This document shows positions 1 to 64,000 of a DNA stretch of 64,000 bases, one piece after another. The DNA is from a bacterium (lineage in GTDB: Bacteria; Planctomycetota; Planctomycetia; Planctomycetales; Planctomycetaceae), in the NCBI GenBank assembly GCA_016124895.1, contig WGMU01000114.1, positions 62,001-126,000 on the forward strand, written 5' to 3'. Below the pieces are notes generated by a model. The model was not told the origin of the DNA, searched no databases, and worked only from the letters and a program-made list of their open reading frames with translations. A program made the translations under genes and the position numbers. Position 1 is the first letter of the stretch; every line of letters begins with the position of its first letter.

Positions 1-435
1 GTTGAGCCGCCGCAGAACGACCGGGCCAGGGTCGCCCGCGTTGGCAAGAGCTTCCGTGTCGAGATACCGCTGCGCCCAATCTCGCAGTTGCCGCTTCTGA
101 TCGGCTGAAAGCTGAGGACTGTCTTCCGGCGGCATCTCGCCGTGATCGAGCATCTCAACGACGCGTTGCCACGGCGCCGGGTCTCGACGCAGATCGGCGA
201 GGGTCGCATAGCGCTGCAGATCAAGCTCGCCTTCCTTCGCCTCAGTTGAGTGGCAGTCGAGACAGAACTTTGTGACCAACGGCCGAACATTCGTGTTCCA
301 CGCTTTGGTGAGGTCGGCAAACGAATCCGATGCGGCAGCGTGGCCAGGTAACGTCGCAACGCTCGACAACACCCCGCAAGCCGCTGTCACCACGGCAATC
401 CGGAAACGCGTATCAACAGGCCGGCAGCGAATCAT
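1..435 (-). CDS. DUF1592-family planctomycete cytochrome c, N-terminal part only
   Basis: The gene runs off the left edge; 145 codons are visible from an ATG at 433-435. The N-terminus is a signal-peptide-like stretch (VVTAACGVLSSVA) followed by a heme-binding CLDCH motif near residue 60, then the segment typical of the planctomycete cytochrome c domain (EGELDLQRYATLADL, GEMPPEDSPQLS) and the beginning of a DUF1587-like region (VVLRRLN) at the edge. The complete paralogue at 52600-55035 shows the same order. Members are secreted, heme-carrying proteins of unknown substrate common in Planctomycetes. The C-terminal DUF1592/1588/1585 modules are presumed to lie outside the window. It follows the sialidase-like gene on the same strand by about 106 bp, so co-transcription is possible. 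Confidence 0.85.
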   Translation of the reverse strand, partial: MIRCRPVDTRFRIAVVTAACGVLSSVATLPGHAAASDSFADLTKAWNTNVRPLVTKFCLDCHSTEAKEGELDLQRYATLADLRRDPAPWQRVVEMLDHGEMPPEDSPQLSADQKRQLRDWAQRYLDTEALANAGDPGPVVLRRLN

Positions 436-541
436 GCGGAAATCCCAGAAATGGCCAGACAATTGAGTAAGGCCCGACGCTGTTGGCGATCCGAGCCAGA
501 CGTCCGACGTGTATGCTTTCAGTGTTGCTTATGCCTCTGTC

Positions 542-1573
542 TTACCACGCGGATGGATCAAGCACGACGTGCTTGACGCGCCGCCGTTTCCACGTATACG
601 TCGCGTGAACCTTGCCGTCCGATGTCTGAATGATGGCCGGGTAGGAATACTCGCCCGGTTCGTTTTCCAGCGTGACGACCTGCTTCCAGTCAGTGCCGTT
701 CGTCGAAACCGCAACGTTCAGCGGACTGCGACCGCGCTTCGTGTGGTTATAGATGAGCAGCCCGCGGCCATCTTTGAGCGAGACTGCGTCGATACCACTG
801 TTCGGGTTCGGCAGGTCGATCAGGCTCATTTTGCTCCACGATTTGCCGCCATCGGTGGAGGTCGCCGTCGAAATCTGCCCCTGCCGGGTACGACACAGAA
901 TGCGAATTGTGCCGCCGAACGTCAGCAGCGCCGGCTGAATCGCGTCCATCTCGTCCTTCGTATTCAGCGGTTCGGTCACCGTCCACGTTTTGCCGTTATC
1001 CGTGCTGAGTTCCATGTGAACGCGCCAACCGTCGTGTTCCGTGCTGGAGCCAGACAGAATGGTCCCGTCTTCAAGCTGAACGGGTTTGTTCTTGATCGGC
1101 CCGTAAATGCCGTCCGGCAGTCGTTCCATCTTCGACCATGTCTTTCCGCCATCGTTCGAGCGGAGTAGTTCGCCCCACCACGTGCTGGGACTCGGGCCGT
1201 TTTTGTAGAAGAGCAGTAGCGGCCCGGTCTTCGGCTGGAACAGCACCGGGTTCCAGGTGGGATAACGTTGTTCGGCGCTGACGACACCGTTCGCCACTTC
1301 GACCGGTGTGCTCCACTTGCCGTCGCTCCTGCGAGACACCCAGATGCCAACATCGGGATTCTTCTCGTGCGTGCCGCCAAACCACGCGGCCACCAGGCCG
1401 TCTTTCGTCTCCTCGATCGTCGACGCATGACACTGCGGGAACGGCGCGTCCTCATAAATGAACTCGCCGAGGACGTATCCGGGCTGTTTTGTAAGGTCGT
1501 CTGCCGCTTGCAGACTGGTGAAGGATCCGGCGAGAACGGCGGCAGTCAGTGACAGAATAATCTGTTTCAGCAT
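542..1573 (-). CDS. Secreted BNR-repeat sialidase-like exo-glycosidase
   Basis: A 343-residue protein starting at an ATG at 1571-1573, chosen because it opens directly on a signal peptide (MLKQIILSLTAAVLAGS, then LQAADD); upstream in-frame codons look non-coding. Three Asp-box signatures are visible (SNDGGKTW, STDNGKTW, STDGGKSW), the hallmark of six-bladed sialidase/BNR propellers. Known family members remove sialic acid or related sugars, but many planctomycete homologues are uncharacterised, so the substrate is open. The product should act in the periplasm or outside the cell. A Tat-exported paralogue lies at 49686-50870. Confidence 0.85.
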   Translation of the reverse strand: MLKQIILSLTAAVLAGSFTSLQAADDLTKQPGYVLGEFIYEDAPFPQCHASTIEETKDGLVAAWFGGTHEKNPDVGIWVSRRSDGKWSTPVEVANGVVSAEQRYPTWNPVLFQPKTGPLLLFYKNGPSPSTWWGELLRSNDGGKTWSKMERLPDGIYGPIKNKPVQLEDGTILSGSSTEHDGWRVHMELSTDNGKTWTVTEPLNTKDEMDAIQPALLTFGGTIRILCRTRQGQISTATSTDGGKSWSKMSLIDLPNPNSGIDAVSLKDGRGLLIYNHTKRGRSPLNVAVSTNGTDWKQVVTLENEPGEYSYPAIIQTSDGKVHATYTWKRRRVKHVVLDPSAW

Positions 1574-1782
1574 GGTCAACTCCGATGATGGTTCGCTGAG
1601 TCGAGAGTTCCACAGGTTTCGAGCAAGACTCTGACGGGCGACGATCGACGCCGTCAACTCGACGGCGCAGGCATGACGTTCGGACTGGCAACTCACTCAG
1701 TGGAGATGTCGCCGAGCCTCCACTCTAATGGATGACCTGTCGATTGCTCCCCGCTCCATCTTCCTCTCGATTGAGGCTCCCT

Positions 1783-4710
1783 ATGCGGACAACTTTCCCA
1801 ACGCTTGCTCGCCTGCTGACGCTGTTCGCACTGGTTGCGGTGGCGTTTCTCAACCAGGCGTGGACTGCTGACGCGGCGCCGGATTCGGTCTCGTGGACCT
1901 TCGCGGACGGTGACGCCGGCTGGAAGCCGGTCACCGACGTCCAGCTCAACGCTAAAGACGGACATCTGATGGTCATGGGTACCAATCGCGATCCGCATTT
2001 TGCGACAACGCTGCGGGCGTCCGGCGGAGCGAAGCTGCTGAAGATTCATGCAAAGTTCAACGGCCGACTCGACGGACAGGTCTTCTGGAGCGAAGCCGGC
2101 AACGACGGTTTCAGTGAGCAACGATCCGTTCGCTACGAAGTGCGCGGCAACGGCGAGTTCAAAACGATCCACGTTTACTTTCATGCCGCTGCCGACGTCA
2201 CGGCGCTGCGCATCGATCCGCACGCTGGGAAATGCCACTTGGAGATTGCGAGTATCGAACTGGTCAGTGAGGCGCCGCCCGCTCCGCAGTCAACGCCTGC
2301 CGACCAGATTCGGCTGGCTAAGGGCTTCAAGGCGGAACTGCTCTATTCCGTGCCGAAGGAACAGGGTTCGTGGGTCAGCCTGTGTGTCGATGGCAAAGGC
2401 CGACTGATCACCTCGGACCAGTACGGCAAGCTGTACCGCATTGACGTGACTGAAGAAGGTGCCAACGGCGAGGTTGCGGTCGAGGAGATTCCCGTCAACC
2501 TCGGGATGGCTCAGGGACTGCTCTGGGCGTTCGACAGTCTGTACGTCATGGTCAACGGCAAGGGATCGGGCCTGTACCGCGTGCGGGATACCGACGGCGA
2601 CGATCAGCTCGACGATGTCAAACTGCTGCGGGAAATCAAAGGCGGTGGCGAACACGGGCCGCACGCCGTGGTGCTCAGCCCGGATGGTCAATCGCTCTAC
2701 ATCTGCGGTGGCAATCACACCGATATCCCCGATCCGGAAACCTCGCGTCTGCCGCGGAACTGGGACGAGGATCAACTGCTGCCGCGCATGTGGGATGCCG
2801 GCGGCCACGCGGTTGGCAAGCTCGCTCCGGGCGGCTGGGTGGCGAAGACGGATCCCGAAGGCAAGTCGTTCGAGCTGATCGCGGCCGGCTTCCGCAACGA
2901 ATACGACCTCGCGTTTAACGCTCAGGGTGAACTCTTCACATACGACGCCGATATGGAGTGGGACATCGGCACGCCGTGGTACCGGCCGACGCGAGTCAAT
3001 CACGTCGTCAGCGGCGCCGAATTCGGCTGGCGATCCGGCACCGGTAAGTGGCCGGACTACTACCCGGACAGTCTGGGAGCCGTCGTCAATATCGGCCCTG
3101 GCTCGCCGACAGGCATTACGTTCGGCACGGGAGCGAAGTTCCCCGGCAAATACCAGCAGGCACTCTTCATCTGTGACTGGAGCTACAGCGTCCTGTACGC
3201 CGTGCATCTCGAAGAGGACGGGGCCACCTACAAAGGGACGGCTGAACGCTTCGCCTCGGGCGTCCCGCTGCAGTTGACCGACATCGTCATCCACCCGCAG
3301 GACGGCGCGATGTACTTCACGATCGGCGGCCGCAAGACCCAGTCAGGGCTGTACCGAGTGACCTACGTCGGCGACGAATCAACCACTGTCCCGCCGGTCC
3401 CGCCGGTGCATCGCTTCGTCGAACTGCGACGCAAGCTCGAAGCTCTGCATGAGCCGGGGCACAGCGACCAGATCGGGGGCATTGTTGCCAACCTTTCGCA
3501 CGAGGATCGTAACGTTCGCTACGCCGCAAGAGTGGCACTTGAGCACATCCCGATCAGCCAGTGGGGGGATCCGGCCAGGCTGATTGGTCTCCCACTGGAT
3601 GCCCGGATCGGAGTCTCAATTGCTGGAGCTCATCAGGCGGCGAGTGTTCCAGAGAACGAGCATGCCCACGCGATCGCCGCGACTGCGCAGCAACTGGCAC
3701 AACATGACTGGTCCCAACTTACCGAGCAGCAACAACTCGATCTGTTGCGAACATACTCACTATTGCTGATCCGGTTTGGCGAGGTGTCTGATAAAGCTCG
3801 CGAATTGCTGGTGTCGGCCGTCGACGACAAGTACCCAGCTAAGTCGACACGCCTGAACCGCGAACTGTCGCAACTGCTGATTTACCTCAACGCTCCGAAC
3901 GTTGTTCCCCGGACGCTTGATCTGATCGAACAGTCGCCGACTCAGGAAGAGCAATTGCAGTTGGCGCTGTGGCTGCGGGCGGCGAAGGAAGGCTGGTCGC
4001 TCGATGATCACAAACGCTACTTCGCGTGGTTCAACAAAGCGGCCCGGCATCGCGGCGGGCACTCGTTCGGCGGGTTTCTGAAGAACATCCGCAACGAAGC
4101 GATCGCCAATCTGAGCGACGAAGAAAAGACGCAGCTCGCCGAGGTCCTCGCTGCCGAGCCGCAGCCGGAAGCGGAAGTCATCGAGCCGCGTGACGTCGTC
4201 AAACAGTGGACCGTTGCCGAACTGCTGCCGCTCGTGCGGACGAAACTCAGCAGTCGCGACTTTGAACGCGGACGCCGCATGTTCTCGCAGGCCGCCTGCT
4301 TCAAATGTCACCGCTTCGCCGGCCAGGGTGGCATCGTCGGACCGGACCTGACCGGAGCCGGCCGGCGGTTCAACGACCTGAATCTGCTGGAAGCACTGGT
4401 CGAGCCGAGTAAAGTCGTCTCGGATCAATACGAAGCAACAACATTCGTGCTGGAGAGCGGCAAAGTCGTGACCGGTCGCATCGTCAACCTCAGCGGCGAC
4501 AACTACCTGGTCAGCGAGAACATGCTTGACCCCGGCAACCTGACGTCGGTCAACGTCAATGACATCGACGAAACACTGCCGTCGAAGGTCTCGATGATGC
4601 CGAAAGGTCTGCTCGACACGCTGGCGCAGGATGAGATTCTCGATCTGGTCGCGTATCTGCGGGCTGGCGGCGATCCAGGGCACGAGGTCTTCAAACCACA
4701 GGCAGATTAA
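1783..4710 (+). CDS. PVC-type heme-binding membrane-associated dehydrogenase-like protein
   Basis: A 975-residue secreted protein. The ATG at 1783 starts a clear signal peptide (LLTLFALVAVAFLN); a GAGG lies just upstream. About residues 30-180 form a beta-rich N-terminal domain. Residues about 180-540 form a propeller like the planctomycete putative membrane-bound dehydrogenase domain, with AGFRNEYDLAFN and GAEFGWRSGTGKW. A helical, HEAT-like stretch follows. The C-terminus has the Pirellula/Verrucomicrobium-type heme domain: CFKCH near residue 838, VGPDLTGAG, and a final EILDLVAYLRAGGDP. The overall order is typical of secreted PVC-group proteins thought to oxidise sugars or alcohols, but no substrate is proven. 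It is followed after 18 bp by an M20 peptidase gene, suggesting an operon. Confidence 0.88.
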   Translation: MRTTFPTLARLLTLFALVAVAFLNQAWTADAAPDSVSWTFADGDAGWKPVTDVQLNAKDGHLMVMGTNRDPHFATTLRASGGAKLLKIHAKFNGRLDGQVFWSEAGNDGFSEQRSVRYEVRGNGEFKTIHVYFHAAADVTALRIDPHAGKCHLEIASIELVSEAPPAPQSTPADQIRLAKGFKAELLYSVPKEQGSWVSLCVDGKGRLITSDQYGKLYRIDVTEEGANGEVAVEEIPVNLGMAQGLLWAFDSLYVMVNGKGSGLYRVRDTDGDDQLDDVKLLREIKGGGEHGPHAVVLSPDGQSLYICGGNHTDIPDPETSRLPRNWDEDQLLPRMWDAGGHAVGKLAPGGWVAKTDPEGKSFELIAAGFRNEYDLAFNAQGELFTYDADMEWDIGTPWYRPTRVNHVVSGAEFGWRSGTGKWPDYYPDSLGAVVNIGPGSPTGITFGTGAKFPGKYQQALFICDWSYSVLYAVHLEEDGATYKGTAERFASGVPLQLTDIVIHPQDGAMYFTIGGRKTQSGLYRVTYVGDESTTVPPVPPVHRFVELRRKLEALHEPGHSDQIGGIVANLSHEDRNVRYAARVALEHIPISQWGDPARLIGLPLDARIGVSIAGAHQAASVPENEHAHAIAATAQQLAQHDWSQLTEQQQLDLLRTYSLLLIRFGEVSDKARELLVSAVDDKYPAKSTRLNRELSQLLIYLNAPNVVPRTLDLIEQSPTQEEQLQLALWLRAAKEGWSLDDHKRYFAWFNKAARHRGGHSFGGFLKNIRNEAIANLSDEEKTQLAEVLAAEPQPEAEVIEPRDVVKQWTVAELLPLVRTKLSSRDFERGRRMFSQAACFKCHRFAGQGGIVGPDLTGAGRRFNDLNLLEALVEPSKVVSDQYEATTFVLESGKVVTGRIVNLSGDNYLVSENMLDPGNLTSVNVNDIDETLPSKVSMMPKGLLDTLAQDEILDLVAYLRAGGDPGHEVFKPQAD

Positions 4711-4728
4711 CCGAGGAAAACCGTTCCC

Positions 4729-5871
4729 ATGACGCAGGACGTCGAACTGCAGAATCGCCTGGTCGCACTCACACGCGACCTGATTCTGATTCCGAGCACG
4801 GAAAACCGGCCGGGTGAACGGCAGCGCTGCTTCGAGTTCCTGCACAACCACCTCGACAGCCTGCCCGGCGTCGCGGTGCGATATTTCGATCAGCACGGGC
4901 ATCGGTCACTGGTGGCCGGACCGGCAGGTGTCGATGTCCCGGAGATTCTGCTGTGCGGCCACCTTGACGTGATCGAGCATCCGCAGACGGACTGTTACCA
5001 CTCGAAGATCGTCGACGGTCGCATCTACGGTCCCGGTTCCGGGGACATGAAGGGGCAGGACGCCATCCTGGTCGAGCTGTTCTGCTCGTTGCACTGCCAG
5101 CATCCGGGCATTTCCGTCGGCCTGATGCTGACTTCGGATGAGGAGCGCGGCGGCGCTGATGGTGTCCGTTACCTGCTGGACGATGTCGGACTCCGCTGCG
5201 GTCTGGCGATCATTCCTGACGGCGGCTCGCTCAACGATGTCACCATTGAGGAAAAAGGCGTCCTGCACGCGAAAGTGCGAACGTGCGGCCATGAAGCTCA
5301 CGGCGCACGCCCCTGGCTCGGTGACAACGCCGTCGAAAAACTGATGGACCGTCTGACGGCGCTGCGACAGCATTTCGCCGCATTCTGGCCCGACGCTCCC
5401 ATCGACGAGCAGGTCAATCACTGGTTCCCGACCTGCAGCGTTACGATCGTCAATACGCCCAACACAACGCCGAACCGGATTCCTGATCACGCCGAAGCAG
5501 TGATTGATATTCGCTTCCCGCCCCCGCAGTCGGTGGCTGAGTTACATCGCGAAGTGGAAACGATTCTCGGATCAGACTGCGTCCTCGAACCGCTGATGAC
5601 CGCCGAGCCAACTCACCTGGATCCCGATCCGCTGTTCAGCGCAGTGACGGCCGAACTCACCGGCGATCCGGTGCGGCTGGTCAAGGCATCCGGCGGCAGC
5701 GACGGCCGCTTCTTCCGCCGCTACGACATCCCGGTCAATCTTTCGCGACCACTCGTCGGCAACCTGCATGCCATCGACGAGTGGATCGACATCGCGTCGA
5801 TGGTGACGTACCACCGAATCTGCGAGAGCTATATCCTCCGCCGATTGCAAATACCCTCGTGTGACCAGTAA
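4729..5871 (+). CDS. M20-family metallopeptidase/deacylase (ArgE/DapE-like)
   Basis: A 380-residue cytoplasmic hydrolase with no signal peptide. The start is fixed by GAGGAAAA at 4713-4720, eight bases before the ATG. M20 landmarks are present: the first zinc-ligand motif CGHLDV near residue 80, GSGDMKGQ near residue 105, the DEERGG acid motif near 140, a central dimerisation domain (residues about 175-290), and SGGSDGRFF near the C-terminus. The family removes acyl or amino-acid groups from N-acylated amino acids or dipeptides (ArgE, DapE, carboxypeptidase G2). The exact substrate cannot be read from sequence. It sits 18 bp after the PVC heme gene, probably translated from the same message. 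Confidence 0.85.
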
Positions 5872-5904
5872 AGGCCTGTCAGTCAGTCTCCGGCAGCCTT
5901 TTGC

Positions 5905-5967
5905 AGCGCAAAGGCGCGAAGATGCAAAGGAACGCAAAGTCTTTGCGGATCTCTGCGTCTTTGCGCT
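5905..5967. repeat. Palindromic intergenic repeat (gcaaagRcgc type)
   Basis: Imperfect inverted repeat between the M20 and aminotransferase genes. The left arm begins agcgcaaaggcgcgaagat and the right arm ends ctctgcgtctttgcgct; they pair around a short loop. A diverged element of the same style lies at 20771-20912. Such elements are widespread between planctomycete genes; whether this one acts on transcription or RNA stability is unknown. Confidence 0.7.
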
Positions 5968-6011
5968 GAGTCCTGCTTCCCCAATACAGGCACGAACCAG
6001 CACGAATCACG

Positions 6012-7289
6012 ATGACAGCTCCCGCCATCAACTTCAGTCAGCGTCGCCGATGGGCGGCGGATCAGAGCATCAGTTTTCTGATGCAGCAGGGTCTCGAAAA
6101 CCGGGACGTCATCTCGCTGGCTGCCGGTTTCGTCGATCCGAAAACGCTGCCCGTTTCGGAAGTATCTTCGGTCGTCAGCCAACTGCTGGCCGATGAAGTG
6201 ACCGGGCAGTCCGCGCTGCAGTACGCAGCGACCGCCGGCAGCGGTGAACTGCGCACACTGCTGCTCGATCATCTGGCCGGTGTCGAAGGGCACTCGGTCG
6301 ACTCGCTGGGTGTGACAGTCGATGACGTTGTTGTCACGTCCGGCTCGCAGCAGTTTCTGCAGCATTTAACCGACGTCCTGTTCGACCCCGGCGACATCTG
6401 CCTCGTCGCGGCTCCGACCTACTTCGTCTATCTCGGCACGCTGAACGGAGCCGGCGTCGAGACGATCGCCATCAAAACCGACGAACATGGCATCTGCCCC
6501 GACGCGTTGGACGCAGAACTCACCCGGCTGGAGCGGACCCGTCAACTCGACCGGGTCAAACTGATTTACCTGGTGACATGGTTTGAAAATCCCAGCGGCG
6601 TCACGCTGGCAGCCGAGCGGAGGCCGCAGATCGTCGATATCGCGCGGCGCTGGTCGAAGTCGCAACGTCTGCTGGTGCTCGAAGACGCCGCGTATCGCGA
6701 GCTACGGTACAGCGGCGAGGAAATCCCCAGCGTCTGGAGTCACGACACCTCGCACGAGCACGTCATCCTCGCGCAGACATTTTCCAAGAGTTTTTCGCCA
6801 GGCATTCGCGTTGCCTACGCCGTTATGCCGAGTGACCTGGTTCCTGCGATTCATGATGTGAAAGGCAACTTTGATTTCGGCTCGCCGAACTTCAGCCAGC
6901 AGATCATGGCCGAAGCGCTGCGTACCGGAACGTACCGCCAGCACGTTGAACTGCTCCGCGATTCGTACCGCATCAAACGAGACGCGATGCTGGCCGCCGC
7001 CGAGAAATACTTCTCGGACATCGACGGCGTGAGCTGGCTGCGTCCAGAAGGTGGCCTGTATGTCTGGATGAGCCTGCCCGAGCAGATCGACACGGGCTAC
7101 TCGGCACCACTTTTCCAGCGAGCGACGAAAACCGACGGCGTGATGTATGTTCCCGGCGAGATCGCCTATCCGAGCGGCTCGCCGCTGCAGAAGAAGAATC
7201 AAATGCGTCTGAGCTTCGGCGTTGAGACGCCCGAGACCATCGACGAAGGCATGCACCGCCTGGCGACCGCCGTCCGCAGTGTGCTCTGA
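6012..7289 (+). CDS. PLP-dependent aminotransferase, class I/II (LysN/2-aminoadipate-like)
   Basis: A 425-residue fold-type I aminotransferase. The Schiff-base lysine is in QTFSKSFSPGIRVAY near residue 259; the cofactor aspartate is in VLEDAAYREL; the substrate-binding NPSG appears in WFENPSGVTL. The start MTAPAINFSQRRRWAADQSI resembles the MocR/LysN subgroup, and there is no N-terminal GntR helix-turn-helix, so it is an enzyme and not a MocR regulator. Likely reactions are transamination of 2-aminoadipate, aromatic or branched amino acids. The gap to the M20 gene carries a palindromic repeat, so they may be separate transcripts. Confidence 0.85.
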   Translation: MTAPAINFSQRRRWAADQSISFLMQQGLENRDVISLAAGFVDPKTLPVSEVSSVVSQLLADEVTGQSALQYAATAGSGELRTLLLDHLAGVEGHSVDSLGVTVDDVVVTSGSQQFLQHLTDVLFDPGDICLVAAPTYFVYLGTLNGAGVETIAIKTDEHGICPDALDAELTRLERTRQLDRVKLIYLVTWFENPSGVTLAAERRPQIVDIARRWSKSQRLLVLEDAAYRELRYSGEEIPSVWSHDTSHEHVILAQTFSKSFSPGIRVAYAVMPSDLVPAIHDVKGNFDFGSPNFSQQIMAEALRTGTYRQHVELLRDSYRIKRDAMLAAAEKYFSDIDGVSWLRPEGGLYVWMSLPEQIDTGYSAPLFQRATKTDGVMYVPGEIAYPSGSPLQKKNQMRLSFGVETPETIDEGMHRLATAVRSVL

Positions 7290-7431
7290 GTGGAACCTGA
7301 TGCGACGTTGACTCAACTGACGATGCCTGAATCCTGATCACAACGCTCCGCCAGTCGACATTCTGTCCAGCCACCCGGGCTCCGGTGGTTTCGGCTCATT
7401 TTTCACTCAGCTCTGCGGGATCGTTGCGTCC

Positions 7432-7785
7432 ATGAAACCAGTCATCATCACCATTGCGCTGCTGCTGTGCAGCAACGTTTTCATGACGATCGCCTGGTAC
7501 GGCCATCTGAAAGATTTGAAGGACCGACCGTGGCTCGTCGCGGCATTGATCAGTTGGGGGATCGCTCTGTTCGAGTATCTGATTCAGGTGCCGGCCAACC
7601 GGATTGGCCACTCCGTCCTGACAGTCGGTCAGCTCAAGATCATTCAGGAAGTCATCACGCTGTCGCTGTTCGTGCCATTCTCGGTGATCTACCTCAAAGA
7701 GAAGCTGTCGCTGGACTATCTGTGGGCCGGCCTGTGCCTGATGGGAGCCGTGTTCTTCCTCTTCCGTCGTCACCTGCTCGGGTAA
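7432..7785 (+). CDS. DUF486/DMT-family small membrane protein
   Basis: A 117-residue integral membrane protein with four predicted helices: IITIALLLCSNVFMTIAWY, WLVAALISWGIALFEYL, a middle amphipathic segment (LKIIQEVITLSLFVPFSVIY) and LDYLWAGLCLMGAVFFLF. The N-terminus, the WYGHLK motif and the length match the DUF486 family, related to drug/metabolite transporters of the small multidrug resistance type. Function is unknown. It stands alone between the aminotransferase and the convergent CPXCG gene. Confidence 0.85.
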   Translation: MKPVIITIALLLCSNVFMTIAWYGHLKDLKDRPWLVAALISWGIALFEYLIQVPANRIGHSVLTVGQLKIIQEVITLSLFVPFSVIYLKEKLSLDYLWAGLCLMGAVFFLFRRHLLG

Positions 7786-7842
7786 ACGGAAGGCGTCATC
7801 GGCCGATCGTTGGGCTAAGCCGCGTCAATCGGATGGGCGACT

Positions 7843-8034
7843 TCACTCATAATCCTGCTCGGGCTCGGCCCACACCTGGACCTCGTCATTGAGAAAGTCG
7901 ACATGAATAACGCTCGGGCGGCAGCAGACCGGGCAGTCCTCGACGAATTCCTGATGGCTCCCTTCCGACGGATCGACGGGGATCACGATCTCTTCACCGC
8001 ACGCATCGCAGACGTAGGTCGCTTCGTCGCTCAT
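7843..8034 (-). CDS. Small CPXCG-type cysteine-rich protein
   Basis: A 63-residue acidic protein. Its ATG overlaps the TGA stop of the upstream esterase gene (ATGA at 8031-8034), which points to translational coupling and decides the start against a longer in-frame extension. Two cysteine pairs, CDACGEE near residue 9 and CPVCCRP near residue 34, match the CPXCG cysteine-rich family, here with CPVCC in place of CPxCG. They probably bind one zinc ion. Molecular role is unknown; the family is small, cytoplasmic and conserved in Planctomycetes and Proteobacteria. Confidence 0.82.
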   Translation of the reverse strand: MSDEATYVCDACGEEIVIPVDPSEGSHQEFVEDCPVCCRPSVIHVDFLNDEVQVWAEPEQDYE

Positions 8035-8771
8035 TTCTGCTTTGACTTTTCTTCCGGCGGCTGCCGTTTGTGGCCCAGCAGCCATTCGTAGAGTTTCGGA
8101 TTCCCGTAGGTCGCGGTCCATGCGTCGTGGCCCGCTTCGGGATAGATCGTCAGCTTCGGTTCGCTGCCTGCTTCTTTCAGAGCTTCGATCATCTCTTCGG
8201 AACGTTCTGGCAGGACGCCCGTGTCCTTCGCTCCGTGAAACGCCCAGACGGCAACGTTTGCGAAATACTTCGCGCGCTGACGATCGCCACCGCCGCAGAT
8301 CGGAGCAATCGCCGCGATTCGTTCCGGCGCGTACGCGGCCAGGTACCAGGTGCCGAAGCCACCCATGCTCAACCCAGTGACGTAAACGCGGTCCTCGTCG
8401 ACGTTGTACTTCGCGGCCAGGTCGTCCAGCAGAGCAACCAGTTCGTACTCGCGCCACCAGCGATCTTTCGGGCACTGTGGCGAGGCAACGATGAACGGAA
8501 ACTCGTGCCCGGCGGCAATCAGTTTCGGCGGACCGTGCTTCTTGACGAGTTCCAGACTGTCGCCGCGTTCTCCGGCTCCGTGCAGAAACAGCAGCAGCGG
8601 CCACGACTCTTTCTGTTCGTAGTCCTTCGGCAAAGAGAGCAGATAATCGAGCTGCACACGCGTCTGAACATCGAGTCGTTTCACCTGCTGCCGCGGCACG
8701 TCGTCCGCTGAAGCGACGACGGCAAACGCTGCGAGGCACAGTCCGGACAGAACGATCACAAGAGTCTTCAT
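8031..8771 (-). CDS. Secreted alpha/beta-hydrolase (feruloyl esterase/depolymerase-like)
   Basis: A 246-residue protein with a signal peptide (MKTLVIVLSGLCLAAFAVVASA). The nucleophile elbow is GLSMGGFGTW near residue 135; the oxyanion segment is LLLFLHGAGERGD; the candidate acid is in AFHGAKDTGVLP and the catalytic histidine is in AGHDAW near residue 220. This is the prolyl-oligopeptidase/PHB-depolymerase-like family that Planctomycetes use for polysaccharide esters or small esters. An AGGAG precedes the ATG at 8769-8771. The stop overlaps the start of the CPXCG gene. Confidence 0.85.
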   Translation of the reverse strand: MKTLVIVLSGLCLAAFAVVASADDVPRQQVKRLDVQTRVQLDYLLSLPKDYEQKESWPLLLFLHGAGERGDSLELVKKHGPPKLIAAGHEFPFIVASPQCPKDRWWREYELVALLDDLAAKYNVDEDRVYVTGLSMGGFGTWYLAAYAPERIAAIAPICGGGDRQRAKYFANVAVWAFHGAKDTGVLPERSEEMIEALKEAGSEPKLTIYPEAGHDAWTATYGNPKLYEWLLGHKRQPPEEKSKQK

Positions 8772-8896
8772 TGCCGGCAGTCTCCTGGGGATTAAGGATC
8801 GAAACGGGAATTCTATCGGGCCTCTGTCACACCCGATAGAATCCGCCGCGACGCCTCAAACGCCTCCACTTCGTTCCTGCGGAAACACGCCTCGGC

Positions 8897-10843
8897 ATGT
8901 GCGGTCTGACTGGATTTCTCAGCCTCGATGCCGCCGGTCGGATGCCGCAGCGCAGCCGCGACGAGTCGCGAGCCATCCTCGAACACATGGCGGAGACACT
9001 GCGGCATCGAGGCCCCGATGACGGCGACGTCTGGCTTGACGAAACCGGACGTGTGGGGCTGGGACACCGGCGGTTGTCGATCCTCGATCTCTCTCCCGCC
9101 GGCCATCAGCCGATGACGTCGCACTGCGGCCGATACGTCATCGTTTACAATGGCGAGATTTACAATCACCTCGACCAGCGATCGCATCATGAGAATTGTG
9201 GTGTCAGGTTTCGCGGGCATTCCGATACCGAAACGCTTCTGGCGGCAATCTCAGAATGGGGCGTCTGCGAGCACTCGCTGCGGTCCTGTATCGGCATGTT
9301 TGCCTTTGCCGTCTGGGATACTCGCGAGCAAACGCTGACGCTCGTCCGCGACCGCCTGGGCATCAAACCGCTTTACTACGGGCTCGCCCGACGAGCGGAT
9401 GGAAGCCGAACGCTGCTGTTCGGCTCGGAGTTGAAGGCGTTCCGTGAGCATCCGGACTTCGATGCGACCATCGACCGCACGTCGGTCCAGCTTCTGATGC
9501 AGCATTCGTATGTACCCTCGCCGAGGTCGATCTACTCGAACGTTCGCAAGCTGCCACCGGGGACCATGCTCACCGTGCCGCTCGACGGGAACAGGACCAG
9601 TCTGCCGGAGCCTGTGGCCTGGTGGAACGCTCGATTACGGGCTGAGCAGGTTCGAGGCACTGACAACCAGAGCAGCGTCAGCGATCCAATCGAGCATCTC
9701 GAAACGCTGCTGCGGCGCGCCGTGGGATCGCGAATGCTCTCCGATGTTCCGCTTGGCGCGTTCCTCTCCGGCGGCATTGATTCGTCACTCGTCGTCGCGC
9801 TGATGCAGCAGCAGTCGTCGCGGCCGGTGCAAACCTTCTCGATCGGCTTTGAAGAAGAAGGGTACAACGAGGCGACGCACGCGAAGGCCGTCGCCGAGCA
9901 CCTGAGCACCAAGCACACCGAGCTGTATGTGACCGCGCAGCAGGCTCGCGATGTCATTCCCAGCCTGCCGACGATGTTCGACGAGCCGTTTGGTGATTCG
10001 TCACAGATCCCGACATTCCTCGTCTCGCAGCTCGCTCGTCAGCACGTCACGGTCGTGCTCTCGGGTGACGGCGGTGACGAACTGTTTGGCGGATACAACC
10101 GCTACTTACACCTGTGGAATCGCTGGCAGAAGCTCAATCGCATTCCTGGCAGGCGAGCCATCGCCGCGACGTTCGGAGCGATCGGCCGTGCTTTGCCGAG
10201 TGGTCGCTGGCGGGACCGATTTCTGTATCGCGCTCAACTGGCGGGACTGCCCGATGCCGGAGCTCTGTACCAGCACGGCAATCTGCACTGGCCGCAGACT
10301 GATCCGATCGTGATTGGTGCCGGGCCGGCGGACACACTGTACTGGCAGCGCGACCGCTGGATCGGACACGATGTTCCGATCGAGCCGATGGAGCAGTGGA
10401 TGTGGCTCGACGCTGCGACGTACCTCCCGGACGACATTCTCACCAAGATCGACCGGGCAAGTATGGCGGTCGGTCTTGAAGCCCGCGTCCCGCTGCTCGA
10501 TCACCGAATCTTCGAGTTTTCGTGGACGCAACCGCTCGCGTGGAAGGTGGCCGGCGGCGAGGGCAAGTTGCCGCTGCGCGAGATTCTGAGCAGGTACGTT
10601 CCGCGTGAACTGTTCGAGCGACCGAAGATGGGCTTCGGAGTCCCCATCGACGCCTGGCTCCGCGGCCCGCTGCGCGACTGGGCCGAAGCCCTGCTCGACG
10701 AGAATCGTCTGCGCCGCGAAGGCTTCTTCCATCCGACGCCGATTCGCCGGAAATGGGCCGAGCACCTGTCTGGCCGGACAGACTGGCACTACCACCTGTG
10801 GGACGTCCTGATGTTCCAGAGCTGGCTGGAGACGCAAGCGTAG
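8897..10843 (+). CDS. asnB: Asparagine synthase (glutamine-hydrolysing)
   Basis: A 648-residue two-domain enzyme that makes asparagine from aspartate, ATP and glutamine. The N-terminal class II amidotransferase begins MCGLTGF with the nucleophile Cys2, followed by RHRGPDD and YNGEIYNH. The C-terminal synthetase domain shows the PP-loop SGGIDSSLV near residue 295, SGDGGDELFGGYNRY near 395, and KIDRASMAVGLEARVPLLD. The length and the PKMGFGVPIDAWLRG tail match AsnB proteins, including those in surface-glycan clusters, but no glycan genes adjoin it here. The TAG stop directly abuts the repeat at 10844. Confidence 0.92.
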   Translation: MCGLTGFLSLDAAGRMPQRSRDESRAILEHMAETLRHRGPDDGDVWLDETGRVGLGHRRLSILDLSPAGHQPMTSHCGRYVIVYNGEIYNHLDQRSHHENCGVRFRGHSDTETLLAAISEWGVCEHSLRSCIGMFAFAVWDTREQTLTLVRDRLGIKPLYYGLARRADGSRTLLFGSELKAFREHPDFDATIDRTSVQLLMQHSYVPSPRSIYSNVRKLPPGTMLTVPLDGNRTSLPEPVAWWNARLRAEQVRGTDNQSSVSDPIEHLETLLRRAVGSRMLSDVPLGAFLSGGIDSSLVVALMQQQSSRPVQTFSIGFEEEGYNEATHAKAVAEHLSTKHTELYVTAQQARDVIPSLPTMFDEPFGDSSQIPTFLVSQLARQHVTVVLSGDGGDELFGGYNRYLHLWNRWQKLNRIPGRRAIAATFGAIGRALPSGRWRDRFLYRAQLAGLPDAGALYQHGNLHWPQTDPIVIGAGPADTLYWQRDRWIGHDVPIEPMEQWMWLDAATYLPDDILTKIDRASMAVGLEARVPLLDHRIFEFSWTQPLAWKVAGGEGKLPLREILSRYVPRELFERPKMGFGVPIDAWLRGPLRDWAEALLDENRLRREGFFHPTPIRRKWAEHLSGRTDWHYHLWDVLMFQSWLETQA

Positions 10844-10971
10844 TTGGACAGCGCCACTTTCGGTTGCCGTACAAGCACGAAGCGCAAGCGAGTGAATCCT
10901 TTATGTCAAACACACTCGCTTGCGCTTCGTGCTTGTATCCTCGCAGATTCCGCCAAAGTGGCGCTGTCCAA
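10844..10971. repeat. Nested inverted repeat, MITE-like
   Basis: Two perfect inverted repeats are nested. The outer 17-bp arms (ttggacagcgccacttt) are at 10844-10860 and 10955-10971. The inner 25-bp arms are at 10870-10894 and 10913-10937 (begins tacaagcacgaagcgcaag) and enclose an 18-base loop. It begins at the first base after the asnB stop. No transposase is linked. It resembles a non-autonomous palindromic element. Confidence 0.85.
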
Positions 10972-10996
10972 GCAGGTAGCGATCCGGGCGCCGGAA

Positions 10997-11992
10997 TCAG
11001 TCAGCGAAGGCGTCGTCGAAGCGGTGCGCGGACGGAGCGAAGTCGACGTTCTTGACGAACTGGCACGACTCACGGGCTCCGTGTTCGCGATCCATCCCGA
11101 TGTCTTCCCACTCGATTGACAGCGGGCCGTCGTAACCGACGACGTTCAGAGCGCGAATGATTTCCTCGAACCGAACAGCTCCCCGGCCCACGCTGCGGAA
11201 GTCCCAGCCGCGACGCGGATCGCCCCATGGCATATGGCTGCTGTTGATGCCGGTCTTCCCGTTGAGCGTTGTCGCCGCGTCCTTCATGTGAACGTGGTAG
11301 ATGCGATCCGGGAAGGCCCGGATGAACTCGACCGGATCGATACCCTGCCAGATCAGGTGGCTGGGATCGAAGTTGAAGCCGAACTCTTCACGGTTGTCGA
11401 GCGCCTTGAGCGCCCACTCGGCCGAGTAGATGTCGAAGGCGATTTCCGTCGGGTGAACTTCCAGCGCGAACTTGATGCCGCATTCCTGGAAGACATCGAG
11501 GATCGGATTCCAGCGGTCCGCGAGGAGCTGGAAGCCGGCTTCGATCATCGTCCGCGGCGTCGGCGGGAAGTCGTAGATCAGATGCCAGATGCTCGAACCA
11601 GTGAATCCATTGACGACGCCGACGCCGAGCTTCTGAGCGGCTCGCGCGGTGTTCTTCATTTCCTCGATCGAGCGTTCGGTGACGCCGTCGGCGTTGCCGT
11701 CGCCCCAGACGTACTCGGGGAGGATCGTCTTATGACGCTCGTCGATGTTGTCCAGCACGGCCTGGCCGACGAGGTGGTTCGAGATCGCGAACAGTTTCAG
11801 ATCGTGCTTGGCCAGCAGGTCGCGTTTTTTCGCGCAGTAGGTGTCGTCGCTGAGGGCCTTGTCGACCTCAAAGTGGTCACCCCAGCAGGCCAGTTCGAGG
11901 CCGTCATAGCCAAAGTCGCGCGCCTTCTTGCAGAGTTCTTCGAGCGGCAGGTCGGCCCATTGCCCGGTGAACAGAGTGACTGGTCGCGCCAT
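10997..11992 (-). CDS. Sugar phosphate isomerase/epimerase-like TIM barrel protein
   Basis: A 331-residue xylose-isomerase-like barrel without a signal peptide. The start ATG at 11990-11992 has GAGGA upstream and opens [19 protein letters not shown]. Putative metal ligands typical of the family are in [33 protein letters not shown] and [11 protein letters not shown]. Members isomerise or epimerise sugars or inositol derivatives. It lies downstream of a Tat-exported Gfo/Idh/MocA gene on the same strand, a pairing common in carbohydrate catabolism, with a hairpin between them. Confidence 0.85.
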
Positions 11993-12090
11993 GACGGATC
12001 CTCGTGATTTCCAACTGTGAATCTTCGCTCGCAGTGCGGAGCGTCCCTGCAACCCGGCAGAGATGGTTTCAAACAGGGGCGGCACGGTAT

Positions 12091-12126
12091 CACTCCCCGA
12101 CCGAACGTTCAACGGTCGCGGGAGTG
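12091..12126 (-). terminator. Hairpin between oxidoreductase and isomerase genes
   Basis: Stem cactcccCGACCG/CGGTCGcgggagtg with a 9-base loop, about 30 bases downstream of the oxidoreductase stop on the minus strand. No T-run follows, so it may be an attenuator, an RNA-stabilising stem or a weak terminator. Confidence 0.45.
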
Positions 12127-12156
12127 GTCGCCGTAACCTCAAATCATGTAAGAGGT

Positions 12157-13644
12157 TCAGACGCCGGCGCCGGTCGTGCCACCAGCCGGAGCCTTGCCGC
12201 CGACCCACGGGCCGCCGAGCGCCATGTAATCGGGTTCTTCCAGCAGACTGCCGTGATCGCCGGCCTTCCAACCGGGGATATGATGAGGCTTCTGGCGGGT
12301 GTGCGAGAGCTGCTCCCAGCCCTTTGACCATTCGCCGTTGCCGTCGCTGATCGAGCCGGTCTGGCCGTCGAAGTGGAAGACCTTGCCGTAGCGGTAGCTT
12401 TGAGCGCCGAGGTTCACGACGGCGATCGCGGCCGCCCCGAGGTCCGGCGGGTTGTTGCAGAGCTGCTGATCGCCAGCTTCCATCGCCTTGATCCAGTTGG
12501 CGAAGTGAGCGTGCGTGGTGTTGTCGATGGTGCCGCAGGGAATGGTTTCCAGTTTCAGCTTGCTGTTACCGGTGACCTGAGGACGTTCGGGCACGAACTG
12601 GAAGGAATCGAAGCCTTCGCCGTTGCCGAAGATGAACGAACCGTGGTGGCCGCGAATGAGCTGCTGGATGCGACTCTCCTGGCAGCACATGGTCGAGCTG
12701 ATCAGCCCTTGCACGCTTTCGCGGAAATCAGCAGCGACGGTGGCGACATCCGGCACGTCCCGGCCGTCGTACTCCATGAAGATCCCGCCGGCACCGACGA
12801 CACGGCCAGGGAACCGCAGGCCGGTCGCTTTGAGCATCGCCGTCGTACGATGGACGAACAGGTCCGTGTACATGCCGGCTCCGAAGTCCCAGAAGCGGCG
12901 CCACTGACGATAGACCTCACGGTCGAACGGACGATCGGGAGCCAGACCTTCCTTGACACCAAGCCAGCGCTGCCAGTCGATTGTTTTGGGATTCATCCGC
13001 TCTTCGAGCTTGTAATACCGCCACTGCCCCATGGACGAGTTGCGGAAGTACTCGGTCTGAAACATCAGCACTTTGCCGAGCTTGCCGTCGTCGAGCATCC
13101 CCCGGACCTGATTCCACAGCGGCAGGCTCGTTGACTGGACGCCGACCTGCATGATCCGACCGGTCCTCTTCCACGCGGCGACGACATCCAGCGCTTCCTG
13201 CACCGAGTGCGTCATCGGCTTTTCGCAGTAAACGTGGCAGTCGAAGTTCATCGCGTCGATCGTCTGCATCGCGTGCCAGTGGTCCGGCGTGCCGATGCAG
13301 ACTGCGTCGAGATTTTCCTTCTCCAGCATCTCGGTGTAGTCGACGTACGCCGTGGCCTCGAAACCGGTTTCCTTTTTGATGTGATCGAGCGTCTTTTCGC
13401 GGGCGACGGAATAAACATCGGCGGCGGCAACCAGCTCGATCTTCGCACCTTCCTTGTGCAGATTGCAGAGCGTCTTGACGTGAGCCCCGAAGCCGCGACC
13501 GCCGGGACCGATAAAGCCGATCCGGATTCGCTCGTTTGATCCAGCCGCTCGCGACCGAGCCGGAGCGGCGAACGACGATGCTGCGGCGACGGCAGCGGCG
13601 GTGCTGGTGGTTTTCAGAAAGCTGCGGCGGTTCAGATCGGACAT
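12157..13644 (-). CDS. Tat-exported Gfo/Idh/MocA family oxidoreductase
   Basis: A 495-residue NAD(P)-dependent oxidoreductase. The ATG at 13642-13644 gives [16 protein letters not shown], a twin-arginine signal ending near [15 protein letters not shown] precedes the start. The Rossmann fold follows: [12 protein letters not shown] near residue 43, and [14 protein letters not shown] holds the EKP motif of this family near residue 138. Export of a nicotinamide enzyme by Tat implies folding with cofactor in the cytoplasm. Planctomycete paralogues act on sugars or inositols, but the substrate is unknown. A second Tat member lies at 35500-36891. Confidence 0.9.
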
Positions 13645-13920
13645 GGTTGTCTCCGGAAAGTCTGTTGAGCCGGTTGGCGGCGGCTGGTAATCGGTTTGCT
13701 GAGGCGGCATTGTCGGCCGATCGCCGTTGATGTTTCAACCTGTCCGACACACTCGCCCGGTGTTCAACCCGCCGGAATGCACTGCTACGATCCTTGACTG
13801 TCGATCTGAAGTCGCAAAAGCAGTTACAGATAAACGCAGACCATCTGCGCGAACCTGTGGCTCAAAACCGTTTCCTCGACTGGCCAGTACCCCCTGTCTG
13901 ATTTGAAGAATGGAGAGATG

Positions 13921-14544
13921 ATGCGTCGTTCTGGAGTTTGTCTGCTGATCGTCCTGTTTAGCGTGGTGACTGTGATTTCCGGCTGCTCTGACCCGGAATT
14001 GAACAGCATGGAAGCGCCGCCAGTGGCGACAGCCGGTTCCAGCACCGAGGATGATTCGTCGGCAGGAGACGCCGCCGCCGAGAAATCTGGCGAATTGGCC
14101 GGGGATGTGACGACGCGCGAGTACGCCGGGATCAGCTTCGACATTCCGGCTGCCTGGAGCGAGATCCCGAATCAGACGATGGTCGATTCGAAATACATCG
14201 TGCATACCGCGCAGGGCGACATGGAGTTGACGCTGACGTCAATGGGTGGCGGCATCGAGGCGAATCTCAACCGCTGGGTGGGACAGGTTGGCCAGGCTCC
14301 CGGTGACGAACCGACCTGGTCGACGGTCGACGTGGCCGGCATCGAATCCCGCATGGTCGACGTGCGCGGCAGTTTCGACAGCCGACTGCCGGGCCAGTCG
14401 GGTACGCAGGACAACTGGCGTCTGATCGGCATCGCCGTCCCGCTGCCGCGCGACTTCTTCGTCAAACTCGTCGGCCCGCGCGAGGCCGTCGCCGAGTTTC
14501 AGGACGACCTGACGGTGTTTCTGAAAACGGCGAAGCAGCCGTAG
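13921..14544 (+). CDS. Lipoprotein of an uncharacterised planctomycete family
   Basis: About 207 residues. The ATG at 13921 is preferred because GGAGAG lies just before it; ATG 13918 is also possible. A lipobox (VISGC) follows the hydrophobic signal, then a 45-residue acidic Ser/Ala/Glu-rich linker. The remainder resembles the secreted protein at 47945-48547: both share a F/L-x-I/V-P-x-x-W start (GISFDIPAAWSEI here), an N-x-x-RWV block (ANLNRWVGQV) and a final block (RLIGIAVPLPRDFFVKLVGP). I do not recognise a function; a periplasmic ligand-binding or outer-membrane-associated role is only a guess. Confidence 0.75.
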   Translation: MRRSGVCLLIVLFSVVTVISGCSDPELNSMEAPPVATAGSSTEDDSSAGDAAAEKSGELAGDVTTREYAGISFDIPAAWSEIPNQTMVDSKYIVHTAQGDMELTLTSMGGGIEANLNRWVGQVGQAPGDEPTWSTVDVAGIESRMVDVRGSFDSRLPGQSGTQDNWRLIGIAVPLPRDFFVKLVGPREAVAEFQDDLTVFLKTAKQP

Positions 14545-14565
14545 TCCGGTTTCTCCGAAACCGGA
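14545..14565 (+). terminator. Hairpin immediately after the lipoprotein gene
   Basis: A perfect 8-bp stem (tccggttt/aaaccgga) with a 5-base loop begins right after the TAG stop. There is no U-run, so termination is plausible but not certain. Confidence 0.45.
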
Positions 14566-14632
14566 AGCTCGTCAGCGGCTCGGTCGGGACTGGTTCGTTG
14601 TCCGTTGGAGCGGCGATTGAACCCGGCCTCAG

Positions 14633-14665
14633 CGTAGCTCCAGGTTTTGGAAAAATCTGGCTACG
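14633..14665. repeat. Short palindromic repeat (cgtagc..ccag type)
   Basis: Imperfect palindrome with arms cgtagctccaggtttt and aaaaatctggctacg between convergent genes. It could also help terminate both transcripts. Confidence 0.55.
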
Positions 14666-14682
14666 GCTGGCTGGCTGGCTGG

Positions 14683-16869
14683 TCAGTCCTGTCCGATCGA
14701 CTCTTCATCCGACAGCAGGCCGCAGTGAGTCAGCAGAGCAGTCGTGTCGGGCTCGCGGCCGCGGAAGTCGCGGAAGACGTCCATCGGGTGGCGGCTGCCT
14801 CCGAGGGCCAGGACGGTGTCGCGAAAGCGGCGGCCGGTCTGCTGGACGGCGGCTTCATCGTCGAGGCTGGCTTCTTCAAACGCGGCGAACGCGTCGGCAC
14901 TCAGGACCTCGGCCCACTTGTAGCTGTAGTAACCCGCCGCGTAACCGCCCGCGAAGATGTGCGTGAACGAGCAGAGGAACCGGTCCTCCGGCAGCATCGG
15001 CAGGACGGACGTTTTCTCGGCAACGCGGCGCTGGACATCAAAGACGGTTTCGCCATCGGAGCCGTCAGCGGGCGGCTGATAACCGCCGTGCAGGCGCAGG
15101 TCGGTCATGCCGAACGTGAGCTGCCGCAGCGTCATGGTGCCCGAACGGAAGGTCCGCGATGCCTTCAGCTTCTCGAAGAGTTCGTCCGGTAGCGGCTGAC
15201 CGGTTTGGTAATGGCCGGAGATGCTCAGCAGCGTCGGGTGGTGGTAGCACCAGTTTTCCATGAACTGACTCGGCAGCTCGACCGCGTCCCACTCGATGCC
15301 GTTAATGCCGGCTGCGTCGGCGTCGTCGATGACCGTCAGCATGTGCTGCAGGCCGTGGCCGAATTCGTGAAACAGCGTTTCAACCTCGCGGAACGTCATC
15401 AGAGACGGCTTGTCGCCGACAGGCGGTGTTGAGTTGCAGACGAGATGAGCGACCGGTAGCCGCACCTGGCCGTCGATGATGCAGCGGCCCAGGCAGTCGT
15501 TCATCCAGGCGCCGCCGCGCTTGTTCTCGGGCCGTGAGTACGGGTCGAGATAGAATGCCGCGATCTGCTGGCCGTTCTCGTTGTCGACCTCGAAATAGCG
15601 GACGTCCTTGTGCCACAACGGCGCGTTGTCGGACTGTCGCACTTTGATGCCGAACAGCTTCTCGACGAGCGCGAACATCCCGTCGAGGGCCTTTTCCAGC
15701 GGGAAGTACGGCCGCAGTTGCTCGTCGGTATAATCGAACTTCTGTTCGCGCAGCCGCTCTGCCCAGAACGCGATGTCCCAGTGAGCCAGCTCGCCGTCAT
15801 GTCCACTGGCGGCGGCCAGTTCGCGGACTTCATCGAGGTCCCGCACGGCGGCGTCCCAGGAGGCCGCACGCAGCGTCTCGAACATTTCGTCGATCGCCGC
15901 AACGCTCGGCGCCATCTTCTTCGCGAGACTCAGCTCGGCGTAATTCGCAAAGCCCAGCAGTTCAGCCTTCTCCTGCCGCAACGCCAGCGTACGGTTGATT
16001 GTCGCGGTATTGTCGAGTTCGCCCTCGCCGGCTCGCGTGACGAAGGCGCGGTACATCTTCTCGCGGAGGTCGCGGCGGCGGCAGTGCTGCAGAAACGGCA
16101 TGACGCTCGGCGCGTCGAGAGTAAACCGCCACGGCCCGGATTCCGGCGTTGCTTCGGCCGCTCCTTCGCAGGTTGCTGACGATCCGGCATTGCTCGACGC
16201 GACGGCCACTTCGGACTGCTCGCTCTGTTTCGCATTGTACGACTGAGCGGCCATCGCGAGCGCACTGGCCGGCATTCCATCGACATCGGCCGCATCGGAG
16301 ATGATCAGCTCGAACACCTTCGTGGCGTCGAGCACGTTGTTTGAGAACTTCGTGCTGAGCTGCGACAGCTCCTGCGAAATTTCGTTGAACCGTTCCCGCT
16401 GCTCGCCTTCGAGCCCGATGCCGGACAGCTCGGCGGACTGAATTTTCTTCTCGACGATCCTCTGTCGCGCCGGCGTCAGCTTCGGCCAATCGTCACCGTC
16501 GCGGATGGCGAGACACGCTTCGTAAATCGGCTTGCTCTGTGAGGCTCGCAGTCCGAACTGCACCACGTCGTCGAGCACCGCTTCGTAGGCTTCGCGCAGC
16601 TCGGGCGAATTCTTTACGCCGAACAGGTGCGCGACCGGTCCCCAGCCATACTCAAACGGGCGATCGAGTTGCTCCAGCCGCACGAAGCATCCGCCCCAGG
16701 TTGGCTCGATCGTCGCTTCCAGGTCGGCGAGCTGCTTCTCGGCCTCGGCCAGCAGGTGCTTAACGGCGGGCACGACGTGTTCGGGACGAATGCGGTCAAA
16801 CGCCGGCAGCCCCGACGAAATCAGCAGTGGGTTGTCCTTCAGATCGGCCGTCTGCAGCGTGTCATCCAT
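14683..16869 (-). CDS. prlC: Oligopeptidase A, M3-family zinc metallopeptidase
   Basis: A 728-residue cytoplasmic peptidase that degrades short peptides. The zinc site HEFGHGLQH near residue 499 (ETLFHEFGHG) and the downstream glutamate region (ELPSQFMENWCYH) are intact. The N-terminus NPLLISSGLPAFDRIRPEHV and the C-terminal FAGGYAAGYYSYKWAEVLSAD are the family's standard blocks. An AGGAG lies before the ATG. One oddity: a roughly 25-residue Ser/Ala/Glu-rich insertion (SEQSEVAVASSNAGSS) near residues 215-240, where E. coli OpdA has only a short linker before the conserved W-x-x-T-L block. Confidence 0.9.
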   Translation of the reverse strand: MDDTLQTADLKDNPLLISSGLPAFDRIRPEHVVPAVKHLLAEAEKQLADLEATIEPTWGGCFVRLEQLDRPFEYGWGPVAHLFGVKNSPELREAYEAVLDDVVQFGLRASQSKPIYEACLAIRDGDDWPKLTPARQRIVEKKIQSAELSGIGLEGEQRERFNEISQELSQLSTKFSNNVLDATKVFELIISDAADVDGMPASALAMAAQSYNAKQSEQSEVAVASSNAGSSATCEGAAEATPESGPWRFTLDAPSVMPFLQHCRRRDLREKMYRAFVTRAGEGELDNTATINRTLALRQEKAELLGFANYAELSLAKKMAPSVAAIDEMFETLRAASWDAAVRDLDEVRELAAASGHDGELAHWDIAFWAERLREQKFDYTDEQLRPYFPLEKALDGMFALVEKLFGIKVRQSDNAPLWHKDVRYFEVDNENGQQIAAFYLDPYSRPENKRGGAWMNDCLGRCIIDGQVRLPVAHLVCNSTPPVGDKPSLMTFREVETLFHEFGHGLQHMLTVIDDADAAGINGIEWDAVELPSQFMENWCYHHPTLLSISGHYQTGQPLPDELFEKLKASRTFRSGTMTLRQLTFGMTDLRLHGGYQPPADGSDGETVFDVQRRVAEKTSVLPMLPEDRFLCSFTHIFAGGYAAGYYSYKWAEVLSADAFAAFEEASLDDEAAVQQTGRRFRDTVLALGGSRHPMDVFRDFRGREPDTTALLTHCGLLSDEESIGQD

Positions 16870-17159
16870 AACGTTCTCCTGTTCGTCCTGAGTGCAGTTC
16901 GCTGACTCTCTTTCATCGATCGCAAGCGAATGATTGCAGAGGATCGATCAGGAATCGATACCGAGCGGACCTTTCCGCCATGTTCCGTCCACGTGCGGGA
17001 AAGCAGCATCTTGCTTCCCTGAAGTCATTCAGAATCTCTGAGTCCCTTTACAGGCCACTCTGATCCGTGAATCTATTGTCGTGAACAACGTTCGCCGAAC
17101 TTCGTCAGTTGGACGGTGTCGGCGGTGATTTCGTCAGGAACCCGTCAGTAAAGAAGACC

Positions 17160-20114
17160 ATGAAGCAAGTCATTGTCATTTCAGTCGTCGTGCTGCTGAG
17201 TCTGAATCCGGTGTCTGGTGCCGATCAGCCTTCACTGCGGGTGAAACCGCTTTCACCGGAAGACTCGCTGAAGTCGATGGTTGTACGGCCGGGCTTTCGA
17301 GTCGAACTCGTCGCGAGCGAACCTCTGATTCAGGATCCGGTCGCCGTTGATTTTGACGCGCAGGGACGGATGTATGTCATCCAGCTCCCGCCGTACAACG
17401 CCTACGCAGTGCCGGATTTCAAGGAGTCTGGCTCCATCGTTGTGCTCGAAGATGTCGACAACGACGGTCGCTGCGAGAAGAAGTCGGTTTTCGTCGACGA
17501 CTTAAAGTACCCAAGTGCGATTGCGTGCTGGGACGGCGGCGTGTTTGTCGGCGACGCTCCGGACCTGCTGTATCTCAAGGATACCGACGGCGATGGCCGG
17601 GCCGATCGTCGCGACGTCGTATTCAGCGGGTTTGCGACGGATAAGGCCGGCGAGTCGCATCTCAACTCGATCCGCTGGGGACTCGACAACCGCTTCCATC
17701 TGTCGACGAGCCTGGCGGGCGGCAACATCGTCGCGACGGCTGCGAAAGACGCGAAGCCAGTGTCCGTTCGCGGTCGCGGATTCATTTTCGATCCGCGCGA
17801 CCTGACGAAGTTCGAGCTGACATCAGGTGGTGGCCAACACGGCATGAGCATGGACAACTGGGGCCGCAAATTTACCTGCGGCAACAGCGAGCCCGGCCTG
17901 TCGTACATGTACGACGACCGCTACGTCGCCCGGAACCCGCAGCTTAAGGCTCCGGCGGTCATGGTCGACATCACGCCGGAGGGCAAGTTCACGCACCTGT
18001 TCCGCATCAGCCCGCCCGAGCCGTGGCGCGAACTGCGGACGACGCTCCGCCGTGAAGGCAAATTCCGAGGCTCGGACGAAGGCGGCAAGCCGTTCGGGTT
18101 CTTCACCGGGGCGACCGGAATCACGATCTATCGCGGTGACGCCTGGCCGGCGGAGTATCGCGGCAACGTGATTGTCGGCGAGGTCGCGAACAACCTCGTT
18201 TACCGGGCACGCCTCGAACCGAACGGCGTCGGCGTGACGGCGGTTCGGGCGGACGAAGACGCCGAATTTCTGGCAGCGAAGGACATCTGGTTCCGACCCG
18301 TGCAGTTTGCGAATGCACCTGACGGGACGCTTTATATTCTCGATATGTATCGCGAGCTGATCGAGGGAGCCGCGTTTCTGCCGCCGGAGTTTCTTCAAAC
18401 GCTGGATGCGATGAGCGGGCACGATCGCGGCCGCATTTACCGCATTGCTCCGGCGGACTTCTCCAGTCGACGCGGGCAGTCAGACCTCGGTGATGCGTCG
18501 ACGGCCGAACTCGTCCGTCTGCTCGAACATTCCAACTGCTGGCACCGTGACACGGCTTCGCGGCTGCTCTATCAGCGGCAGGATTCGTCGCCGGTTCCGG
18601 CACTGGAAGAACTGGCCGTCAGCTCGGCACTGGCGGAAGGCCGCGCCGCCGCGTTGACGTCGCTGGCTGGCCTCGATGCGCTCGAAGAAGCGACGCTGCT
18701 GACGGCTCTCGACGATGCGTCGCCGCAGGTCCGAGCACATTCGCTGCGGCTGGCCGAGTCGCTCGCCCCGCGGTCTCAGGCGATTCGTGCGAAGCTCGCC
18801 GCGATGACCGAGGACGGCTCTTTGACCGTCCGTTATCAGCTCGCCTTTTCGCTCGGAGCCGCTCCCGGATCGACCGCGACGCAGGCGCTGGTGAAGATTG
18901 CGTTGCAGGACTCAGGCAACAGTTGGATGCGGCTGGCGGTACTCAGCTCGCTGCAGCAGAACGCGGGGACGGCTTTCGAGTCGCTCGCCGCCGACGCTGC
19001 TTTTCGACAGAGCCCGCATGGAACAACTCTGCTATCGACGCTCGCCGAGCAGGTCGGCGGAGCTGGCAACGAAGGTGAGATCGCTCTGATTGTTCGGGCC
19101 GTTGCCGGGCTGCCCGAATCCGAAACGTCGCTCAAGGAGACACTTGTCAAAGCGCTCGTCGCGCGGCAGAACGATGCTGGTCGCAAGAAGCTGCTGGCTG
19201 CTGCGGGAGGACAGACATCCGAACTGCTGGCCGGCGTGGTCGCTGCTGCAAAGGCCATGGCGATTGACTCGAAGGCCGACGAGGGGAAACGCGCGGCTGC
19301 TGTTCAAAACCTGCGCCTGGCGGGATTCCCGGAAGTCCGGCCGCTGCTGGAGAAACTGCTGCAGCCTGGCGAACCGCTGGCTGTTCAGGCGGCGGCGATC
19401 GAGTCCGCGGCGGCGTTCCGTGACGGCGGCGTTGCGGAACTGCTGCTGGATGCCTGGCCGGTTCTCAGTCCGGGGCTGCGCACGCGAGCCGGCGAGACAC
19501 TGCTGTCTCGCCCGGCATGGCTCGATCGCTTTCTAACGGCCGTTGAAGATGGAATCGTCAAGCCATTCGACGTCCCTGCCGCCCGAGTCGATCTGCTGCG
19601 CCGGCATCCGGATGCCGATGTGGCGGCGCGAGTGAATCGTCTGTTTGTTGTCTCGCGATCTTCGCGGCAGGAAGTCGTCGACCAGTACAAGGCAGCTTTG
19701 AAGGCAACGGGCGATTCGCAGCGAGGTAAGGAAGTCTTCAAAAAGAACTGCTCGGCATGCCATCAACTGGAAGGCGTCGGGCGTCGGATTGGTGCCGAGC
19801 TGAAGGGTATCCGTCAGCGGGGAATGGCGTCTGTCCTGTTGAACATTCTGGATCCGAATCGCGAAGTGAAGCCGGAGTTTCTCGCCTACACATTGCTGAC
19901 GACGGATGGCCGCTCGGTCGCGGGCATGATTGGTTCGGAAACCGCGAATGATCTCGTCATCCGGCAGTTGGACGGAACGGACACCGAAGTGCGTCGAGCG
20001 GACATCGAACTGCTCCAGAATTCCGGCCTGTCTTTCATGCCGGAAGGTCTGGAGAAAACGGTTTCGATCGAGCAGATGGCCGATCTTCTGAGCTATCTGA
20101 ATTCACTCGAATAA
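17160..20114 (+). CDS. PVC-type heme-binding dehydrogenase-like protein with HEAT repeats
   Basis: A 984-residue secreted protein. The ATG at 17160 opens a signal peptide (MKQVIVISVVVLLSLNPVSG). Residues about 35-430 form a propeller of the planctomycete putative membrane-bound dehydrogenase type: MVVRPGFRVELVASEP, VLEDVDNDGRCEKKSVF, ITIYRGDAWP. A long alpha-helical HEAT-like region follows (about 440-840). The cytochrome c domain shows CSACHQLEGVG near residue 864 and ends QMADLLSYLNSLE. It shares architecture with the proteins at 1783 and 28060 but is single-gene. Expected to be an exported redox enzyme; substrate unknown. Confidence 0.87.
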   Translation: MKQVIVISVVVLLSLNPVSGADQPSLRVKPLSPEDSLKSMVVRPGFRVELVASEPLIQDPVAVDFDAQGRMYVIQLPPYNAYAVPDFKESGSIVVLEDVDNDGRCEKKSVFVDDLKYPSAIACWDGGVFVGDAPDLLYLKDTDGDGRADRRDVVFSGFATDKAGESHLNSIRWGLDNRFHLSTSLAGGNIVATAAKDAKPVSVRGRGFIFDPRDLTKFELTSGGGQHGMSMDNWGRKFTCGNSEPGLSYMYDDRYVARNPQLKAPAVMVDITPEGKFTHLFRISPPEPWRELRTTLRREGKFRGSDEGGKPFGFFTGATGITIYRGDAWPAEYRGNVIVGEVANNLVYRARLEPNGVGVTAVRADEDAEFLAAKDIWFRPVQFANAPDGTLYILDMYRELIEGAAFLPPEFLQTLDAMSGHDRGRIYRIAPADFSSRRGQSDLGDASTAELVRLLEHSNCWHRDTASRLLYQRQDSSPVPALEELAVSSALAEGRAAALTSLAGLDALEEATLLTALDDASPQVRAHSLRLAESLAPRSQAIRAKLAAMTEDGSLTVRYQLAFSLGAAPGSTATQALVKIALQDSGNSWMRLAVLSSLQQNAGTAFESLAADAAFRQSPHGTTLLSTLAEQVGGAGNEGEIALIVRAVAGLPESETSLKETLVKALVARQNDAGRKKLLAAAGGQTSELLAGVVAAAKAMAIDSKADEGKRAAAVQNLRLAGFPEVRPLLEKLLQPGEPLAVQAAAIESAAAFRDGGVAELLLDAWPVLSPGLRTRAGETLLSRPAWLDRFLTAVEDGIVKPFDVPAARVDLLRRHPDADVAARVNRLFVVSRSSRQEVVDQYKAALKATGDSQRGKEVFKKNCSACHQLEGVGRRIGAELKGIRQRGMASVLLNILDPNREVKPEFLAYTLLTTDGRSVAGMIGSETANDLVIRQLDGTDTEVRRADIELLQNSGLSFMPEGLEKTVSIEQMADLLSYLNSLE

Positions 20115-20243
20115 CGATTGCTGGATGCCTTGTTCTGTCAATCTTCAGCAGCCTGTCCGTGCCGTTTGAGAGGCGTTGCGGGTGTTCTGGCCCCCAACTA
20201 AAGTTCGACCTCGACGCAGTTTTCATACGGAGAGACCGAACGC

Positions 20244-20750
20244 ATGCGCCCGCAGCCGATTTACGATCTGGATCAGCTTGACCTCAATTTCGACAAGCCG
20301 TTGTACGACATCAACGAGATCCGCAAGATCAATCCGCAGCGGCACGAGATGGAGCAATTGACTGGCGTCGTTTATATCGACCGCGAAAACGACGGTCTGA
20401 TCGGCTTCAAGGACATCACCGATCAGGAGTTCTGGATTCAGGGTCACATGCCCGGTTTTCCGCTGATGCCTGGCGTCGTGCTCTGTGAATGTGCCGCTCA
20501 ACTGGCCGGCTTCTACGCCCGCAAGTACCAGCTTCTGGCGGGCGACTTTCTCGGCTTTGGCGGAATGAGCGACGTGCGGTTCCGTGCTCCCGTCTTCCCG
20601 AACTCGCGACTGGTTCTGATGGCCAAAGTGGAAAGCGTCCGCGCTGGCCGCCGCGCCGAGTTCGCCTTTCAGGGCTACGTCGACGGCAAGCTGGTCTTCA
20701 GCGGCACGATGATCGGCGTCCCGATTCACCGCGATCAGAAGATCGACTGA
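20244..20750 (+). CDS. FabZ-like 3-hydroxyacyl-ACP dehydratase
   Basis: A 168-residue hot-dog protein. The catalytic block is GHMPGFPLMPGVVLCECAAQ near residues 70-90: the histidine in GHMPG and the glutamate in CECAAQ correspond to the FabZ/FabA pair. A GGAG precedes the ATG. The N-terminal 45 residues (DQLDLNFDKPLYDINEIRK) are longer and more hydrophilic than in canonical FabZ, as seen in many planctomycete FabA/Z-like proteins. It is not next to fatty-acid genes, so a specialised acyl substrate is possible. Confidence 0.82.
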   Translation: MRPQPIYDLDQLDLNFDKPLYDINEIRKINPQRHEMEQLTGVVYIDRENDGLIGFKDITDQEFWIQGHMPGFPLMPGVVLCECAAQLAGFYARKYQLLAGDFLGFGGMSDVRFRAPVFPNSRLVLMAKVESVRAGRRAEFAFQGYVDGKLVFSGTMIGVPIHRDQKID

Positions 20751-20770
20751 TCGTTCAGGCAGACATGTCT

Positions 20771-20912
20771 TCTGACGCAAAAACGCTGAGTCGCAAAGAA
20801 TCGCGAAGAGAATGCCGGGTCAGGTGCCCTCAGTTGTGGAGTTCTGAATCGCGTCGATCTCTTACGGAGTAAACTCCTGCTGCTTTGCGTCCCTTGTCGC
20901 CTTCGCGTCAGA
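20771..20912. repeat. Diverged palindromic repeat
   Basis: Arms tctgacgcaaaaacgctgag (20771) and cccttgtcgccttcgcgtca (ending about 20912) are imperfectly complementary and resemble the element at 5905-5967. The inner sequence is unrelated. Confidence 0.55.
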
Positions 20913-20992
20913 GATTGAACCTGCTTTGCTCACATTGAGTACCCGTCATGCTGCTATGCGATTATTCGCCCTCTATCTGCTGAGTTCGTTCG

Positions 20993-23900
20993 ATGGCCGA
21001 CGTGTGGGAATTCTGGATCGACGTCGGAGGCACATTTACCGACTGCATCGCACGCAGTCCGGACAATCAGCTCCTGACTGCGAAGGTACTCAGTTCTGGG
21101 ATTACAAAGGGGCAGGTCGACGAGATTGTCGGCACCGATCGGCTCGTTGACGAAACTCGGCGCGGAGATACAGACGGCTTCTGGGCTGGCTACAGGATTC
21201 GATTTCTCGACGCTCACGGACAGGCAGTGCATCAGGGCGTTGTCCGAACGTCTTCTGCAGCGCGGCGGATGCTGCAGATCGAGCAGCCTCTGCCGGAGAC
21301 CGTTCGTCCCGGCATGGCTTATGAACTCGATGCCGAGCAAGAGGCGCCGATTCTCGCGATCCGTTGGCTGCTTGGGCTGAAGCGCGACGCTGTGATCCCA
21401 CGCGTCTCGGTCAGGCTGGGCACAACGCGCGGCACGAACGCACTGCTGACACGAAGCGGAGCCCGCACGGCGTTCATCACGACGAAGGGTTTCGCGGATG
21501 TTCTGCTGATCGGGAATCAGGATCGTCCGCGGCTGTTTGACCTCGCGATCAAAAAACCGGATCCGCTGTTCGAGCGAGTGGTCGAGATCGACGAGCGGCT
21601 CGCGGCCGATGGTTCTGTGCTGCGGGCTCCCGACCGGGAAACCGTGCGGCGGCAGCTTGAGGAACTGCGGACGACCGGCGTCGAATCAATCGCGATCTGC
21701 CTGTTGCACTCGTTCGCCAACCTGCAGCATGAGTACCTGGTCGAGGAGATCGCACGTGACGTCGGCTTCACGGAGGTCAGCACGTCGAGCCGTCTGGCGC
21801 CGCTGATCCGCATTGTCTCACGCGGTGACACGACGGTCATGGACGCGTATCTCAACCCGATCCTGCGCGACTACGTACGGAAGCTGCGAGACTCTCTGGG
21901 CGACAGCGACCTGCGGCTGATGACGTCGGCTGGTGGACTCGTCGACGCGGACAGCTTTGTCGGCAAAGACAGCATCCTGTCCGGGCCCGCGGGCGGAGTC
22001 ATCGGCTTTTCCCGTGTCGCTCAGCAGGCGGGTTTTGAGAAGTCGATCGGCTTTGACATGGGCGGGACCAGTACCGACGTCTCGCGCTTCGACGGTCGTT
22101 ATGAGCTGGAGTTTGAGACTCAGAAAGCCGGTGTCCGCATTGTCTCGCCGATGCTGGCCATCGAGACCGTCGCGGCGGGCGGTGGCAGTATCTGCGGGTT
22201 CGATGGCGTGAAACTGTTTGTCGGTCCACAGAGCGCCGGGGCGGATCCCGGGCCTGCCTGTTACGGCCGCGGTGGTCCACTGACAGTGACCGACATCAAT
22301 GTTGTTCTCGGTCGAGTGCTGCCCGAGCACTTCCCGTTTCCGCTGCATCTGGAACGCGTGCAATCGCAGCTCGAATCGCTGTGCGACGAGACCGCCGCGT
22401 CGCCGCTCGGCCAGCGTTACTCGCCCATCGAACTCGCTGACGGTTTCCGGCAGATCGCCAATGCGAACATGGTGCGAGCCATCCGTCGCATTTCGGTCGC
22501 AAAGGGCTACGACCCGGCCGACTACGTGCTTGTGAGTTTCGGCGGAGCTGGTTCGCAGCACGCTTGCGCGCTCGCTCGATCGCTGGGCACTCCGCGCGTA
22601 CTCATTCATCCGTACTCGGGAATCCTCAGTGCCTACGGGATCGGACTCGCCGATGTCCGCCGCTTCGCAGAACGCTCGATCCTGGCCGAACTGAATCCGT
22701 CCGAACTGTCGCACATCGAAGCCGTCTTCTCCGAGCTGGCCGCCGAAGCGCGAGCGGAAGTCGAACGCGAAGGGCTCCCGGCTGAGCAGATCGAGTTGCC
22801 GGTCCGGTCGCTCGAACTGCGATATCGCGGCACCGAGTCATCCATCCTGATTCTCGAACCCGACGACAGCGACTGGCGGTCGGCGTTCGAGGTTCAGCAC
22901 GAGCAGCTTTACGGATATCGGCACGCGTCGCGTTCGCTGGAGGCGCTCGTCGCGCGAGTTGAAGTCGTCGGCCGAATGCTCGACCCACCAGACACTATTG
23001 CCGAACGAAGACCACGTCAGCCCGAGCCATCATCTGTCACAGCCGCGTGGTTCGATGGCGAAGAACTCGAATGTGGTGTCTTCCTGCGAGCAGACCTGCG
23101 CAGCGGCGACGAAATCACTGGCCCGGCCATCGTCTGCGAACCAACCTCGACCGTCGTCATCGACCCCGGCTGGATTGCCACGATCGAACCCCGCGGCGAA
23201 CTCCTGCTGACCGATCACACACGACCGGGTGCCACTGCCGGCCTGCCAGAGCAGGCAAGCACTGCCGGGCAAGCCGGCAGTGGCACCCAGACTCTCAACT
23301 CTGGACCCTCGACTCTGGACTCCTCTCCCGATCCCGTTCTGCTCGAAATCTTCAACAACCTGTTCGCGTCCATTGCCGAGCAGATGGGCGTCACCCTGCA
23401 GAAGACGTCGTTCTCGACGAACGTCAAAGAGCGGCTCGATTTCAGTTGTGCGATCTTCACCCCGACGGGCGATCTGGTCGTCAACGCGCCGCACATTCCC
23501 GTTCACCTCGGGGCGATGAGCGAGACGGTCAAGCAATTGCTCGCAGAGGTTCCGGACATGGCCCCCGGCGATGTGTATGTCACCAACGACCCGTTCCGTG
23601 GCGGCTCACACCTTCCCGATGTGACGGTGATTACGCCGGTGCATGATCCGTCGAGTGGCCAACTGATCTTCCTGACCGCCAGCCGTGCTCATCATGCCGA
23701 GATCGGCGGCATCGTGCCGGGAAGTATGCCGCCGTTTTCGAAAACACTGGCCGAAGAAGGCGTTCTGATTCGCAGCTTCCGGCTGGTTGCGGGCGGTGAA
23801 TCGCGCGAGGACGAACTGCGGGAACTGCTCTCCAGCGGGCCGTACCCGAGTCGTTCTGTCGAGGACAATCTGGCCGATGTGTCCGCTCAGGTCGCGGCGA

Positions 23901-24868
23901 ACAATGTCGGCGTGCGGCAGCTTCGAGAACTGGTCGAGCGGTACTCGCTGGCGGTCGTCCACGCCTACATGCACCACATCCAGGCGGCGGCTGCGGCCAA
24001 GATGCGGCTCGCCCTGACGCGGCTCGACGACGGCACGTACCAGCGAACCGACCATCTCGACGACGGAGCGTCGATCAGCGTTGCCATCGAGATTCACGGT
24101 GACTCAGCGACAGTCGATTTCACCGGCACGGGGCCGGTGCTCGATACGAACCTCAACGCGAACCGAGCCATCGTGACGGCGGCGGTGCTGTACGTGTTCC
24201 GCTGCCTGATTGACGAGGACATCCCGCTCAACAGCGGCGTCCTGGAACCTGTCCAGATCGTCCTGCCCGAGTGTCTGCTCAACCCGCCGTCACACGACGA
24301 TCCGGCAGACTGCGTTGCCATCGTCGGTGGTAACGTCGAGACGTCGCAACGCGTTGTCGACGTCCTGCTGGGAGCGCTCGGGCTCGCGGCCGCCAGCCAG
24401 GGCACGATGAACAATCTGACGTTCGGCGACGGCACGTTCGGCTATTACGAAACGATCTGTGGCGGCAGCGGTGCGACACCCGGCGCCGACGGCGCCGACG
24501 CCGTGCATACTCACATGACAAACACGCGTCTGACTGACGCCGAAGTCATCGAACGCCGCTACCCGGTCCGTCTGCACGAGTTCTCAATCCGCCGCGGTTC
24601 CGGCGGATCGGGAAAACATCGCGGCGGCGACGGTATCGTCCGCCGCATCGAATTCCTGAAACCCCTGACCGTCTCGCTGCTGACTCAACGCCGAGGAGAG
24701 TACGCTCCCTTCGGCCTCAACGGCGGCAGCAACGGAGCCATCGGCCACAACACCCTGCAGCGAGCCGGCAGCAACGAAGTCGAACAGCTCGCAGGCCGCG
24801 CCCGAGTCGACATCAACGCCGGCGACATCCTCACCATCGAAACCCCGGGCGGCGGCGGCTGGGGCTGA
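20993..24868 (+). CDS. Fused HyuA-HyuB hydantoinase/5-oxoprolinase
   Basis: A 1291-residue ATP-dependent amidohydrolase in which subunits often encoded separately are joined. The HyuA part (about 1-742) has the nucleotide motifs DVGGTFTDC near residue 10 and [16 protein letters not shown] near 353. The HyuB part (about 780-1291) begins [20 protein letters not shown] and contains [14 protein letters not shown] and ends [10 protein letters not shown]. Candidate reactions are opening of 5-oxoproline, hydantoin or acetone/acetophenone carboxylation-like steps. The linker, residues about 745-766, is encoded by a palindromic repeat (23227-23288) followed by a low-complexity Ser/Thr/Leu tract. No proteins of the same pathway adjoin. 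Confidence 0.9.
23227..23288. repeat. Palindromic repeat embedded in the hyuAB coding sequence
   Basis: Arms at 23227-23247 and 23268-23288 pair at 20 of 21 positions (left arm starts gggtgccactgccggc). Its length of 62 bp keeps the surrounding frame open and it encodes a Gly/Ala/Thr-rich linker. It resembles the intergenic repeat at 44989-45063, which also begins gtgccactg. Confidence 0.8.
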
Positions 24869-25064
24869 CAGCCTGCCTGCTGGATGAACTCTTGATTTCT
24901 AAATGCCAGAGACAACACTTGCGGAATTCGTGTCCTGCATAAATGACATGGCTGTCATTAAGAAACCTGTTGCACACGCACCGAGTCGGTCTTGATTGCC
25001 CTCGTGGTTCTGCGGGCTGTCTCCGCGTAACGCATCAAGCGACAACCGTCAGGCGGACTCAGGT

Positions 25065-25280
25065 CTGATCAAACAGGCCAGCCCGGCACTGCGGACCGTC
25101 GTGATCGAAGCAGCGCACCGGCTGATCCGTCACGAAGTTCGCTGGCACACCTTCGCCGGACGCCTGCGAGCTGCCGGCAAGCCCGGCAGCGTCGTGGCCG
25201 CGGCGGTCGGCAACCGCTGGATACGCTGGCTGTACCACCGGCTCATCGAACACGCTTTGCCACCGGCCGTGACAGCCTGA
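25065..25280 (+). pseudogene. IS110-family transposase C-terminal remnant
   Basis: About 70 codons resemble the end of IS110/IS116-type transposases: QASPALRTVVIEAAHRLIR, then FAGRLRAAGKPGSVVAAAV and WIRWLYHRL. The catalytic N-terminal DEDD domain and central part are absent, and upstream sequence is unrelated. It marks a decayed insertion next to the OLD-family gene. Confidence 0.75.
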
Positions 25281-25554
25281 GCCCCGATCAGAAAACACAG
25301 AGCCGATGACCTCTGCGACCCACTGACTGAATTGCAACCACAATCTCCGAGGAACCACTGACGACCATTCCTTCCGCTGCGCTGGTGAGCTCGAGTCCGG
25401 CCTGGGCGGCCTCTGATGTCCGCTCGCACGTAGGTGGGGCAGCCAGCGCATCAGGAAGCACCCACATGGGCTATCCCCGCCTGCCAGTACCGGCTCCGGA
25501 GAGACGCTCGGATAGAAGAATGGGAACGGCGGCAGAAACTCCTCAGAAAACACG
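25281..25554. other. Intergenic segment of the accessory islet
   Basis: No recognised gene. A 30-codon ORF (25466-25558) has GC-rich third positions and an ATGA overlap with the next ORF, but is too short to call as a gene. Confidence 0.4.
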
Positions 25555-25923
25555 ATGACGATGGCGGCGAGGTTCCCCAATGCCTGGTCTCCACACCAGT
25601 CCGGCCTGCTGGCAGCCGTCCTGAAAGAAAACCGTCGCTACCAGTCCATCCGCAACCCGCGTTTGATCGAGCAGTACCGTCTCCGAAAGGTCAAAGGCGA
25701 GTGGCGCTGCAGCGACGAACTCAGCCAGCAAACCGGCGGCCTGACCTGCGCCGAGATGATCACCCTTGCTGAACAAGCCAGCCTGCGCCACGCCCTGTGG
25801 ACGATGGGAGAATCCATCGCCACCCTCTTCGAGCAGGTCATCGAACGAACTCCCGCCCTGCTGACTCTCCCCACCACCACCGGCCCCACCTGGTCCGAGA
25901 TCACGTCACGATGGACCCCGTAA
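25555..25923 (+). CDS. Hypothetical protein, unrecognised
   Basis: A 122-residue ORF with third-position GC strongly biased, as in the surrounding genes, so it is probably translated (or a recently silenced fragment). Visible features: a basic start (AVLKENRRYQSIRNPRLIEQ), a CxxE-type segment (GGLTCAEMITLAEQASLR) and a C-terminal GPTWSEITSRW. I recognise no family. It lies between the IS110 remnant and the OLD-family gene; its TAA stop ends three bases before the left inverted repeat at 25926. Could be a fragment of a larger gene. Confidence 0.5.
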   Translation: MTMAARFPNAWSPHQSGLLAAVLKENRRYQSIRNPRLIEQYRLRKVKGEWRCSDELSQQTGGLTCAEMITLAEQASLRHALWTMGESIATLFEQVIERTPALLTLPTTTGPTWSEITSRWTP

Positions 25924-25925
25924 AC

Positions 25926-25947
25926 GTAGGCCGGACCAAGCGCAGCG
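25926..25947 (+). repeat. Left copy of inverted repeat flanking the OLD-family gene
   Basis: Sequence gtaggccggaccaagcgcag and two further bases. Its inverse-complement partner is at 28039-28063, identical over gtaggccggaccaag and again over gcgcagcg after a 3-base insertion (gag). Confidence 0.75.
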
Positions 25948-25978
25948 CCGTTCCGGCAAAGCCAAGATCAACCGCAAC

Positions 25979-27934
25979 TTATTGATCTCGAAGACGAAGA
26001 GCGGTGGTTATCAACCGGAATAGTTCTCGGACCTGCTCGTCAACAGCCTCGTCCACCAGTGGAGAATCAAACTGTTTTTCCACGACGTGATACGCCACCG
26101 CACGTTTGCTAGGGACTCCGACGCCCTTCGCCTCACACCAATCTTCGAGACGTCGCGGACGATTGGGGCGTGGCAAGTCCTCTGCTGTGATCTCCGCGTG
26201 GCATCCAGATCGTCGCAACTCTTCCTGCACCGCAGCAAGGTACGCATCGATTCGCAGGTAGTCTTCGATGACTGTTTCCTCGCCGTCGACTTGGGGGAGT
26301 TCGAGGATCATCTCACGGGCCACATGGGCTTCTGCGATCTTGGCCTTCATTTTTCGACCGGCATCATCGCCGTCGACCAGATACGCCGTCCTGACTGATT
26401 CATTGTTCAAGATTGCTATTTCGCCTGATGTGCTGCTTGAAAGCCCAGGCACAACTTGGAAACCGAGGCTGTCGAGTTTCAGCGTGGCTTTCAGGATCGC
26501 CGGAACGAGAATCAAATCCGCTGCGCCCTCCGCAATCAACGCATATCTCATCGGCAGGAATGCCAAGGTCTGAGCGCCCATCGAAAACAACAGAGGGGAG
26601 AATCCAGGGCGTCGAGAGTCCCAAAAGTAGTTTTCGACCGTGCTGTGCGGATCCTCTGTCGCAACCATCCTGACTCCCGATCCAAGATCCTCAGGCAAAC
26701 AGCCGATCGAATGCGTCGTGTAGACTACCTTTGATGCAAGTCGCTGCTTTGCCAGCACTTGGACAAGATCGGCTTGGCCGTCGTAGTGGAGGTGACGCTC
26801 AACCTCATCAATCAAGACGATCGGACGGCATTTCGATGCCGGTTGCCGCGCAAGAAACAACAGGAGTGCTACAAATTGCCGGAGACCATCACTCCGTTCG
26901 ATGACTTTGACATACTCGCCCTTCTCCGAACGAAGAAGAAGCTGAAGTCGGTAACCGTCCAACTCAAGGCTGAGTGACAGCTTGTCTTGGGTCCATGACT
27001 TCTGCAGCAAGTCCGTCAGCTTTATCTCAGCCCTTTCGAGCAGTGTCTTTACTCTGCCTCTATCGTCGTTGGACTGGGCCGCATAAAGATCATTCAGTTC
27101 TAGCGAACTCGCATGTGCCAGATTCTGCAACGCGATGGGAATCTCGTTTCGCCAGATCTTCTTCTTGGCGTCTTCCGTCCGAAAGAATTCATTCAAGTCG
27201 TATTCAGATTCCAGTTCTCGATCTTCATTGCTGAAGAAGAGTATTTCTGGCTGTCGCTTGCTCAGGACTGCAGCGGCGCGATCCGAAGGGGATTCCATCG
27301 ACTCATTCGCGTGCAATTCCGAAAGTCGACCCGCGACCGTGTCCATTCCGGCTTCTTGAGCCGACGTTACAGCAGTTGCAATCTTGTCAAGGACACGACG
27401 TGCCAGATCGTCGTCGTCAGATTCCAGTTCAGCCGCAAGATCACGCAGCGTTTCAATCAGACGGTCGTCTTCCTGAGACTCAACCCGGTCGTCCGCTTTC
27501 TCGTTCGATCCCTGCTTGTTTTCAATCGCAGAGACGAGTTCGATTCGAACAGTTTCTCTCAACTCAATCGATCGGCGAGGCAACGGCTTCAGTGAGTAAA
27601 ACGCCGCACCATCTACCGTTTTCTCGATCGCGTACCAGCGGAGTCCCTTGGCCTCTGGGATCTCCTTCAATGCTTCGCGATCACCGTCGTCGACCGCGAA
27701 TGTCCATTCCGCGACGGTGTGTCGCTTCTCCAGAGTGATCCCTCGTGTCAATTCCTGAGAACCACCAGCGGCGACGAATGGCTCTCTGTGATTGAAGTGG
27801 CGTAAACATCGCAGGAGTGAGGTCTTTCCAGCCTCATTTGGGCCAACGATCGCAACTAGCTTCTCACTCAGATTGATCTTCGTGTGTTTCGCAAATCGCT
27901 TGTAGCCGCTCAGTTCAAACCAAACTAACTGCAT
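25979..27934 (-). CDS. OLD-family ATP-dependent nuclease (AAA ATPase plus TOPRIM)
   Basis: A 651-residue protein with a strong AAGGAAGG six to seven bases before its ATG. N-terminal ABC/SMC-like ATPase: Walker A GPNEAGKTS (residues 31-39), signature-like RSDGLRQF, Walker B IVLIDEVERHLHYDG and switch histidine VVYTTHS. The C-terminal TOPRIM domain has the acidic motifs LIAEGAADLIL and YLVDGDDAGRKM, so a metal-dependent nuclease activity is expected. OLD proteins interfere with phages or plasmids. No UvrD-like helicase partner adjoins, so it is a solitary OLD rather than a Gabija pair. Its third-position GC is clearly lower than in the flanking genes, which suggests acquisition. Inverted repeats bracket it. 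Confidence 0.88.
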   Translation of the reverse strand: MQLVWFELSGYKRFAKHTKINLSEKLVAIVGPNEAGKTSLLRCLRHFNHREPFVAAGGSQELTRGITLEKRHTVAEWTFAVDDGDREALKEIPEAKGLRWYAIEKTVDGAAFYSLKPLPRRSIELRETVRIELVSAIENKQGSNEKADDRVESQEDDRLIETLRDLAAELESDDDDLARRVLDKIATAVTSAQEAGMDTVAGRLSELHANESMESPSDRAAAVLSKRQPEILFFSNEDRELESEYDLNEFFRTEDAKKKIWRNEIPIALQNLAHASSLELNDLYAAQSNDDRGRVKTLLERAEIKLTDLLQKSWTQDKLSLSLELDGYRLQLLLRSEKGEYVKVIERSDGLRQFVALLLFLARQPASKCRPIVLIDEVERHLHYDGQADLVQVLAKQRLASKVVYTTHSIGCLPEDLGSGVRMVATEDPHSTVENYFWDSRRPGFSPLLFSMGAQTLAFLPMRYALIAEGAADLILVPAILKATLKLDSLGFQVVPGLSSSTSGEIAILNNESVRTAYLVDGDDAGRKMKAKIAEAHVAREMILELPQVDGEETVIEDYLRIDAYLAAVQEELRRSGCHAEITAEDLPRPNRPRRLEDWCEAKGVGVPSKRAVAYHVVEKQFDSPLVDEAVDEQVRELFRLITTALRLRDQ

Positions 27935-28038
27935 CTCAAACCTTCCTTCTACTACGCCAGTTGACTACGGCGATTGTAAGCAGAAGGATTCCTATGTGCA
28001 TGTCGGCGACTGTCAGACGCATACTGCCTGAGCGGAGT

Positions 28039-28063
28039 CGCTGCGCTCCTTGGTCCGGCCTAC
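28039..28063 (-). repeat. Right copy of inverted repeat flanking the OLD-family gene
   Basis: Complementary to 25926-25947; reads cgctgcgctccttggtccgg on the plus strand. It overlaps the last codons and the stop of the neighbouring PVC heme gene (stop 28060-28062). Confidence 0.75.
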
Positions 28064-31000
28064 TTTCCGTGGTGGTGGTGCTTCAGGTGTTCGGGGAGCT
28101 GGTAGCCGCCGTCTTCTACGAAGGCGTGGAGGTCGAGGAGTTCGTCCTTCGTTAACACGTTGGCCAGACCGACGGGCATCGGGGAGACCTTCGAGGCGAT
28201 CTTTTCGTCGATGTCCTTCTTCGGGACGGTCGTCAGCGACGTTGGGGTGAGCAGGTTGGTGGCGACCTCGTACGCGGCTTTGGTTTCCTTCATCACGACA
28301 CCGGCGACAAGGCGGCCGTCGTTGAGGATGAACTGCCAGGTCTGGAACTTCTCGTTGATCTTCGCGGACGGTTCGAGAATCTGACGCAGCAGTTCTTCGC
28401 CCTTCAGCTTCTTGACGGACTCGGTCAGGTCGGGGCCGAGGTTCACTCCGTGACCGGCGATGACATGGCACTGGTTGCAGCGGGCTTTGACGAACGCCGT
28501 CATGCCGCGCGTCACGGTGGCGGCGTCGGGCTTGCGGGCGAGTTTGTCGAAGTCTTTGAAGTCGGCCATCGTCCACTCTTTGACGACTTTCGGCTGAGCC
28601 TCGGCCAGCAGGGCGTCGGCGGCGGACTGGGTTTCGGCGACGACCATCACGCCGTTCATCACGACCCAGTGGCCGGGGAACGTGCAGACGTACGGGTAAA
28701 TGCCGGGTTCGGTCGGCGCTTCAAACCGCAGCACGGAAATCTGAGCGGCTCGCGTCGGGCCGATCATCTTCGAGGCGTGCAGGATCAGGTCGCCCTTCTC
28801 GCGCGGGATGAAGTCCGAGGCGGCGTTGCGCGGGTCCTTGGCCATTTCGTTGGCGGCCATGCCGACTTCGGCGAGCGCTCCGGGCTTCACGACGACGAAG
28901 TTGTGATCCGTCGCGTCGGGGTTCGTGAACACGACTTTGACCGGCTGCCCCGGCTTCGCGACGAACTGCCGGATCGAGAACAGCATCCGCTCGGGTACGC
29001 AGGTCACGTCGACTTTCAGCAGACCTTTCTGGCGATCGAACTGAGCCTGCGCGGCGGTCGGCGTCGGTTCTTTGATCGCCTTTTCTTTCGCGGCTTCCTT
29101 CAGGATCTTCGCGATCGTCTGGTCGGAGTCGTTCTCCCAGAACGGTCGCAGCGTTTTCGCGCCGAGAGCGCAGGTGATCGCGTACTGCAGGTGCCCGTGG
29201 CGCGCGTGCTTGAGCGTGTCGAGCATCGCGTCGAACGCCGGACGGGTGCCGATATAGCTGGCGGCAATCGCGGCCTGCATCCGGACGATGCCGTTTGCAT
29301 CGTTGGCGGCTTTGCGGAGTAGTTCCGCGGCGTCGGGCATTTCCGAGTGCCAGTAGCGAAGCTGTTCGGTCGCGGCGGCTCGCGCGTGGTGATCGTCGCA
29401 GGCAAGCAGTTCACGCAGCAGGTCGGGGCGTGATTCGCCAATGCCTCGGTACAGCCAGACGGCTTCGATCTGGTGATGCCGCAAACGCGGATCATCGGCG
29501 TCGAGGTTCGTCACCCAGCGATCGAGGGCTGCGGCAACAGCGGCGGAATCGCGTTCGCGGAGTTCGCGTTTGGCCCAGTAGCGATAGCGGTACTCGGGAC
29601 GTTTCAGGATGCTGAGCAGGTCGTCGATCGGAGCGCCGGCGATCGGTGGCGGATCCTGCAGCGGGCGGCCTTTGGTCGTGATCCGCCAGATGCGGCCCGA
29701 GTGGCGGTCACGGCGGTCGTCACGCAGCGAGTACTGCATGTGGCCCTTGATCGGGTTGTACCAGTCGCAGACATACATGGCTCCGCGCGGGCCGAACCGC
29801 AGGTCGACGGGGATGAAGCTGAGGTTCGTCGAGAAGATGACGTCGCCGACGTATTCCTCGTCAAAGCCGAACGGGCCTTCTTTCCATCTGTGGATCTCGA
29901 CCCGATTGGTGGGCTTGTAACGGACCTTGATAAAGCCGCCGCGAAGTTCGTCGGGGAACGTGTCGAAGTCGATGAACTCGTGCCCGCAGACGCCCGAGTA
30001 CGCCTGCAGTCCCTGCGGTCGCGGGTGCTGCGTTGGATACGGCGGATCGAGGGCGTGGAACGCGGTGGCGTAGACCGGGTGGCTGGCGACGTGCTGGCCC
30101 CAGTCGTCGAACGTGACGCCCCACGGGTTGGTGCTGGGGTACGTGCCGAAGCTGATCAGCCGCTGTTCGCGCGGCGTGAAGCGGAACCAGCCGCTGTTCT
30201 GCTGCCGCACAGGACCATACGGCGTTTCGACCTGCGAGTGATGAAAGATTGACTCGCGGAAGATGAGATCGCCGTCCGGTGTCCAGACGAAATCGTGCAG
30301 AGAATGATGTGAGTCCTCGGTGCCGAAGCCGGTCAGCACGATCTCGTGGACGTCGGCCTTGTCGTCGCCGTCGGTGTCTTTGAGGAAGCTCAAGTGTGGC
30401 TGCTCGGAGACGTAAACACCGCCGTCGCCGAACTCGAACGACAGCGGAATGTGCAGGTCGTCGGCGAAGACGGTGGACTTGTCGGCGCGACCGTCCTGGT
30501 CAGTGTCTTCGAGGATGACGATTTTGTCGTTCGGTTCGTTGCCCGGATAAACGTGTGGGTAGGTCAGCGAGCAGCTCACCCACAGCCGGCCGCGAGCGTC
30601 CCAGCGCATCTGAATCGGGTTGGCGATGTCGGGGAACTGCTCCTCGCCGGCGAACAGGTTGACCTCGAACCGCGGGTCGACCTGAAATGCCTTCTGCTCA
30701 TCCGCCGCCGTCATCCACTCGTTGGCTCCCCGGTTCTGAATCGTGGCTGGGAGTTCGGGTGCGTTGGAGTCGTCGGGCGTTGCGGGGACCTGCTCGCCGC
30801 GAGCAATCCGCCGGATGCGGTCGTCGCGGTTGGCGACCATGATGTCGAAGTTCCGCATCGCCGGCAGGAAGTCGAGGTAGCCGTAATCCTTGTTGCGACC
30901 GCCGGTGTAATAAAACGTGTTGACCGGTCGGAAGCGGCGGAAGAACTGACGGTTCTTATCGACGATCGCCTGCCGCAGCGGCTCGCTGATCGCGGGAGCT

Positions 31001-31866
31001 TCCTCGCCGAAGACCTGCTGAAACAGAGCCCCGGAGAACACCGCGTCGCCCTGCTGCGTGAGATGGATCCCGTTGATCGTCAGGTCCGAACCGGGGCTTC
31101 GCATGGCCGCTTCGGTCTGCACGAAGACGTCCGCGAAGCCGACCTGCTGCTCGGCCGCGACCTGTTTCATCGCCTGCGTGTAGAGGCGGATGTGCTCGTT
31201 GTTGAGGTCAGCGGCGGCGACGCGTTCGACGTTCTCGTTGGCGATCGGCGAAACGAGGATGACTCGCGGAGCGGACTCGCCGTTGAACGCTCGCGACTTC
31301 AGCCGAGTGACGTAATCAGTGAGCCGCTTCCGGAAGTCGTTGAGGCCATCCTCGCCCGCGAACGATTCGTTGAAGCCGTACGCCGCGAAGATGACGTTGG
31401 CCTTTTCGTGCGTCAGATGCTGCTCGGTATCCGCGAAGTTGTCGGGGCGAGGTTGGTTGTCAATCTCGTCCGCCGACCAGGCGAGGTGTCGCACAGTGAG
31501 GTTCAGGTCGGGAAACCGTTTCTGCAGTTGAGCCTCGAAGTTGCCGAACGCCGCCGCACGATCAAACAGCGTGTTACCGATCAGCGCGATCCGGTCACCT
31601 TTTCGCAACTTGAGTGGCAGCGTCGTCGCGACGAGTGTTGCGTCGGCAGCTCGCGGAGCCGTCTGCTCATAGATGCCGAAGCGGTCAAACTTTTCTGTCG
31701 TCAGCGGCGTGGCCTGTTCGATCTTGACGTTCTTGGCATCCTCCGGCTTGCCTGCGTTCGTCTGCGATGTTGGCTGCTGAGCGGCCAGTGGGCGATCGAC
31801 GGAGCCGAGGAACGAGAGAGCAACGGTGACGGACAGGGCGGCGAGTAGAACGGTGAATGAGCGCAT
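28060..31866 (-). CDS. Multidomain SGNH-propeller-HEAT-cupredoxin-cytochrome c protein
   Basis: A 1268-residue secreted protein (signal MRSFTVLLAALSVTVALSF). Order: an SGNH/GDSL-like domain (about 85-300) with GNTL in place of GDSL, YGFNES and NGIHL in place of DxxH, so the catalytic residues look lost; a propeller of the PVC putative dehydrogenase type (about 370-700; VILEDTDQDGRADKSTVF); HEAT-like repeats (about 730-960); a plastocyanin/azurin-like domain (about 970-1085) with copper ligands suggested by DHNF and CTFPGHWVVM; a cytochrome c domain with CNQCH near 1129; then a His-rich tail. GAGG lies before the ATG. Copper and heme in one chain suggest intramolecular electron transfer to an external acceptor. 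The final codons are inside a repeat. Confidence 0.88.
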   Translation of the reverse strand: MRSFTVLLAALSVTVALSFLGSVDRPLAAQQPTSQTNAGKPEDAKNVKIEQATPLTTEKFDRFGIYEQTAPRAADATLVATTLPLKLRKGDRIALIGNTLFDRAAAFGNFEAQLQKRFPDLNLTVRHLAWSADEIDNQPRPDNFADTEQHLTHEKANVIFAAYGFNESFAGEDGLNDFRKRLTDYVTRLKSRAFNGESAPRVILVSPIANENVERVAAADLNNEHIRLYTQAMKQVAAEQQVGFADVFVQTEAAMRSPGSDLTINGIHLTQQGDAVFSGALFQQVFGEEAPAISEPLRQAIVDKNRQFFRRFRPVNTFYYTGGRNKDYGYLDFLPAMRNFDIMVANRDDRIRRIARGEQVPATPDDSNAPELPATIQNRGANEWMTAADEQKAFQVDPRFEVNLFAGEEQFPDIANPIQMRWDARGRLWVSCSLTYPHVYPGNEPNDKIVILEDTDQDGRADKSTVFADDLHIPLSFEFGDGGVYVSEQPHLSFLKDTDGDDKADVHEIVLTGFGTEDSHHSLHDFVWTPDGDLIFRESIFHHSQVETPYGPVRQQNSGWFRFTPREQRLISFGTYPSTNPWGVTFDDWGQHVASHPVYATAFHALDPPYPTQHPRPQGLQAYSGVCGHEFIDFDTFPDELRGGFIKVRYKPTNRVEIHRWKEGPFGFDEEYVGDVIFSTNLSFIPVDLRFGPRGAMYVCDWYNPIKGHMQYSLRDDRRDRHSGRIWRITTKGRPLQDPPPIAGAPIDDLLSILKRPEYRYRYWAKRELRERDSAAVAAALDRWVTNLDADDPRLRHHQIEAVWLYRGIGESRPDLLRELLACDDHHARAAATEQLRYWHSEMPDAAELLRKAANDANGIVRMQAAIAASYIGTRPAFDAMLDTLKHARHGHLQYAITCALGAKTLRPFWENDSDQTIAKILKEAAKEKAIKEPTPTAAQAQFDRQKGLLKVDVTCVPERMLFSIRQFVAKPGQPVKVVFTNPDATDHNFVVVKPGALAEVGMAANEMAKDPRNAASDFIPREKGDLILHASKMIGPTRAAQISVLRFEAPTEPGIYPYVCTFPGHWVVMNGVMVVAETQSAADALLAEAQPKVVKEWTMADFKDFDKLARKPDAATVTRGMTAFVKARCNQCHVIAGHGVNLGPDLTESVKKLKGEELLRQILEPSAKINEKFQTWQFILNDGRLVAGVVMKETKAAYEVATNLLTPTSLTTVPKKDIDEKIASKVSPMPVGLANVLTKDELLDLHAFVEDGGYQLPEHLKHHHHGK

Positions 31867-31973
31867 GAGACGAAGACCTCAGAAGCAGAGAGTGCGGAGA
31901 TGCCACCGTAGCCCGATCAAAACACCTCGACAAGTCGCGCGGCATCCAGACGGAAATGCTAAGCCGGCAGTTT

Positions 31974-32067
31974 TTTCAGCCGCAGATACACGCAGATTTT
32001 CGCAGATGAATCACGGCAGGCTTCCTGTCTGAAATCTGCGTCTATCTGCGTGCATCTGTGGCTGAAA
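31974..32067. repeat. Palindromic intergenic repeat (cgcagat type)
   Basis: Arms 31974-32007 and 32034-32067 are complementary at 29 of 34 positions (left arm begins tttcagccgcagatacacgc). It lies between the multidomain heme gene and the ferredoxin gene. A decayed half-copy may be present near 13820-13865. Confidence 0.75.
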
Positions 32068-32099
32068 TGAGATTCCTGTCGTCCTCGTCAGCGCAGCAG

Positions 32100-32134
32100 A
32101 AAACCCGACGTCTCAAGGTGAGGCGTCGGGCTTC
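32100..32134 (-). terminator. Rho-independent terminator of the ferredoxin gene
   Basis: Stem cccgacgcctc/gagacgtcggg (one G-U) about 50 bases after the ferredoxin stop, followed on the minus strand by TTTT (32100-32103 on the plus strand are aaaa). On the plus strand it is followed by cttctt, so it may act in both directions. Confidence 0.75.
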
Positions 32135-32180
32135 TTGATTTCGGCTGCTGTGTTGCACGCGCCCTGCAGAAGCGAATTGT

Positions 32181-32564
32181 CTAGCTGCTTTCGGCGGCGA
32201 GTTCGCTCATACGGATGGCGGGTTCGACGACGCGTTCCCAGTTGGCCCGCAGATAGTCTTCCGGGCCGCCTTTGTTCGCGACCTGCCAGCCAACTTCGAT
32301 CGTCGGCACCATTTCGATCGCATCCCAAGGGCAGACAACCAGTTCGTATGGGTCGGATTTCTTGCCGGGAATGTGAACGCAGACTTCGCAGCCGACGCAG
32401 CGTTCGACGTCGATTTCGCACCAGGACTGCAGGCAATCAATCGATTCACCGTCGACCTTGTAAATACAGTCGACGGGACACACTTCGAGGCAGGATTCGC
32501 AGCCGGTGCAGTTATCCGCGTTGATAATTGCGACCTGCTTCGGCAGTTTTTTGCGTTTGGCCAT
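32181..32564 (-). CDS. Ferredoxin with two 4Fe-4S motifs
   Basis: A 127-residue protein. A first cluster motif CTGCESCLEVCP and a second CVGCEVCVHIP, completed after an insertion by CPW, hold the two iron-sulphur centres. The basic start MAKRKKLPKQVAIIN and GAGG before the ATG agree with the 32562-32564 start. The 14-residue insertion (GKKSDPYELVV) in the second cluster is longer than in bacterial 2[4Fe-4S] ferredoxins and appears lineage-typical. It probably feeds electrons to reductases in the cytoplasm; no partner gene adjoins. Confidence 0.88.
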   Translation of the reverse strand: MAKRKKLPKQVAIINADNCTGCESCLEVCPVDCIYKVDGESIDCLQSWCEIDVERCVGCEVCVHIPGKKSDPYELVVCPWDAIEMVPTIEVGWQVANKGGPEDYLRANWERVVEPAIRMSELAAESS

Positions 32565-32852
32565 GGAAAACCTCGGGGCCGTAATCGGTCACTTGAAGCG
32601 TCGCCACCACTCATCAGCGACGACAAACTCAAATCCTGACAGGACTTCCGTAGTTTCGTCAGGAAGCGGCGGACAACTTCAGCCTCTCACCGCAGTGGGC
32701 CACTTTGACAGAATTGTTGTCCTGAATCCGCGCGCCGGCAAGGCAGGCATCGGCGAACTGAGCGAATTGCTACGTCTGAGAAACTCAGATTCCCGGCTGA
32801 GATCTGCGACCTGAACACCACAGATGGACAAGTTTTGTACGGTTCCTGCAGG

Positions 32853-34067
32853 TTACGTTCGCCCGACGACGGTGGCAGTCCCGGACTGAATCACGTTCTG
32901 GAGCGCCATCGAGACGAACTCGACGTCGTCATCGGTCATGTCCGCGTAGATCGGCAGCGAGATTTCCCGCTGGAACTCGTTTCGCGCGACGGGAAACGTG
33001 TCCGGACCGAACGCGTACAGTTCCTGATAGTGAGGGTGCAGCGAAATCGGCACACATTGAACAGACACGTCGATGTGCATGTTCTGCAGTGCGGTCGCGA
33101 TGTCGTTTCGCGAGATTGCCGAACGCAGCAGGTTCAACCGCAGCGGGTAGCCTGTCCAGCCGTGAATCTCGCGGCCTGATTCCGGCGGCTCGTCGACTTC
33201 CGCCATGCTTGACACGTTGGCCGAGTAACTCATCGCAATTTCACAGCGCCGCCGCCAGTCGCAGTTCACGAAATCGAGGCCGGCCAGTGCCCACAGCGCA
33301 TCGACCTCAGAGAGCTTCGTCACATAGCGGAGCCCGGCAGACGGCAGGACCGGTCGGGCGACGTGCGGCTCCGGAGTGATCTCGATCCTCCGACGCCGGA
33401 TGGCAACCGCCAGTTCGTCCGAGAAGGTTGTGATCAGGACGCCCCCGGTCGCTCCGGATCGGTCTGGCGAACGCGCGGCGAGCAGACATGCGACCTGGCT
33501 TGTGCTGCGAGTGCCCGGCAGGATCCCCGGCGGGCAGGTGCTGGAGTCGATTATCAGCGGAAGATTCTTCGACGCCGCGTGAGCGATCAGTTCGTCGCTG
33601 GTAACGTCGCGGCCGGCAATTGACACCGCAATGACGGCTCGTGTCTGGTCCGTGATCGCGTCGGCAATTCCATCCGTGTCGATCAGCAGCGAATCGGTGT
33701 GAACGTCGACCGGGATCGGATGCGCATCGAAGTGGCGAATAACGTCAGCAATGGCCAGCGGAGAATATGCCGGGACGATTACTTCGTCGCCCGCCCGCAG
33801 ATCGATAGCCTGCAGCGTCAGATGCAGTGCCACGTTTCTTGTCGTCACAGCAATTGCGTGCGGCATGTCAGCCTGGCGAGCGGCCTTCAGTTCCAGCTCT
33901 TTCAGCCAGCCGTGATTCGGTGATGCGCTGTCGAGCAGTTCGCGAACCCGCTGCGTCAGCCGGTCAACGGACGACTGCGCTGGTCGACCGTCCGTTGCAG
34001 CGCGGTGAGGCGCATCCGGGCGGCTTGCAGTTCCACGCAAATCGTGAATGGGAATTCCGGCTGGCAT
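32853..34067 (-). CDS. DegT/DnrJ/EryC1/StrS-like protein lacking the PLP lysine
   Basis: A 404-residue homologue of sugar aminotransferases, probably in an operon with the epimerase upstream. The start is the first ATG (34065-34067); a TTG at 34109 gives a longer version. Family blocks are recognisable: HAIAVTTRNVALHLTLQA (normally SSGTAAL), GDEVIVPAYSPLA, and the cofactor aspartate in LPLIIDSST. The segment that should carry the internal-aldimine lysine reads LLAARSPDRSGATGG, with no lysine or histidine, and the phosphate-binding Gly-Thr is Arg-Asn. So it is unlikely to be a classical aminotransferase or dehydratase; it may be a pseudoenzyme, a regulatory subunit, or wrongly aligned by eye. 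Confidence 0.75.
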   Translation of the reverse strand: MPAGIPIHDLRGTASRPDAPHRAATDGRPAQSSVDRLTQRVRELLDSASPNHGWLKELELKAARQADMPHAIAVTTRNVALHLTLQAIDLRAGDEVIVPAYSPLAIADVIRHFDAHPIPVDVHTDSLLIDTDGIADAITDQTRAVIAVSIAGRDVTSDELIAHAASKNLPLIIDSSTCPPGILPGTRSTSQVACLLAARSPDRSGATGGVLITTFSDELAVAIRRRRIEITPEPHVARPVLPSAGLRYVTKLSEVDALWALAGLDFVNCDWRRRCEIAMSYSANVSSMAEVDEPPESGREIHGWTGYPLRLNLLRSAISRNDIATALQNMHIDVSVQCVPISLHPHYQELYAFGPDTFPVARNEFQREISLPIYADMTDDDVEFVSMALQNVIQSGTATVVGRT

Positions 34068-34231
34068 AGCTGACTGACGAACAAACGACGCGACCTGCCC
34101 GCGGGACAACGGCCCGACCTGAGTCGTGCTGCGCCGCCATTCGGTCTGTCAGCAAAGTCATCTGAGTCACAGAACGGAACGACGAACGGGCTGTAAGCAT
34201 CGCAGCGGTTGCAGGATGCGTACCGCTGCCG

Positions 34232-35218
34232 TCAGTCGCCGAGCCGTCCGTCGCGGAACTCGGCAGCGACATCGTCAATCACGTCGTTGATCGACAATGT
34301 TGGTGACCATCCAACGGCCAGTCGGATGCGCTCGATCGACGGAATACGGCGCTGCATATCCTCGAATCCTTCGCCGTAAGCCTCGCTGTAGGGGATTGTC
34401 CGGATCTGCGATGGGCTTTCGAGACGCTGGACGATCAGTTCGGCAAGTCCACGAATTGAGATTTCCTCGGTGCTGCCGACGTTGAAGATCTGTCCCCAGG
34501 CCGTGCTGGAGTTAACCAGCATTATCAGCGCCTGTACGACATCGTAAACATGGCAGAAACAGCGGGACTGCGTTCCGTCTCCGTGAACAATCAGGTCGTC
34601 GCCTGCCAGGGCCTGCTCGACAAACCGCGGGACGACCATGCCGTACTGGCCGCGCTGCCGCGGACCGACCGTGTTGAACAGGCGCACGATGGCGACCGGC
34701 AGCCGCGTTTCCTTCCAGTGAGCCAGCGCCAGAAACTCGTCAAGCGCCTTCGCGCAGGCGTACGCCCAGCGATGCTTCGTCGTCGGACCTTCCACACGGT
34801 CGTCGTCCTCGCAATACGGCACTTTGGTCGACTTGCCATAGACCTCCGACGTGGACGTAATGAGCACGCGGTTGCGGTAGCGCCGCGCGAGTCGCAGGAC
34901 GACTTCGGTTCCCTGATAAATCGTGTCGATCGTCGCGACCGGCTGTTCCATGATCAGCCGCACGCCGACAGCACTCGCGAGGTGGTAGACGGTACCGCAC
35001 TCCATCATCAGTTTCTGCATCAGCGACACGTCCTGAATCGTGTCGACATACAGGCGGAAATCTGGATTGGCTTCGAGGTCTGCGACGTTGCTGTGCAGAC
35101 CTGTCGATAGGTTGTCGATGACCGACACCTGCTTGTCGGCGGCGAGCAGCGCGCGAGCGAGATGGCTGCCGATAAAGCCGGCGCCTCCGGTGATCAGCAC
35201 GTGGTTGTCGCGGTCCAT
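34232..35218 (-). CDS. NAD-dependent epimerase/dehydratase (sugar-nucleotide SDR)
   Basis: A 328-residue extended short-chain dehydrogenase. The NAD-binding TGGAGFIGSHLA is at residues 10-21; the catalytic Ser/Thr is in ITSTSEVYG and Tyr-x-x-x-Lys in YACAKALDEF near residue 148. The C-terminal FEDMQRRIPSIERIR resembles UDP-glucuronate decarboxylases and related 4,6-dehydratases/epimerases. GAGGA precedes the ATG. It precedes the DegT-like gene on the same strand by about 165 bp, so both likely work on an activated sugar for surface polysaccharide. Confidence 0.88.
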   Translation of the reverse strand: MDRDNHVLITGGAGFIGSHLARALLAADKQVSVIDNLSTGLHSNVADLEANPDFRLYVDTIQDVSLMQKLMMECGTVYHLASAVGVRLIMEQPVATIDTIYQGTEVVLRLARRYRNRVLITSTSEVYGKSTKVPYCEDDDRVEGPTTKHRWAYACAKALDEFLALAHWKETRLPVAIVRLFNTVGPRQRGQYGMVVPRFVEQALAGDDLIVHGDGTQSRCFCHVYDVVQALIMLVNSSTAWGQIFNVGSTEEISIRGLAELIVQRLESPSQIRTIPYSEAYGEGFEDMQRRIPSIERIRLAVGWSPTLSINDVIDDVAAEFRDGRLGD

Positions 35219-35411
35219 CCCGTCGTCCTCGAATTCGAAATCTCAAATCTCACTGGGGCTCATCGTGCCGAGTTGTCGCGCCGCTGTCACGATTCAACTC
35301 GCCGGACGAACGCACCGGCGAGCGATTCCTCGCCGAATTGTCGGAACATCTGCTTCCAGGACCGGCGAAAACTCGGATCAGGCAGCTTCTGCGGACAGGG
35401 ACTCACTCAAC

Positions 35412-35451
35412 AAAAACCGCCCCGCGACTCAATACCGTGCCGCAGGGCGGT
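35412..35451 (-). terminator. Rho-independent terminator after the oxidoreductase gene
   Basis: On the minus strand, accgccctgcg pairs with cgcggggcggt (one G-U) around a 14-base loop, followed by TTTTTG, about 50 bases after the stop at 35500. Confidence 0.8.
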
Positions 35452-35499
35452 GATCAGAACTGTGAGGTCATCAGTCTCGTAAACTGACGCCGAGCGCTA

Positions 35500-36891
35500 T
35501 CAGTACTCGCGCTTCTTCGTGATGCCGGGCATCGGGACCGGATACTTGCCGTTGGGCAGTTTGGCCAGCGGGGCCGGGCCGCCGAGCACGAGCTTGTCGG
35601 CGTCCGGTGCGAACTCGTGCTCGTGGTTGAGCATTTCGTCGAGCGTCATGACCTGGCCGGTGTGAGCGGCGAAGCGGCCCATTGCCGTGACGAGGCTCGC
35701 CATCGCGCCACGTTCGACTTCGTTGTACGGCGTGTCGTTCCTGATCGCCGTGACGATGTCTTCCCATTCGACCTGGTACGGGTTCGGTTCAGGCTTGTCG
35801 TATTCCCAGACCAGCTTGCCAGGATCGATGCCGCCGTCACCCTTGTCGACTTTATAGCCGCTGAAAATGCGGCTCTTTGCGGGCAAATGGCCGGCTGTTG
35901 AAAAGATGACCGAGCCCTTCGTGCCCTGTGCGTAGGTCGCGAAGTCCTGATGGCAGCCCGCGATCGTGCGGCCGTTAACGTTCATCTTCGTGCCGTCCTC
36001 GAACGTGTATTCGATCGAGTAGCTGTCGAAGTTCTGGTCGATCATGTCTCCACGGTAGTGGCGACCGCCCGACGCCTTTGCCTGAACCGGCCAGGCTCCC
36101 TTCAGCCAGCAGCCTTCGTCGATATTGTGAATCAGGAAGTCGCTGACGGCGCCGCCGCTGGCCCACAAAAACGCATGGAAGCGACGAATCTGCCACTCGA
36201 GATCGCCCATGCCTTCCGGAGCCGGCCCCGTGGCTGCCGAACCGGTCGGGCCGGCCATCCGGTAAGCCCGGATGTTGAGCACGTCGCCGATCTCACCGTC
36301 GTGAATCCTTCTGGCCGCTTCGCCGCGCGCCAGGCAGTGGCGGCACATCAGACCAACGCCAACCTTCAGGTTCTTCTCGATGGCCTTCTTGTTGAGTTCC
36401 AGCATCTTGCGGGTCGTCGGGCCTTCCGTCGTGATCGGCTTCTCCATGAAGACGTTCAGGCCCTTCTCGATCGCGTAGCCATAGTGAACCCAGCGGAACG
36501 CGACTGGCGTCGTCAGAATGACGATGTCGCCAGGACGCAGCGTGTCCATGGCCTTTTTGTAAGCGTCGAATCCGATGAACCGCGTATCGTCGGTCACCTT
36601 GAAACGGTCTTTATGCCGGTTCTGCAGCGCGTTGAAGCTGGTGCTCTGGCGGTCTTCAAAGACGTCGGCCATCGCGACAAGTTCAACACGACCAGCCTGC
36701 GCACTCATCGCATTATCAGCCGCACCCGTCCCGCGGCCACCGCAGCCGACCAGAGCAACGCGGATCGTGTCATCGCCTGCCGCGTAAACGTGCTGTCCAG
36801 CAGCGCCGACCAGAGCTGCCGCTCCCGCCAGTCGGCCGGAATCCTTCAGAAAGTCGCGACGCGACGCATTCGCAGGTGACTTGTCAGACAT
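35500..36891 (-). CDS. Tat-exported Gfo/Idh/MocA family oxidoreductase
   Basis: A 463-residue homologue of the 12157-13644 protein. The Tat motif SRRDFLKD near residue 10 is followed by a hydrophobic stretch and a cleavage region near HVYAAGDD. The Rossmann motif is IRVALVGCGGRGTGAADNAM; the EKP motif is FMEKPITTEGPT near residue 155. GGAG lies before the ATG. It is preceded 154 bp upstream by a ThuA-like gene; ThuA proteins frequently neighbour such oxidoreductases and are thought to share a sugar-utilisation pathway. A strong terminator closes the operon. Confidence 0.9.
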   Translation of the reverse strand: MSDKSPANASRRDFLKDSGRLAGAAALVGAAGQHVYAAGDDTIRVALVGCGGRGTGAADNAMSAQAGRVELVAMADVFEDRQSTSFNALQNRHKDRFKVTDDTRFIGFDAYKKAMDTLRPGDIVILTTPVAFRWVHYGYAIEKGLNVFMEKPITTEGPTTRKMLELNKKAIEKNLKVGVGLMCRHCLARGEAARRIHDGEIGDVLNIRAYRMAGPTGSAATGPAPEGMGDLEWQIRRFHAFLWASGGAVSDFLIHNIDEGCWLKGAWPVQAKASGGRHYRGDMIDQNFDSYSIEYTFEDGTKMNVNGRTIAGCHQDFATYAQGTKGSVIFSTAGHLPAKSRIFSGYKVDKGDGGIDPGKLVWEYDKPEPNPYQVEWEDIVTAIRNDTPYNEVERGAMASLVTAMGRFAAHTGQVMTLDEMLNHEHEFAPDADKLVLGGPAPLAKLPNGKYPVPMPGITKKREY

Positions 36892-37045
36892 GGTGAGGTC
36901 TCCAGATCGAGAATTTGGTGATGCGTTTTCGTACGGAAGATGCCCGGCATGAGCAGTCGCGCAGAGCCCGCGTCGTCACGGGCCGAAGGCAAATGATGGG
37001 CGGCGGACCGCAAAATCGCCAGTCGGCGGAGTGTCGAGCATCGTC

Positions 37046-38011
37046 TCAGTCGAACTTGCGGGCACTCTCCACGTCCGCCTTCGGAAAGTCCTGCGGAATT
37101 TCCTGCGTGACCTTGCCGGTTGCGGCCCATTCCGTGCCCCGCTGTAGCGAGACGATAAAGCCGACGCACTCCTGCGAGTAATCCGCGTGGCCCATTGGCG
37201 TGTGGAAGATGCGACCTTCGCCGTAGCGGATCGTCATCAGCATCGGTTCGTGACGACCGGTGCCGCCGAATTCCGGACTGGCGTACGCCGTCGCCAGGAT
37301 CTCCATGTTCGCGGCTGGTCCACGAAGCTTGTCGTACAGTTCATCCTTCGCGTGCATCCATTCGCGAGGCATCCCTTTCGTGATCGGATGAGATGGATCG
37401 CGAACGACGATGGCAAAGGGATGCTGGCTCCCATGATGCCCGCCTCCGCCTTTTGATTCGTCGCGGACGAGTTTGCCATCGTCGTCGAGATACACGTACG
37501 GACCGCTCGTTTCATTCCGACCACCCCAGCCTCCCAGGCCAATCATTTCGTTGTACTCCGGCCAGTCACCGAACGAGTTATCAGCCGCGTGGATGATGAC
37601 CAGCCCGCCGCCGCCTTTGACGTACTTCACGAACGCGTCCTGAGTTTCCTGCGGCCAGGGAGCCGCGCCGTGGCCGAAGTTCGAGATCACCACGTCGTAC
37701 TTTGAAAACGGCGGTTTGAAGTCCGGATCGGTCTGAGCCGACTTGACCGCCGTCGACTCGATGCTCGGCAGCGGGTACTTCGCGACCAGATCGCCGCCGT
37801 TGACCGTGAACTTCGTCCGCGCGACGTCGACGGAGAACAGGCCGGTCTGTTCGAGATACGACTTCATCATGACCGTCGTCTTCGGCCACGCGCCGTGATT
37901 GTTCTGCCCGTCGATAATCAACGCCTTCAACGGAGTCGCTGCCAGTGCAGACCCGCCCAGCGAAGCCACCATCACGGCCACCACAAACCTCAGACAACAA
38001 CGCAGCGACAT
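37046..38011 (-). CDS. Secreted ThuA-domain protein
   Basis: A 321-residue protein with a signal peptide (VVAVMVASLGGSALAATP) and AAGGAAG before the ATG. The fold resembles class I glutamine amidotransferases: LKALIIDGQNNHGAW, DVVISNFGHGAAPW, and FVKYVKGGGGLVIIHAADN, but ThuA proteins lack the catalytic cysteine triad. A conserved HPITKGMPREWMHAKDEL block is present. ThuA is linked to trehalose utilisation in rhizobia; here the neighbouring oxidoreductase gives the same sugar-related context. Confidence 0.87.
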   Translation of the reverse strand: MSLRCCLRFVVAVMVASLGGSALAATPLKALIIDGQNNHGAWPKTTVMMKSYLEQTGLFSVDVARTKFTVNGGDLVAKYPLPSIESTAVKSAQTDPDFKPPFSKYDVVISNFGHGAAPWPQETQDAFVKYVKGGGGLVIIHAADNSFGDWPEYNEMIGLGGWGGRNETSGPYVYLDDDGKLVRDESKGGGGHHGSQHPFAIVVRDPSHPITKGMPREWMHAKDELYDKLRGPAANMEILATAYASPEFGGTGRHEPMLMTIRYGEGRIFHTPMGHADYSQECVGFIVSLQRGTEWAATGKVTQEIPQDFPKADVESARKFD

Positions 38012-38208
38012 GAGCGTCTTCCTTCAGACAGAGGAACTCGATCCGTTTCAGCCATTACACACAGTCCACGAGTATAAGAGGCTGCCGTTCGACGTCGAAC
38101 CATCATGATCGACCACTCCCGGTCAGACATCACTTACACCAGCGCGAGACCGTCAGCGCAACACATCCGTTTTCCACGCCCAGTTGGAAACAGCAGTGTC
38201 CAGCGGAG

Positions 38209-41118
38209 TTATTCGAGTCGCTTCCGAGCACGTTCGCGTGCTTTTTCGAGCAGACTGCTCATGTCAACATTCTTCGCCGGCTCTTCGGCAGCGACGGGCG
38301 GCGCGGCCGAGTCTGATGGAGCGTCGCTGGCTGACAATCCGGTGCTGGTCCGCGCCGGATTCGCATCCTGACTGGCTGTCGGAATTTCCGACCGTTTCCC
38401 GGACACCGGACGGCGGCTCTTCCAACTGCTGAACCAGCCAGCGGACCCTGGCGGACGGATTGCCGCAGTGGCTGGTGTTTTCTCTTCCCGGCGAAGTGCC
38501 GACGCAGCCCGCTCCCACAATGAGAGTCGCCGACCGGCGATTTCCAGCAGCAGCAGCGCAATCGCGGCAACCAGCAGCGGAATCAGCAGTGAGACCGAAC
38601 GCGGCGATCGCGGCGGATTATTGAAGACACTCAAGACATCCGTACGAAGCTGGCCGCCGCTGAGTTCGGTGATCTGCGTCAGAGCTTCGACGCCACTCGG
38701 CAGGCCGTCGCGCGGTGCGTACTCGGGCGAGTACGGCAACGTGACGGACGGTCCGCGCGCGATCTGCTGCGGCCCGTTCTGAATCAGAGTCCGCCACGTG
38801 CCGGTTCGATCGAGCCGCACTCGCGCTTCCAGCGAATCCGGGCCGGTCCAGACGAGATCGGGTTCGATTGAAGCGACTCGCTCACTGCCCGGCAGAACGA
38901 CGATCACTCGTGGCGTCTGCGATCGATCGCCGCTGCGATCGGGATCGAGTTCGACGGTCAGCACTGCGTCCTGGCCGTCCTGCCGCAGCGCGACGAAGGC
39001 TTCGTCTGGATGCTCGCCGCCGAGCAGCCAGCGAACGTGAGTGACCAGAAAGTCGGCGTAACGCTCCCAGTGTCCGAACTCGCCGGAGAACTGGCCATCG
39101 ACTTCCAGCGAGATCGCCGCCGCCCGGCCGAGACCGCGATACCAGAATGCCGACCACGGCGCCTCGTACTCGTCGCGCGAGACAACGGCCGCCGTCGCGT
39201 CCGGTTTCAGATAGCTCAGGTTGTATCCGCCGGCTTTCGGAAACGGCCCGGTCGACAGTTCGCCCATCAGACGAGCATCGGGCAGCAGGTCGCCGCTGAT
39301 TCCGCCGGGCTGCGTTTGAGGATCGGCTTCAAGGAACGTGTTTCGTGCGATACTCATCGTGTCCTGGGTAAACAGTCGCGGCAGTTCCTGCGCGTCCTCA
39401 GTAAACATGATGTTGCCGCTGCCGAGTTTCGCGACGTCCTCGAGCAGTTTTGCGTCCGGGTCAGACGGTGTTCCAAGACCGATCACGCTGACGGTGATGC
39501 CGCTGTCAGAGAACTTCTTCAGCAGGCTCCGGTATGCACCCGGTTCTTCACTGTCGGCTGCGTCGGAAAACAGAATGATATGCCGCGTCGAAAAACCATT
39601 GGCCTTCATCAGCTCCTTGCCGGCCGCGACCAGCGCTTCGTAAACGAAGATGCCGCCCCCCGTGCTTTCGATGCGGAGTACCCTGCTGTTGATTGCGTTC
39701 GGATTCTCGACATTGATCAACGGTTGAATGATGTGCGGCGAGCTGTCGACGGCGATGACTGAAACCATGTCCTGCCGAGACAGCAGCCGGACGCATTCGG
39801 CGGTGCCCAGATTGGCGAGGTCCATCTTGGTTTTGCCACCTTTGACCGGCGCCGCCATGCTGCCGGATCGATCGAGTGCGATGGCGATCGCGACGCGCGT
39901 CTTGCGATGCTCTTCACGCAACTCCATCGAGACAGGCAGAACGTCTTCGAGCGGACTGCGGAAGTAGCCACCGGTGCCGAAGCTCCGCTTGCCGCCGGTC
40001 ATCAGCAGTCCGCCACCGAGGTCCTCAACAAACTGAGCGAGCCGCTCCATGCGCAGCCGACCGAAGTCGTCAGCGGGAACGTTTTCAAGAACCACGGTGC
40101 GGTAACGATCGAGCGACGCCTGCGTCAGCGGGTGCGTCTTCGCAGTCACTGCGTCGAACGGAATTCTTGCCGCGTCGAACGCTCGTCCGAGATTCCCCGG
40201 CTGGCCGTCCGCATTGAGGATCAGCACGCGCGGTCCGGCGTCGACGCGCACCAGTCCGGCACTGCGGTTGTTCTCGGGAACTGGATCGTCATCAACGGCC
40301 AGTTCGACCGAGTACGCGTGCGAACCGCCTTCGTCGAGCAGATCGCGAAACAGCAGCCGGTTCATGCCGACACTCAGCTCACGCGTCTGCGTCGCGATCG
40401 TCTGTTCGCCGCGTCGCACTCTGACAGTGCCGGTCGTCTGCCGATCCGAATGAATCCAGACAGCGTACTGAAACGGTTCGCGCGGTTCGACGACATCCGG
40501 CAGCAGCACGGATTCGATCGAGACATCACCCGCGTGCAGACGCTCGAAGACGCGTACGTCAATCGGGACGCCGCGTTCTCTCGCACGCCGCGCGGCAAAC
40601 AGAGGATCGGCACCGTTCGACTCGCCGTCCGACAGCACGAGGATCCGAGCCGGGCGGTCAGGATCGACTCGGTCCAGTGCGGTCAGCAGTGCTTCGCTGA
40701 GGTTGCTGCCGTTCGGGTTGACGTCTTTGGTGAAGCCAGTCGTCGCCAGCTTGTCTGTCAATTCGTACTCGACGCGCGGCTCGGCACCGAACGAAACCAG
40801 ACCAAGCCGGTTGCCGTCCGAAGCTCGACCACCCAGGTCGGTCCAGCCCCGTTCGGTCAACCCGTTCTGCAGATTGGTCAGCAGTTCCTGAATCCGCGTC
40901 TGCGCTTCGGCCGGCAGCGACAGCGAACGGTCGGCAACGACGATGACGTCGAGCCCGCGTCCTCCGGGATTCCATCGCGGCGCTGCCAGCGCGAGCAGCA
41001 GCAGGCTCAGCAGGCTGATCCGCACCCAGCCGCCGGGACCGCGAACATGCCCGACTCTGCGGTACACGAACCACAGCGGAATCGCGAGCAGCAGCAGTTC
41101 GGGATACTCAAATTCCAT
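38209..41118 (-). CDS. Large VWA-domain membrane protein (Bat-like)
   Basis: A 969-residue protein. The N-terminus has a membrane segment (YPELLLLAIPLWFVYRR) and a second one (ISLLSLLLLALAAP), as in BatA. Two von Willebrand A-like domains are visible: a divergent one (VVADRSLSLP, ILVLSDGESNG; about 55-190) and a canonical one with MIDAS motif ALDRSGSMAAPVKGG near 420. Between them lies a GATase1-like segment (VLILNADGQPGNLGR, GGGLLMTGGKRSFGTGG). A C-terminal helix (LLIPLLVAAIALLLLEI) and a Pro/Ala-rich acidic tail end it. Bat-type proteins usually work with MoxR ATPases; a MoxR gene is nearby at 46207. It follows the DUF3467 gene by 42 bp. Confidence 0.85.
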   Translation of the reverse strand: MEFEYPELLLLAIPLWFVYRRVGHVRGPGGWVRISLLSLLLLALAAPRWNPGGRGLDVIVVADRSLSLPAEAQTRIQELLTNLQNGLTERGWTDLGGRASDGNRLGLVSFGAEPRVEYELTDKLATTGFTKDVNPNGSNLSEALLTALDRVDPDRPARILVLSDGESNGADPLFAARRARERGVPIDVRVFERLHAGDVSIESVLLPDVVEPREPFQYAVWIHSDRQTTGTVRVRRGEQTIATQTRELSVGMNRLLFRDLLDEGGSHAYSVELAVDDDPVPENNRSAGLVRVDAGPRVLILNADGQPGNLGRAFDAARIPFDAVTAKTHPLTQASLDRYRTVVLENVPADDFGRLRMERLAQFVEDLGGGLLMTGGKRSFGTGGYFRSPLEDVLPVSMELREEHRKTRVAIAIALDRSGSMAAPVKGGKTKMDLANLGTAECVRLLSRQDMVSVIAVDSSPHIIQPLINVENPNAINSRVLRIESTGGGIFVYEALVAAGKELMKANGFSTRHIILFSDAADSEEPGAYRSLLKKFSDSGITVSVIGLGTPSDPDAKLLEDVAKLGSGNIMFTEDAQELPRLFTQDTMSIARNTFLEADPQTQPGGISGDLLPDARLMGELSTGPFPKAGGYNLSYLKPDATAAVVSRDEYEAPWSAFWYRGLGRAAAISLEVDGQFSGEFGHWERYADFLVTHVRWLLGGEHPDEAFVALRQDGQDAVLTVELDPDRSGDRSQTPRVIVVLPGSERVASIEPDLVWTGPDSLEARVRLDRTGTWRTLIQNGPQQIARGPSVTLPYSPEYAPRDGLPSGVEALTQITELSGGQLRTDVLSVFNNPPRSPRSVSLLIPLLVAAIALLLLEIAGRRLSLWERAASALRREEKTPATAAIRPPGSAGWFSSWKSRRPVSGKRSEIPTASQDANPARTSTGLSASDAPSDSAAPPVAAEEPAKNVDMSSLLEKARERARKRLE

Positions 41119-41160
41119 CGGGTTGCTGTCGGCGATCAGCCGATCCGGCGTGACGCGATC

Positions 41161-41835
41161 TCAGAACTGCGTCGTGTCGAACGAGTCCGGGCCTTCCGGC
41201 GGAGGCGGCGGGTTCTGGGCTTCGTGCAGCTTCTGCTGGTACTGGTTCCAGGAATGCTTGAGCGATTCGAGCAGTCGCGGCACGTTGGGAGCCGACAGGA
41301 ACACGCGGTTGGACACGACACTCTTCGGAAAGAAGGTCGTGATGAAATCGAACGAGAACTCCGTCGGCGTATGACCGATCATGACCGCGTTGGCGTACGT
41401 GCCGTGCATGTCGGTCTGCCCCCACTTGAGCTGCTCGTACAGTTCCTGCGCGTTGACCTGCTGCTGCTGATTCTTCTGCTCGGGTTTGGGCTGAGCCGCT
41501 TCCGGCAGTTTCGGGTCGCCAAAGCGGCTGCGGTAATTATTGAGGTTTTCTTCCAGCGCGTGGATCATGCGCGGGACGACCTGAGGCGGCAGGACGACGC
41601 GGGCCGCGACCTGATGCGGTTTCGTCATGCGCAGCAGGAAGTCGACGACGAATTCGTGCGTTCCATTGAGCACAACGGCGCCTGTGCTGAACGTGCCGCG
41701 CGCGACTTTGTCGGGGACGAGCGCGCCGACCTGGCTGTGCTGAATCTGCTGGCTCTGAATATCGGAATGCTCGTCATCGGAAGAATTGTCGCGCGGCTCG
41801 GGGGCGAAATCATCCGTGGGGTAGTCGTCGTTCAT
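41161..41835 (-). CDS. Protein with two tandem DUF3467 domains
   Basis: A 224-residue cytoplasmic protein. Two similar units are seen: about residues 45-110 (HEFVVDFLLRMTKPHQVAA, ending NNYRSRFG) and about 145-205 (TEFSFDFITTFFPKSVVSN, ending NQYQQKLH), separated by a Gln/Pro/Lys-rich linker. DUF3467 is normally a single small domain of unknown function, so the duplication is unusual. The N-terminal 30 residues are acidic. It lies just upstream of the large VWA gene and could be co-transcribed. Confidence 0.72.
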   Translation of the reverse strand: MNDDYPTDDFAPEPRDNSSDDEHSDIQSQQIQHSQVGALVPDKVARGTFSTGAVVLNGTHEFVVDFLLRMTKPHQVAARVVLPPQVVPRMIHALEENLNNYRSRFGDPKLPEAAQPKPEQKNQQQQVNAQELYEQLKWGQTDMHGTYANAVMIGHTPTEFSFDFITTFFPKSVVSNRVFLSAPNVPRLLESLKHSWNQYQQKLHEAQNPPPPPEGPDSFDTTQF

Positions 41836-42259
41836 GGAAAGTCCGTTTTATTGTCTGTCTGAGCTACCGCGGGCGGCAGCCGCTGCGGCTCGTGAAGCGG
41901 GAACTGAAACCGGAAAGACGTTGTACCGGTGAGCCAGGGAGCGTCAACCCTCCCGGCATGAACAAAAGTTGTGAGCGACGGTGCGGAAAAGTGTACGACC
42001 GGATTTGAAGTCTTTAAGCTGTGCGAGATTTTACACGCGGACAATCCGCCAGCATCGCTTTCTGCGCTGGAAGCGGCAGTCTGACAGATTGGCCAGAGAG
42101 AAGCACGTCTACGTTCAACGGTCTGAGTTCGTACGCGTTGCAGTGACAGTCGCCAGCGATATCCGTCTGCATGATCGAGCGGGACGACTGAATTCACCGA
42201 CGGTAACGAGTCAGCCTGACTTTGATGGTCGCCTCGCGACTGCAGAAAAGGAGTTGCTC
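41836..42259. other. Intergenic region between divergent genes
   Basis: About 420 bp between the DUF3467 gene and the TPR-alphaCTD gene. The in-frame codons upstream of 42260 look non-coding. I see no clear promoter, RNA or repeat. Confidence 0.5.
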
Positions 42260-43612
42260 GTGCTGCACAGTACCCCTGGGGGCGAGAACGGTCGTTGCTC
42301 GATGGACGACGTTCGCAATCTGCTGAAGACTGAAGTCGAGTTCGGGACGGCGGAGCTGTCGCTGCTCCGCAAGGCTGTTAACCGACTGCAGGCGGTCGAA
42401 GTCCGGCAGGAAGTCAACGCGGCCGTGCGTCTGGTCGGCGATCCGACATCGGCCAGCGAGCCCACGCTGACAAAACTCGGCGTCGCTCAGCATCTGCTGG
42501 GAAATCATGGCGACGCTTACCGGTTACTTTCCGGTGCGAAGAAACATCCGGTCGCCGCGATGTATCTTGGGCATGTCTGCATCGCCCTCGATCGTCCAGC
42601 GGAAGCAATCGACGCGTTTGCCCGGGCTGCGGCGCTGGGATACGACCCGATTGAGGCCGAGCTGCAGCGGGTCGGAGCGCTGCGGGCGTCCGGGCAGATC
42701 GACGAAGCTCAGGCCGCACTCAAGGCGATTGCGTCGAAGGCCGTGTCCCGCGCGGATTACTCTTTCCAGTTTGGCTGTATCCTCGCGGACCGAGGCGACA
42801 CGCTGGGAGCGATCGAGTATTTCGAGCGGGCTGTCGATATGGACCCGTATCACTCGCGGGCTCTGTTCTGGCTGGCGAATGAGAACGCCCGGCAGGGGAA
42901 CGACGACGACGCGATTCTGCTTTATGAACGCGCGCTGTCGAAGCCGCCGCTGCATGTCGGCTCGCTGCTTAACCTGGGAATCATTTATGAAGACACCGAA
43001 CGTTACGACCAGGCGGCGTTCTGCTATCGCCGCGTGCTGGAAGCCGATCCGCAGAATCCTCGTGCGCGGCTTTATCTGAAAGACATCGACGCCTCCGAAG
43101 GCCAGTTCTACGACGAAGAATCGCTGAAGGCCGAACAGCGGCTGCAGCACACACTCAGCCGTCCGATCGCTGACTTTGAGCTGTCGGTTCGCAGCCGCAA
43201 CTGTCTCGACCGGCTGGGCATCGTCACGCTCGGTGATCTGACAGAGATCAGTGAGCAGGAGCTGATGGCCAGCCGCAACTTCGGTGAAACGTCACTGACC
43301 GAGGTTCGCGAACTGCTCGAACAGAATGGACTGCGCGTTGGCCAGGCTGTCGAGTCCAAAAAGCCGGACTCGTTTGTTCCCCCGACCGATATGTCTCCCG
43401 AGCAGCGCGCAGCAATCGAACAAACGATCTCGGACCTGCAGCTTTCCGTCCGTTCGCGGAAGTGCATGTCACGATTGAATATCACAACGGTCGGCGAGCT
43501 GATCACAAAGACCCCGGACGAACTGCTGGGGTCAAAGAATTTCGGTGTGACGTCGCTGAACGAGATTCGCGGCAAGCTTGCCGAAGTGGGATTACGACTG
43601 CGTAATGACTGA
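42260..43612 (+). CDS. TPR protein with two RNA polymerase alpha-CTD-like domains
   Basis: About 450 residues from a GTG at 42260, chosen because AAAAGGAG ends six bases upstream; an ATG at 42302 has no such site. The first 300 residues are tetratricopeptide-type helices (DRPAEAIDAFARAAALGYDP, AIEYFERAVDMDPYHSRAL, YDQAAFCYRRVLEADP). Two similar C-terminal helix-hairpin-helix units follow: ELSVRSRNCLDRLGIVTLGD and QLSVRSRKCMSRLNITTVGE, each ending in a NFG-x-(T/V)SL-x-E(V/I)R-like block. They match RpoA C-terminal domains. Possible role: an adaptor linking protein partners to DNA or transcription; unproven. Confidence 0.82.
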   Translation: MLHSTPGGENGRCSMDDVRNLLKTEVEFGTAELSLLRKAVNRLQAVEVRQEVNAAVRLVGDPTSASEPTLTKLGVAQHLLGNHGDAYRLLSGAKKHPVAAMYLGHVCIALDRPAEAIDAFARAAALGYDPIEAELQRVGALRASGQIDEAQAALKAIASKAVSRADYSFQFGCILADRGDTLGAIEYFERAVDMDPYHSRALFWLANENARQGNDDDAILLYERALSKPPLHVGSLLNLGIIYEDTERYDQAAFCYRRVLEADPQNPRARLYLKDIDASEGQFYDEESLKAEQRLQHTLSRPIADFELSVRSRNCLDRLGIVTLGDLTEISEQELMASRNFGETSLTEVRELLEQNGLRVGQAVESKKPDSFVPPTDMSPEQRAAIEQTISDLQLSVRSRKCMSRLNITTVGELITKTPDELLGSKNFGVTSLNEIRGKLAEVGLRLRND

Positions 43613-43689
43613 TGGCCGGCTCCGTTGAATGGGGGGTGATGCCGGTACGTCTGCCTGGACCTGGTGGCTGAGAGCCGACGGAAAACTGC

Positions 43690-44952
43690 ATGGACGCCTC
43701 ACCGAACTATTCGCGTCGCCGGATGCTGGCTGCAGCCGCGGCGACCGTTGTGCCGTTGTCCGGTGCCGCGTGGGCTCTGCTGAGTTCATCGTCGAATGGT
43801 CAGCCATCGACCAGATCCGAACCGGCACTCACACCCACGGATACCTGGAACCCGATCATTCGGGTCAATCTGAATCCCGACCTGTTTCAGGAACTGCGGA
43901 TTGCCGTCGATGGACCGTTTCGCATTTCCGCTCCCGGCAGCCCGCGCGTGCTCGCTCAGGAGCAGCGCCTTGTCGAGTCACTGGTCACGACCGACGGCCA
44001 GAATATCCGCCTGCGTGACGCGTCGTTCGCGATCAGTCAGATCGAAATCATTCCCATCCGCTCTCCATCGATCTGGATCGGCGACAGTCTGTATCGTGGA
44101 TCGATCCGTATCTTCCGGCAACCGGACCGTCGACTGCTGGTCGTCAACGTCCTGCCCCTCGAAGAGTACCTGGCCAGCGTGATCAACAGTGAGATGCCGG
44201 CGGCGTTTCCGCGAGCAGCCCGACAGGCACAGGCGATCGTCGCGCGAACGTACGCACTGTCGGTGATGAAGGGGCATCCGCAGTTTGATCTGTTTTCAAC
44301 CTCGCGCAGCCAGAAGTATCTGGGCAATCAGTATCGCGACAGCTCCGGCCGGCGGCTGGCGGGCGAGACGGACGGCAGTCGCGAGATCGTGCGCGAGACA
44401 TCGGGCATGGTCTGCACCTGGCGGGGGCGGATTTTCTCGTCGTGGTTTTCGGCGGTCTGTGGAGGGAGAACAACAAACGGAGCGAGCGTCTTCACCGACT
44501 CCGTCGGCGCGCTGAAGAGTGTCGAATGCGACTGGTGCCGCGACGCAGAACTGTACCGCTGGAACAGGTCGTTTGATTTGCAGGACGTTTCGCGGCGGCT
44601 GGCCGAGCACTTTGCCTCGGAGGGCAGTCAATTGGGAACGCTGAGATCGATCACTGAAATCCCGGGTCCGCCGGGAGACCTGCCGTATTATTCGGTGAGT
44701 GACGGTGCGAAGGCATTGAGGATCGCTGGTTCGACGTTTCGCCGGCTCATGCCCTACGGCGAACTTTACAGCCCACGGTTTGCTGCGACGGTCGCCGGGG
44801 GAGAAGTCCGCTTCGCCGGTCGAGGATCCGGACACGGCGTCGGTCTCTGCCAGTGGGGAGCCAGCGGCCTCGGTAACGCTGGCCGGTCAGCGCTCGAAAT
44901 CCTGCGCTACTATTACGACGGCATCGAAACCGTCCGCCTGCGGCCATCATAA
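43690..44952 (+). CDS. SpoIID/LytB-like amidase-enhancer protein with Tat-like signal
   Basis: A 420-residue exported protein. Its start MDASPNYSRRRMLAAAAATV has a twin-arginine-like signal. The SpoIID block is clear: VLPLEEYLASVINSEMPA near residue 155, FPRAARQAQAIVARTYAL, and later FSAVCGGRTTNGA and the C-terminal GSGHGVGLCQWGASGLG. SpoIID cleaves peptidoglycan glycan strands, or aids amidases, in sporulating bacteria; in Planctomycetes it is probably involved in cell-wall remodelling. It is 77 bp after the TPR-alphaCTD gene and reads the same way. Confidence 0.87.
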   Translation: MDASPNYSRRRMLAAAAATVVPLSGAAWALLSSSSNGQPSTRSEPALTPTDTWNPIIRVNLNPDLFQELRIAVDGPFRISAPGSPRVLAQEQRLVESLVTTDGQNIRLRDASFAISQIEIIPIRSPSIWIGDSLYRGSIRIFRQPDRRLLVVNVLPLEEYLASVINSEMPAAFPRAARQAQAIVARTYALSVMKGHPQFDLFSTSRSQKYLGNQYRDSSGRRLAGETDGSREIVRETSGMVCTWRGRIFSSWFSAVCGGRTTNGASVFTDSVGALKSVECDWCRDAELYRWNRSFDLQDVSRRLAEHFASEGSQLGTLRSITEIPGPPGDLPYYSVSDGAKALRIAGSTFRRLMPYGELYSPRFAATVAGGEVRFAGRGSGHGVGLCQWGASGLGNAGRSALEILRYYYDGIETVRLRPS

Positions 44953-44988
44953 CGCGTCGCGTTCATGGTTCAGCGCTGCGTTCACTGT

Positions 44989-45063
44989 GTGCCACTGGCT
45001 CTGCCAGTGCTTGAAGTCGGCGGCTGCAGGCGGGGCAGGAGGCACTGGCACAGCCAGTGGCAC
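44989..45063. repeat. Palindromic repeat (gtgccactgg type)
   Basis: Arms 44989-45010 and 45042-45063 pair at 21 of 22 positions (gtgccactggctctgccagt). It lies between convergent genes. The start matches the repeat inside the hyuAB gene (23227-23288). Confidence 0.8.
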
Positions 45064-45079
45064 GCGATTGAGACTGGAT

Positions 45080-46189
45080 TTACGAGACGGAACCCGAAGT
45101 TCCTCTGCTTTCTGCATCTGACTCGCCTCCCGCCTCTGCGTTGATCTCCGGAAGTTGCGTCTCGGCGAACTGGCGGAGCGACTCTTCAACGGAGAACGTT
45201 GGCAGGTCGCCAATCGAGACGATCGCGTCGTCGGATGCACTGCTGAGTCTTTTGAGATGCTGCTGTTCGAACTGTTTGTCACCGACGCGGAAACGCCACA
45301 GGATCAGCAGCAGCCCGAGGCCGAGGATCACCGCCCCTCCGAGGACGTACGTCACGATCTCGCTGTCGCCACGGTCCGTAATCGAGGCCGGCTTCAGCCA
45401 CTGCGGTTCAGCCGCGATGACCAGCGGGGCCACATGCAGATTGAAGTCCGCTCGCGGATAGCCGTACCGCTTGAAGAAGTAACCAGTGACTTCAACGACG
45501 ACCGGCGGAGACAGCTCGCCAGTCGGCATCCCTTCCGGCAGCGACGTACAGCGAATGCAGTACGGATTCGTGCCCGAGTCGCGGTTGAACAGCCAGCCTT
45601 CCCAGATCGTGGTCAGCCCCTGGTCGTTCTGTCCGACCGGAATCTGCGTCAGCCGGCGGAACTCCCCCTTGATCGTGACCAGTTCGCCGAGGAAGTGAGT
45701 CGACTCGTTCATCAGCACGGCAAACGAGAGATCGGACCGCGCGTGCTGTTGCAGCGTGTCGAGCGGCAGGTCGCGCGTGCGGCCGAGCAGTTCGTAATAG
45801 AGGTCGCGTTCGGAGTTTCGCAGTCCGACCGAGTTGTCGTCGATCGTCGCGATCTGCTCGGGAGTCACGGCCCACTCGGGCAGCGGGCCGGCGTCACCTG
45901 GTTCGGTTTGCTCGGTTGAAGCGGCTTCCGATTTCGGCTCGACAACGCGGATCACACCCGGCGGCAGGTCGCGGTTGCTCCTCGGCTTGAAGTCGATCTT
46001 CTCGTTTTCCGACGCGCGGCCTCCGGACTGCTCGCCAGCCGGGACACCCGTCAGCCAGTACCAGGAAGCCGGGCGCGACGCGACATCGATCGCGATCACG
46101 ACGAACCCGATCAGGCCGACCATGATCGCCAGTCGAAACTGATCGCGGCGACTGAGGTACCGCGTACGTTGCTGATTCTGAAAACGCAT
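45080..46189 (-). CDS. Two-TM membrane protein of unknown function
   Basis: A 369-residue protein with one N-terminal helix (LAIMVGLIGFVVIAIDVAS), a long extracytoplasmic region (about 45-275) and one C-terminal helix (YVLGGAVILGLGLLLILW), then a cytoplasmic tail. The middle contains paired beta-rich segments (ATLSFAVLMNESTHFLGELV style and ITIKGEF-like stretch). It begins 17 bp downstream of the MoxR stop, so it is probably in the same operon. I do not recognise the family. Bat-type membrane partners of MoxR have one or more helices, so a related role is possible but unproven. Confidence 0.72.
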   Translation of the reverse strand: MRFQNQQRTRYLSRRDQFRLAIMVGLIGFVVIAIDVASRPASWYWLTGVPAGEQSGGRASENEKIDFKPRSNRDLPPGVIRVVEPKSEAASTEQTEPGDAGPLPEWAVTPEQIATIDDNSVGLRNSERDLYYELLGRTRDLPLDTLQQHARSDLSFAVLMNESTHFLGELVTIKGEFRRLTQIPVGQNDQGLTTIWEGWLFNRDSGTNPYCIRCTSLPEGMPTGELSPPVVVEVTGYFFKRYGYPRADFNLHVAPLVIAAEPQWLKPASITDRGDSEIVTYVLGGAVILGLGLLLILWRFRVGDKQFEQQHLKRLSSASDDAIVSIGDLPTFSVEESLRQFAETQLPEINAEAGGESDAESRGTSGSVS

Positions 46190-46206
46190 CGAACTCGCTC
46201 GCCAGG

Positions 46207-47220
46207 CTACTCGTATTTCGGAATCGATGGTTCGGGAATCTCTGCGACCAGTCGGTCGATAATCGACTCCGAAGTGTAGCCCTCTGCCTGCGCCTGGAAG
46301 TTCGGCGAAATCCGGTGTCGCAGGACAGGGATCGCGACACGGCGGATATCGTTCAGCGAAACGCTCGGCCGTCCGGCCATTGCGGCCATCGCCTTACCGC
46401 CGGCAATCAGGTACTGACCCGCTCGCGGCCCGGCGCCCCAGTCGATCAGGTCACGGACGAACTTTGGCGCGTCGGGGTTGCCCGGACGCGTCGCCCGGAC
46501 GAGTCGCGCGACGTAATTGATCGTCAGCGGTGCGACCTCGATCTGGTTGATCTGATTCTGCAGGTAGACGATTGACTTCGCTGTCAGCACCTTGCGAACT
46601 TCAGCTCGTTCACCGCGAGTCGTCACTTCCAGAATCTGCTCTTCTTCGGCGAGCGACGGATAATCGACGCGGACGTTGAACATAAAGCGGTCGAGCTGTG
46701 CTTCGGGCAGCGGATACGTGCCTTCCTGCTCGATCGGGTTCTGCGTCGCGATGACAAAGAACGGGTCCGGCAGGTCGTAGGTTGTCTGGCCGGCTGTGAC
46801 TTCGCGCTCCTGCATGGCCTGCAGCAGAGCGGCCTGTGTCTTCGGCGGCGTCCGGTTGATTTCGTCGGCCAGCAGGATGTTCGTAAAGACCGGCCCGTGA
46901 ACGAAGCGGAATTCGCGGCGGCCCGAGTCTGACTCATCCAGCACGTTGGTCCCGGTAATGTCGGAAGGCATCAGGTCCGGCGTGAACTGAATCCGCTTGA
47001 ACTGCACGTCGAGAATCTTCGCGATCGTGCTGACGACGAGCGTCTTGGCGAGACCCGGCACGCCGACCAGCAGGCAATGTCCGCCGGTAAAGATCGCCGC
47101 GAGGATCTGATCGATCACGGCATCCTGCCCGATGATCACCTTGTGCAGTTCTTCGGTCATCAGCTCGTGATGCCGCTTGAACTTATCGAGGAATTCGTCG
47201 AAGTCGCGTTTATCGGCCAC
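46207..47220 (-). CDS. MoxR-family AAA ATPase
   Basis: A 337-residue AAA+ protein starting at a GTG (47218-47220). Walker A is GVPGLAKTL near residue 53; Walker B is NILLADEINR near 118; sensor 1 is FVIATQNPIEQEGTYPLPEA. MoxR chaperones assist assembly or activation of VWA-containing enzyme complexes. The gene is followed by a two-TM protein, while the large VWA gene (38209-41118) lies nearby; both could act in one envelope-maintenance system. The N-terminus is preceded by tandem short repeats. Confidence 0.9.
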   Translation of the reverse strand: MADKRDFDEFLDKFKRHHELMTEELHKVIIGQDAVIDQILAAIFTGGHCLLVGVPGLAKTLVVSTIAKILDVQFKRIQFTPDLMPSDITGTNVLDESDSGRREFRFVHGPVFTNILLADEINRTPPKTQAALLQAMQEREVTAGQTTYDLPDPFFVIATQNPIEQEGTYPLPEAQLDRFMFNVRVDYPSLAEEEQILEVTTRGERAEVRKVLTAKSIVYLQNQINQIEVAPLTINYVARLVRATRPGNPDAPKFVRDLIDWGAGPRAGQYLIAGGKAMAAMAGRPSVSLNDIRRVAIPVLRHRISPNFQAQAEGYTSESIIDRLVAEIPEPSIPKYE

Positions 47221-47230
47221 AGGGAGTCTT

Positions 47231-47264
47231 TGAATGCGGAGTGCGGAATTGGGAATGCGGAATG
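47231..47264. repeat. Short tandem gcggaat repeat
   Basis: Repeating units gaatgcggagtgcggaattg and gggaatgcggaatga. They precede the MoxR start codon. Confidence 0.5.
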
Positions 47265-47273
47265 AAACACGGC

Positions 47274-47349
47274 AGGGCCGGTTCCGACCGGCCGGGCACG
47301 GTATCGTGTAGATTGCCGTTAGAGAATTCGGCCGGTGGGAACCGGCCCT
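47274..47349. repeat. Palindromic repeat (agggccggttcc type)
   Basis: Arms 47274-47293 and 47330-47349 pair at 19 of 20 positions. The right arm contains the stop codon of the DinB-like gene (47348-47350). Confidence 0.75.
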
Positions 47350-47833
47350 ACCGAGCCTTGAACACGTTCAGCGTGACGTGAGCCTGGCCCTGATGGTGCG
47401 GCTCGTGCCAGGCGATGATCTGCAGGGCGCGACGCAGCGTCCAGCCACGTTCGGCGAGAATGCCTGGCATCGTCTCAAGGTCTGCTTCGCGGAACTTTGC
47501 CATGGTCGCTGTGAGATGTTCGCGTGACTGGGCGAGCGTCTCGCGGATTTCGGCGACGGTCGGGACGTCGTCGTCGCTCGCCATCGAGCCGCGCTGAAAC
47601 CGCTCGCAGAGTTCCGGGAAGGCGGGATCGGTCCCGAGGAACCTCGACGTGGCGAACAGCTCTTCGGTCACCGCGATGTGCATTAACTGCCAGGCGACAT
47701 GAGCACGCTCCGGCCCCGGCCGAAAGGCAAGCGCCGCCTGCGGATCATCGAGCTGTTCAATTGCGGCGAGCGTTTCGAGCGTCCGTTCGCGATTCACGTC
47801 CCAGATGCTGAGGACCGATTCGATAAATGACAC
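47348..47833 (-). CDS. DinB-like four-helix metal-binding protein
   Basis: A 161-residue protein. The GTG at 47831-47833 is chosen because longer in-frame starts lie inside a palindromic repeat. The sequence is all-helical: FIESVLSIWDVNRERTLETL, ERAHVAWQLMHIAVTEELFA, LAQSREHLTATMAKFREADL, RRALQIIAWHEPHHQGQA. Histidines in HVAWQLMHI, and near the end HEPHH, fit the three-histidine metal site of the DinB/YfiT superfamily. Those enzymes catalyse thiol-dependent transferase reactions, but the activity is not predictable here. Confidence 0.8.
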   Translation of the reverse strand: MSFIESVLSIWDVNRERTLETLAAIEQLDDPQAALAFRPGPERAHVAWQLMHIAVTEELFATSRFLGTDPAFPELCERFQRGSMASDDDVPTVAEIRETLAQSREHLTATMAKFREADLETMPGILAERGWTLRRALQIIAWHEPHHQGQAHVTLNVFKAR

Positions 47834-47855
47834 GGCAGAGTTTCCGTTGAGTCTC

Positions 47856-47931
47856 TGTAGGGTGCGTGGAGCGGAGCGCAACGCACCGTTTGCTGTTCTG
47901 GTGCGTTGCGCTCCGCTCCACGCACCCTACA
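47856..47931. repeat. Perfect long inverted repeat (tgtagggtgcgtgg type)
   Basis: Arms 47856-47887 and 47900-47931, 32 bp each and fully complementary, with a 12-base loop. Left arm begins tgtagggtgcgtggagcgga. It sits in the gap between the DinB-like and secreted-protein genes. It may form a very stable hairpin in RNA. Confidence 0.9.
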
Positions 47932-47944
47932 TATGGGACCGCGA

Positions 47945-48547
47945 TCAGGCACCGACTTCGAGTTTCTCTTCTTTTTCGATGTCGGCGCCGATCGCTCGCC
48001 GCAGGGCTTTGGCGGCGGCTTCGACGGACTTATTCGGACCAGTGACCTTCAGGTAGTAATATGGCTTGCCTTCGGGCATCAGGATGATGCCGATCACGCG
48101 GCCGTTCTCGAGCGGCTTCGGGCGGCGATTGAAGGACGAGCCGACGTGCGTGCCCGACAGGTCGCCGACGACGTACTGACCCTGCGGGCTAAGGCCTTTG
48201 GTCGTCTTCACTTTCAGCGTCGAACGATCGAACTCGCTGACCCAGCGTGGCAGATTCTGCTCGATGGTGCCGCCACCGGGAAACACGAAGACGGCCAGTT
48301 CAGTCTCTTCGGTGTCACCTTCAGCCTTCGGCAGGGCGAACTGCGTCAGACGCAGTCGACTTTGCGGCTTCTCTTCTTTCCAGGTTTCCGGAACTTCCAG
48401 TGTGATGTCGCGGGCTTCGACTTTGACGAGCTTCAGTTCCGCTTTCTTCTCGTCTGGTTTTGCGTCGTCGGCCGTTGCGAACAACGGGGCGAGCACACTC
48501 GTCAGCAGCAGGCTGAGAGAAAAGAAACGTGTGGCGGCGTGACGCAT
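47945..48547 (-). CDS. Secreted protein of an uncharacterised planctomycete family
   Basis: A 200-residue protein with a signal peptide (MRHAATRFFSLSLLLTSVLA) and AAGGA before the ATG. Its mature region is rich in charged residues (DAKPDEKKAELKLVK). Three blocks match the lipoprotein at 13921-14544: DITLEVPETWKEEK, IEQNLPRWVSEFD and GIILMPEGKPYYYLKVTGP. They are likely paralogues, one lipid-anchored and one free. Function is unknown; the C-terminal helix (AAKALRRAIGADIEKE) resembles that of the paralogue. Confidence 0.75.
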   Translation of the reverse strand: MRHAATRFFSLSLLLTSVLAPLFATADDAKPDEKKAELKLVKVEARDITLEVPETWKEEKPQSRLRLTQFALPKAEGDTEETELAVFVFPGGGTIEQNLPRWVSEFDRSTLKVKTTKGLSPQGQYVVGDLSGTHVGSSFNRRPKPLENGRVIGIILMPEGKPYYYLKVTGPNKSVEAAAKALRRAIGADIEKEEKLEVGA

Positions 48548-48738
48548 GAGATTGTCCTTCGATGAGGGGAGCAGGCAATCGGTGCCTGGCAGCCGACGCG
48601 GATCGTCACGTCGACTGGCCGAAGTTGGATCAGTTTCCCGCAGCGGGGAGCGGTGGCATCATAGCCGCCCAGCCCGGCAGGCAAATGCTGCGGCCGAATC
48701 AGCAGCCTGTTCTATCGCATTCCCACAAGGTCTCGTCA

Positions 48739-49623
48739 GTGTCCGATGACTCCGCCACTCCGCCGAACGAGCTGTTTCGCTGCCGCGTGATGCTCGTTGC
48801 GGCGGCGGCACTGTGGAGCCTCAGTGGCCTGTTTGTGAAGAGCCCGCCGCTGGACGTGATTCCGCTTGAGGTACGCGGTCCGCTGCTGGCCTGTTACCGA
48901 GCTCTGTTCGCGGGCGCGATGTTCAGCCTGCTGGTGCGGCGACGTTCAATCCGCTGGCGGCCGGGGCTCATCCCGATGGTCGGCGTGTTTACGGTAATGA
49001 ACGTGCTGTTCGTTTCGTCGTTGACGCGGACAACATCAGCGGCGGCGATTTTCCTGCAGTACACCGCAACAGCCTGGGTCGCGCTGCTGAGTTTCGTCAT
49101 TCTGAAGGAGCGACTGCAGCGACCGACAATGATCGCTCTGGCTGGAGCGATCTCCGGCATCCTCTGGATCGTGCTCAACGAAGAGCACGCGAATCACGCG
49201 GCCGGGAACTTTCTGGCGCTGGGCAGTGGCTTTTCGCTGGCCTGCACACTGGTGATGCTCCGCGTGCTGCGCGATGAGGACTCGACCTGGCTGACGGCCC
49301 TGAACCATCTGTCGTCGGGGCTGATTCTTCTACCGTGGGCACTGACGCTCGACGTCAGTCTGTCGCCGCTGCAGTGGCTGCTGATCGCGGGACTGGGCAT
49401 CGTGCAGATGGGAACGCCGTACGTCCTGTTTGCCCGAGCTGTTCGATCGGTGCCTGTCACTGAGGCTGTCCTGCTGACGCTGCTGGAACCGATCCTCAAC
49501 CCGATCTGGGTCCTGCTGTTCTGGGGCGAGCAACCGCCGGCGCATGTCTGGTCGGGAGGTCTGCTGATTCTCGGCGGACTGGTTGCGATGGCCGTCCTTC
49601 GTCGGCGGGCTTTGTGGAGTTAG
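48739..49623 (+). CDS. EamA-family drug/metabolite transporter
   Basis: About 294 residues with ten predicted membrane helices in two EamA halves (VMLVAAAALWSLSGLFV and FLALGSGFSLACTLVMLRVL). The GTG at 48739 is selected because AAGG lies eight bases before it and the length then matches the family; an earlier ATG would add residues that look non-coding. The conserved FLQYTATAWVALLSFVIL and VLLTLLEPILNPIWVLLF segments are typical. Substrate unknown; it may be an amino-acid, nucleotide-sugar or toxin exporter. Confidence 0.85.
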   Translation: MSDDSATPPNELFRCRVMLVAAAALWSLSGLFVKSPPLDVIPLEVRGPLLACYRALFAGAMFSLLVRRRSIRWRPGLIPMVGVFTVMNVLFVSSLTRTTSAAAIFLQYTATAWVALLSFVILKERLQRPTMIALAGAISGILWIVLNEEHANHAAGNFLALGSGFSLACTLVMLRVLRDEDSTWLTALNHLSSGLILLPWALTLDVSLSPLQWLLIAGLGIVQMGTPYVLFARAVRSVPVTEAVLLTLLEPILNPIWVLLFWGEQPPAHVWSGGLLILGGLVAMAVLRRRALWS

Positions 49624-49685
49624 TGGTGCCTCGTCGGTAATCCTGCATTTGAGATTTGAAATCCCCCTCACGGAGACTTTTCACC

Positions 49686-50870
49686 ATGACATTTGAAGAT
49701 CAATCAGCCTCCCGACGTCAGTTTCTGGGTTCGACCGCCGCGATCGCTTCCAGCTTGTGGCTCGGAGGAGCGTCGCGCGCCGTGGCGGCTCCGGCGGCTG
49801 AGATCGTTTCAATCGACGTGATCAGTCAGCAGCCGCACATTTACTGTGGCTGGCCGACGCTCGCTCGACGAAAGAATGGCGAACTGCTGCTGGTTTGGTC
49901 AGGCGGTCGTGAGGCTCACGTCTGCCCGTTCGGGCGCGTCGATCTGATGCGGTCATCCGACGGCGGGCGAACGTGGTCCTACCCGCGGACGCTGATCGAC
50001 AGTGCGATCGATGACCGCGATGCCGGCGTTCTCGAAACCTCACAGGGCAGTCTGCTCGTCACGACGTTTTCGTCGCTGGCTTATGAACCGGGGCTCGCGA
50101 AGGCTGAAGCCGACGCAAAGGCCGGCAAGTCGAACTGGGACGCAGCAAAGCTCGCCCGCTGGATCGGAGCCCGCGATCGCATTTCCGCCGAGCAGCGTAA
50201 AGAGCAACTCGGCACCTGGATGATCCGCTCGACGGATGGCGGTCTGGAGTGGTCGGCGCGCTACCGAGTGCCGCTCAACAGCCCGCACGGCCCGGTGCAG
50301 CTCGACGATGGCCGGCTCCTCTACGCCGGCAAGGCACTGTGGACGGGTGAGGATCTCGTCGGCGTTTCAACATCCGATGACGACGGGCAGACCTGGAGTT
50401 CAGTGACGACGATCCCGACACGGCCGGGCGACGACCATCACAATTATCACGAGCTGCACGCAGTCGATGCCGGCGGCGGACGACTGATTGCTCAGATTCG
50501 GAATCACAACAAGCAGAGCAACCTCGAAACGTTGCAGACTGAATCAACCGACGGCGGCAGAACCTGGAGCGAACCTCACTCGATCGGCGTCTGGGGCTTC
50601 CCATCACACCTGCTGAAACTGCGGGATGGCCGACTGCTGATGAGTTACGGGCACCGTCGAACGCCGCTCGGCAATCAGGCCCGCATCAGCCACGACGCTG
50701 GCCGCACCTGGTCCGAGCCGATCATCATTTCCGGCGATGCAAAGTCCGGCGACCTGGGTTACCCATCGACGGTCGAACTCGACGACGGCTCGCTGGTCAC
50801 CGTCTGGTACGAACTGCGCCCAGGCATTCCGAATTCGGTGCTGTGTCAGGCCCGCTGGAAGCTACTCTGA
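49686..50870 (+). CDS. Tat-exported sialidase-like BNR protein
   Basis: A 394-residue protein starting at ATG 49686 (MTFEDQSASRRQFLGSTAA, a twin-arginine signal). Repeats of the Asp-box type are visible: SSDGGRTWSY, STDGGLEWSARY, TSDDDGQTWSSV, STDGGRTWSEP and SHDAGRTWSEP. They point to a six-bladed propeller as in sialidases. Export by Tat contrasts with the Sec-type signal of the paralogue at 542-1573. A YELRPGIP-type block lies near the C-terminus. Likely acts on sialylated or related glycans; not tested. Confidence 0.83.
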   Translation: MTFEDQSASRRQFLGSTAAIASSLWLGGASRAVAAPAAEIVSIDVISQQPHIYCGWPTLARRKNGELLLVWSGGREAHVCPFGRVDLMRSSDGGRTWSYPRTLIDSAIDDRDAGVLETSQGSLLVTTFSSLAYEPGLAKAEADAKAGKSNWDAAKLARWIGARDRISAEQRKEQLGTWMIRSTDGGLEWSARYRVPLNSPHGPVQLDDGRLLYAGKALWTGEDLVGVSTSDDDGQTWSSVTTIPTRPGDDHHNYHELHAVDAGGGRLIAQIRNHNKQSNLETLQTESTDGGRTWSEPHSIGVWGFPSHLLKLRDGRLLMSYGHRRTPLGNQARISHDAGRTWSEPIIISGDAKSGDLGYPSTVELDDGSLVTVWYELRPGIPNSVLCQARWKLL

Positions 50871-50917
50871 CGTTCGAGGCTGATCTCAGTCAGTAATTCG
50901 GCGTCCCGGAGCTTGTT

Positions 50918-51388
50918 ATGGATTCGCAGCTTGTCGTTTCTCGCCCATTGTTCAAGTTGACTGAACAGCAACTTGTTCTGCTTCGCCAGCGTCGTTCGGA
51001 ATGTTCGAGCGATCCGATCGCCAACGAATACGACGCATTCATGCTCTATCCCGGGATGGGGCCAGCCATATACATCACGGCTGACGGGAGAATTATCTGG
51101 TACGACTACGGCGAATGGGGAGTGGGTGACAGTTTGACACTAAAAGACGCAATCTTCGGCGTCGTGGCTGGCATCCCGGAAACTCGAATCGAGTCTCTTC
51201 GTGAGGTTTTGCCGAGAAGGCCGAACGACTCAACGACGTGCAAATTGTGCGACGGCAGTGGGCGAATGCAGGTCCCAATGCTGACCAAATCCTTCATCTG
51301 CAGCGACTGTGGCGGACTCGGCTGGCAATCCAATTCAATGCCTCTGGACGAAGTGATTGTCAATCGAGTGGTGCCCGCCCCAGTTTGA
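50918..51388 (+). CDS. Hypothetical protein with DnaJ-like CxxCxGxG zinc motifs
   Basis: A 156-residue protein; GGAG lies before the ATG. Near the C-terminus two zinc-finger units read CKLCDGSGRM and CSDCGGLGW, resembling the cysteine-rich motifs of DnaJ or of protein-disulphide-isomerase-like zinc ribbons. The N-terminal half (PIANEYDAFMLYPGMGPAI, ITADGRIIWYDYGEWG) has no family I recognise, and the codon use is less GC-biased than in neighbouring genes. It may be a small zinc-binding regulatory or chaperone-related protein. Confidence 0.65.
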   Translation: MDSQLVVSRPLFKLTEQQLVLLRQRRSECSSDPIANEYDAFMLYPGMGPAIYITADGRIIWYDYGEWGVGDSLTLKDAIFGVVAGIPETRIESLREVLPRRPNDSTTCKLCDGSGRMQVPMLTKSFICSDCGGLGWQSNSMPLDEVIVNRVVPAPV

Positions 51389-51549
51389 AGCCGTGGCTCA
51401 TTTCTTCGAGGGACGCGTCCGTTCAAAGGGATGGACGAAAGATACTCCCAGAGCTTCCGGCCATGGGCATGGCCGAGTGAGAGCAGGCTGGACAGCTCCT
51501 CCCTTGGTGTCTCAGGGAGTGCCACACTGGTCGGCGTTCAGTGAAGGCG

Positions 51550-52464
51550 TCATCTCCCAGATCGCGAAGCGCTGATTTTGGCAGCGATGCGGTTGAGGAC
51601 CTGTTGGGCTCGGAGTTCGCCGTCCTGTTTGGCGCTCTGGTAGGCGGAAGTCATGCTCTGGACGAGGTGCTGCAGGGTCTTGCGGTAGGCTTCGAATTCG
51701 CCGCGGGCCTGGACCATGCCGCTGAAGGGCTGCTTCGGAGCGATCGACTGGTCATAGAGTTGCTGGAACCACTGCTTCTTGCCGGCGTAGACGGTTTCCC
51801 CAGCGTCGAACTCGCGGACGTAGCGCGACAACCGGGTCGCTGCTTCGCGGAGCCAGCGGCGGGCTTCCTGCCAGGCATCCATGTCGGAACGGTCGCAGCA
51901 CAGTCGCTCTTCCGGTCCCAGGTCGCGATTCAGATTGCTCAGCCGCATCTGCATGTCGATCAGTTGTCGATGCAGCCCGGCGGCCTGTTTCTCGGCTTTG
52001 ACCGCGGCTTTCCAGTCACGTTCCATGCTCACCAGGATCTCGTGGACCTGCCCCTCCGACAGGCCATCGACGGTGCCTGATTGAGACGTTGCCTGCTGCG
52101 GCGTCTGCGTGGCAGAGACTGGGGCCAGACTGAAGACGATAGTCGGATCAACTCCCGTCGGAGGCTGTGCCAACGGCTGCTGGAACGCTGGCGACCTGAC
52201 CAGTTCGGCTCCGTACGAGTAGCCGTAGAAGACGCACGACACGATCGAGGATGGATCGAGCCCGGCAGCCAGAGCGAGCTGCTGGAGTGTCACCGGTCCG
52301 ACGTCAGATGACATCGAGAGGACTTCCGGTGGAACGTTCAGCACGACAGTGTCTGGCTGATGAGCAGGCCGGAACCACGCCCAGACGCTGCGTGCGGGAG
52401 TTCCCGGAAGAGGCAGTGGTTCCCAGCCCGTTGACGGTACTCGCAGAGCGAACGGAACGACCAT
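51550..52464 (-). CDS. Hypothetical protein with coiled-coil C-terminal half
   Basis: About 304 residues. The ATG at 52462-52464 is preferred because AGGGG precedes it; a TTG at 52506 would add 14 residues. The N-terminal 130 residues are Pro-rich (LPLPGTPARSVWAWFRP, LAPVSATQTPQQAT). From about residue 155 the sequence is helical and charged (VHEILVSMERDWKAAVKAEK, LHRQLIDMQMRLSNLNRDLG, SAKQDGELRAQQVLNRIAAK), with two vicinal cysteines (LCCDRSDMD). I do not recognise it. It lies convergent with the zinc-motif gene. Confidence 0.6.
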   Translation of the reverse strand: MVVPFALRVPSTGWEPLPLPGTPARSVWAWFRPAHQPDTVVLNVPPEVLSMSSDVGPVTLQQLALAAGLDPSSIVSCVFYGYSYGAELVRSPAFQQPLAQPPTGVDPTIVFSLAPVSATQTPQQATSQSGTVDGLSEGQVHEILVSMERDWKAAVKAEKQAAGLHRQLIDMQMRLSNLNRDLGPEERLCCDRSDMDAWQEARRWLREAATRLSRYVREFDAGETVYAGKKQWFQQLYDQSIAPKQPFSGMVQARGEFEAYRKTLQHLVQSMTSAYQSAKQDGELRAQQVLNRIAAKISASRSGR

Positions 52465-52599
52465 CTGCACGCCCCTGAAGAAGCCTGAATCACCACGTCC
52501 GACCAACAGACCTGCCTGACGGCATTTTTTGCGTCGTCGTTTCCAGCGATCGGGACGGAATTTCGTTCGGCCTGTTCTGCAGCAGCGAATGGGTTGCCG

Positions 52600-55035
52600 T
52601 CACTTCGAGCGGAAGATTTCGCTGCTGACGACCAGGCGGATCAGGTCACGAATGCCGTGGTTGGTTTTCGCGGATTCGGCGACGATGCGGGTGATTTCTT
52701 CCCGGTCGGAGAAGCCCATTTCGCGGCCGGTCGCAAAGGTCAGCAACTTGGTCGCGAGGGATCTTGTCAGCGTGTCGGGGGCAGCGGCAAGCAGGTTGCG
52801 GAAGTCGCGAAATCCGTCGAACGGGCGGCCATCGGGGAGAGAGCCGGTGGCGTCCACCGGGGGGCCGAGACGGTAGCGGACGCGCTGGCCGTTGACTTCG
52901 GTCTCGACGCGGTCGCCTTCACCCAGGCTGCGATAGCGGTCGCGCCAGCCACCGATCGGGTTGAAGCTTTCCAGCGCGAAGCCGGGCGGGTCGATGAGCT
53001 GGTGGCAGGCACGGCAGGTGTCGAGATCGCGGTGTTTGTCGAGCAGCTCACGCAGCGTCGAGGCACCTCGAATGTCCGGTTCGACGCCGGGTACTCCGGC
53101 CGGGGGTGGTGGCGGCGTCTGGCCGAGGATGCGCTCCATAACCCAGATGCCACGGACGACGGGCGAGGTGTTTGTGCCGTTCGCGGAAACTTTCAGCACG
53201 CTGGCCTGAGTGAGGAATCCGCCGCGCACGCTGTCCGACGGCAGACTGACAGGACGCAGCTCGGGGCCGGTGACGCCGTCGATGTCGTAATGGTCGGCGA
53301 GTCGGCTGTTGAGCATGGCGAAGTCCGACCTGACGACGTTAACGACACTCAGGTTGCGGTCGATCAGCTCGCGGAAGAATGACCGAGTTTCGTCGACCAT
53401 TGAGAACTGCAGGAACGGATCGAACTCGGGAAACAACTGGCTGTCAGGATTGGTGAATTCGATCTCACGCAGGTTGAGCCACGCGTCAGTGAAGTCTGTG
53501 ATAAAGCGTTCTGAGTGCGGATGCTTGAGCAGCCGTTCGGTCTGAGCGAACAGGACTTCACGGTCGCTCGCCAGCCGGCCGGCCTCGGCGGCTTTGAGCA
53601 GGTCCGCATCGGGCAGCGATCGCGTCAGGAAGTACGAGAGTCTCGCCGCGAGCGCGTAGTCGTCGAGCGGACCAGCATTCTCCTTCAGGTAGAGGAATTC
53701 CGGAGCGCAGAGAATCGCCGTCACCGCCGTGCGTAACGCTTCTTCAAACGTCGCGTCTTTCTGTCGCTCGGCGTTAAACAGGTCGAGATACGGTGCGACG
53801 TCGGCCGCGGTGGCCGGTCGGCGGAAGGCACGACTTGCGACGCGGACCAGTACCTGTTCGGCGTCGCGGTCGGGATTCTGAGTGGCGATCTCGAACTTCG
53901 GCACGTACCAGGATTTCTGACGGTCACTGGGGTTTCGCGGCAGGATTTCGTTGCGCTGCAGTCCATCGAAGATCAGCTTGTGGCCGTGCGTCGGGAACCC
54001 GGTCGTGATCGGGCCTTCAACTTCGACATGCTGCACGGCCAGGCCGGGACCTTTGTAACTGCGAACACCGTTCTTCCGGATTTCGTTATCGCGATCCGTC
54101 AGACCATACGGCGTTACGTCGACCATATACCGGGCCGGCATCCAGGCGAGCACGTCGACTGTCGTCGGCTTGCCAGGCGGCATCGAGAAATAGCCGAACG
54201 TTGGCTGCTCGGCCCCGCGGGTAAACGTCGTCCCGCCAATCGAAAACGTAATCGGTTTGTCGGACTGATACGCGTAGCCGGTCACTCGAATCCGGTACCA
54301 GCCATCGCTGCGGACATTGGCCTCACGGAGCATCCCCGACGGATAGCCGAACGCCTTGTAAAAGACGACGGCGCCGTCATCGAGCCTCAGCCAGACCTTG
54401 TCGAGAAACTGTTCGACGCCGCGCGTGTCCGCATAGCTGGCTTTGATGACGGTGCTTTCTGGCGGGGCGATCGATTTGACGATGGCCGCGTCAAGAACGT
54501 CTTCCGCACAGTCGAGGTACTGCCGTAACTGAACCATTGAAATGCCGAGTGCCTCGCCGACGTTGTCGAACTCGTGCGAGCGTCCGTCTGCGGGCAGCCG
54601 TGTGACGAGATCGAGATTCGTACCGAACAGGTCGTTGAGGGTGTTCTGGTACTCGCGTCGATTGAGCCGCCGCAGGACGGTTCCTTTCGTCGTCTGATGC
54701 GCCCGCGTGAGAGCGTCCTTGAGCGACTGCGTAAATCCATTGCGGACAGCAGCCGTCGGTTGGTCGGATTCCCTCGGCGGCATTTCTCCCGAGACGACTC
54801 GATCGAACGTTCGTTCCCACTTCGCGAACACGGCTGGCTCGGCGAGGTTGGCGGTCAGCGTTTCAAGATTGAGGCCACCGTCTGGTGTCTCGCCGCTGTG
54901 GCAGTCGTTGCAGTATTCCGCAAAGAAGCGTTTGACCGAGGCACTCTGAGCGCTGACTGGCGACGTCGCGAGCAGCAGGGCGAGCGCCGCAGACAAGGCG
55001 AGGTGAAGTTTCGACAAAAGACGGACGGTAAACAT
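52600..55035 (-). CDS. Complete DUF1592-family planctomycete cytochrome c
   Basis: An 811-residue secreted protein with a signal peptide (LHLALSAALALLLATSPVSA). An N-terminal cytochrome c domain carries CNDCHSGETPDGG near residue 42. Then a DUF1587-like region (LRRLNRREYQNTLNDLFG) and a DUF1592-like helical region (FFRELIDRNLSVVNVVRSDF) follow. DUF1588 contains TCRACHQLIDPPGFALE, which adds a second CxxCH, and the C-terminal DUF1585 ends SDREEITRIVAESAKTNHGI. It is a full-length counterpart of the partial gene at 1-435. Function in Planctomycetes is unknown; a secreted oxidation role is inferred. Confidence 0.9.
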   Translation of the reverse strand: MFTVRLLSKLHLALSAALALLLATSPVSAQSASVKRFFAEYCNDCHSGETPDGGLNLETLTANLAEPAVFAKWERTFDRVVSGEMPPRESDQPTAAVRNGFTQSLKDALTRAHQTTKGTVLRRLNRREYQNTLNDLFGTNLDLVTRLPADGRSHEFDNVGEALGISMVQLRQYLDCAEDVLDAAIVKSIAPPESTVIKASYADTRGVEQFLDKVWLRLDDGAVVFYKAFGYPSGMLREANVRSDGWYRIRVTGYAYQSDKPITFSIGGTTFTRGAEQPTFGYFSMPPGKPTTVDVLAWMPARYMVDVTPYGLTDRDNEIRKNGVRSYKGPGLAVQHVEVEGPITTGFPTHGHKLIFDGLQRNEILPRNPSDRQKSWYVPKFEIATQNPDRDAEQVLVRVASRAFRRPATAADVAPYLDLFNAERQKDATFEEALRTAVTAILCAPEFLYLKENAGPLDDYALAARLSYFLTRSLPDADLLKAAEAGRLASDREVLFAQTERLLKHPHSERFITDFTDAWLNLREIEFTNPDSQLFPEFDPFLQFSMVDETRSFFRELIDRNLSVVNVVRSDFAMLNSRLADHYDIDGVTGPELRPVSLPSDSVRGGFLTQASVLKVSANGTNTSPVVRGIWVMERILGQTPPPPPAGVPGVEPDIRGASTLRELLDKHRDLDTCRACHQLIDPPGFALESFNPIGGWRDRYRSLGEGDRVETEVNGQRVRYRLGPPVDATGSLPDGRPFDGFRDFRNLLAAAPDTLTRSLATKLLTFATGREMGFSDREEITRIVAESAKTNHGIRDLIRLVVSSEIFRSK

Positions 55036-55442
55036 AGCTGGTATTACGGAACCTCAGACGGATTCGGGAGGGAGCGAGGCTGAACGTGGAAGGTGGCAGC
55101 ATAGCAGTCTTTTCGCTCCGTCGAGACGAGCCGCCCGCAGTTTCTGCTCACTTGACGAGCGCGAACTTGCGACGCAGAAGCCGCTTCCCCCAAAAGACCT
55201 TCTCCAGAAACGGCGACGTGATTCTCAACGTCGGCCTCTCTTGACGGAGCGAGTTGGCGACTCGAAATGACTGGGCAGGCTTTTCGACGTCAACATCGCG
55301 CTGCCGATTCGCAGGCTCCGGACGGGGCAGACAACCTGGACTGGGGGCGCGGCGTAATCGCGTCCCCCAGGTAAACGACTTTGCTCTGAATCTCCAGGCG
55401 TTCGCGCAATGTGCGTCATTCGCGGGTACTGAACCGGTCGGC
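55036..55442. other. Intergenic region with one hairpin
   Basis: About 400 bp between two minus-strand genes. A hairpin (arms ctgggggcgcg / cgcgtcccccag, 55341-55370) lies downstream of the TonB-receptor gene and may serve as its terminator. No gene is supported. Confidence 0.5.
55341..55370 (-). terminator. Hairpin downstream of the TonB receptor gene
   Basis: Stem of 11 bp with one bulge and a 7-base loop, about 75 bases after the stop codon at 55443. No U-run is seen, so termination is only tentative. The sequence also has the look of the palindromic repeats found elsewhere. Confidence 0.4.
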
Positions 55443-57548
55443 TTACTGGCCGCCCCAGGTCACAGTCACTCCACCGTAAGCCGAAAGCTGCGCGGTGTTG
55501 TAGCCGTAGACGTCCTGGTAATTCGCGTCGGTCAGATTGGCGATTCGGGTAAACAGCCGGATGTTGTCCGAAAGCTGATACCAGGCCGACGCATCCAGAA
55601 CGGAGTAGCTGTTGACGCGGCCATTCACAAATCCGATGAGGTCCTGGCGGGCTCCGACGTATCGCCAGTTGAGCGACGCGTAGGCCTGCCGGTCCCGGAA
55701 GTACCGGCCCAGCGAAAGATTGAACTTGTGTCGCGGCCGGCGGAGCAGATCGATTCCTGAGATCAGATCCCGTGGCTCGTTATAGGTATATGAACCGCTG
55801 AGAATCGTGTTGTTGTCGAGCTGAAGTTCACCCGTCAGTTCGACGCCGCGAGAGTTCGCGCGATCGATATTGGTCGCGTCAAAGTTGAACGTCGTGGGGT
55901 TGAAGACGTAATTGATGAGATTGTCGAAATCGATATTGAAGTAGGTGACGTCAAGAAAAATACGGTCGTCGAACAGACGCTGCTCGATCCCCACTTCCCA
56001 TGACGAACTCGATTCCGGCCTGAGATTTGGATTGAAACCGAATCCGGATGCGACTTCGGCAAGTGCGGGCGTGCGGAAGCCGGTGCCGACTGCGCCGTGG
56101 ATCGCCGTGCCGGTTTCAGCGTGCGAATAACGCCCGGAGACGCGGTACGTGTCGGCATTTCCCGTCCGACTGAAGTCGCTGTAGCGGTAGGCCGCGTTGA
56201 CCGCCAGGCGGTCCCACAGCAGCAGCCGGTTTTCGATAAAGGTGCCGTTAAGTGTCTGTGCGGCCGCTCCTGGAAACGTGATGAAGGGATTCGAAACGTC
56301 CTGGAACAGCATCTCACGCTTATGGTCAAAGCCGGCAACAATCCAGTGTGAGAAACTGTCTTCTTCAAACAGCGTCAATGTGCTTTTGTAATCAAACTGG
56401 CGCGTTGTGCCGTCGAAGAAGGATTGAAAGCCCGTCGCGTCATTGCGGTTGTACCTGGCGACGTTGTATCCGGCAGTATGTTCAAGTCGGCCGTCTAATT
56501 GAGTCAGATGGGCCTGCAGACGGATGTAGTAGTCTTCGTTGTCGAGATTCCCGGCACTGTCGACAAGGAATCCGTCGAGATCGACGTCCGACTTCTGGTA
56601 ACGCCAGACGACGTCGACATCAAGGTTGTCCGTGACGAACATACCTGCGCGGCCGGAGAGTGTGCCGTTCTTATAGCCGTCCGGCTCGGTGCCGCCTGCG
56701 ACTGCTGAAAAGCCGTTTGTCTGATACCAGTCGCCGGCGAATGAGTACCAGTGACGCTCGTCGCCGCCGCTGATGCTCGTATTCTGTCGGTAAGTGCCGA
56801 AGCTGCCGCCTTCAGCGGTGGTTGTCAGCGAGGGGGCGCCGTTGCCGCGTTTCGTCACGATATTGATCACGCCACCGATCGCGTCCGAACCGTAAACCGC
56901 TCCCTGTGAACCGCGGAGAACTTCGATTCGCTCGACGTTATCCAGCATGAAGTTGGCCGGGTTGAAGGCGCGCGTTGGATTCGACGGATCGTTCAGCGGG
57001 ATGCCGTCGAGCAGAACTTTCGTATGCGAGCCGTTCGTGCCGCGGGTAAAGATCGATGTCTGCTGGCCGGGGCCTCCTGCCTGGCGGACATCGAGACCAG
57101 GCACCATGCGCAGGGCATCACTGAGCGTCCGGCTGCCGCGATTCTGAAAGTCCGACTGCGTCAGGACGGTGATCGAACTGCCCGAGGTTGATCGTGCTGT
57201 TGGTGTCCGGCTTTCTGAAACAACAGCGCTGTCGCTGAGCGGTTCGGCAGGAAACGGCCGCGCGGTCACCGTTGTCTCCGGCAGTGTCGGGATATCGAGT
57301 TCTGGAAGGTCGGCAGGCGGAACGTCGTCTTCTGACGAAGGTTGAGTGGAGTTATTCTGCGTCGAATTGCGCGCTGCACTGCCTGGCTGCTCGTCCTGTA
57401 ACGCGGCAATGAAGACGCGACCCGGTTGTGAGGCCGTGGGTTGATCGTCGGCCGCTGGAGGGCTCGGCGACTGCGCGCGCAGCGTCGCTGTCGAAAGAGC
57501 GGTGAGGACGGCGGCGAGTGCGGCGCCGCGCAGGGCAAAGCGTTTCAT
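55443..57548 (-). CDS. btuB: TonB-dependent receptor, BtuB-like cobalamin transporter
   Basis: A 701-residue outer-membrane receptor. A signal peptide (FALRGAALAAVLTALSTATL) and a Pro/Ser-rich leader precede the plug domain (about 125-235), which contains TLSDALRMVPGLDVRQAGGP and VERIEVLRGSQGAVYGSDAI. The beta-barrel follows and ends at an aromatic-rich strand (VYGYNTAQLSAYGGVTVTW). A cobalamin riboswitch lies upstream, so vitamin B12 or another corrinoid is the likely substrate; uptake needs TonB-ExbBD energy. The ATG has AGGA before it. Confidence 0.9.
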   Translation of the reverse strand: MKRFALRGAALAAVLTALSTATLRAQSPSPPAADDQPTASQPGRVFIAALQDEQPGSAARNSTQNNSTQPSSEDDVPPADLPELDIPTLPETTVTARPFPAEPLSDSAVVSESRTPTARSTSGSSITVLTQSDFQNRGSRTLSDALRMVPGLDVRQAGGPGQQTSIFTRGTNGSHTKVLLDGIPLNDPSNPTRAFNPANFMLDNVERIEVLRGSQGAVYGSDAIGGVINIVTKRGNGAPSLTTTAEGGSFGTYRQNTSISGGDERHWYSFAGDWYQTNGFSAVAGGTEPDGYKNGTLSGRAGMFVTDNLDVDVVWRYQKSDVDLDGFLVDSAGNLDNEDYYIRLQAHLTQLDGRLEHTAGYNVARYNRNDATGFQSFFDGTTRQFDYKSTLTLFEEDSFSHWIVAGFDHKREMLFQDVSNPFITFPGAAAQTLNGTFIENRLLLWDRLAVNAAYRYSDFSRTGNADTYRVSGRYSHAETGTAIHGAVGTGFRTPALAEVASGFGFNPNLRPESSSSWEVGIEQRLFDDRIFLDVTYFNIDFDNLINYVFNPTTFNFDATNIDRANSRGVELTGELQLDNNTILSGSYTYNEPRDLISGIDLLRRPRHKFNLSLGRYFRDRQAYASLNWRYVGARQDLIGFVNGRVNSYSVLDASAWYQLSDNIRLFTRIANLTDANYQDVYGYNTAQLSAYGGVTVTWGGQ

Positions 57549-57626
57549 GAGCCGTTTCCTGTTCGCGAGGAAGAGGGCGGGAAGTTCATCGCGAACCTGC
57601 CGCAGTCTGACGGCGGTTCGCGACGG

Positions 57627-57800
57627 CTTTCCGGCAGAGATGTCCTGGCTCGGGTTCGACCTACTGACCGCGCCTTCCCAGCCTTCAGAGGCCAGTGGCT
57701 CTCAGCGATCTGCTGAACGGCAAATGCTGAGCTGCGGCGTTCGTCCCCCTCACAGTCGCGCGACGGCGGGAGAATCGTCAGCAGAGTCCGACGTTACGGT
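57627..57800 (-). promoter_or_regulatory. Cobalamin (AdoCbl) riboswitch upstream of btuB
   Basis: Reading the minus strand: ATTCTCCCGCCGTCGCGCGA, then ACTGTGA (core of the 5' half), GAGAGCCACTGG, GGGAAGGCGCGG, CCCGAGCCAGGA and a TCTCTGCC B12 box, in the canonical order. The box ends about 80 bases before the btuB ATG, leaving room for an expression platform. It should repress the receptor when corrinoid is plentiful. Confidence 0.92.
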
Positions 57801-58243
57801 GTTGCGTTTGCGTACCGGCCATCAGACACGGCTGACTGCACTCCTCTTCCCTCGTTTCGGAAAGCGGTCTGTACTGTCTGTGAAGATCGACCGGGTGACT
57901 CGACCTGCGACGGTCATTCATCCGGAATCGATTGTCGGCTCGGAATTGCGTCGCCCGAGGCATCTGCAACCGTCACGACCACCAGACTTTGACATCTGCG
58001 GCGTTCTGCGCTCACCGGGCCGAGTCCTGTCGTCGCCGGGTCAAATTGCGGCATCCCTCGCGACCTGCAGGAGCCGGGCACCGGGCGACAGGCCGTCGTC
58101 GCGAACATCCGCGAAGGGCACTGAACTGGCCTGCCACTTCGAGTCTGAATCTCGGACGTTCTGGCCGGCTGCTGGGCAGCAGATTGCCCCTTCCGTATTC
58201 ACGCGCAGGGTGCCATCGAAGCAAGCCGATGCTGCTGCATTGA
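57801..58243. other. Intergenic region upstream of the riboswitch
   Basis: About 440 bp between the riboswitch and the stop of the TPR lipoprotein gene. I see no gene, repeat or clear hairpin. The btuB promoter is presumably near its left end. Confidence 0.45.
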
Positions 58244-59329
58244 TCATCCGGCCTGGCGAACGAAGCGAGTGCCGGCGCGGAGGCAGGTGTGCAGGCGGAT
58301 GCGGTCTTCGGGGCTCAGTGAGTTTTCCAACTGCTCAAGCTGCGTCGCGTTGAGAGTGCTCAGGTCCAGGCCTGGAGATTGAGTGGGTGCGGCCGCCGGG
58401 CCGATTGATCGGGGCTGCGTGGGGATCGCGGATTGAATCGGATACTGCTGGGTGGTGATACCGGGCTGAGAGACCGTTGTCACCTGCTGACCTGGCAACG
58501 ACTGGGTCTGCTCGCTCGGTGGTACCTGGATCGGCGGTGTCTGCGGTTGCTGGCTGGCGGTTTGCTGGATGGGTTGGCGAGCGGTTTCCGGCTTGCTGGT
58601 GCTGGCGAGTTTTGTCTCGGCAGTCCGAGCGGTTTCCTGACGGACGGCGTCGAGCCAGTGCTGTGCCTGGGCGAGGGTCGGTTTTTTGAGGACGGCGCTC
58701 AGGAATCGCTGTTCGGCCTGCTTGACCTCGCCCTGCTCGTACAGAATCAGGCCGATGTTGTAGTCCGCTTCGGCCTCGCCGACAGACTGGATGAAGTGCG
58801 GTTCAGCGGCGGCGATGTTGCCCTGCTTCGCGAGTGCCACGGCCAGGCGGTGGCGCATCCGGCTGTTGCCTGGCGTCAGTTCAATGCCGCGGGACAGGTG
58901 TCGGACGGCTTCGTCAAAGCGGTCCTGAGTCAGGTAGAACTGGCCGAGCGATTCGATGACCAGCGAGTTCTCAGGAGCAATCTGATACGCCTGCAGAAAC
59001 AGCCGCTCGGCGGACTGAATCCGTCCGGCAAGCAGATCCAGCCGAGCCAGACCGAGAATGGCTTCGGGCGACTTGGGGTTCTCAGTACTGGCCTGCAGGT
59101 AGGCTTCGCGGGCGGCTTTGTAGTCGCCGCGCTGTTCGCTCATTCTGGCGAACGACAGCCGCAGCGCTTCGGGATCCTTGAGTTGAGCTTCGGCATCGGC
59201 GGTCGGCATCCATGCGTTGGACTCACCGGTCGACCGGCAGCCAGTCAGAGCGGCGGCGCAACAAAGAACGGCAGCGAACGAGACGGCTCGTGCTGCAGTC
59301 AGTCGTGGCAGATTCTCAACGTGTGGCAT
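58244..59329 (-). CDS. TPR lipoprotein (TadD-like)
   Basis: A 361-residue lipoprotein (lipobox LTGC near residue 30) with GGGAGGTG before the ATG. Tetratricopeptide helices run from about residue 60 to 235: GDYKAAREAYLQASTENP, AERLFLQAYQIAPENSLVIE, DRFDEAVRHLSRGIELTPGN. A Gln/Pro/Thr-rich linker follows (PIQQTASQQPQTPPIQVPPS), ending in a charged helix. The N-terminal TPR lipoprotein with this arrangement is typical of TadD in pilus loci. It is followed on the same strand by a AAA ATPase, and tandem Flp-like pilins lie nearby on the other strand. Confidence 0.85.
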   Translation of the reverse strand: MPHVENLPRLTAARAVSFAAVLCCAAALTGCRSTGESNAWMPTADAEAQLKDPEALRLSFARMSEQRGDYKAAREAYLQASTENPKSPEAILGLARLDLLAGRIQSAERLFLQAYQIAPENSLVIESLGQFYLTQDRFDEAVRHLSRGIELTPGNSRMRHRLAVALAKQGNIAAAEPHFIQSVGEAEADYNIGLILYEQGEVKQAEQRFLSAVLKKPTLAQAQHWLDAVRQETARTAETKLASTSKPETARQPIQQTASQQPQTPPIQVPPSEQTQSLPGQQVTTVSQPGITTQQYPIQSAIPTQPRSIGPAAAPTQSPGLDLSTLNATQLEQLENSLSPEDRIRLHTCLRAGTRFVRQAG

Positions 59330-59454
59330 CCCGCACCTCCCTGTGCAGAGCCCACCTGCTTGATCAACGAGTCACTTGCGGCCACTGACTCAACGTGGCT
59401 CGCGAGCCGGTGCCTGCGGCAGGGCGTTCCACGAAGCAGACGTCCGGTCCGGCC

Positions 59455-61422
59455 TCACACTTTGGCGAAGAATCGCGATGTCGCTTCGCCCATCAGTTCT
59501 TGAGTCAAAACAAGACGCTGTTTTCTGAATCGACAGATTGACTGAACAATCTCCAGCAAATCCCTGGGATCGCTGGATCTGGGCAACTGCCCCTGATCGT
59601 AAAAATTCTGGTAGAGGTACTCGACGGCTCGCGGCTCGAACGGGATTTTCCGCTGCTCGCAGCACAGGCTGAAGATTTCGGTGAACATTTCGCGGCCGGG
59701 CGAATCGATCAGAATCTTGTGCCGGATACGCCGCAGAAACGCGTCGTCGACCAGGTCGCCGGGATCGAGGTTTGTCGAGAAGATGATGAGCTGCTCGAAC
59801 GGCACCGGGAACTTTTTGCCCGTGCTCAGCGTGACGTAGTCAATACGCTCTTCGAGCGGCAGAATCCAGCGGTTGAGCAGGTCGCGGGGCGAAACGATCT
59901 GGCGGCCGAAGTCGTCGATCATGAACACGCCGCCGTTGGCTTTGACCTGCAGCGGCGCCACGTAGAAGTTGCTTGTTGGGTTGAAACGCAGGTCGAGCAT
60001 TTCGAGGGTCAGCTCGCCGCCCGTCACGACGACCGGCCGCCGCACGCGGCGCCAGCGCATGTCGGGATGATTCTCGTGCAGCAGGCGACCGATGTCGCTT
60101 TGCGTCTGGACGCTGGTGGCGTCACCGAGCAGCGCGGCGACTTCGTCATCGTCGGCCGTCTGGTGAAGACTTGGATCGAAGATCGTCACGATGCCGTTTT
60201 CGCTCTGAATCGCATACGGCACGTAAATCTCGCCACCGTGCTGATTGAGAAAGCGACCGAGCCCTTTCGCGATCTGTGATTTACCATTGCCTGGCGGACC
60301 GTAGAGGAAGATCGACTTGCCACTGCAGACGGCCGGGCCGAGTTCCTGCAACAGGTGCGGCGGGATGATCAGATCGCTGAAGGCCTCCACCAGAACATCC
60401 GCCGTGCAGTTAATGCCCGCCACCGCCTGGCGTCGACACTGCTCAACGTACTGGTCCAGCGAGACCGGAGCCGGCCCGACATAGCGACACAGATCGAACG
60501 CTTCTTTCGCGCGTTCGCGTCCGACTTCCGAGAGATGAAACCGGTACGAAACGCGCCCGATCACGTCGCCGGATGTGACTTCCAGACAGCGGTCCTCTTT
60601 GAGAAACCGCAGGCATTCGTCGATCACGTTGAACGGCAGCCGAGCGTTGCGGGCGATCTCAACTCCCTGCAGAGACCCGTGCAGGTAAAGCTGCTTGAGG
60701 ATCAAATCACAGACGAGGCTCAGGCTGAGGCCGCTGTCCCGCAGCGTTTTCGGGCTGCGCGGCGGCGGAGCCTGCGCCTGATCCAGTCGGCTGGGATTCC
60801 GCCCTCCGGCCATGTCTGGATGAATGATCGGGGCGACGCCGAAAAGTTCGGCGTAGAGATCGGCCGAGTGTGCCGACGCAGTGCCAGCCGAATCCGGAGA
60901 AGAACCGCCGGTACCAGATGCGAGGAACGGCGGCAGGCCGGACGAGCCGAACAGCGATGCCGACGTCTGGGGCAGACTGCCAGGTCGGACTTCGCTCTGC
61001 AGTGACTGCGGGCCATTCTGCAACGGCGAAGCCCCGAACGGCGAGGTGGAGCGCGACGATGCAATGGCTGCGGTGTCGCCGTGAGGAGAATCGGGCTGGG
61101 CATCACCGGGCCTCGATCCTGTGGAAACACCGCCAAAGTGTTGCGAGCTGACGCGCGGTGACGACGGCAGCGGAGCGTTCTCTGTCTGTTGATCCTTGCC
61201 ACGCAGCAACGGTGCTTCGCGCCACGGCGAATTCGGTCCGAACGGATCTGCTTCGCCGGCAGTCTGCGCGGAGTGCTCATCGTCCGGTTGCGGAAACTGC
61301 TGCTCACTGCCGATCACGACCCGCTCCGTCTGTCTCCGATGTTTGCTCTGCAGAAGGCCGCAGCCGGTCACGGAAGCGGCATCGGTTGCCGCAGCAGTCG
61401 GTCCCGCCCGGCTTCGGCACAC
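59455..61422 (-). CDS. AAA ATPase of a planctomycete Tad/Flp-associated family
   Basis: A 655-residue protein starting at a GTG (61420-61422). About 190 N-terminal residues are Ser/Pro/Gln-rich and probably disordered. A helical segment (about 235-350) precedes the ATPase core: Walker A GPPGNGKSQIA near residue 380, Walker B-like GVFMIDDFGRQ and arginine/sensor region (ILLNRWILPLEERIDYV). The family is associated with Tad-type pilus loci in Planctomycetes. It is preceded 40 bp upstream by a Gly-rich secreted protein gene and followed by the TPR lipoprotein, so it is likely co-transcribed. Confidence 0.78.
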   Translation of the reverse strand: MCRSRAGPTAAATDAASVTGCGLLQSKHRRQTERVVIGSEQQFPQPDDEHSAQTAGEADPFGPNSPWREAPLLRGKDQQTENAPLPSSPRVSSQHFGGVSTGSRPGDAQPDSPHGDTAAIASSRSTSPFGASPLQNGPQSLQSEVRPGSLPQTSASLFGSSGLPPFLASGTGGSSPDSAGTASAHSADLYAELFGVAPIIHPDMAGGRNPSRLDQAQAPPPRSPKTLRDSGLSLSLVCDLILKQLYLHGSLQGVEIARNARLPFNVIDECLRFLKEDRCLEVTSGDVIGRVSYRFHLSEVGRERAKEAFDLCRYVGPAPVSLDQYVEQCRRQAVAGINCTADVLVEAFSDLIIPPHLLQELGPAVCSGKSIFLYGPPGNGKSQIAKGLGRFLNQHGGEIYVPYAIQSENGIVTIFDPSLHQTADDDEVAALLGDATSVQTQSDIGRLLHENHPDMRWRRVRRPVVVTGGELTLEMLDLRFNPTSNFYVAPLQVKANGGVFMIDDFGRQIVSPRDLLNRWILPLEERIDYVTLSTGKKFPVPFEQLIIFSTNLDPGDLVDDAFLRRIRHKILIDSPGREMFTEIFSLCCEQRKIPFEPRAVEYLYQNFYDQGQLPRSSDPRDLLEIVQSICRFRKQRLVLTQELMGEATSRFFAKV

Positions 61423-61461
61423 ATCGCCTTCTGCTTTACCGCCTTGTCGTTTTGAAACGCG

Positions 61462-62235
61462 TCACATCCCGGCGCCGCCAGCGCCACCTGATCCGCCCGC
61501 TCCGCCGCCGCCACTGGCGCCGGAGTTTCCGCCGCTCGCTCGTGTATTGACGGGAGCGGAAATCCGCGGAATCCGCATTGAGCTTTGCGACTTTCGCTGA
61601 ATCGCGTCGACTTCGACGGCCGGGCGCCCCAGCGGCGACGTCACGCGGAGCATGACCGGCAGCGAGTTCTCCAGCCCGACCATTTCGGAGACTTCTGTCT
61701 GGACGTTGGCAATGCGGTAGTTGCTGGCCGTGACGTCGTTGGCCGCCTGAACGTAGACCATGCGTCGCTGGTCGGGCACGTTGCGGATGATCCACTGCAG
61801 TTGAAGGAGGCCAGAGCGGTTCAGCGTCTGGTTGTCGCTGTCAAAGTGGTAGTCGTAAAGCGTTGTGGCGTCTTCCCAGCCGGCGTCTTCCTGCGTCGCG
61901 AAGTATTCACGGACTGACTGCCGATCTTCACAGACGTACGGATACGGCCAGTAGTGAGCTGTGTGAAAGCGGTGCGAGGGCAGCATCGACAGGCCCTCGG
62001 GACGCGGAAACGGAGGCCAGAACTTGCCTTTGACGTACCGCCGTCGCGATCCGACCGGGTCGAGAGCCCGCCGGGCATACCAGTCAGCTCGCGCCGCATC
62101 ACGCTCCTGCTTCCACGTCTGGTAGCGACTGTTTTCGAGCCACGGCCAGGGAATCAGCGGTTCGGCGAAAGTGACGGTTGGAATGACAAGCAGACTGAGG
62201 GCAATCAGTCGGCGAAAGATTGGACGGCGGCTCAT
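61462..62235 (-). CDS. Secreted protein with Gly-rich C-terminus, Tad-locus associated
   Basis: A 257-residue protein with a signal peptide (LIALSLLVIPTVTFAEP) and GGGGGGAG just before the ATG. The mature part has aromatic-rich blocks (PLIPWPWLENSRYQTWKQE, HTAHYWPYPYVCEDRQSVRE) and a beta-rich middle (RMVYVQAANDVTASNYRIAN, VMLRVTSPLGRPAVEVD). The last 25 residues are almost only Gly, Ser and Ala (GGNSGASGGGGAGGSGGAGG), possibly a surface-exposed or assembly-related tail. It is first in the operon with the AAA ATPase and TPR lipoprotein. Function unknown. Confidence 0.75.
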   Translation of the reverse strand: MSRRPIFRRLIALSLLVIPTVTFAEPLIPWPWLENSRYQTWKQERDAARADWYARRALDPVGSRRRYVKGKFWPPFPRPEGLSMLPSHRFHTAHYWPYPYVCEDRQSVREYFATQEDAGWEDATTLYDYHFDSDNQTLNRSGLLQLQWIIRNVPDQRRMVYVQAANDVTASNYRIANVQTEVSEMVGLENSLPVMLRVTSPLGRPAVEVDAIQRKSQSSMRIPRISAPVNTRASGGNSGASGGGGAGGSGGAGGAGM

Positions 62236-63151
62236 GGTTCTCCCCCCAGAGACTCACACTTGCTGGCCCGCAGGTATGGAGCGTTCGGCGCAGAAGTCCG
62301 CGAGCTGCCTGGTGCAGCCGGCGTGTCGGTGACTATCGGCAACTGTTGGTGGCGGTCATGACGGGAAAACCGGTTTGCGCGGCTGTGACTGCTTTCCGGC
62401 CGACCGGCGTGTGAAGCTGTTCCGGTCAGGGAAGCTCTGCCGGCGGATTCTTTCGGATTTCGCCTCGTCAGAGAGCGTCGGTGTTCCGCTTCCGCCACAA
62501 AGCCCGGCAGCCGCGACGATCGGCACGCTCGTCAGAGCCAGTGAGCATGGAGTTCACAGCACAACCGTTGAGCTTACAGCAGACGCTGCAACAGGCGGAA
62601 AATGTCAAACCGCTCGAACAGTTGAAGCTGACACAGCGCAAGCGGCCCGAAACATCTGACTTCACTGCGCAAAGCCTCCGATCGACAGACACGGAATGCC
62701 GTGAAAATGCTGAAAACGTCAGAACTGACTGTGCTGACGTGAGTTAGAGCGAGCTGGTCTGGTTCTGACGGGACTGCCGGTCGGCGCGACTGAGCCGTGC
62801 CACGCCGTTTGGCACATGGCCTGCGTTTTCCCTTCGCAACAACGCTGACACGAGCCTTGAACACGGGACATGACGACAGACGCAACAGTCACAGCAACGA
62901 CAACAGTCGCAGCAGAGACAGCAGTTGCCTGACGTCGACCGCCGACAGGGGCAAGTCAACTGGCTTCGTGCGGAGCACTTCGCACGAATTCAGCGATCGT
63001 GTTCAGCGAGTCGGACTGTCACCTGACACCGTGTCCGACGCGAACAACGACTTTTCCCATTGCTCTTTTTGAGAGCCTTCGCGGGCGGTGTGAGACCCGT
63101 CGGCGAAGCAGTAGATGCGCGTCCTGTGGTTTCCACAGTGCGTGTGTGTGA

Positions 63152-63190
63152 GAAGGCTTCGGCTGCGAATAGCCGCGCAGCCGAGGCTTC
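63152..63190. other. Hairpin upstream of the pilin genes
   Basis: Arms gaaggcttcggctgcg (63152-63167) and cgcagccgaggcttc (63176-63190) can pair with one bulge around an 8-base loop. It lies about 220 bases before the pilin ATG. Function unknown. Confidence 0.5.
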
Positions 63191-63224
63191 GATGTTAACG
63201 CGGCCTCAGCCGCTTTATCTGTAC

Positions 63225-63238
63225 ATACAACGTTGTAT
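63225..63238. promoter_or_regulatory. Perfect 14-bp palindrome (possible operator)
   Basis: The sequence atacaacgttgtat reads the same on both strands and lies about 170 bases before the Flp-like pilin start. Symmetric sites of this length often bind dimeric regulators. No regulator gene is linked. Confidence 0.4.
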
Positions 63239-63409
63239 CGACAGCCGCCGGCCAGTGGCTGTCACCGTCCGGAAATTCACCTGTTGCGGGTGATCCGGGC
63301 ACCTGGAGGCGACCGGCCAGTCGCTCCGCATCAGTTCTGGCAGCCGTCGAGTGACTGCTGCCATCAGTTTTGACTCTCAGTCTACTCACACGATGAAGGA
63401 ACTCTCCCA

Positions 63410-63754
63410 ATGCGTAAGCTCTTCAATGACGAAGCTGGTTTTGTTGTCTCGGCCGAACTGGCCCTGATCGTCACGCTGATCTTCACGGCTGTCGCCGTTG
63501 GTGTCGCTGTTGCTCGCGACGCTCTGGTTGCTGAATACAACGACATCTCGGACATGATCGGTGTCATGGATCAGTCCTACGCCGTTGCCGGCCACAAGGC
63601 CAGCACAACGGTTTCCGGCCAGGCTGAACACGGCCATAACCAGGGCTTCGGCTACACCGACATGGGCGATGCCTGCGATTGCGATGTCGTTTCGCTGATC
63701 GCCGGCAACGTGAAGACCTCGACCAGCTCGGGCAAAACGGAAGCTGGTCAGTAA
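63410..63754 (+). CDS. Flp-family pilin-like protein
   Basis: A 114-residue protein starting at ATG 63410 with AAGGA upstream. The N-terminus MRKLFNDEAG is followed by FVVSAELALIVTLIFTAVAV, a hydrophobic type IV pilin-like helix. A prepilin-peptidase cleavage would be after Gly10, putting glutamate at +6; classical Flp pilins have it at +5. The rest is Ser/Thr/Gly-rich with a Cys pair (GDACDCDVV) near residue 88, unusual for Flp, whose subunits are shorter. A second copy follows at 63937, so this is a tandem array. It fits a pilus or adhesion role. Confidence 0.82.
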   Translation: MRKLFNDEAGFVVSAELALIVTLIFTAVAVGVAVARDALVAEYNDISDMIGVMDQSYAVAGHKASTTVSGQAEHGHNQGFGYTDMGDACDCDVVSLIAGNVKTSTSSGKTEAGQ

Positions 63755-63802
63755 CAACCATCTGAGTCGAATCGAGGCTGGCCTGCTGTCAGCCTGAAAC
63801 AG

Positions 63803-63832
63803 ACCCGCCGATGGGATGTCTCATCGGTGGGT
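63803..63832 (+). terminator. Hairpin after the first Flp-like pilin gene
   Basis: Stem acccgccgatg/catcggtgggt (one G-U) with an 8-base loop, about 50 bases after the stop, followed by tctctcct. It may act as a terminator or stabilise the pilin mRNA 3' end. Confidence 0.6.
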
Positions 63833-63936
63833 TCTCTCCTCGCCTCACCAGTTGCCGGCTAAATGCAACGAGGCGGATCGGAGAAGCGTTCTTCAAATAC
63901 TCATACACACCACATGACTTCTACAGGAATGCAGAC

Positions 63937-64000
63937 ATGATTAACGCTCTTTACAACGACGACTGTGGCTTTGTCGTTTCGGCCGAACTCGCCCTCATCG
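63937..64000 (+). CDS. Second Flp-family pilin-like protein, truncated by window end
   Basis: Only 21 codons are visible, starting at ATG 63937 with AGGA before it. The sequence MINALYNDDCGFVVSAELAL is nearly identical in design to the first copy (NDEAGFVVSAELALIV), including the Gly followed by a Glu at +6. It carries a cysteine just before the cleavage glycine. Confidence 0.85.
   Translation, partial: MINALYNDDCGFVVSAELALI

What the first reader, a model, noticed from the sequence alone, without database searches (positions are those of the whole stretch)
28060..31866. Five-module copper-and-heme fusion with a degenerate SGNH domain
One polypeptide combines an SGNH-like domain that has lost its serine and aspartate (GNTL, NGIHL), a propeller, HEAT repeats, a complete type-1 copper site (DHNF, CTFPGHW, M) and a c-type heme. 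It could be a self-contained electron conduit from a substrate to an outside acceptor.
Basis: partly seen in the sequence, partly recalled or inferred. Interest (0 to 1): 0.55.

Follow-up and report, generated by a model that had tools for sequence, protein, structure and literature searches.

The report
Copper-heme sugar-enzyme-like secreted planctomycete fusion
A large secreted protein of planctomycetes and their relatives strings together a dead esterase-like domain, a barrel shaped like a sugar-oxidising enzyme, a spacer, a blue-copper domain and usually a heme domain; it belongs to a large, almost untested protein family and probably works on sugars from complex polysaccharides.

Summary
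On the minus strand, 31866..28060 encodes one 1268-aa protein: SGNH-like domain without Ser/Asp, propeller, HEAT repeats, azurin/auracyanin-type copper domain, monoheme cytochrome c. It is neither chance nor decay: 92 loci (three identical pairs among them) encode relatives at 55% identity or more, and the changed SGNH pocket is fixed (Asn98, Asn166, Asn265, His268 invariant; the former Ser variable): a pseudo-enzyme domain. It is a new variant of a known family, 'PVC-type heme-binding CxxCH proteins' (TIGR02604+TIGR02603). The propeller has the fold of quinoprotein sugar dehydrogenases (Z 24) and keeps a His at their active-site-loop position, but the Args aligned with the PQQ site are missing and no PqqC was found. 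Its pocket differs from paralogues at nearly fixed positions (D596H, R685I). Ten verrucomicrobial orthologues stop right after the copper domain: the heme is optional, which weakens the 'self-contained conduit'. Sulfatases are the commonest neighbour family, and a purified relative without the SGNH and copper modules (Lac161_ORF7, PMC5342196) released glucose from lactose. Best reading: a secreted glycan-targeting redox protein with copper as electron exit. Substrate, electron flow and copper-heme distance are untested.

The parts
28060..31866 (-). whole coding sequence, 1268 aa, five-module PVC-type heme-binding CxxCH protein with copper domain
31780..31866 (-). Sec-type signal peptide (residues 1-29; cleavage after ...PLAA judged by eye, no predictor run)
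   Evidence: sequence; inference
31003..31614 (-). pseudo-SGNH domain (about residues 85-288)
   Evidence: Lipase_GDSL_2; structure matches to SGNH proteins
31567..31578 (-). SGNH block I: GNTL (97-100), canonical GDSL; Ser replaced
   Evidence: N98 85/85; position 99 T63 M6 S5 G4 A4 N2 L1
31366..31377 (-). SGNH block III: GFNE (164-167), Asn kept
   Evidence: N166 88/88; 17 of 20 paralogues
31063..31074 (-). SGNH block V: NGIH (265-268), Asp replaced by Asn, His kept
   Evidence: N265 and H268 88/88; also 20/20 paralogues
29665..30687 (-). propeller with quinoprotein sugar dehydrogenase fold (residues 394-734)
   Evidence: 3a9g Z 24.3, 2g8s Z 23.1, 6h7t Z 22.4; DUF7133; TIGR02604
30304..30306 (-). 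His521, aligned with the His of the YliI loop NHFGG (His144 of sGDH by recall)
   Evidence: hhalign prob 97.5, positional confidence 5 of 9; His in 88/88 rows
29035..29628 (-). HEAT-repeat spacer (residues 747-944)
   Evidence: HEAT_2; helices in the model
28636..29025 (-). azurin/auracyanin-like cupredoxin domain (residues 948-1077)
   Evidence: 2aan Z 18.6, 6kol Z 18.5; PF00127
28903..28905 (-). copper ligand His988
   Evidence: 90/90
28657..28686 (-). copper loop CTFPGHWVVM (1061-1070): Cys, His, Met ligands
   Evidence: C 89/90, H 90/90, M 90/90
28102..28518 (-). monoheme cytochrome c domain (residues 1117-1255)
   Evidence: TIGR02603; relative of Kustd1711 (7zs0)
28465..28479 (-). heme-binding CNQCH (1130-1134)
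   Evidence: CxxCH 77/77 rows with letters
28177..28179 (-). probable distal heme ligand Met1230 (SPMP)
   Evidence: Met 74/74 rows with letters; role inferred
37046..38011 (-). neighbour 5.2 kb upstream: stand-alone ThuA protein; a ThuA-like domain is fused to the N-terminus in 15 of 92 orthologous loci
35500..36891 (-). neighbour 3.6 kb upstream: Gfo/Idh/MocA oxidoreductase, same strand
17109..20114 (+). paralogue without SGNH or copper domain (TIGR02604 + HEAT + CxxCH, 1001 aa), same layout as the purified Lac161_ORF7 (109.0 kDa)
   Evidence: Lac161_ORF7

Best explanation
A secreted (periplasmic or cell-surface) carbohydrate-targeting redox protein of the PVC-type heme-binding CxxCH family. 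The pseudo-SGNH domain is a dead hydrolase whose conserved Asn/Asn/Asn/His pocket binds rather than cuts (inferred). The propeller, which has the fold of quinoprotein sugar dehydrogenases, is the catalytic or substrate-handling module and acts on a sugar, most likely from sulfated or otherwise anionic polysaccharide (inferred). HEAT repeats hold the redox domains near the propeller (inferred). Electrons leave through the type-1 copper site; in most species they pass on to the c-type heme of the same chain, while in several verrucomicrobia the heme domain is absent and the copper must hand over to a separate carrier (inferred). Shown by calls: modules, folds, ligand conservation, loss of the hydrolase residues, optional heme, nearly fixed pocket changes. 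Not shown: export, substrate, direction of electron flow, catalysis.
For: Fold: propeller residues 397-734 match PQQ sugar dehydrogenases best (3a9g Z 24.3; YliI/Asd 2g8s Z 23.1; AA12 6h7t Z 22.4). Forced-global profile match to YliI plus 15 GSDH proteins, prob 97.5, His521 on the YliI loop His (confidence 5 of 9); His520 and His521 in 88/88 rows. Copper domain closest to auracyanin (Z 18.5-18.6), ligands His 90/90, Cys 89/90, His 90/90, Met 90/90. Heme: CxxCH 77/77, Met 74/74 where present. Optional heme: 10 orthologues stop after the copper domain; 7 of them, placed on a tree, lie among heme-bearing rows. Glycan context: Sulfatase is the commonest Pfam family among immediate neighbours, 12 of 110 scanned (110 of the 121 neighbours of 200 aa or more without ambiguous letters), against 80 sulfatase matches in the whole 8.13-Mb own genome; Gfo/Idh/MocA 5 of 110; ThuA fused in 15 of 92 loci and 5.2 kb upstream in the window; a copper+heme paralogue (L118) carries a NedA-like galactose-binding domain. 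A purified relative with TIGR02604+HEAT+CxxCH released glucose from lactose, Km 1.8 mM (PMC5342196; section 15 and passages).
Against: No substrate or activity is known to me for any copper-bearing member. Lac161_ORF7 was reported as a hydrolase, not an oxidoreductase, and was made in E. coli BL21(DE3)pLysS, whose own LacZ could contaminate (recalled caveat). The Arg positions aligned with YliI's GIRNPQG and QRIRD are Thr579 (68/68 orthologues), Ile685 (68/68) and Val687 (66/68), and PqqC was not found, so the cofactor, if any, is unknown. Neighbourhoods vary: of the genes next to the orthologues 67 fell in no shared cluster, the largest single class. Distances between copper, heme and propeller pocket are untested.
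Confidence: 0.45

Rival explanations
1. Glycoside hydrolase with redox accessories: the propeller cleaves glycosides, as reported for Lac161_ORF7, and copper and heme serve a redox-assisted step (for example a transient 3-keto sugar) or only structure and regulation.
For: Lac161_ORF7 (TIGR02604+HEAT+CxxCH) purified, kcat 13.2 per s on lactose. ThuA fused in 15 of 92 loci and Gfo/Idh/MocA neighbours (5 of 110) are partners of 3-keto sugar chemistry (recalled).
Against: 33 positions between residues 85 and 899, 26 of them in the propeller (394-734), are nearly fixed but different between 68 orthologue rows and 20 paralogue rows, so activity may not carry over. Host LacZ could explain the one assay (recalled). 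The conserved copper ligands suggest real redox work.
Confidence: 0.2
2. Non-catalytic electron carrier or docking scaffold: pseudo-SGNH and propeller only bind glycan or cell wall, and copper/heme link a respiratory chain to another enzyme.
For: The SGNH domain lacks its catalytic residues; the copper domain resembles auracyanin, an electron carrier; other large PVC cytochromes (PSCyt, a separate family) often carry binding domains (PMC5615132, passages).
Against: Invariant His520/521 and the subfamily-specific positions look like an active pocket. Optional heme does not suit a fixed wire.
Confidence: 0.2
3. PQQ-dependent sugar dehydrogenase wired to copper and heme (a classical quinohemoprotein with an added cupredoxin).
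For: Fold and His521.
Against: Positions aligned with the YliI Args are Thr579, Ile685 and Val687 (positional confidence 6, 3 and 4 of 9); no PF07995 match listed for the protein at E 0.1; PqqC not found in the own genome and over its cut-off in 0 of 149 Planctomycetota, 5 weaker matches.
Confidence: 0.08
4. Respiratory reductase-like enzyme (nitrous-oxide-reductase analogue): a His-rich propeller centre plus cupredoxin.
For: Foldseek lists NosZ (1fwx_B, E 6.2e-07), and eleven His in residues 383-742 are conserved in at least 65 of 68 orthologue rows.
Against: The NosZ matches have rmsd 24-27 A, so no common domain arrangement; the copper loop has one Cys, not the two of CuA (CuA motif recalled); the propeller is nearest to sugar dehydrogenases.
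Confidence: 0.04

Closest known systems
PVC-type heme-binding CxxCH proteins (TIGR02604 Piru_Ver_Nterm + TIGR02603)
   Same: Propeller, HEAT repeats and CxxCH heme domain, both NCBIfam models over cut-off; 58 matching places in the own genome, in about 33 reading frames by my grouping.
   Different: Pseudo-SGNH and cupredoxin modules besides; propeller pocket differs from 20 SGNH-bearing paralogues at nearly fixed positions.
SGNH-propeller paralogues of the same genomes (e.g. L118, L119, L128-L137)
   Same: Same pseudo-SGNH signature and propeller; 9 of the 20 compared also have copper and heme.
   Different: 33-44% identity; D596 and R685 in 20/20; extra 400-aa region before the copper domain in fused ones, or split genes without copper.
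Lac161_ORF7 (PMC5342196)
   Same: TIGR02604 + HEAT_2 + CxxCH layout; the only biochemically assayed relative that I found.
   Different: No SGNH or copper domain reported; assayed as beta-galactosidase; its sequence was not at hand, so identity was not measured.
PQQ sugar dehydrogenases / GSDH (PF07995), AA12 pyranose dehydrogenase
   Same: Propeller fold and loop His; some AA12 enzymes also carry an electron-transfer domain on the chain (recalled).
   Different: Arg positions not kept, no PqqC found, no PF07995 match listed.
Auracyanin / azurin
   Same: Fold and H-C-H-M ligands, CTFPGH loop.
   Different: Internal module of a 1268-aa protein; azurin equivalog cut-off not reached (23.4 vs 105.1 bits). 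The azurin survey PMC8779525 left out hits over 200 aa (passages).
SGNH/GDSL proteins (7br2, 4q9a, Axe2)
   Same: Fold (7br2 Z 22.1, 4q9a Z 20.9; Axe2), block III Asn and block V His.
   Different: Ser and Asp of the triad gone.

Membership tests
PVC-type heme-binding CxxCH protein | TIGR02604 N-terminal propeller domain over curated cut-off | tested here: met
   214.1 vs 122.2 bits
PVC-type heme-binding CxxCH protein | TIGR02603 CxxCH domain over curated cut-off | tested here: met
   93.5 vs 68.15 bits; absent in 10 verrucomicrobial orthologues
SGNH hydrolase | SGNH fold with block III Asn and block V His | tested here: met
SGNH hydrolase | catalytic Ser in block I | tested here: not met
   Thr in the query; Ser in 5 of 85 rows
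SGNH hydrolase | Asp of the DxxH motif | tested here: not met
   Asn in 88/88
PQQ sugar dehydrogenase (GSDH) | quinoprotein propeller fold | tested here: met
PQQ sugar dehydrogenase (GSDH) | PF07995 sequence match | tested here: not met
   not listed at E 0.1
PQQ sugar dehydrogenase (GSDH) | PQQ-site Arg residues | tested here: inconclusive
   Thr579 and Ile685 in 68/68 orthologue rows, but the alignment that equates them is forced global with confidence 6 and 3 of 9, and the roles of the Args are recalled
PQQ sugar dehydrogenase (GSDH) | PQQ supply (PqqC) in the genome | tested here: inconclusive
   no match in own genome, control genomes silent too; one strong split match in another Planctomycetota genome shows that the search can see it; uptake from outside not excluded
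Type-1 (blue) copper protein | His, Cys, His, Met ligands in a cupredoxin fold | tested here: met
   copper itself not measured
Azurin (TIGR02695 equivalog) | equivalog cut-off | tested here: not met
   23.4 vs 105.1 bits
c-type monoheme cytochrome | CxxCH and a conserved candidate distal Met | tested here: met
   77/77 and 74/74 rows with letters
Nitrous oxide reductase | CuA site (two Cys) in the cupredoxin domain | tested here: not met
   single Cys in CTFPGHWVVM
Lac161_ORF7-type beta-galactosidase | release of glucose from lactose | not testable with these tools
   needs an enzyme assay
electron conduit | copper-heme distance within electron-tunnelling range | not testable with these tools
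   no coordinates or PAE returned; pTM 0.77 for the two-domain piece

The most novel reading that the evidence does not exclude
The propeller of this subfamily is a re-tooled sugar-dehydrogenase pocket that has dropped PQQ and uses a His-rich, possibly copper-loaded centre (candidates His520, 521, 524, 542, 543, 592, 596; 524, 592 and 596 are His in orthologues but mostly not in paralogues) to oxidise anionic polysaccharide sugars, with the type-1 copper as obligatory electron exit and the heme as an optional extension: a new class of copper-wired carbohydrate oxidoreductase. Whether these His converge could not be checked.
Probability: 0.12. Interest if true: 0.75.

Novelty: new variant of a known kind. 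Interest (0 to 1): 0.47.

Why it matters
This genome has 58 places (about 33 reading frames by my grouping) that match the protein, so the family is a large unexplained part of PVC genomes. For the separate 'PSCyt' cytochromes of the same phyla a 2017 paper says nothing is known of their functions (PMC5615132, passages). This subfamily offers natural experiments: the same protein with and without heme, with and without a fused ThuA domain, with a dead SGNH module and with copper ligands that stay. It also shows that azurin-like domains recur in Planctomycetota inside large proteins (a close relative in 14 of 59 genomes, own included); the azurin survey PMC8779525 kept only hits of 100-200 aa and put its single planctomycete hit down to contamination or wrong annotation (passages).

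Tried and rejected
Intact SGNH esterase: rejected, Ser and Asp lost. Random decay of the SGNH domain: rejected, pocket residues invariant. PQQ enzyme: disfavoured. The PqqE search was uninformative because relatives ring in all 14 control genomes. NosZ-like enzyme: disfavoured. Counting copper domains genome-wide with PF00127 failed: the search listed 2 places in the own genome and missed the window's own domain, so it shows nothing about absence. Co-transcription with the upstream ferredoxin gene: open; the gap is 314 bases and holds a 34-nt inverted repeat and a hairpin at 32104-32130 that was listed only on the plus strand; terminator-like sites in the region (3) are not above shuffles (mean 4.4). 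A divergent SGNH frame in the own genome (L143) runs off its contig and has GGTF and DGVT motifs, so it says little. The ThuA search used a home-made profile of 4 sequences: 15 fused and 1 separate (4.5 kb away) among 92 loci, none in 76, of which 28 hold under 3 kb of upstream DNA. A conserved operon was not found: neighbours are diverse. Sulfatase clustering: a single-linkage cluster of 46 genes against 9.1 expected at the own genome's density, but only 26 of the 46 had a crude sulfatase signature, and other genomes may be richer in sulfatases. Rows not counted as heme-less: L091 (ambiguous letters, broken frame), L092 and L110 (run off their contigs), L018, L019 and L033 (partial). Of the 10 heme-less loci, 9 had neighbours listed (L111 not) and 7 were in the tree; in those 9, L113 and L114 hold other CxxCH genes further off (L113 one two genes upstream; L114 two, one of them with eight CxxCH). 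Papers: no paper describing the SGNH + propeller + HEAT + cupredoxin + cytochrome combination came up in the listings; the library holds only open-licence PMC papers. Read as passages only: PMC5615132, PMC8779525, PMC5673643, PMC8756737, PMC10732223; of PMC5342196 passages and section 15 (78, 80, 81).


Full report
1. What is there. The open reading frame lies on the minus strand, 31866..28060, 1268 aa. Domain models place a GDSL/SGNH domain, a DUF7133/TIGR02604 propeller, HEAT repeats, a plastocyanin/azurin-type copper domain and a CxxCH cytochrome domain in that order. A Sec-type N-terminus without a lipobox Cys is visible by eye, so export is likely but was not tested. AlphaFold2 on residues 75-1268 with an 88-row alignment gave mean pLDDT 87.7 and pTM 0.74.

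2. Known family, special branch. NCBI's models name it a 'PVC-type heme-binding CxxCH protein'. The own genome (8.13 Mb, completeness 99.78) has 58 matching places, which fall in about 33 reading frames by my grouping. Among 59 relatives searched (own included), 58 have some match at E 1e-60 or better, and 14 have a match of 58% identity or more, i.e. this branch (my count from the listing, which is cut at its weak end). A scan of GTDB contigs confirmed 337 related stretches; the best 80 were kept, 78 of them titled as Planctomycetota or Verrucomicrobiota members and 2 only as 'bacterium' (L039, L041). Loci used as orthologues: 92 at 55% identity or more (80, 12), with three identical pairs, so they are not all independent. 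Some orthologues carry an extra N-terminal ThuA domain.

3. The SGNH domain. Canonical GDSL, GxND and DxxH read here GNTL, GFNE and NGIH. Over 93 rows: Asn98 85/85, Asp133 86/86, Asn166 88/88, Asn265 88/88, His268 88/88, while the nucleophile position is T63 M6 S5 G4 A4 N2 L1. In 20 paralogues Asn265 and His268 are 20/20, Asn98 18/20, Asn166 17/20, and position 99 is T18 A2.

4. The propeller. VIA-align places residues 397-734 on PQQ sugar dehydrogenases first (3a9g Z 24.3, rmsd 3.1, 278 aligned; 2g8s Z 23.1; AA12 6h7t Z 22.4), with other propellers such as DFPase at about 20-21. A forced-global hhalign against YliI and 15 GSDH proteins of relatives gives probability 97.5; His521 falls on the His of NHFGG (positional confidence 5 of 9), Thr579-Asn580-Pro581 on Arg-Asn-Pro (6), Ile685 and Val687 on the two Args of QRIRD (3 and 4), and residue 596 is not reliably aligned (0). 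His520 and His521 are in 88/88 rows. Residue 685 is Arg in 20/20 paralogues and Ile in 68/68 orthologues; residue 596 is Asp 20/20 versus His 67/68; residue 579 is Thr 68/68 versus Ala 19/20. In all, 33 positions between 85 and 899, 26 of them in the propeller, are nearly fixed (97% of 68 rows, 85% of 20 rows) but different in the two groups. PqqC was not found in the own genome (control genomes silent too) and reached its cut-off in 0 of 149 Planctomycetota genomes, with 5 weaker matches, one of them strong but split in two frames.

5. Copper and heme. The cupredoxin is closest to auracyanin (2aan Z 18.6, 6kol Z 18.5; azurins about 16). Ligands: His988 90/90, Cys1061 89/90, His1066 90/90, Met1070 90/90; the one other Cys row, L110, runs off its contig. 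The heme domain is related by sequence to the diheme cytochrome Kustd1711 of Kuenenia (7zs0, E 4.1e-23; name). The two-domain piece 934-1262 was predicted with pLDDT 89.2 and pTM 0.77, but neither coordinates nor PAE are given, so the distance question is open.

6. Heme is optional. Ten verrucomicrobial loci (L103, L104, L108, L109, L111, L112, L113, L114, L116, L117) encode the same protein to the last strand of the copper domain and then stop. A search for the heme domain in these ten loci gave one match, in a separate propeller-heme gene of L113; in four heme-bearing control loci it found the domain at the end of the gene. Two of the ten hold little DNA after the gene (L111 33 bases, L116 452). 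Four other verrucomicrobial loci (L088, L098, L101, L107) have the heme. On a quick maximum-likelihood tree of 88 rows the 7 copper-only rows included need 4 changes, at least 3 forced by starred branches; the 11 copper-less rows form one branch next to copper+heme paralogues. Forks near these rows are partly weak, it is a short search with SH-aLRT support only, and such counts do not tell gain from loss by themselves. All 68 orthologue rows of A3 have the copper loop; 61 have the heme.

7. Context. Upstream on the same strand the window holds a ferredoxin, a DegT aminotransferase, an NAD-dependent epimerase/dehydratase, a Gfo/Idh/MocA oxidoreductase and a ThuA protein. Among immediate neighbours of the 80 named orthologous loci, 110 of 121 listed proteins (200 aa or more, no ambiguous letters) were scanned: Sulfatase 12, DUF1501 5, Gfo/Idh/MocA 5, PSCyt1 5, DUF7133 4. 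The own genome has 80 sulfatase matches in 8.13 Mb. In the own genome 4 of 10 ThuA matches lie in frames of 1386-1803 aa that also appear in the list. A copper+heme paralogue carries a NedA-like galactose-binding domain (L118).

8. What it does. One relative with TIGR02604, HEAT_2 and CxxCH, Lac161_ORF7, was purified and released glucose from lactose with Km 1.8 mM and kcat 13.2 per s (PMC5342196; section 15 and passages). By that description it lacks the SGNH and copper modules. Together with the sugar-dehydrogenase fold and the neighbours this makes a carbohydrate substrate the most likely one. The conserved type-1 copper site argues for one-electron transfer out of the propeller region. I therefore favour a glycan-targeting redox protein, copper as exit, heme as an optional next step; glycosidase action and a pure electron-carrier role remain live rivals.

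9. Limits. No activity, metal content or structure was measured. Roles and numbers of sGDH residues, 3-keto sugar chemistry of ThuA/Gfo proteins, the CuA motif and the LacZ caveat for BL21 are recalled, not from a call.

Noticed in passing
window 31974-32067: 34-nt inverted repeat (85% complementary arms, CGCAGATACACGCAGATTT type) in the gap upstream of the gene; the 99-base stretch has one other partial match (24 bases) in the own genome.
   Followed up: partly
window 35500-38011 (-): Gfo/Idh/MocA and ThuA genes side by side, a pairing known from trehalose/3-keto sugar use (recalled).
   Followed up: partly
L009, L012 and 13 other orthologous loci: ThuA-like domain fused in front of the SGNH domain, with frames of about 1310-1680 aa; L103, L114 and L116 have it without the heme.
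   Followed up: partly
L129-L131, L133, L134, L136, L137: Paralogues encoded as two genes on one strand: SGNH-propeller, then (directly in six of the seven; about 1.5 kb further in L136) a HEAT-cytochrome gene without a copper motif; a natural fusion/fission pair.
   Followed up: partly
window 1732-4710 and 17109-20114 (+): Two further TIGR02603 heme proteins in the same 64-kb window, the second with the layout of Lac161_ORF7.
   Followed up: no
window 20993-24868 (+): Fused hydantoinase A/B (oxoprolinase-type) protein of 1291 aa.
   Followed up: no
L114:878-2875: Frame with eight CxxCH motifs about 4 kb upstream of a heme-less orthologue; a possible electron acceptor, not studied.
   Followed up: no
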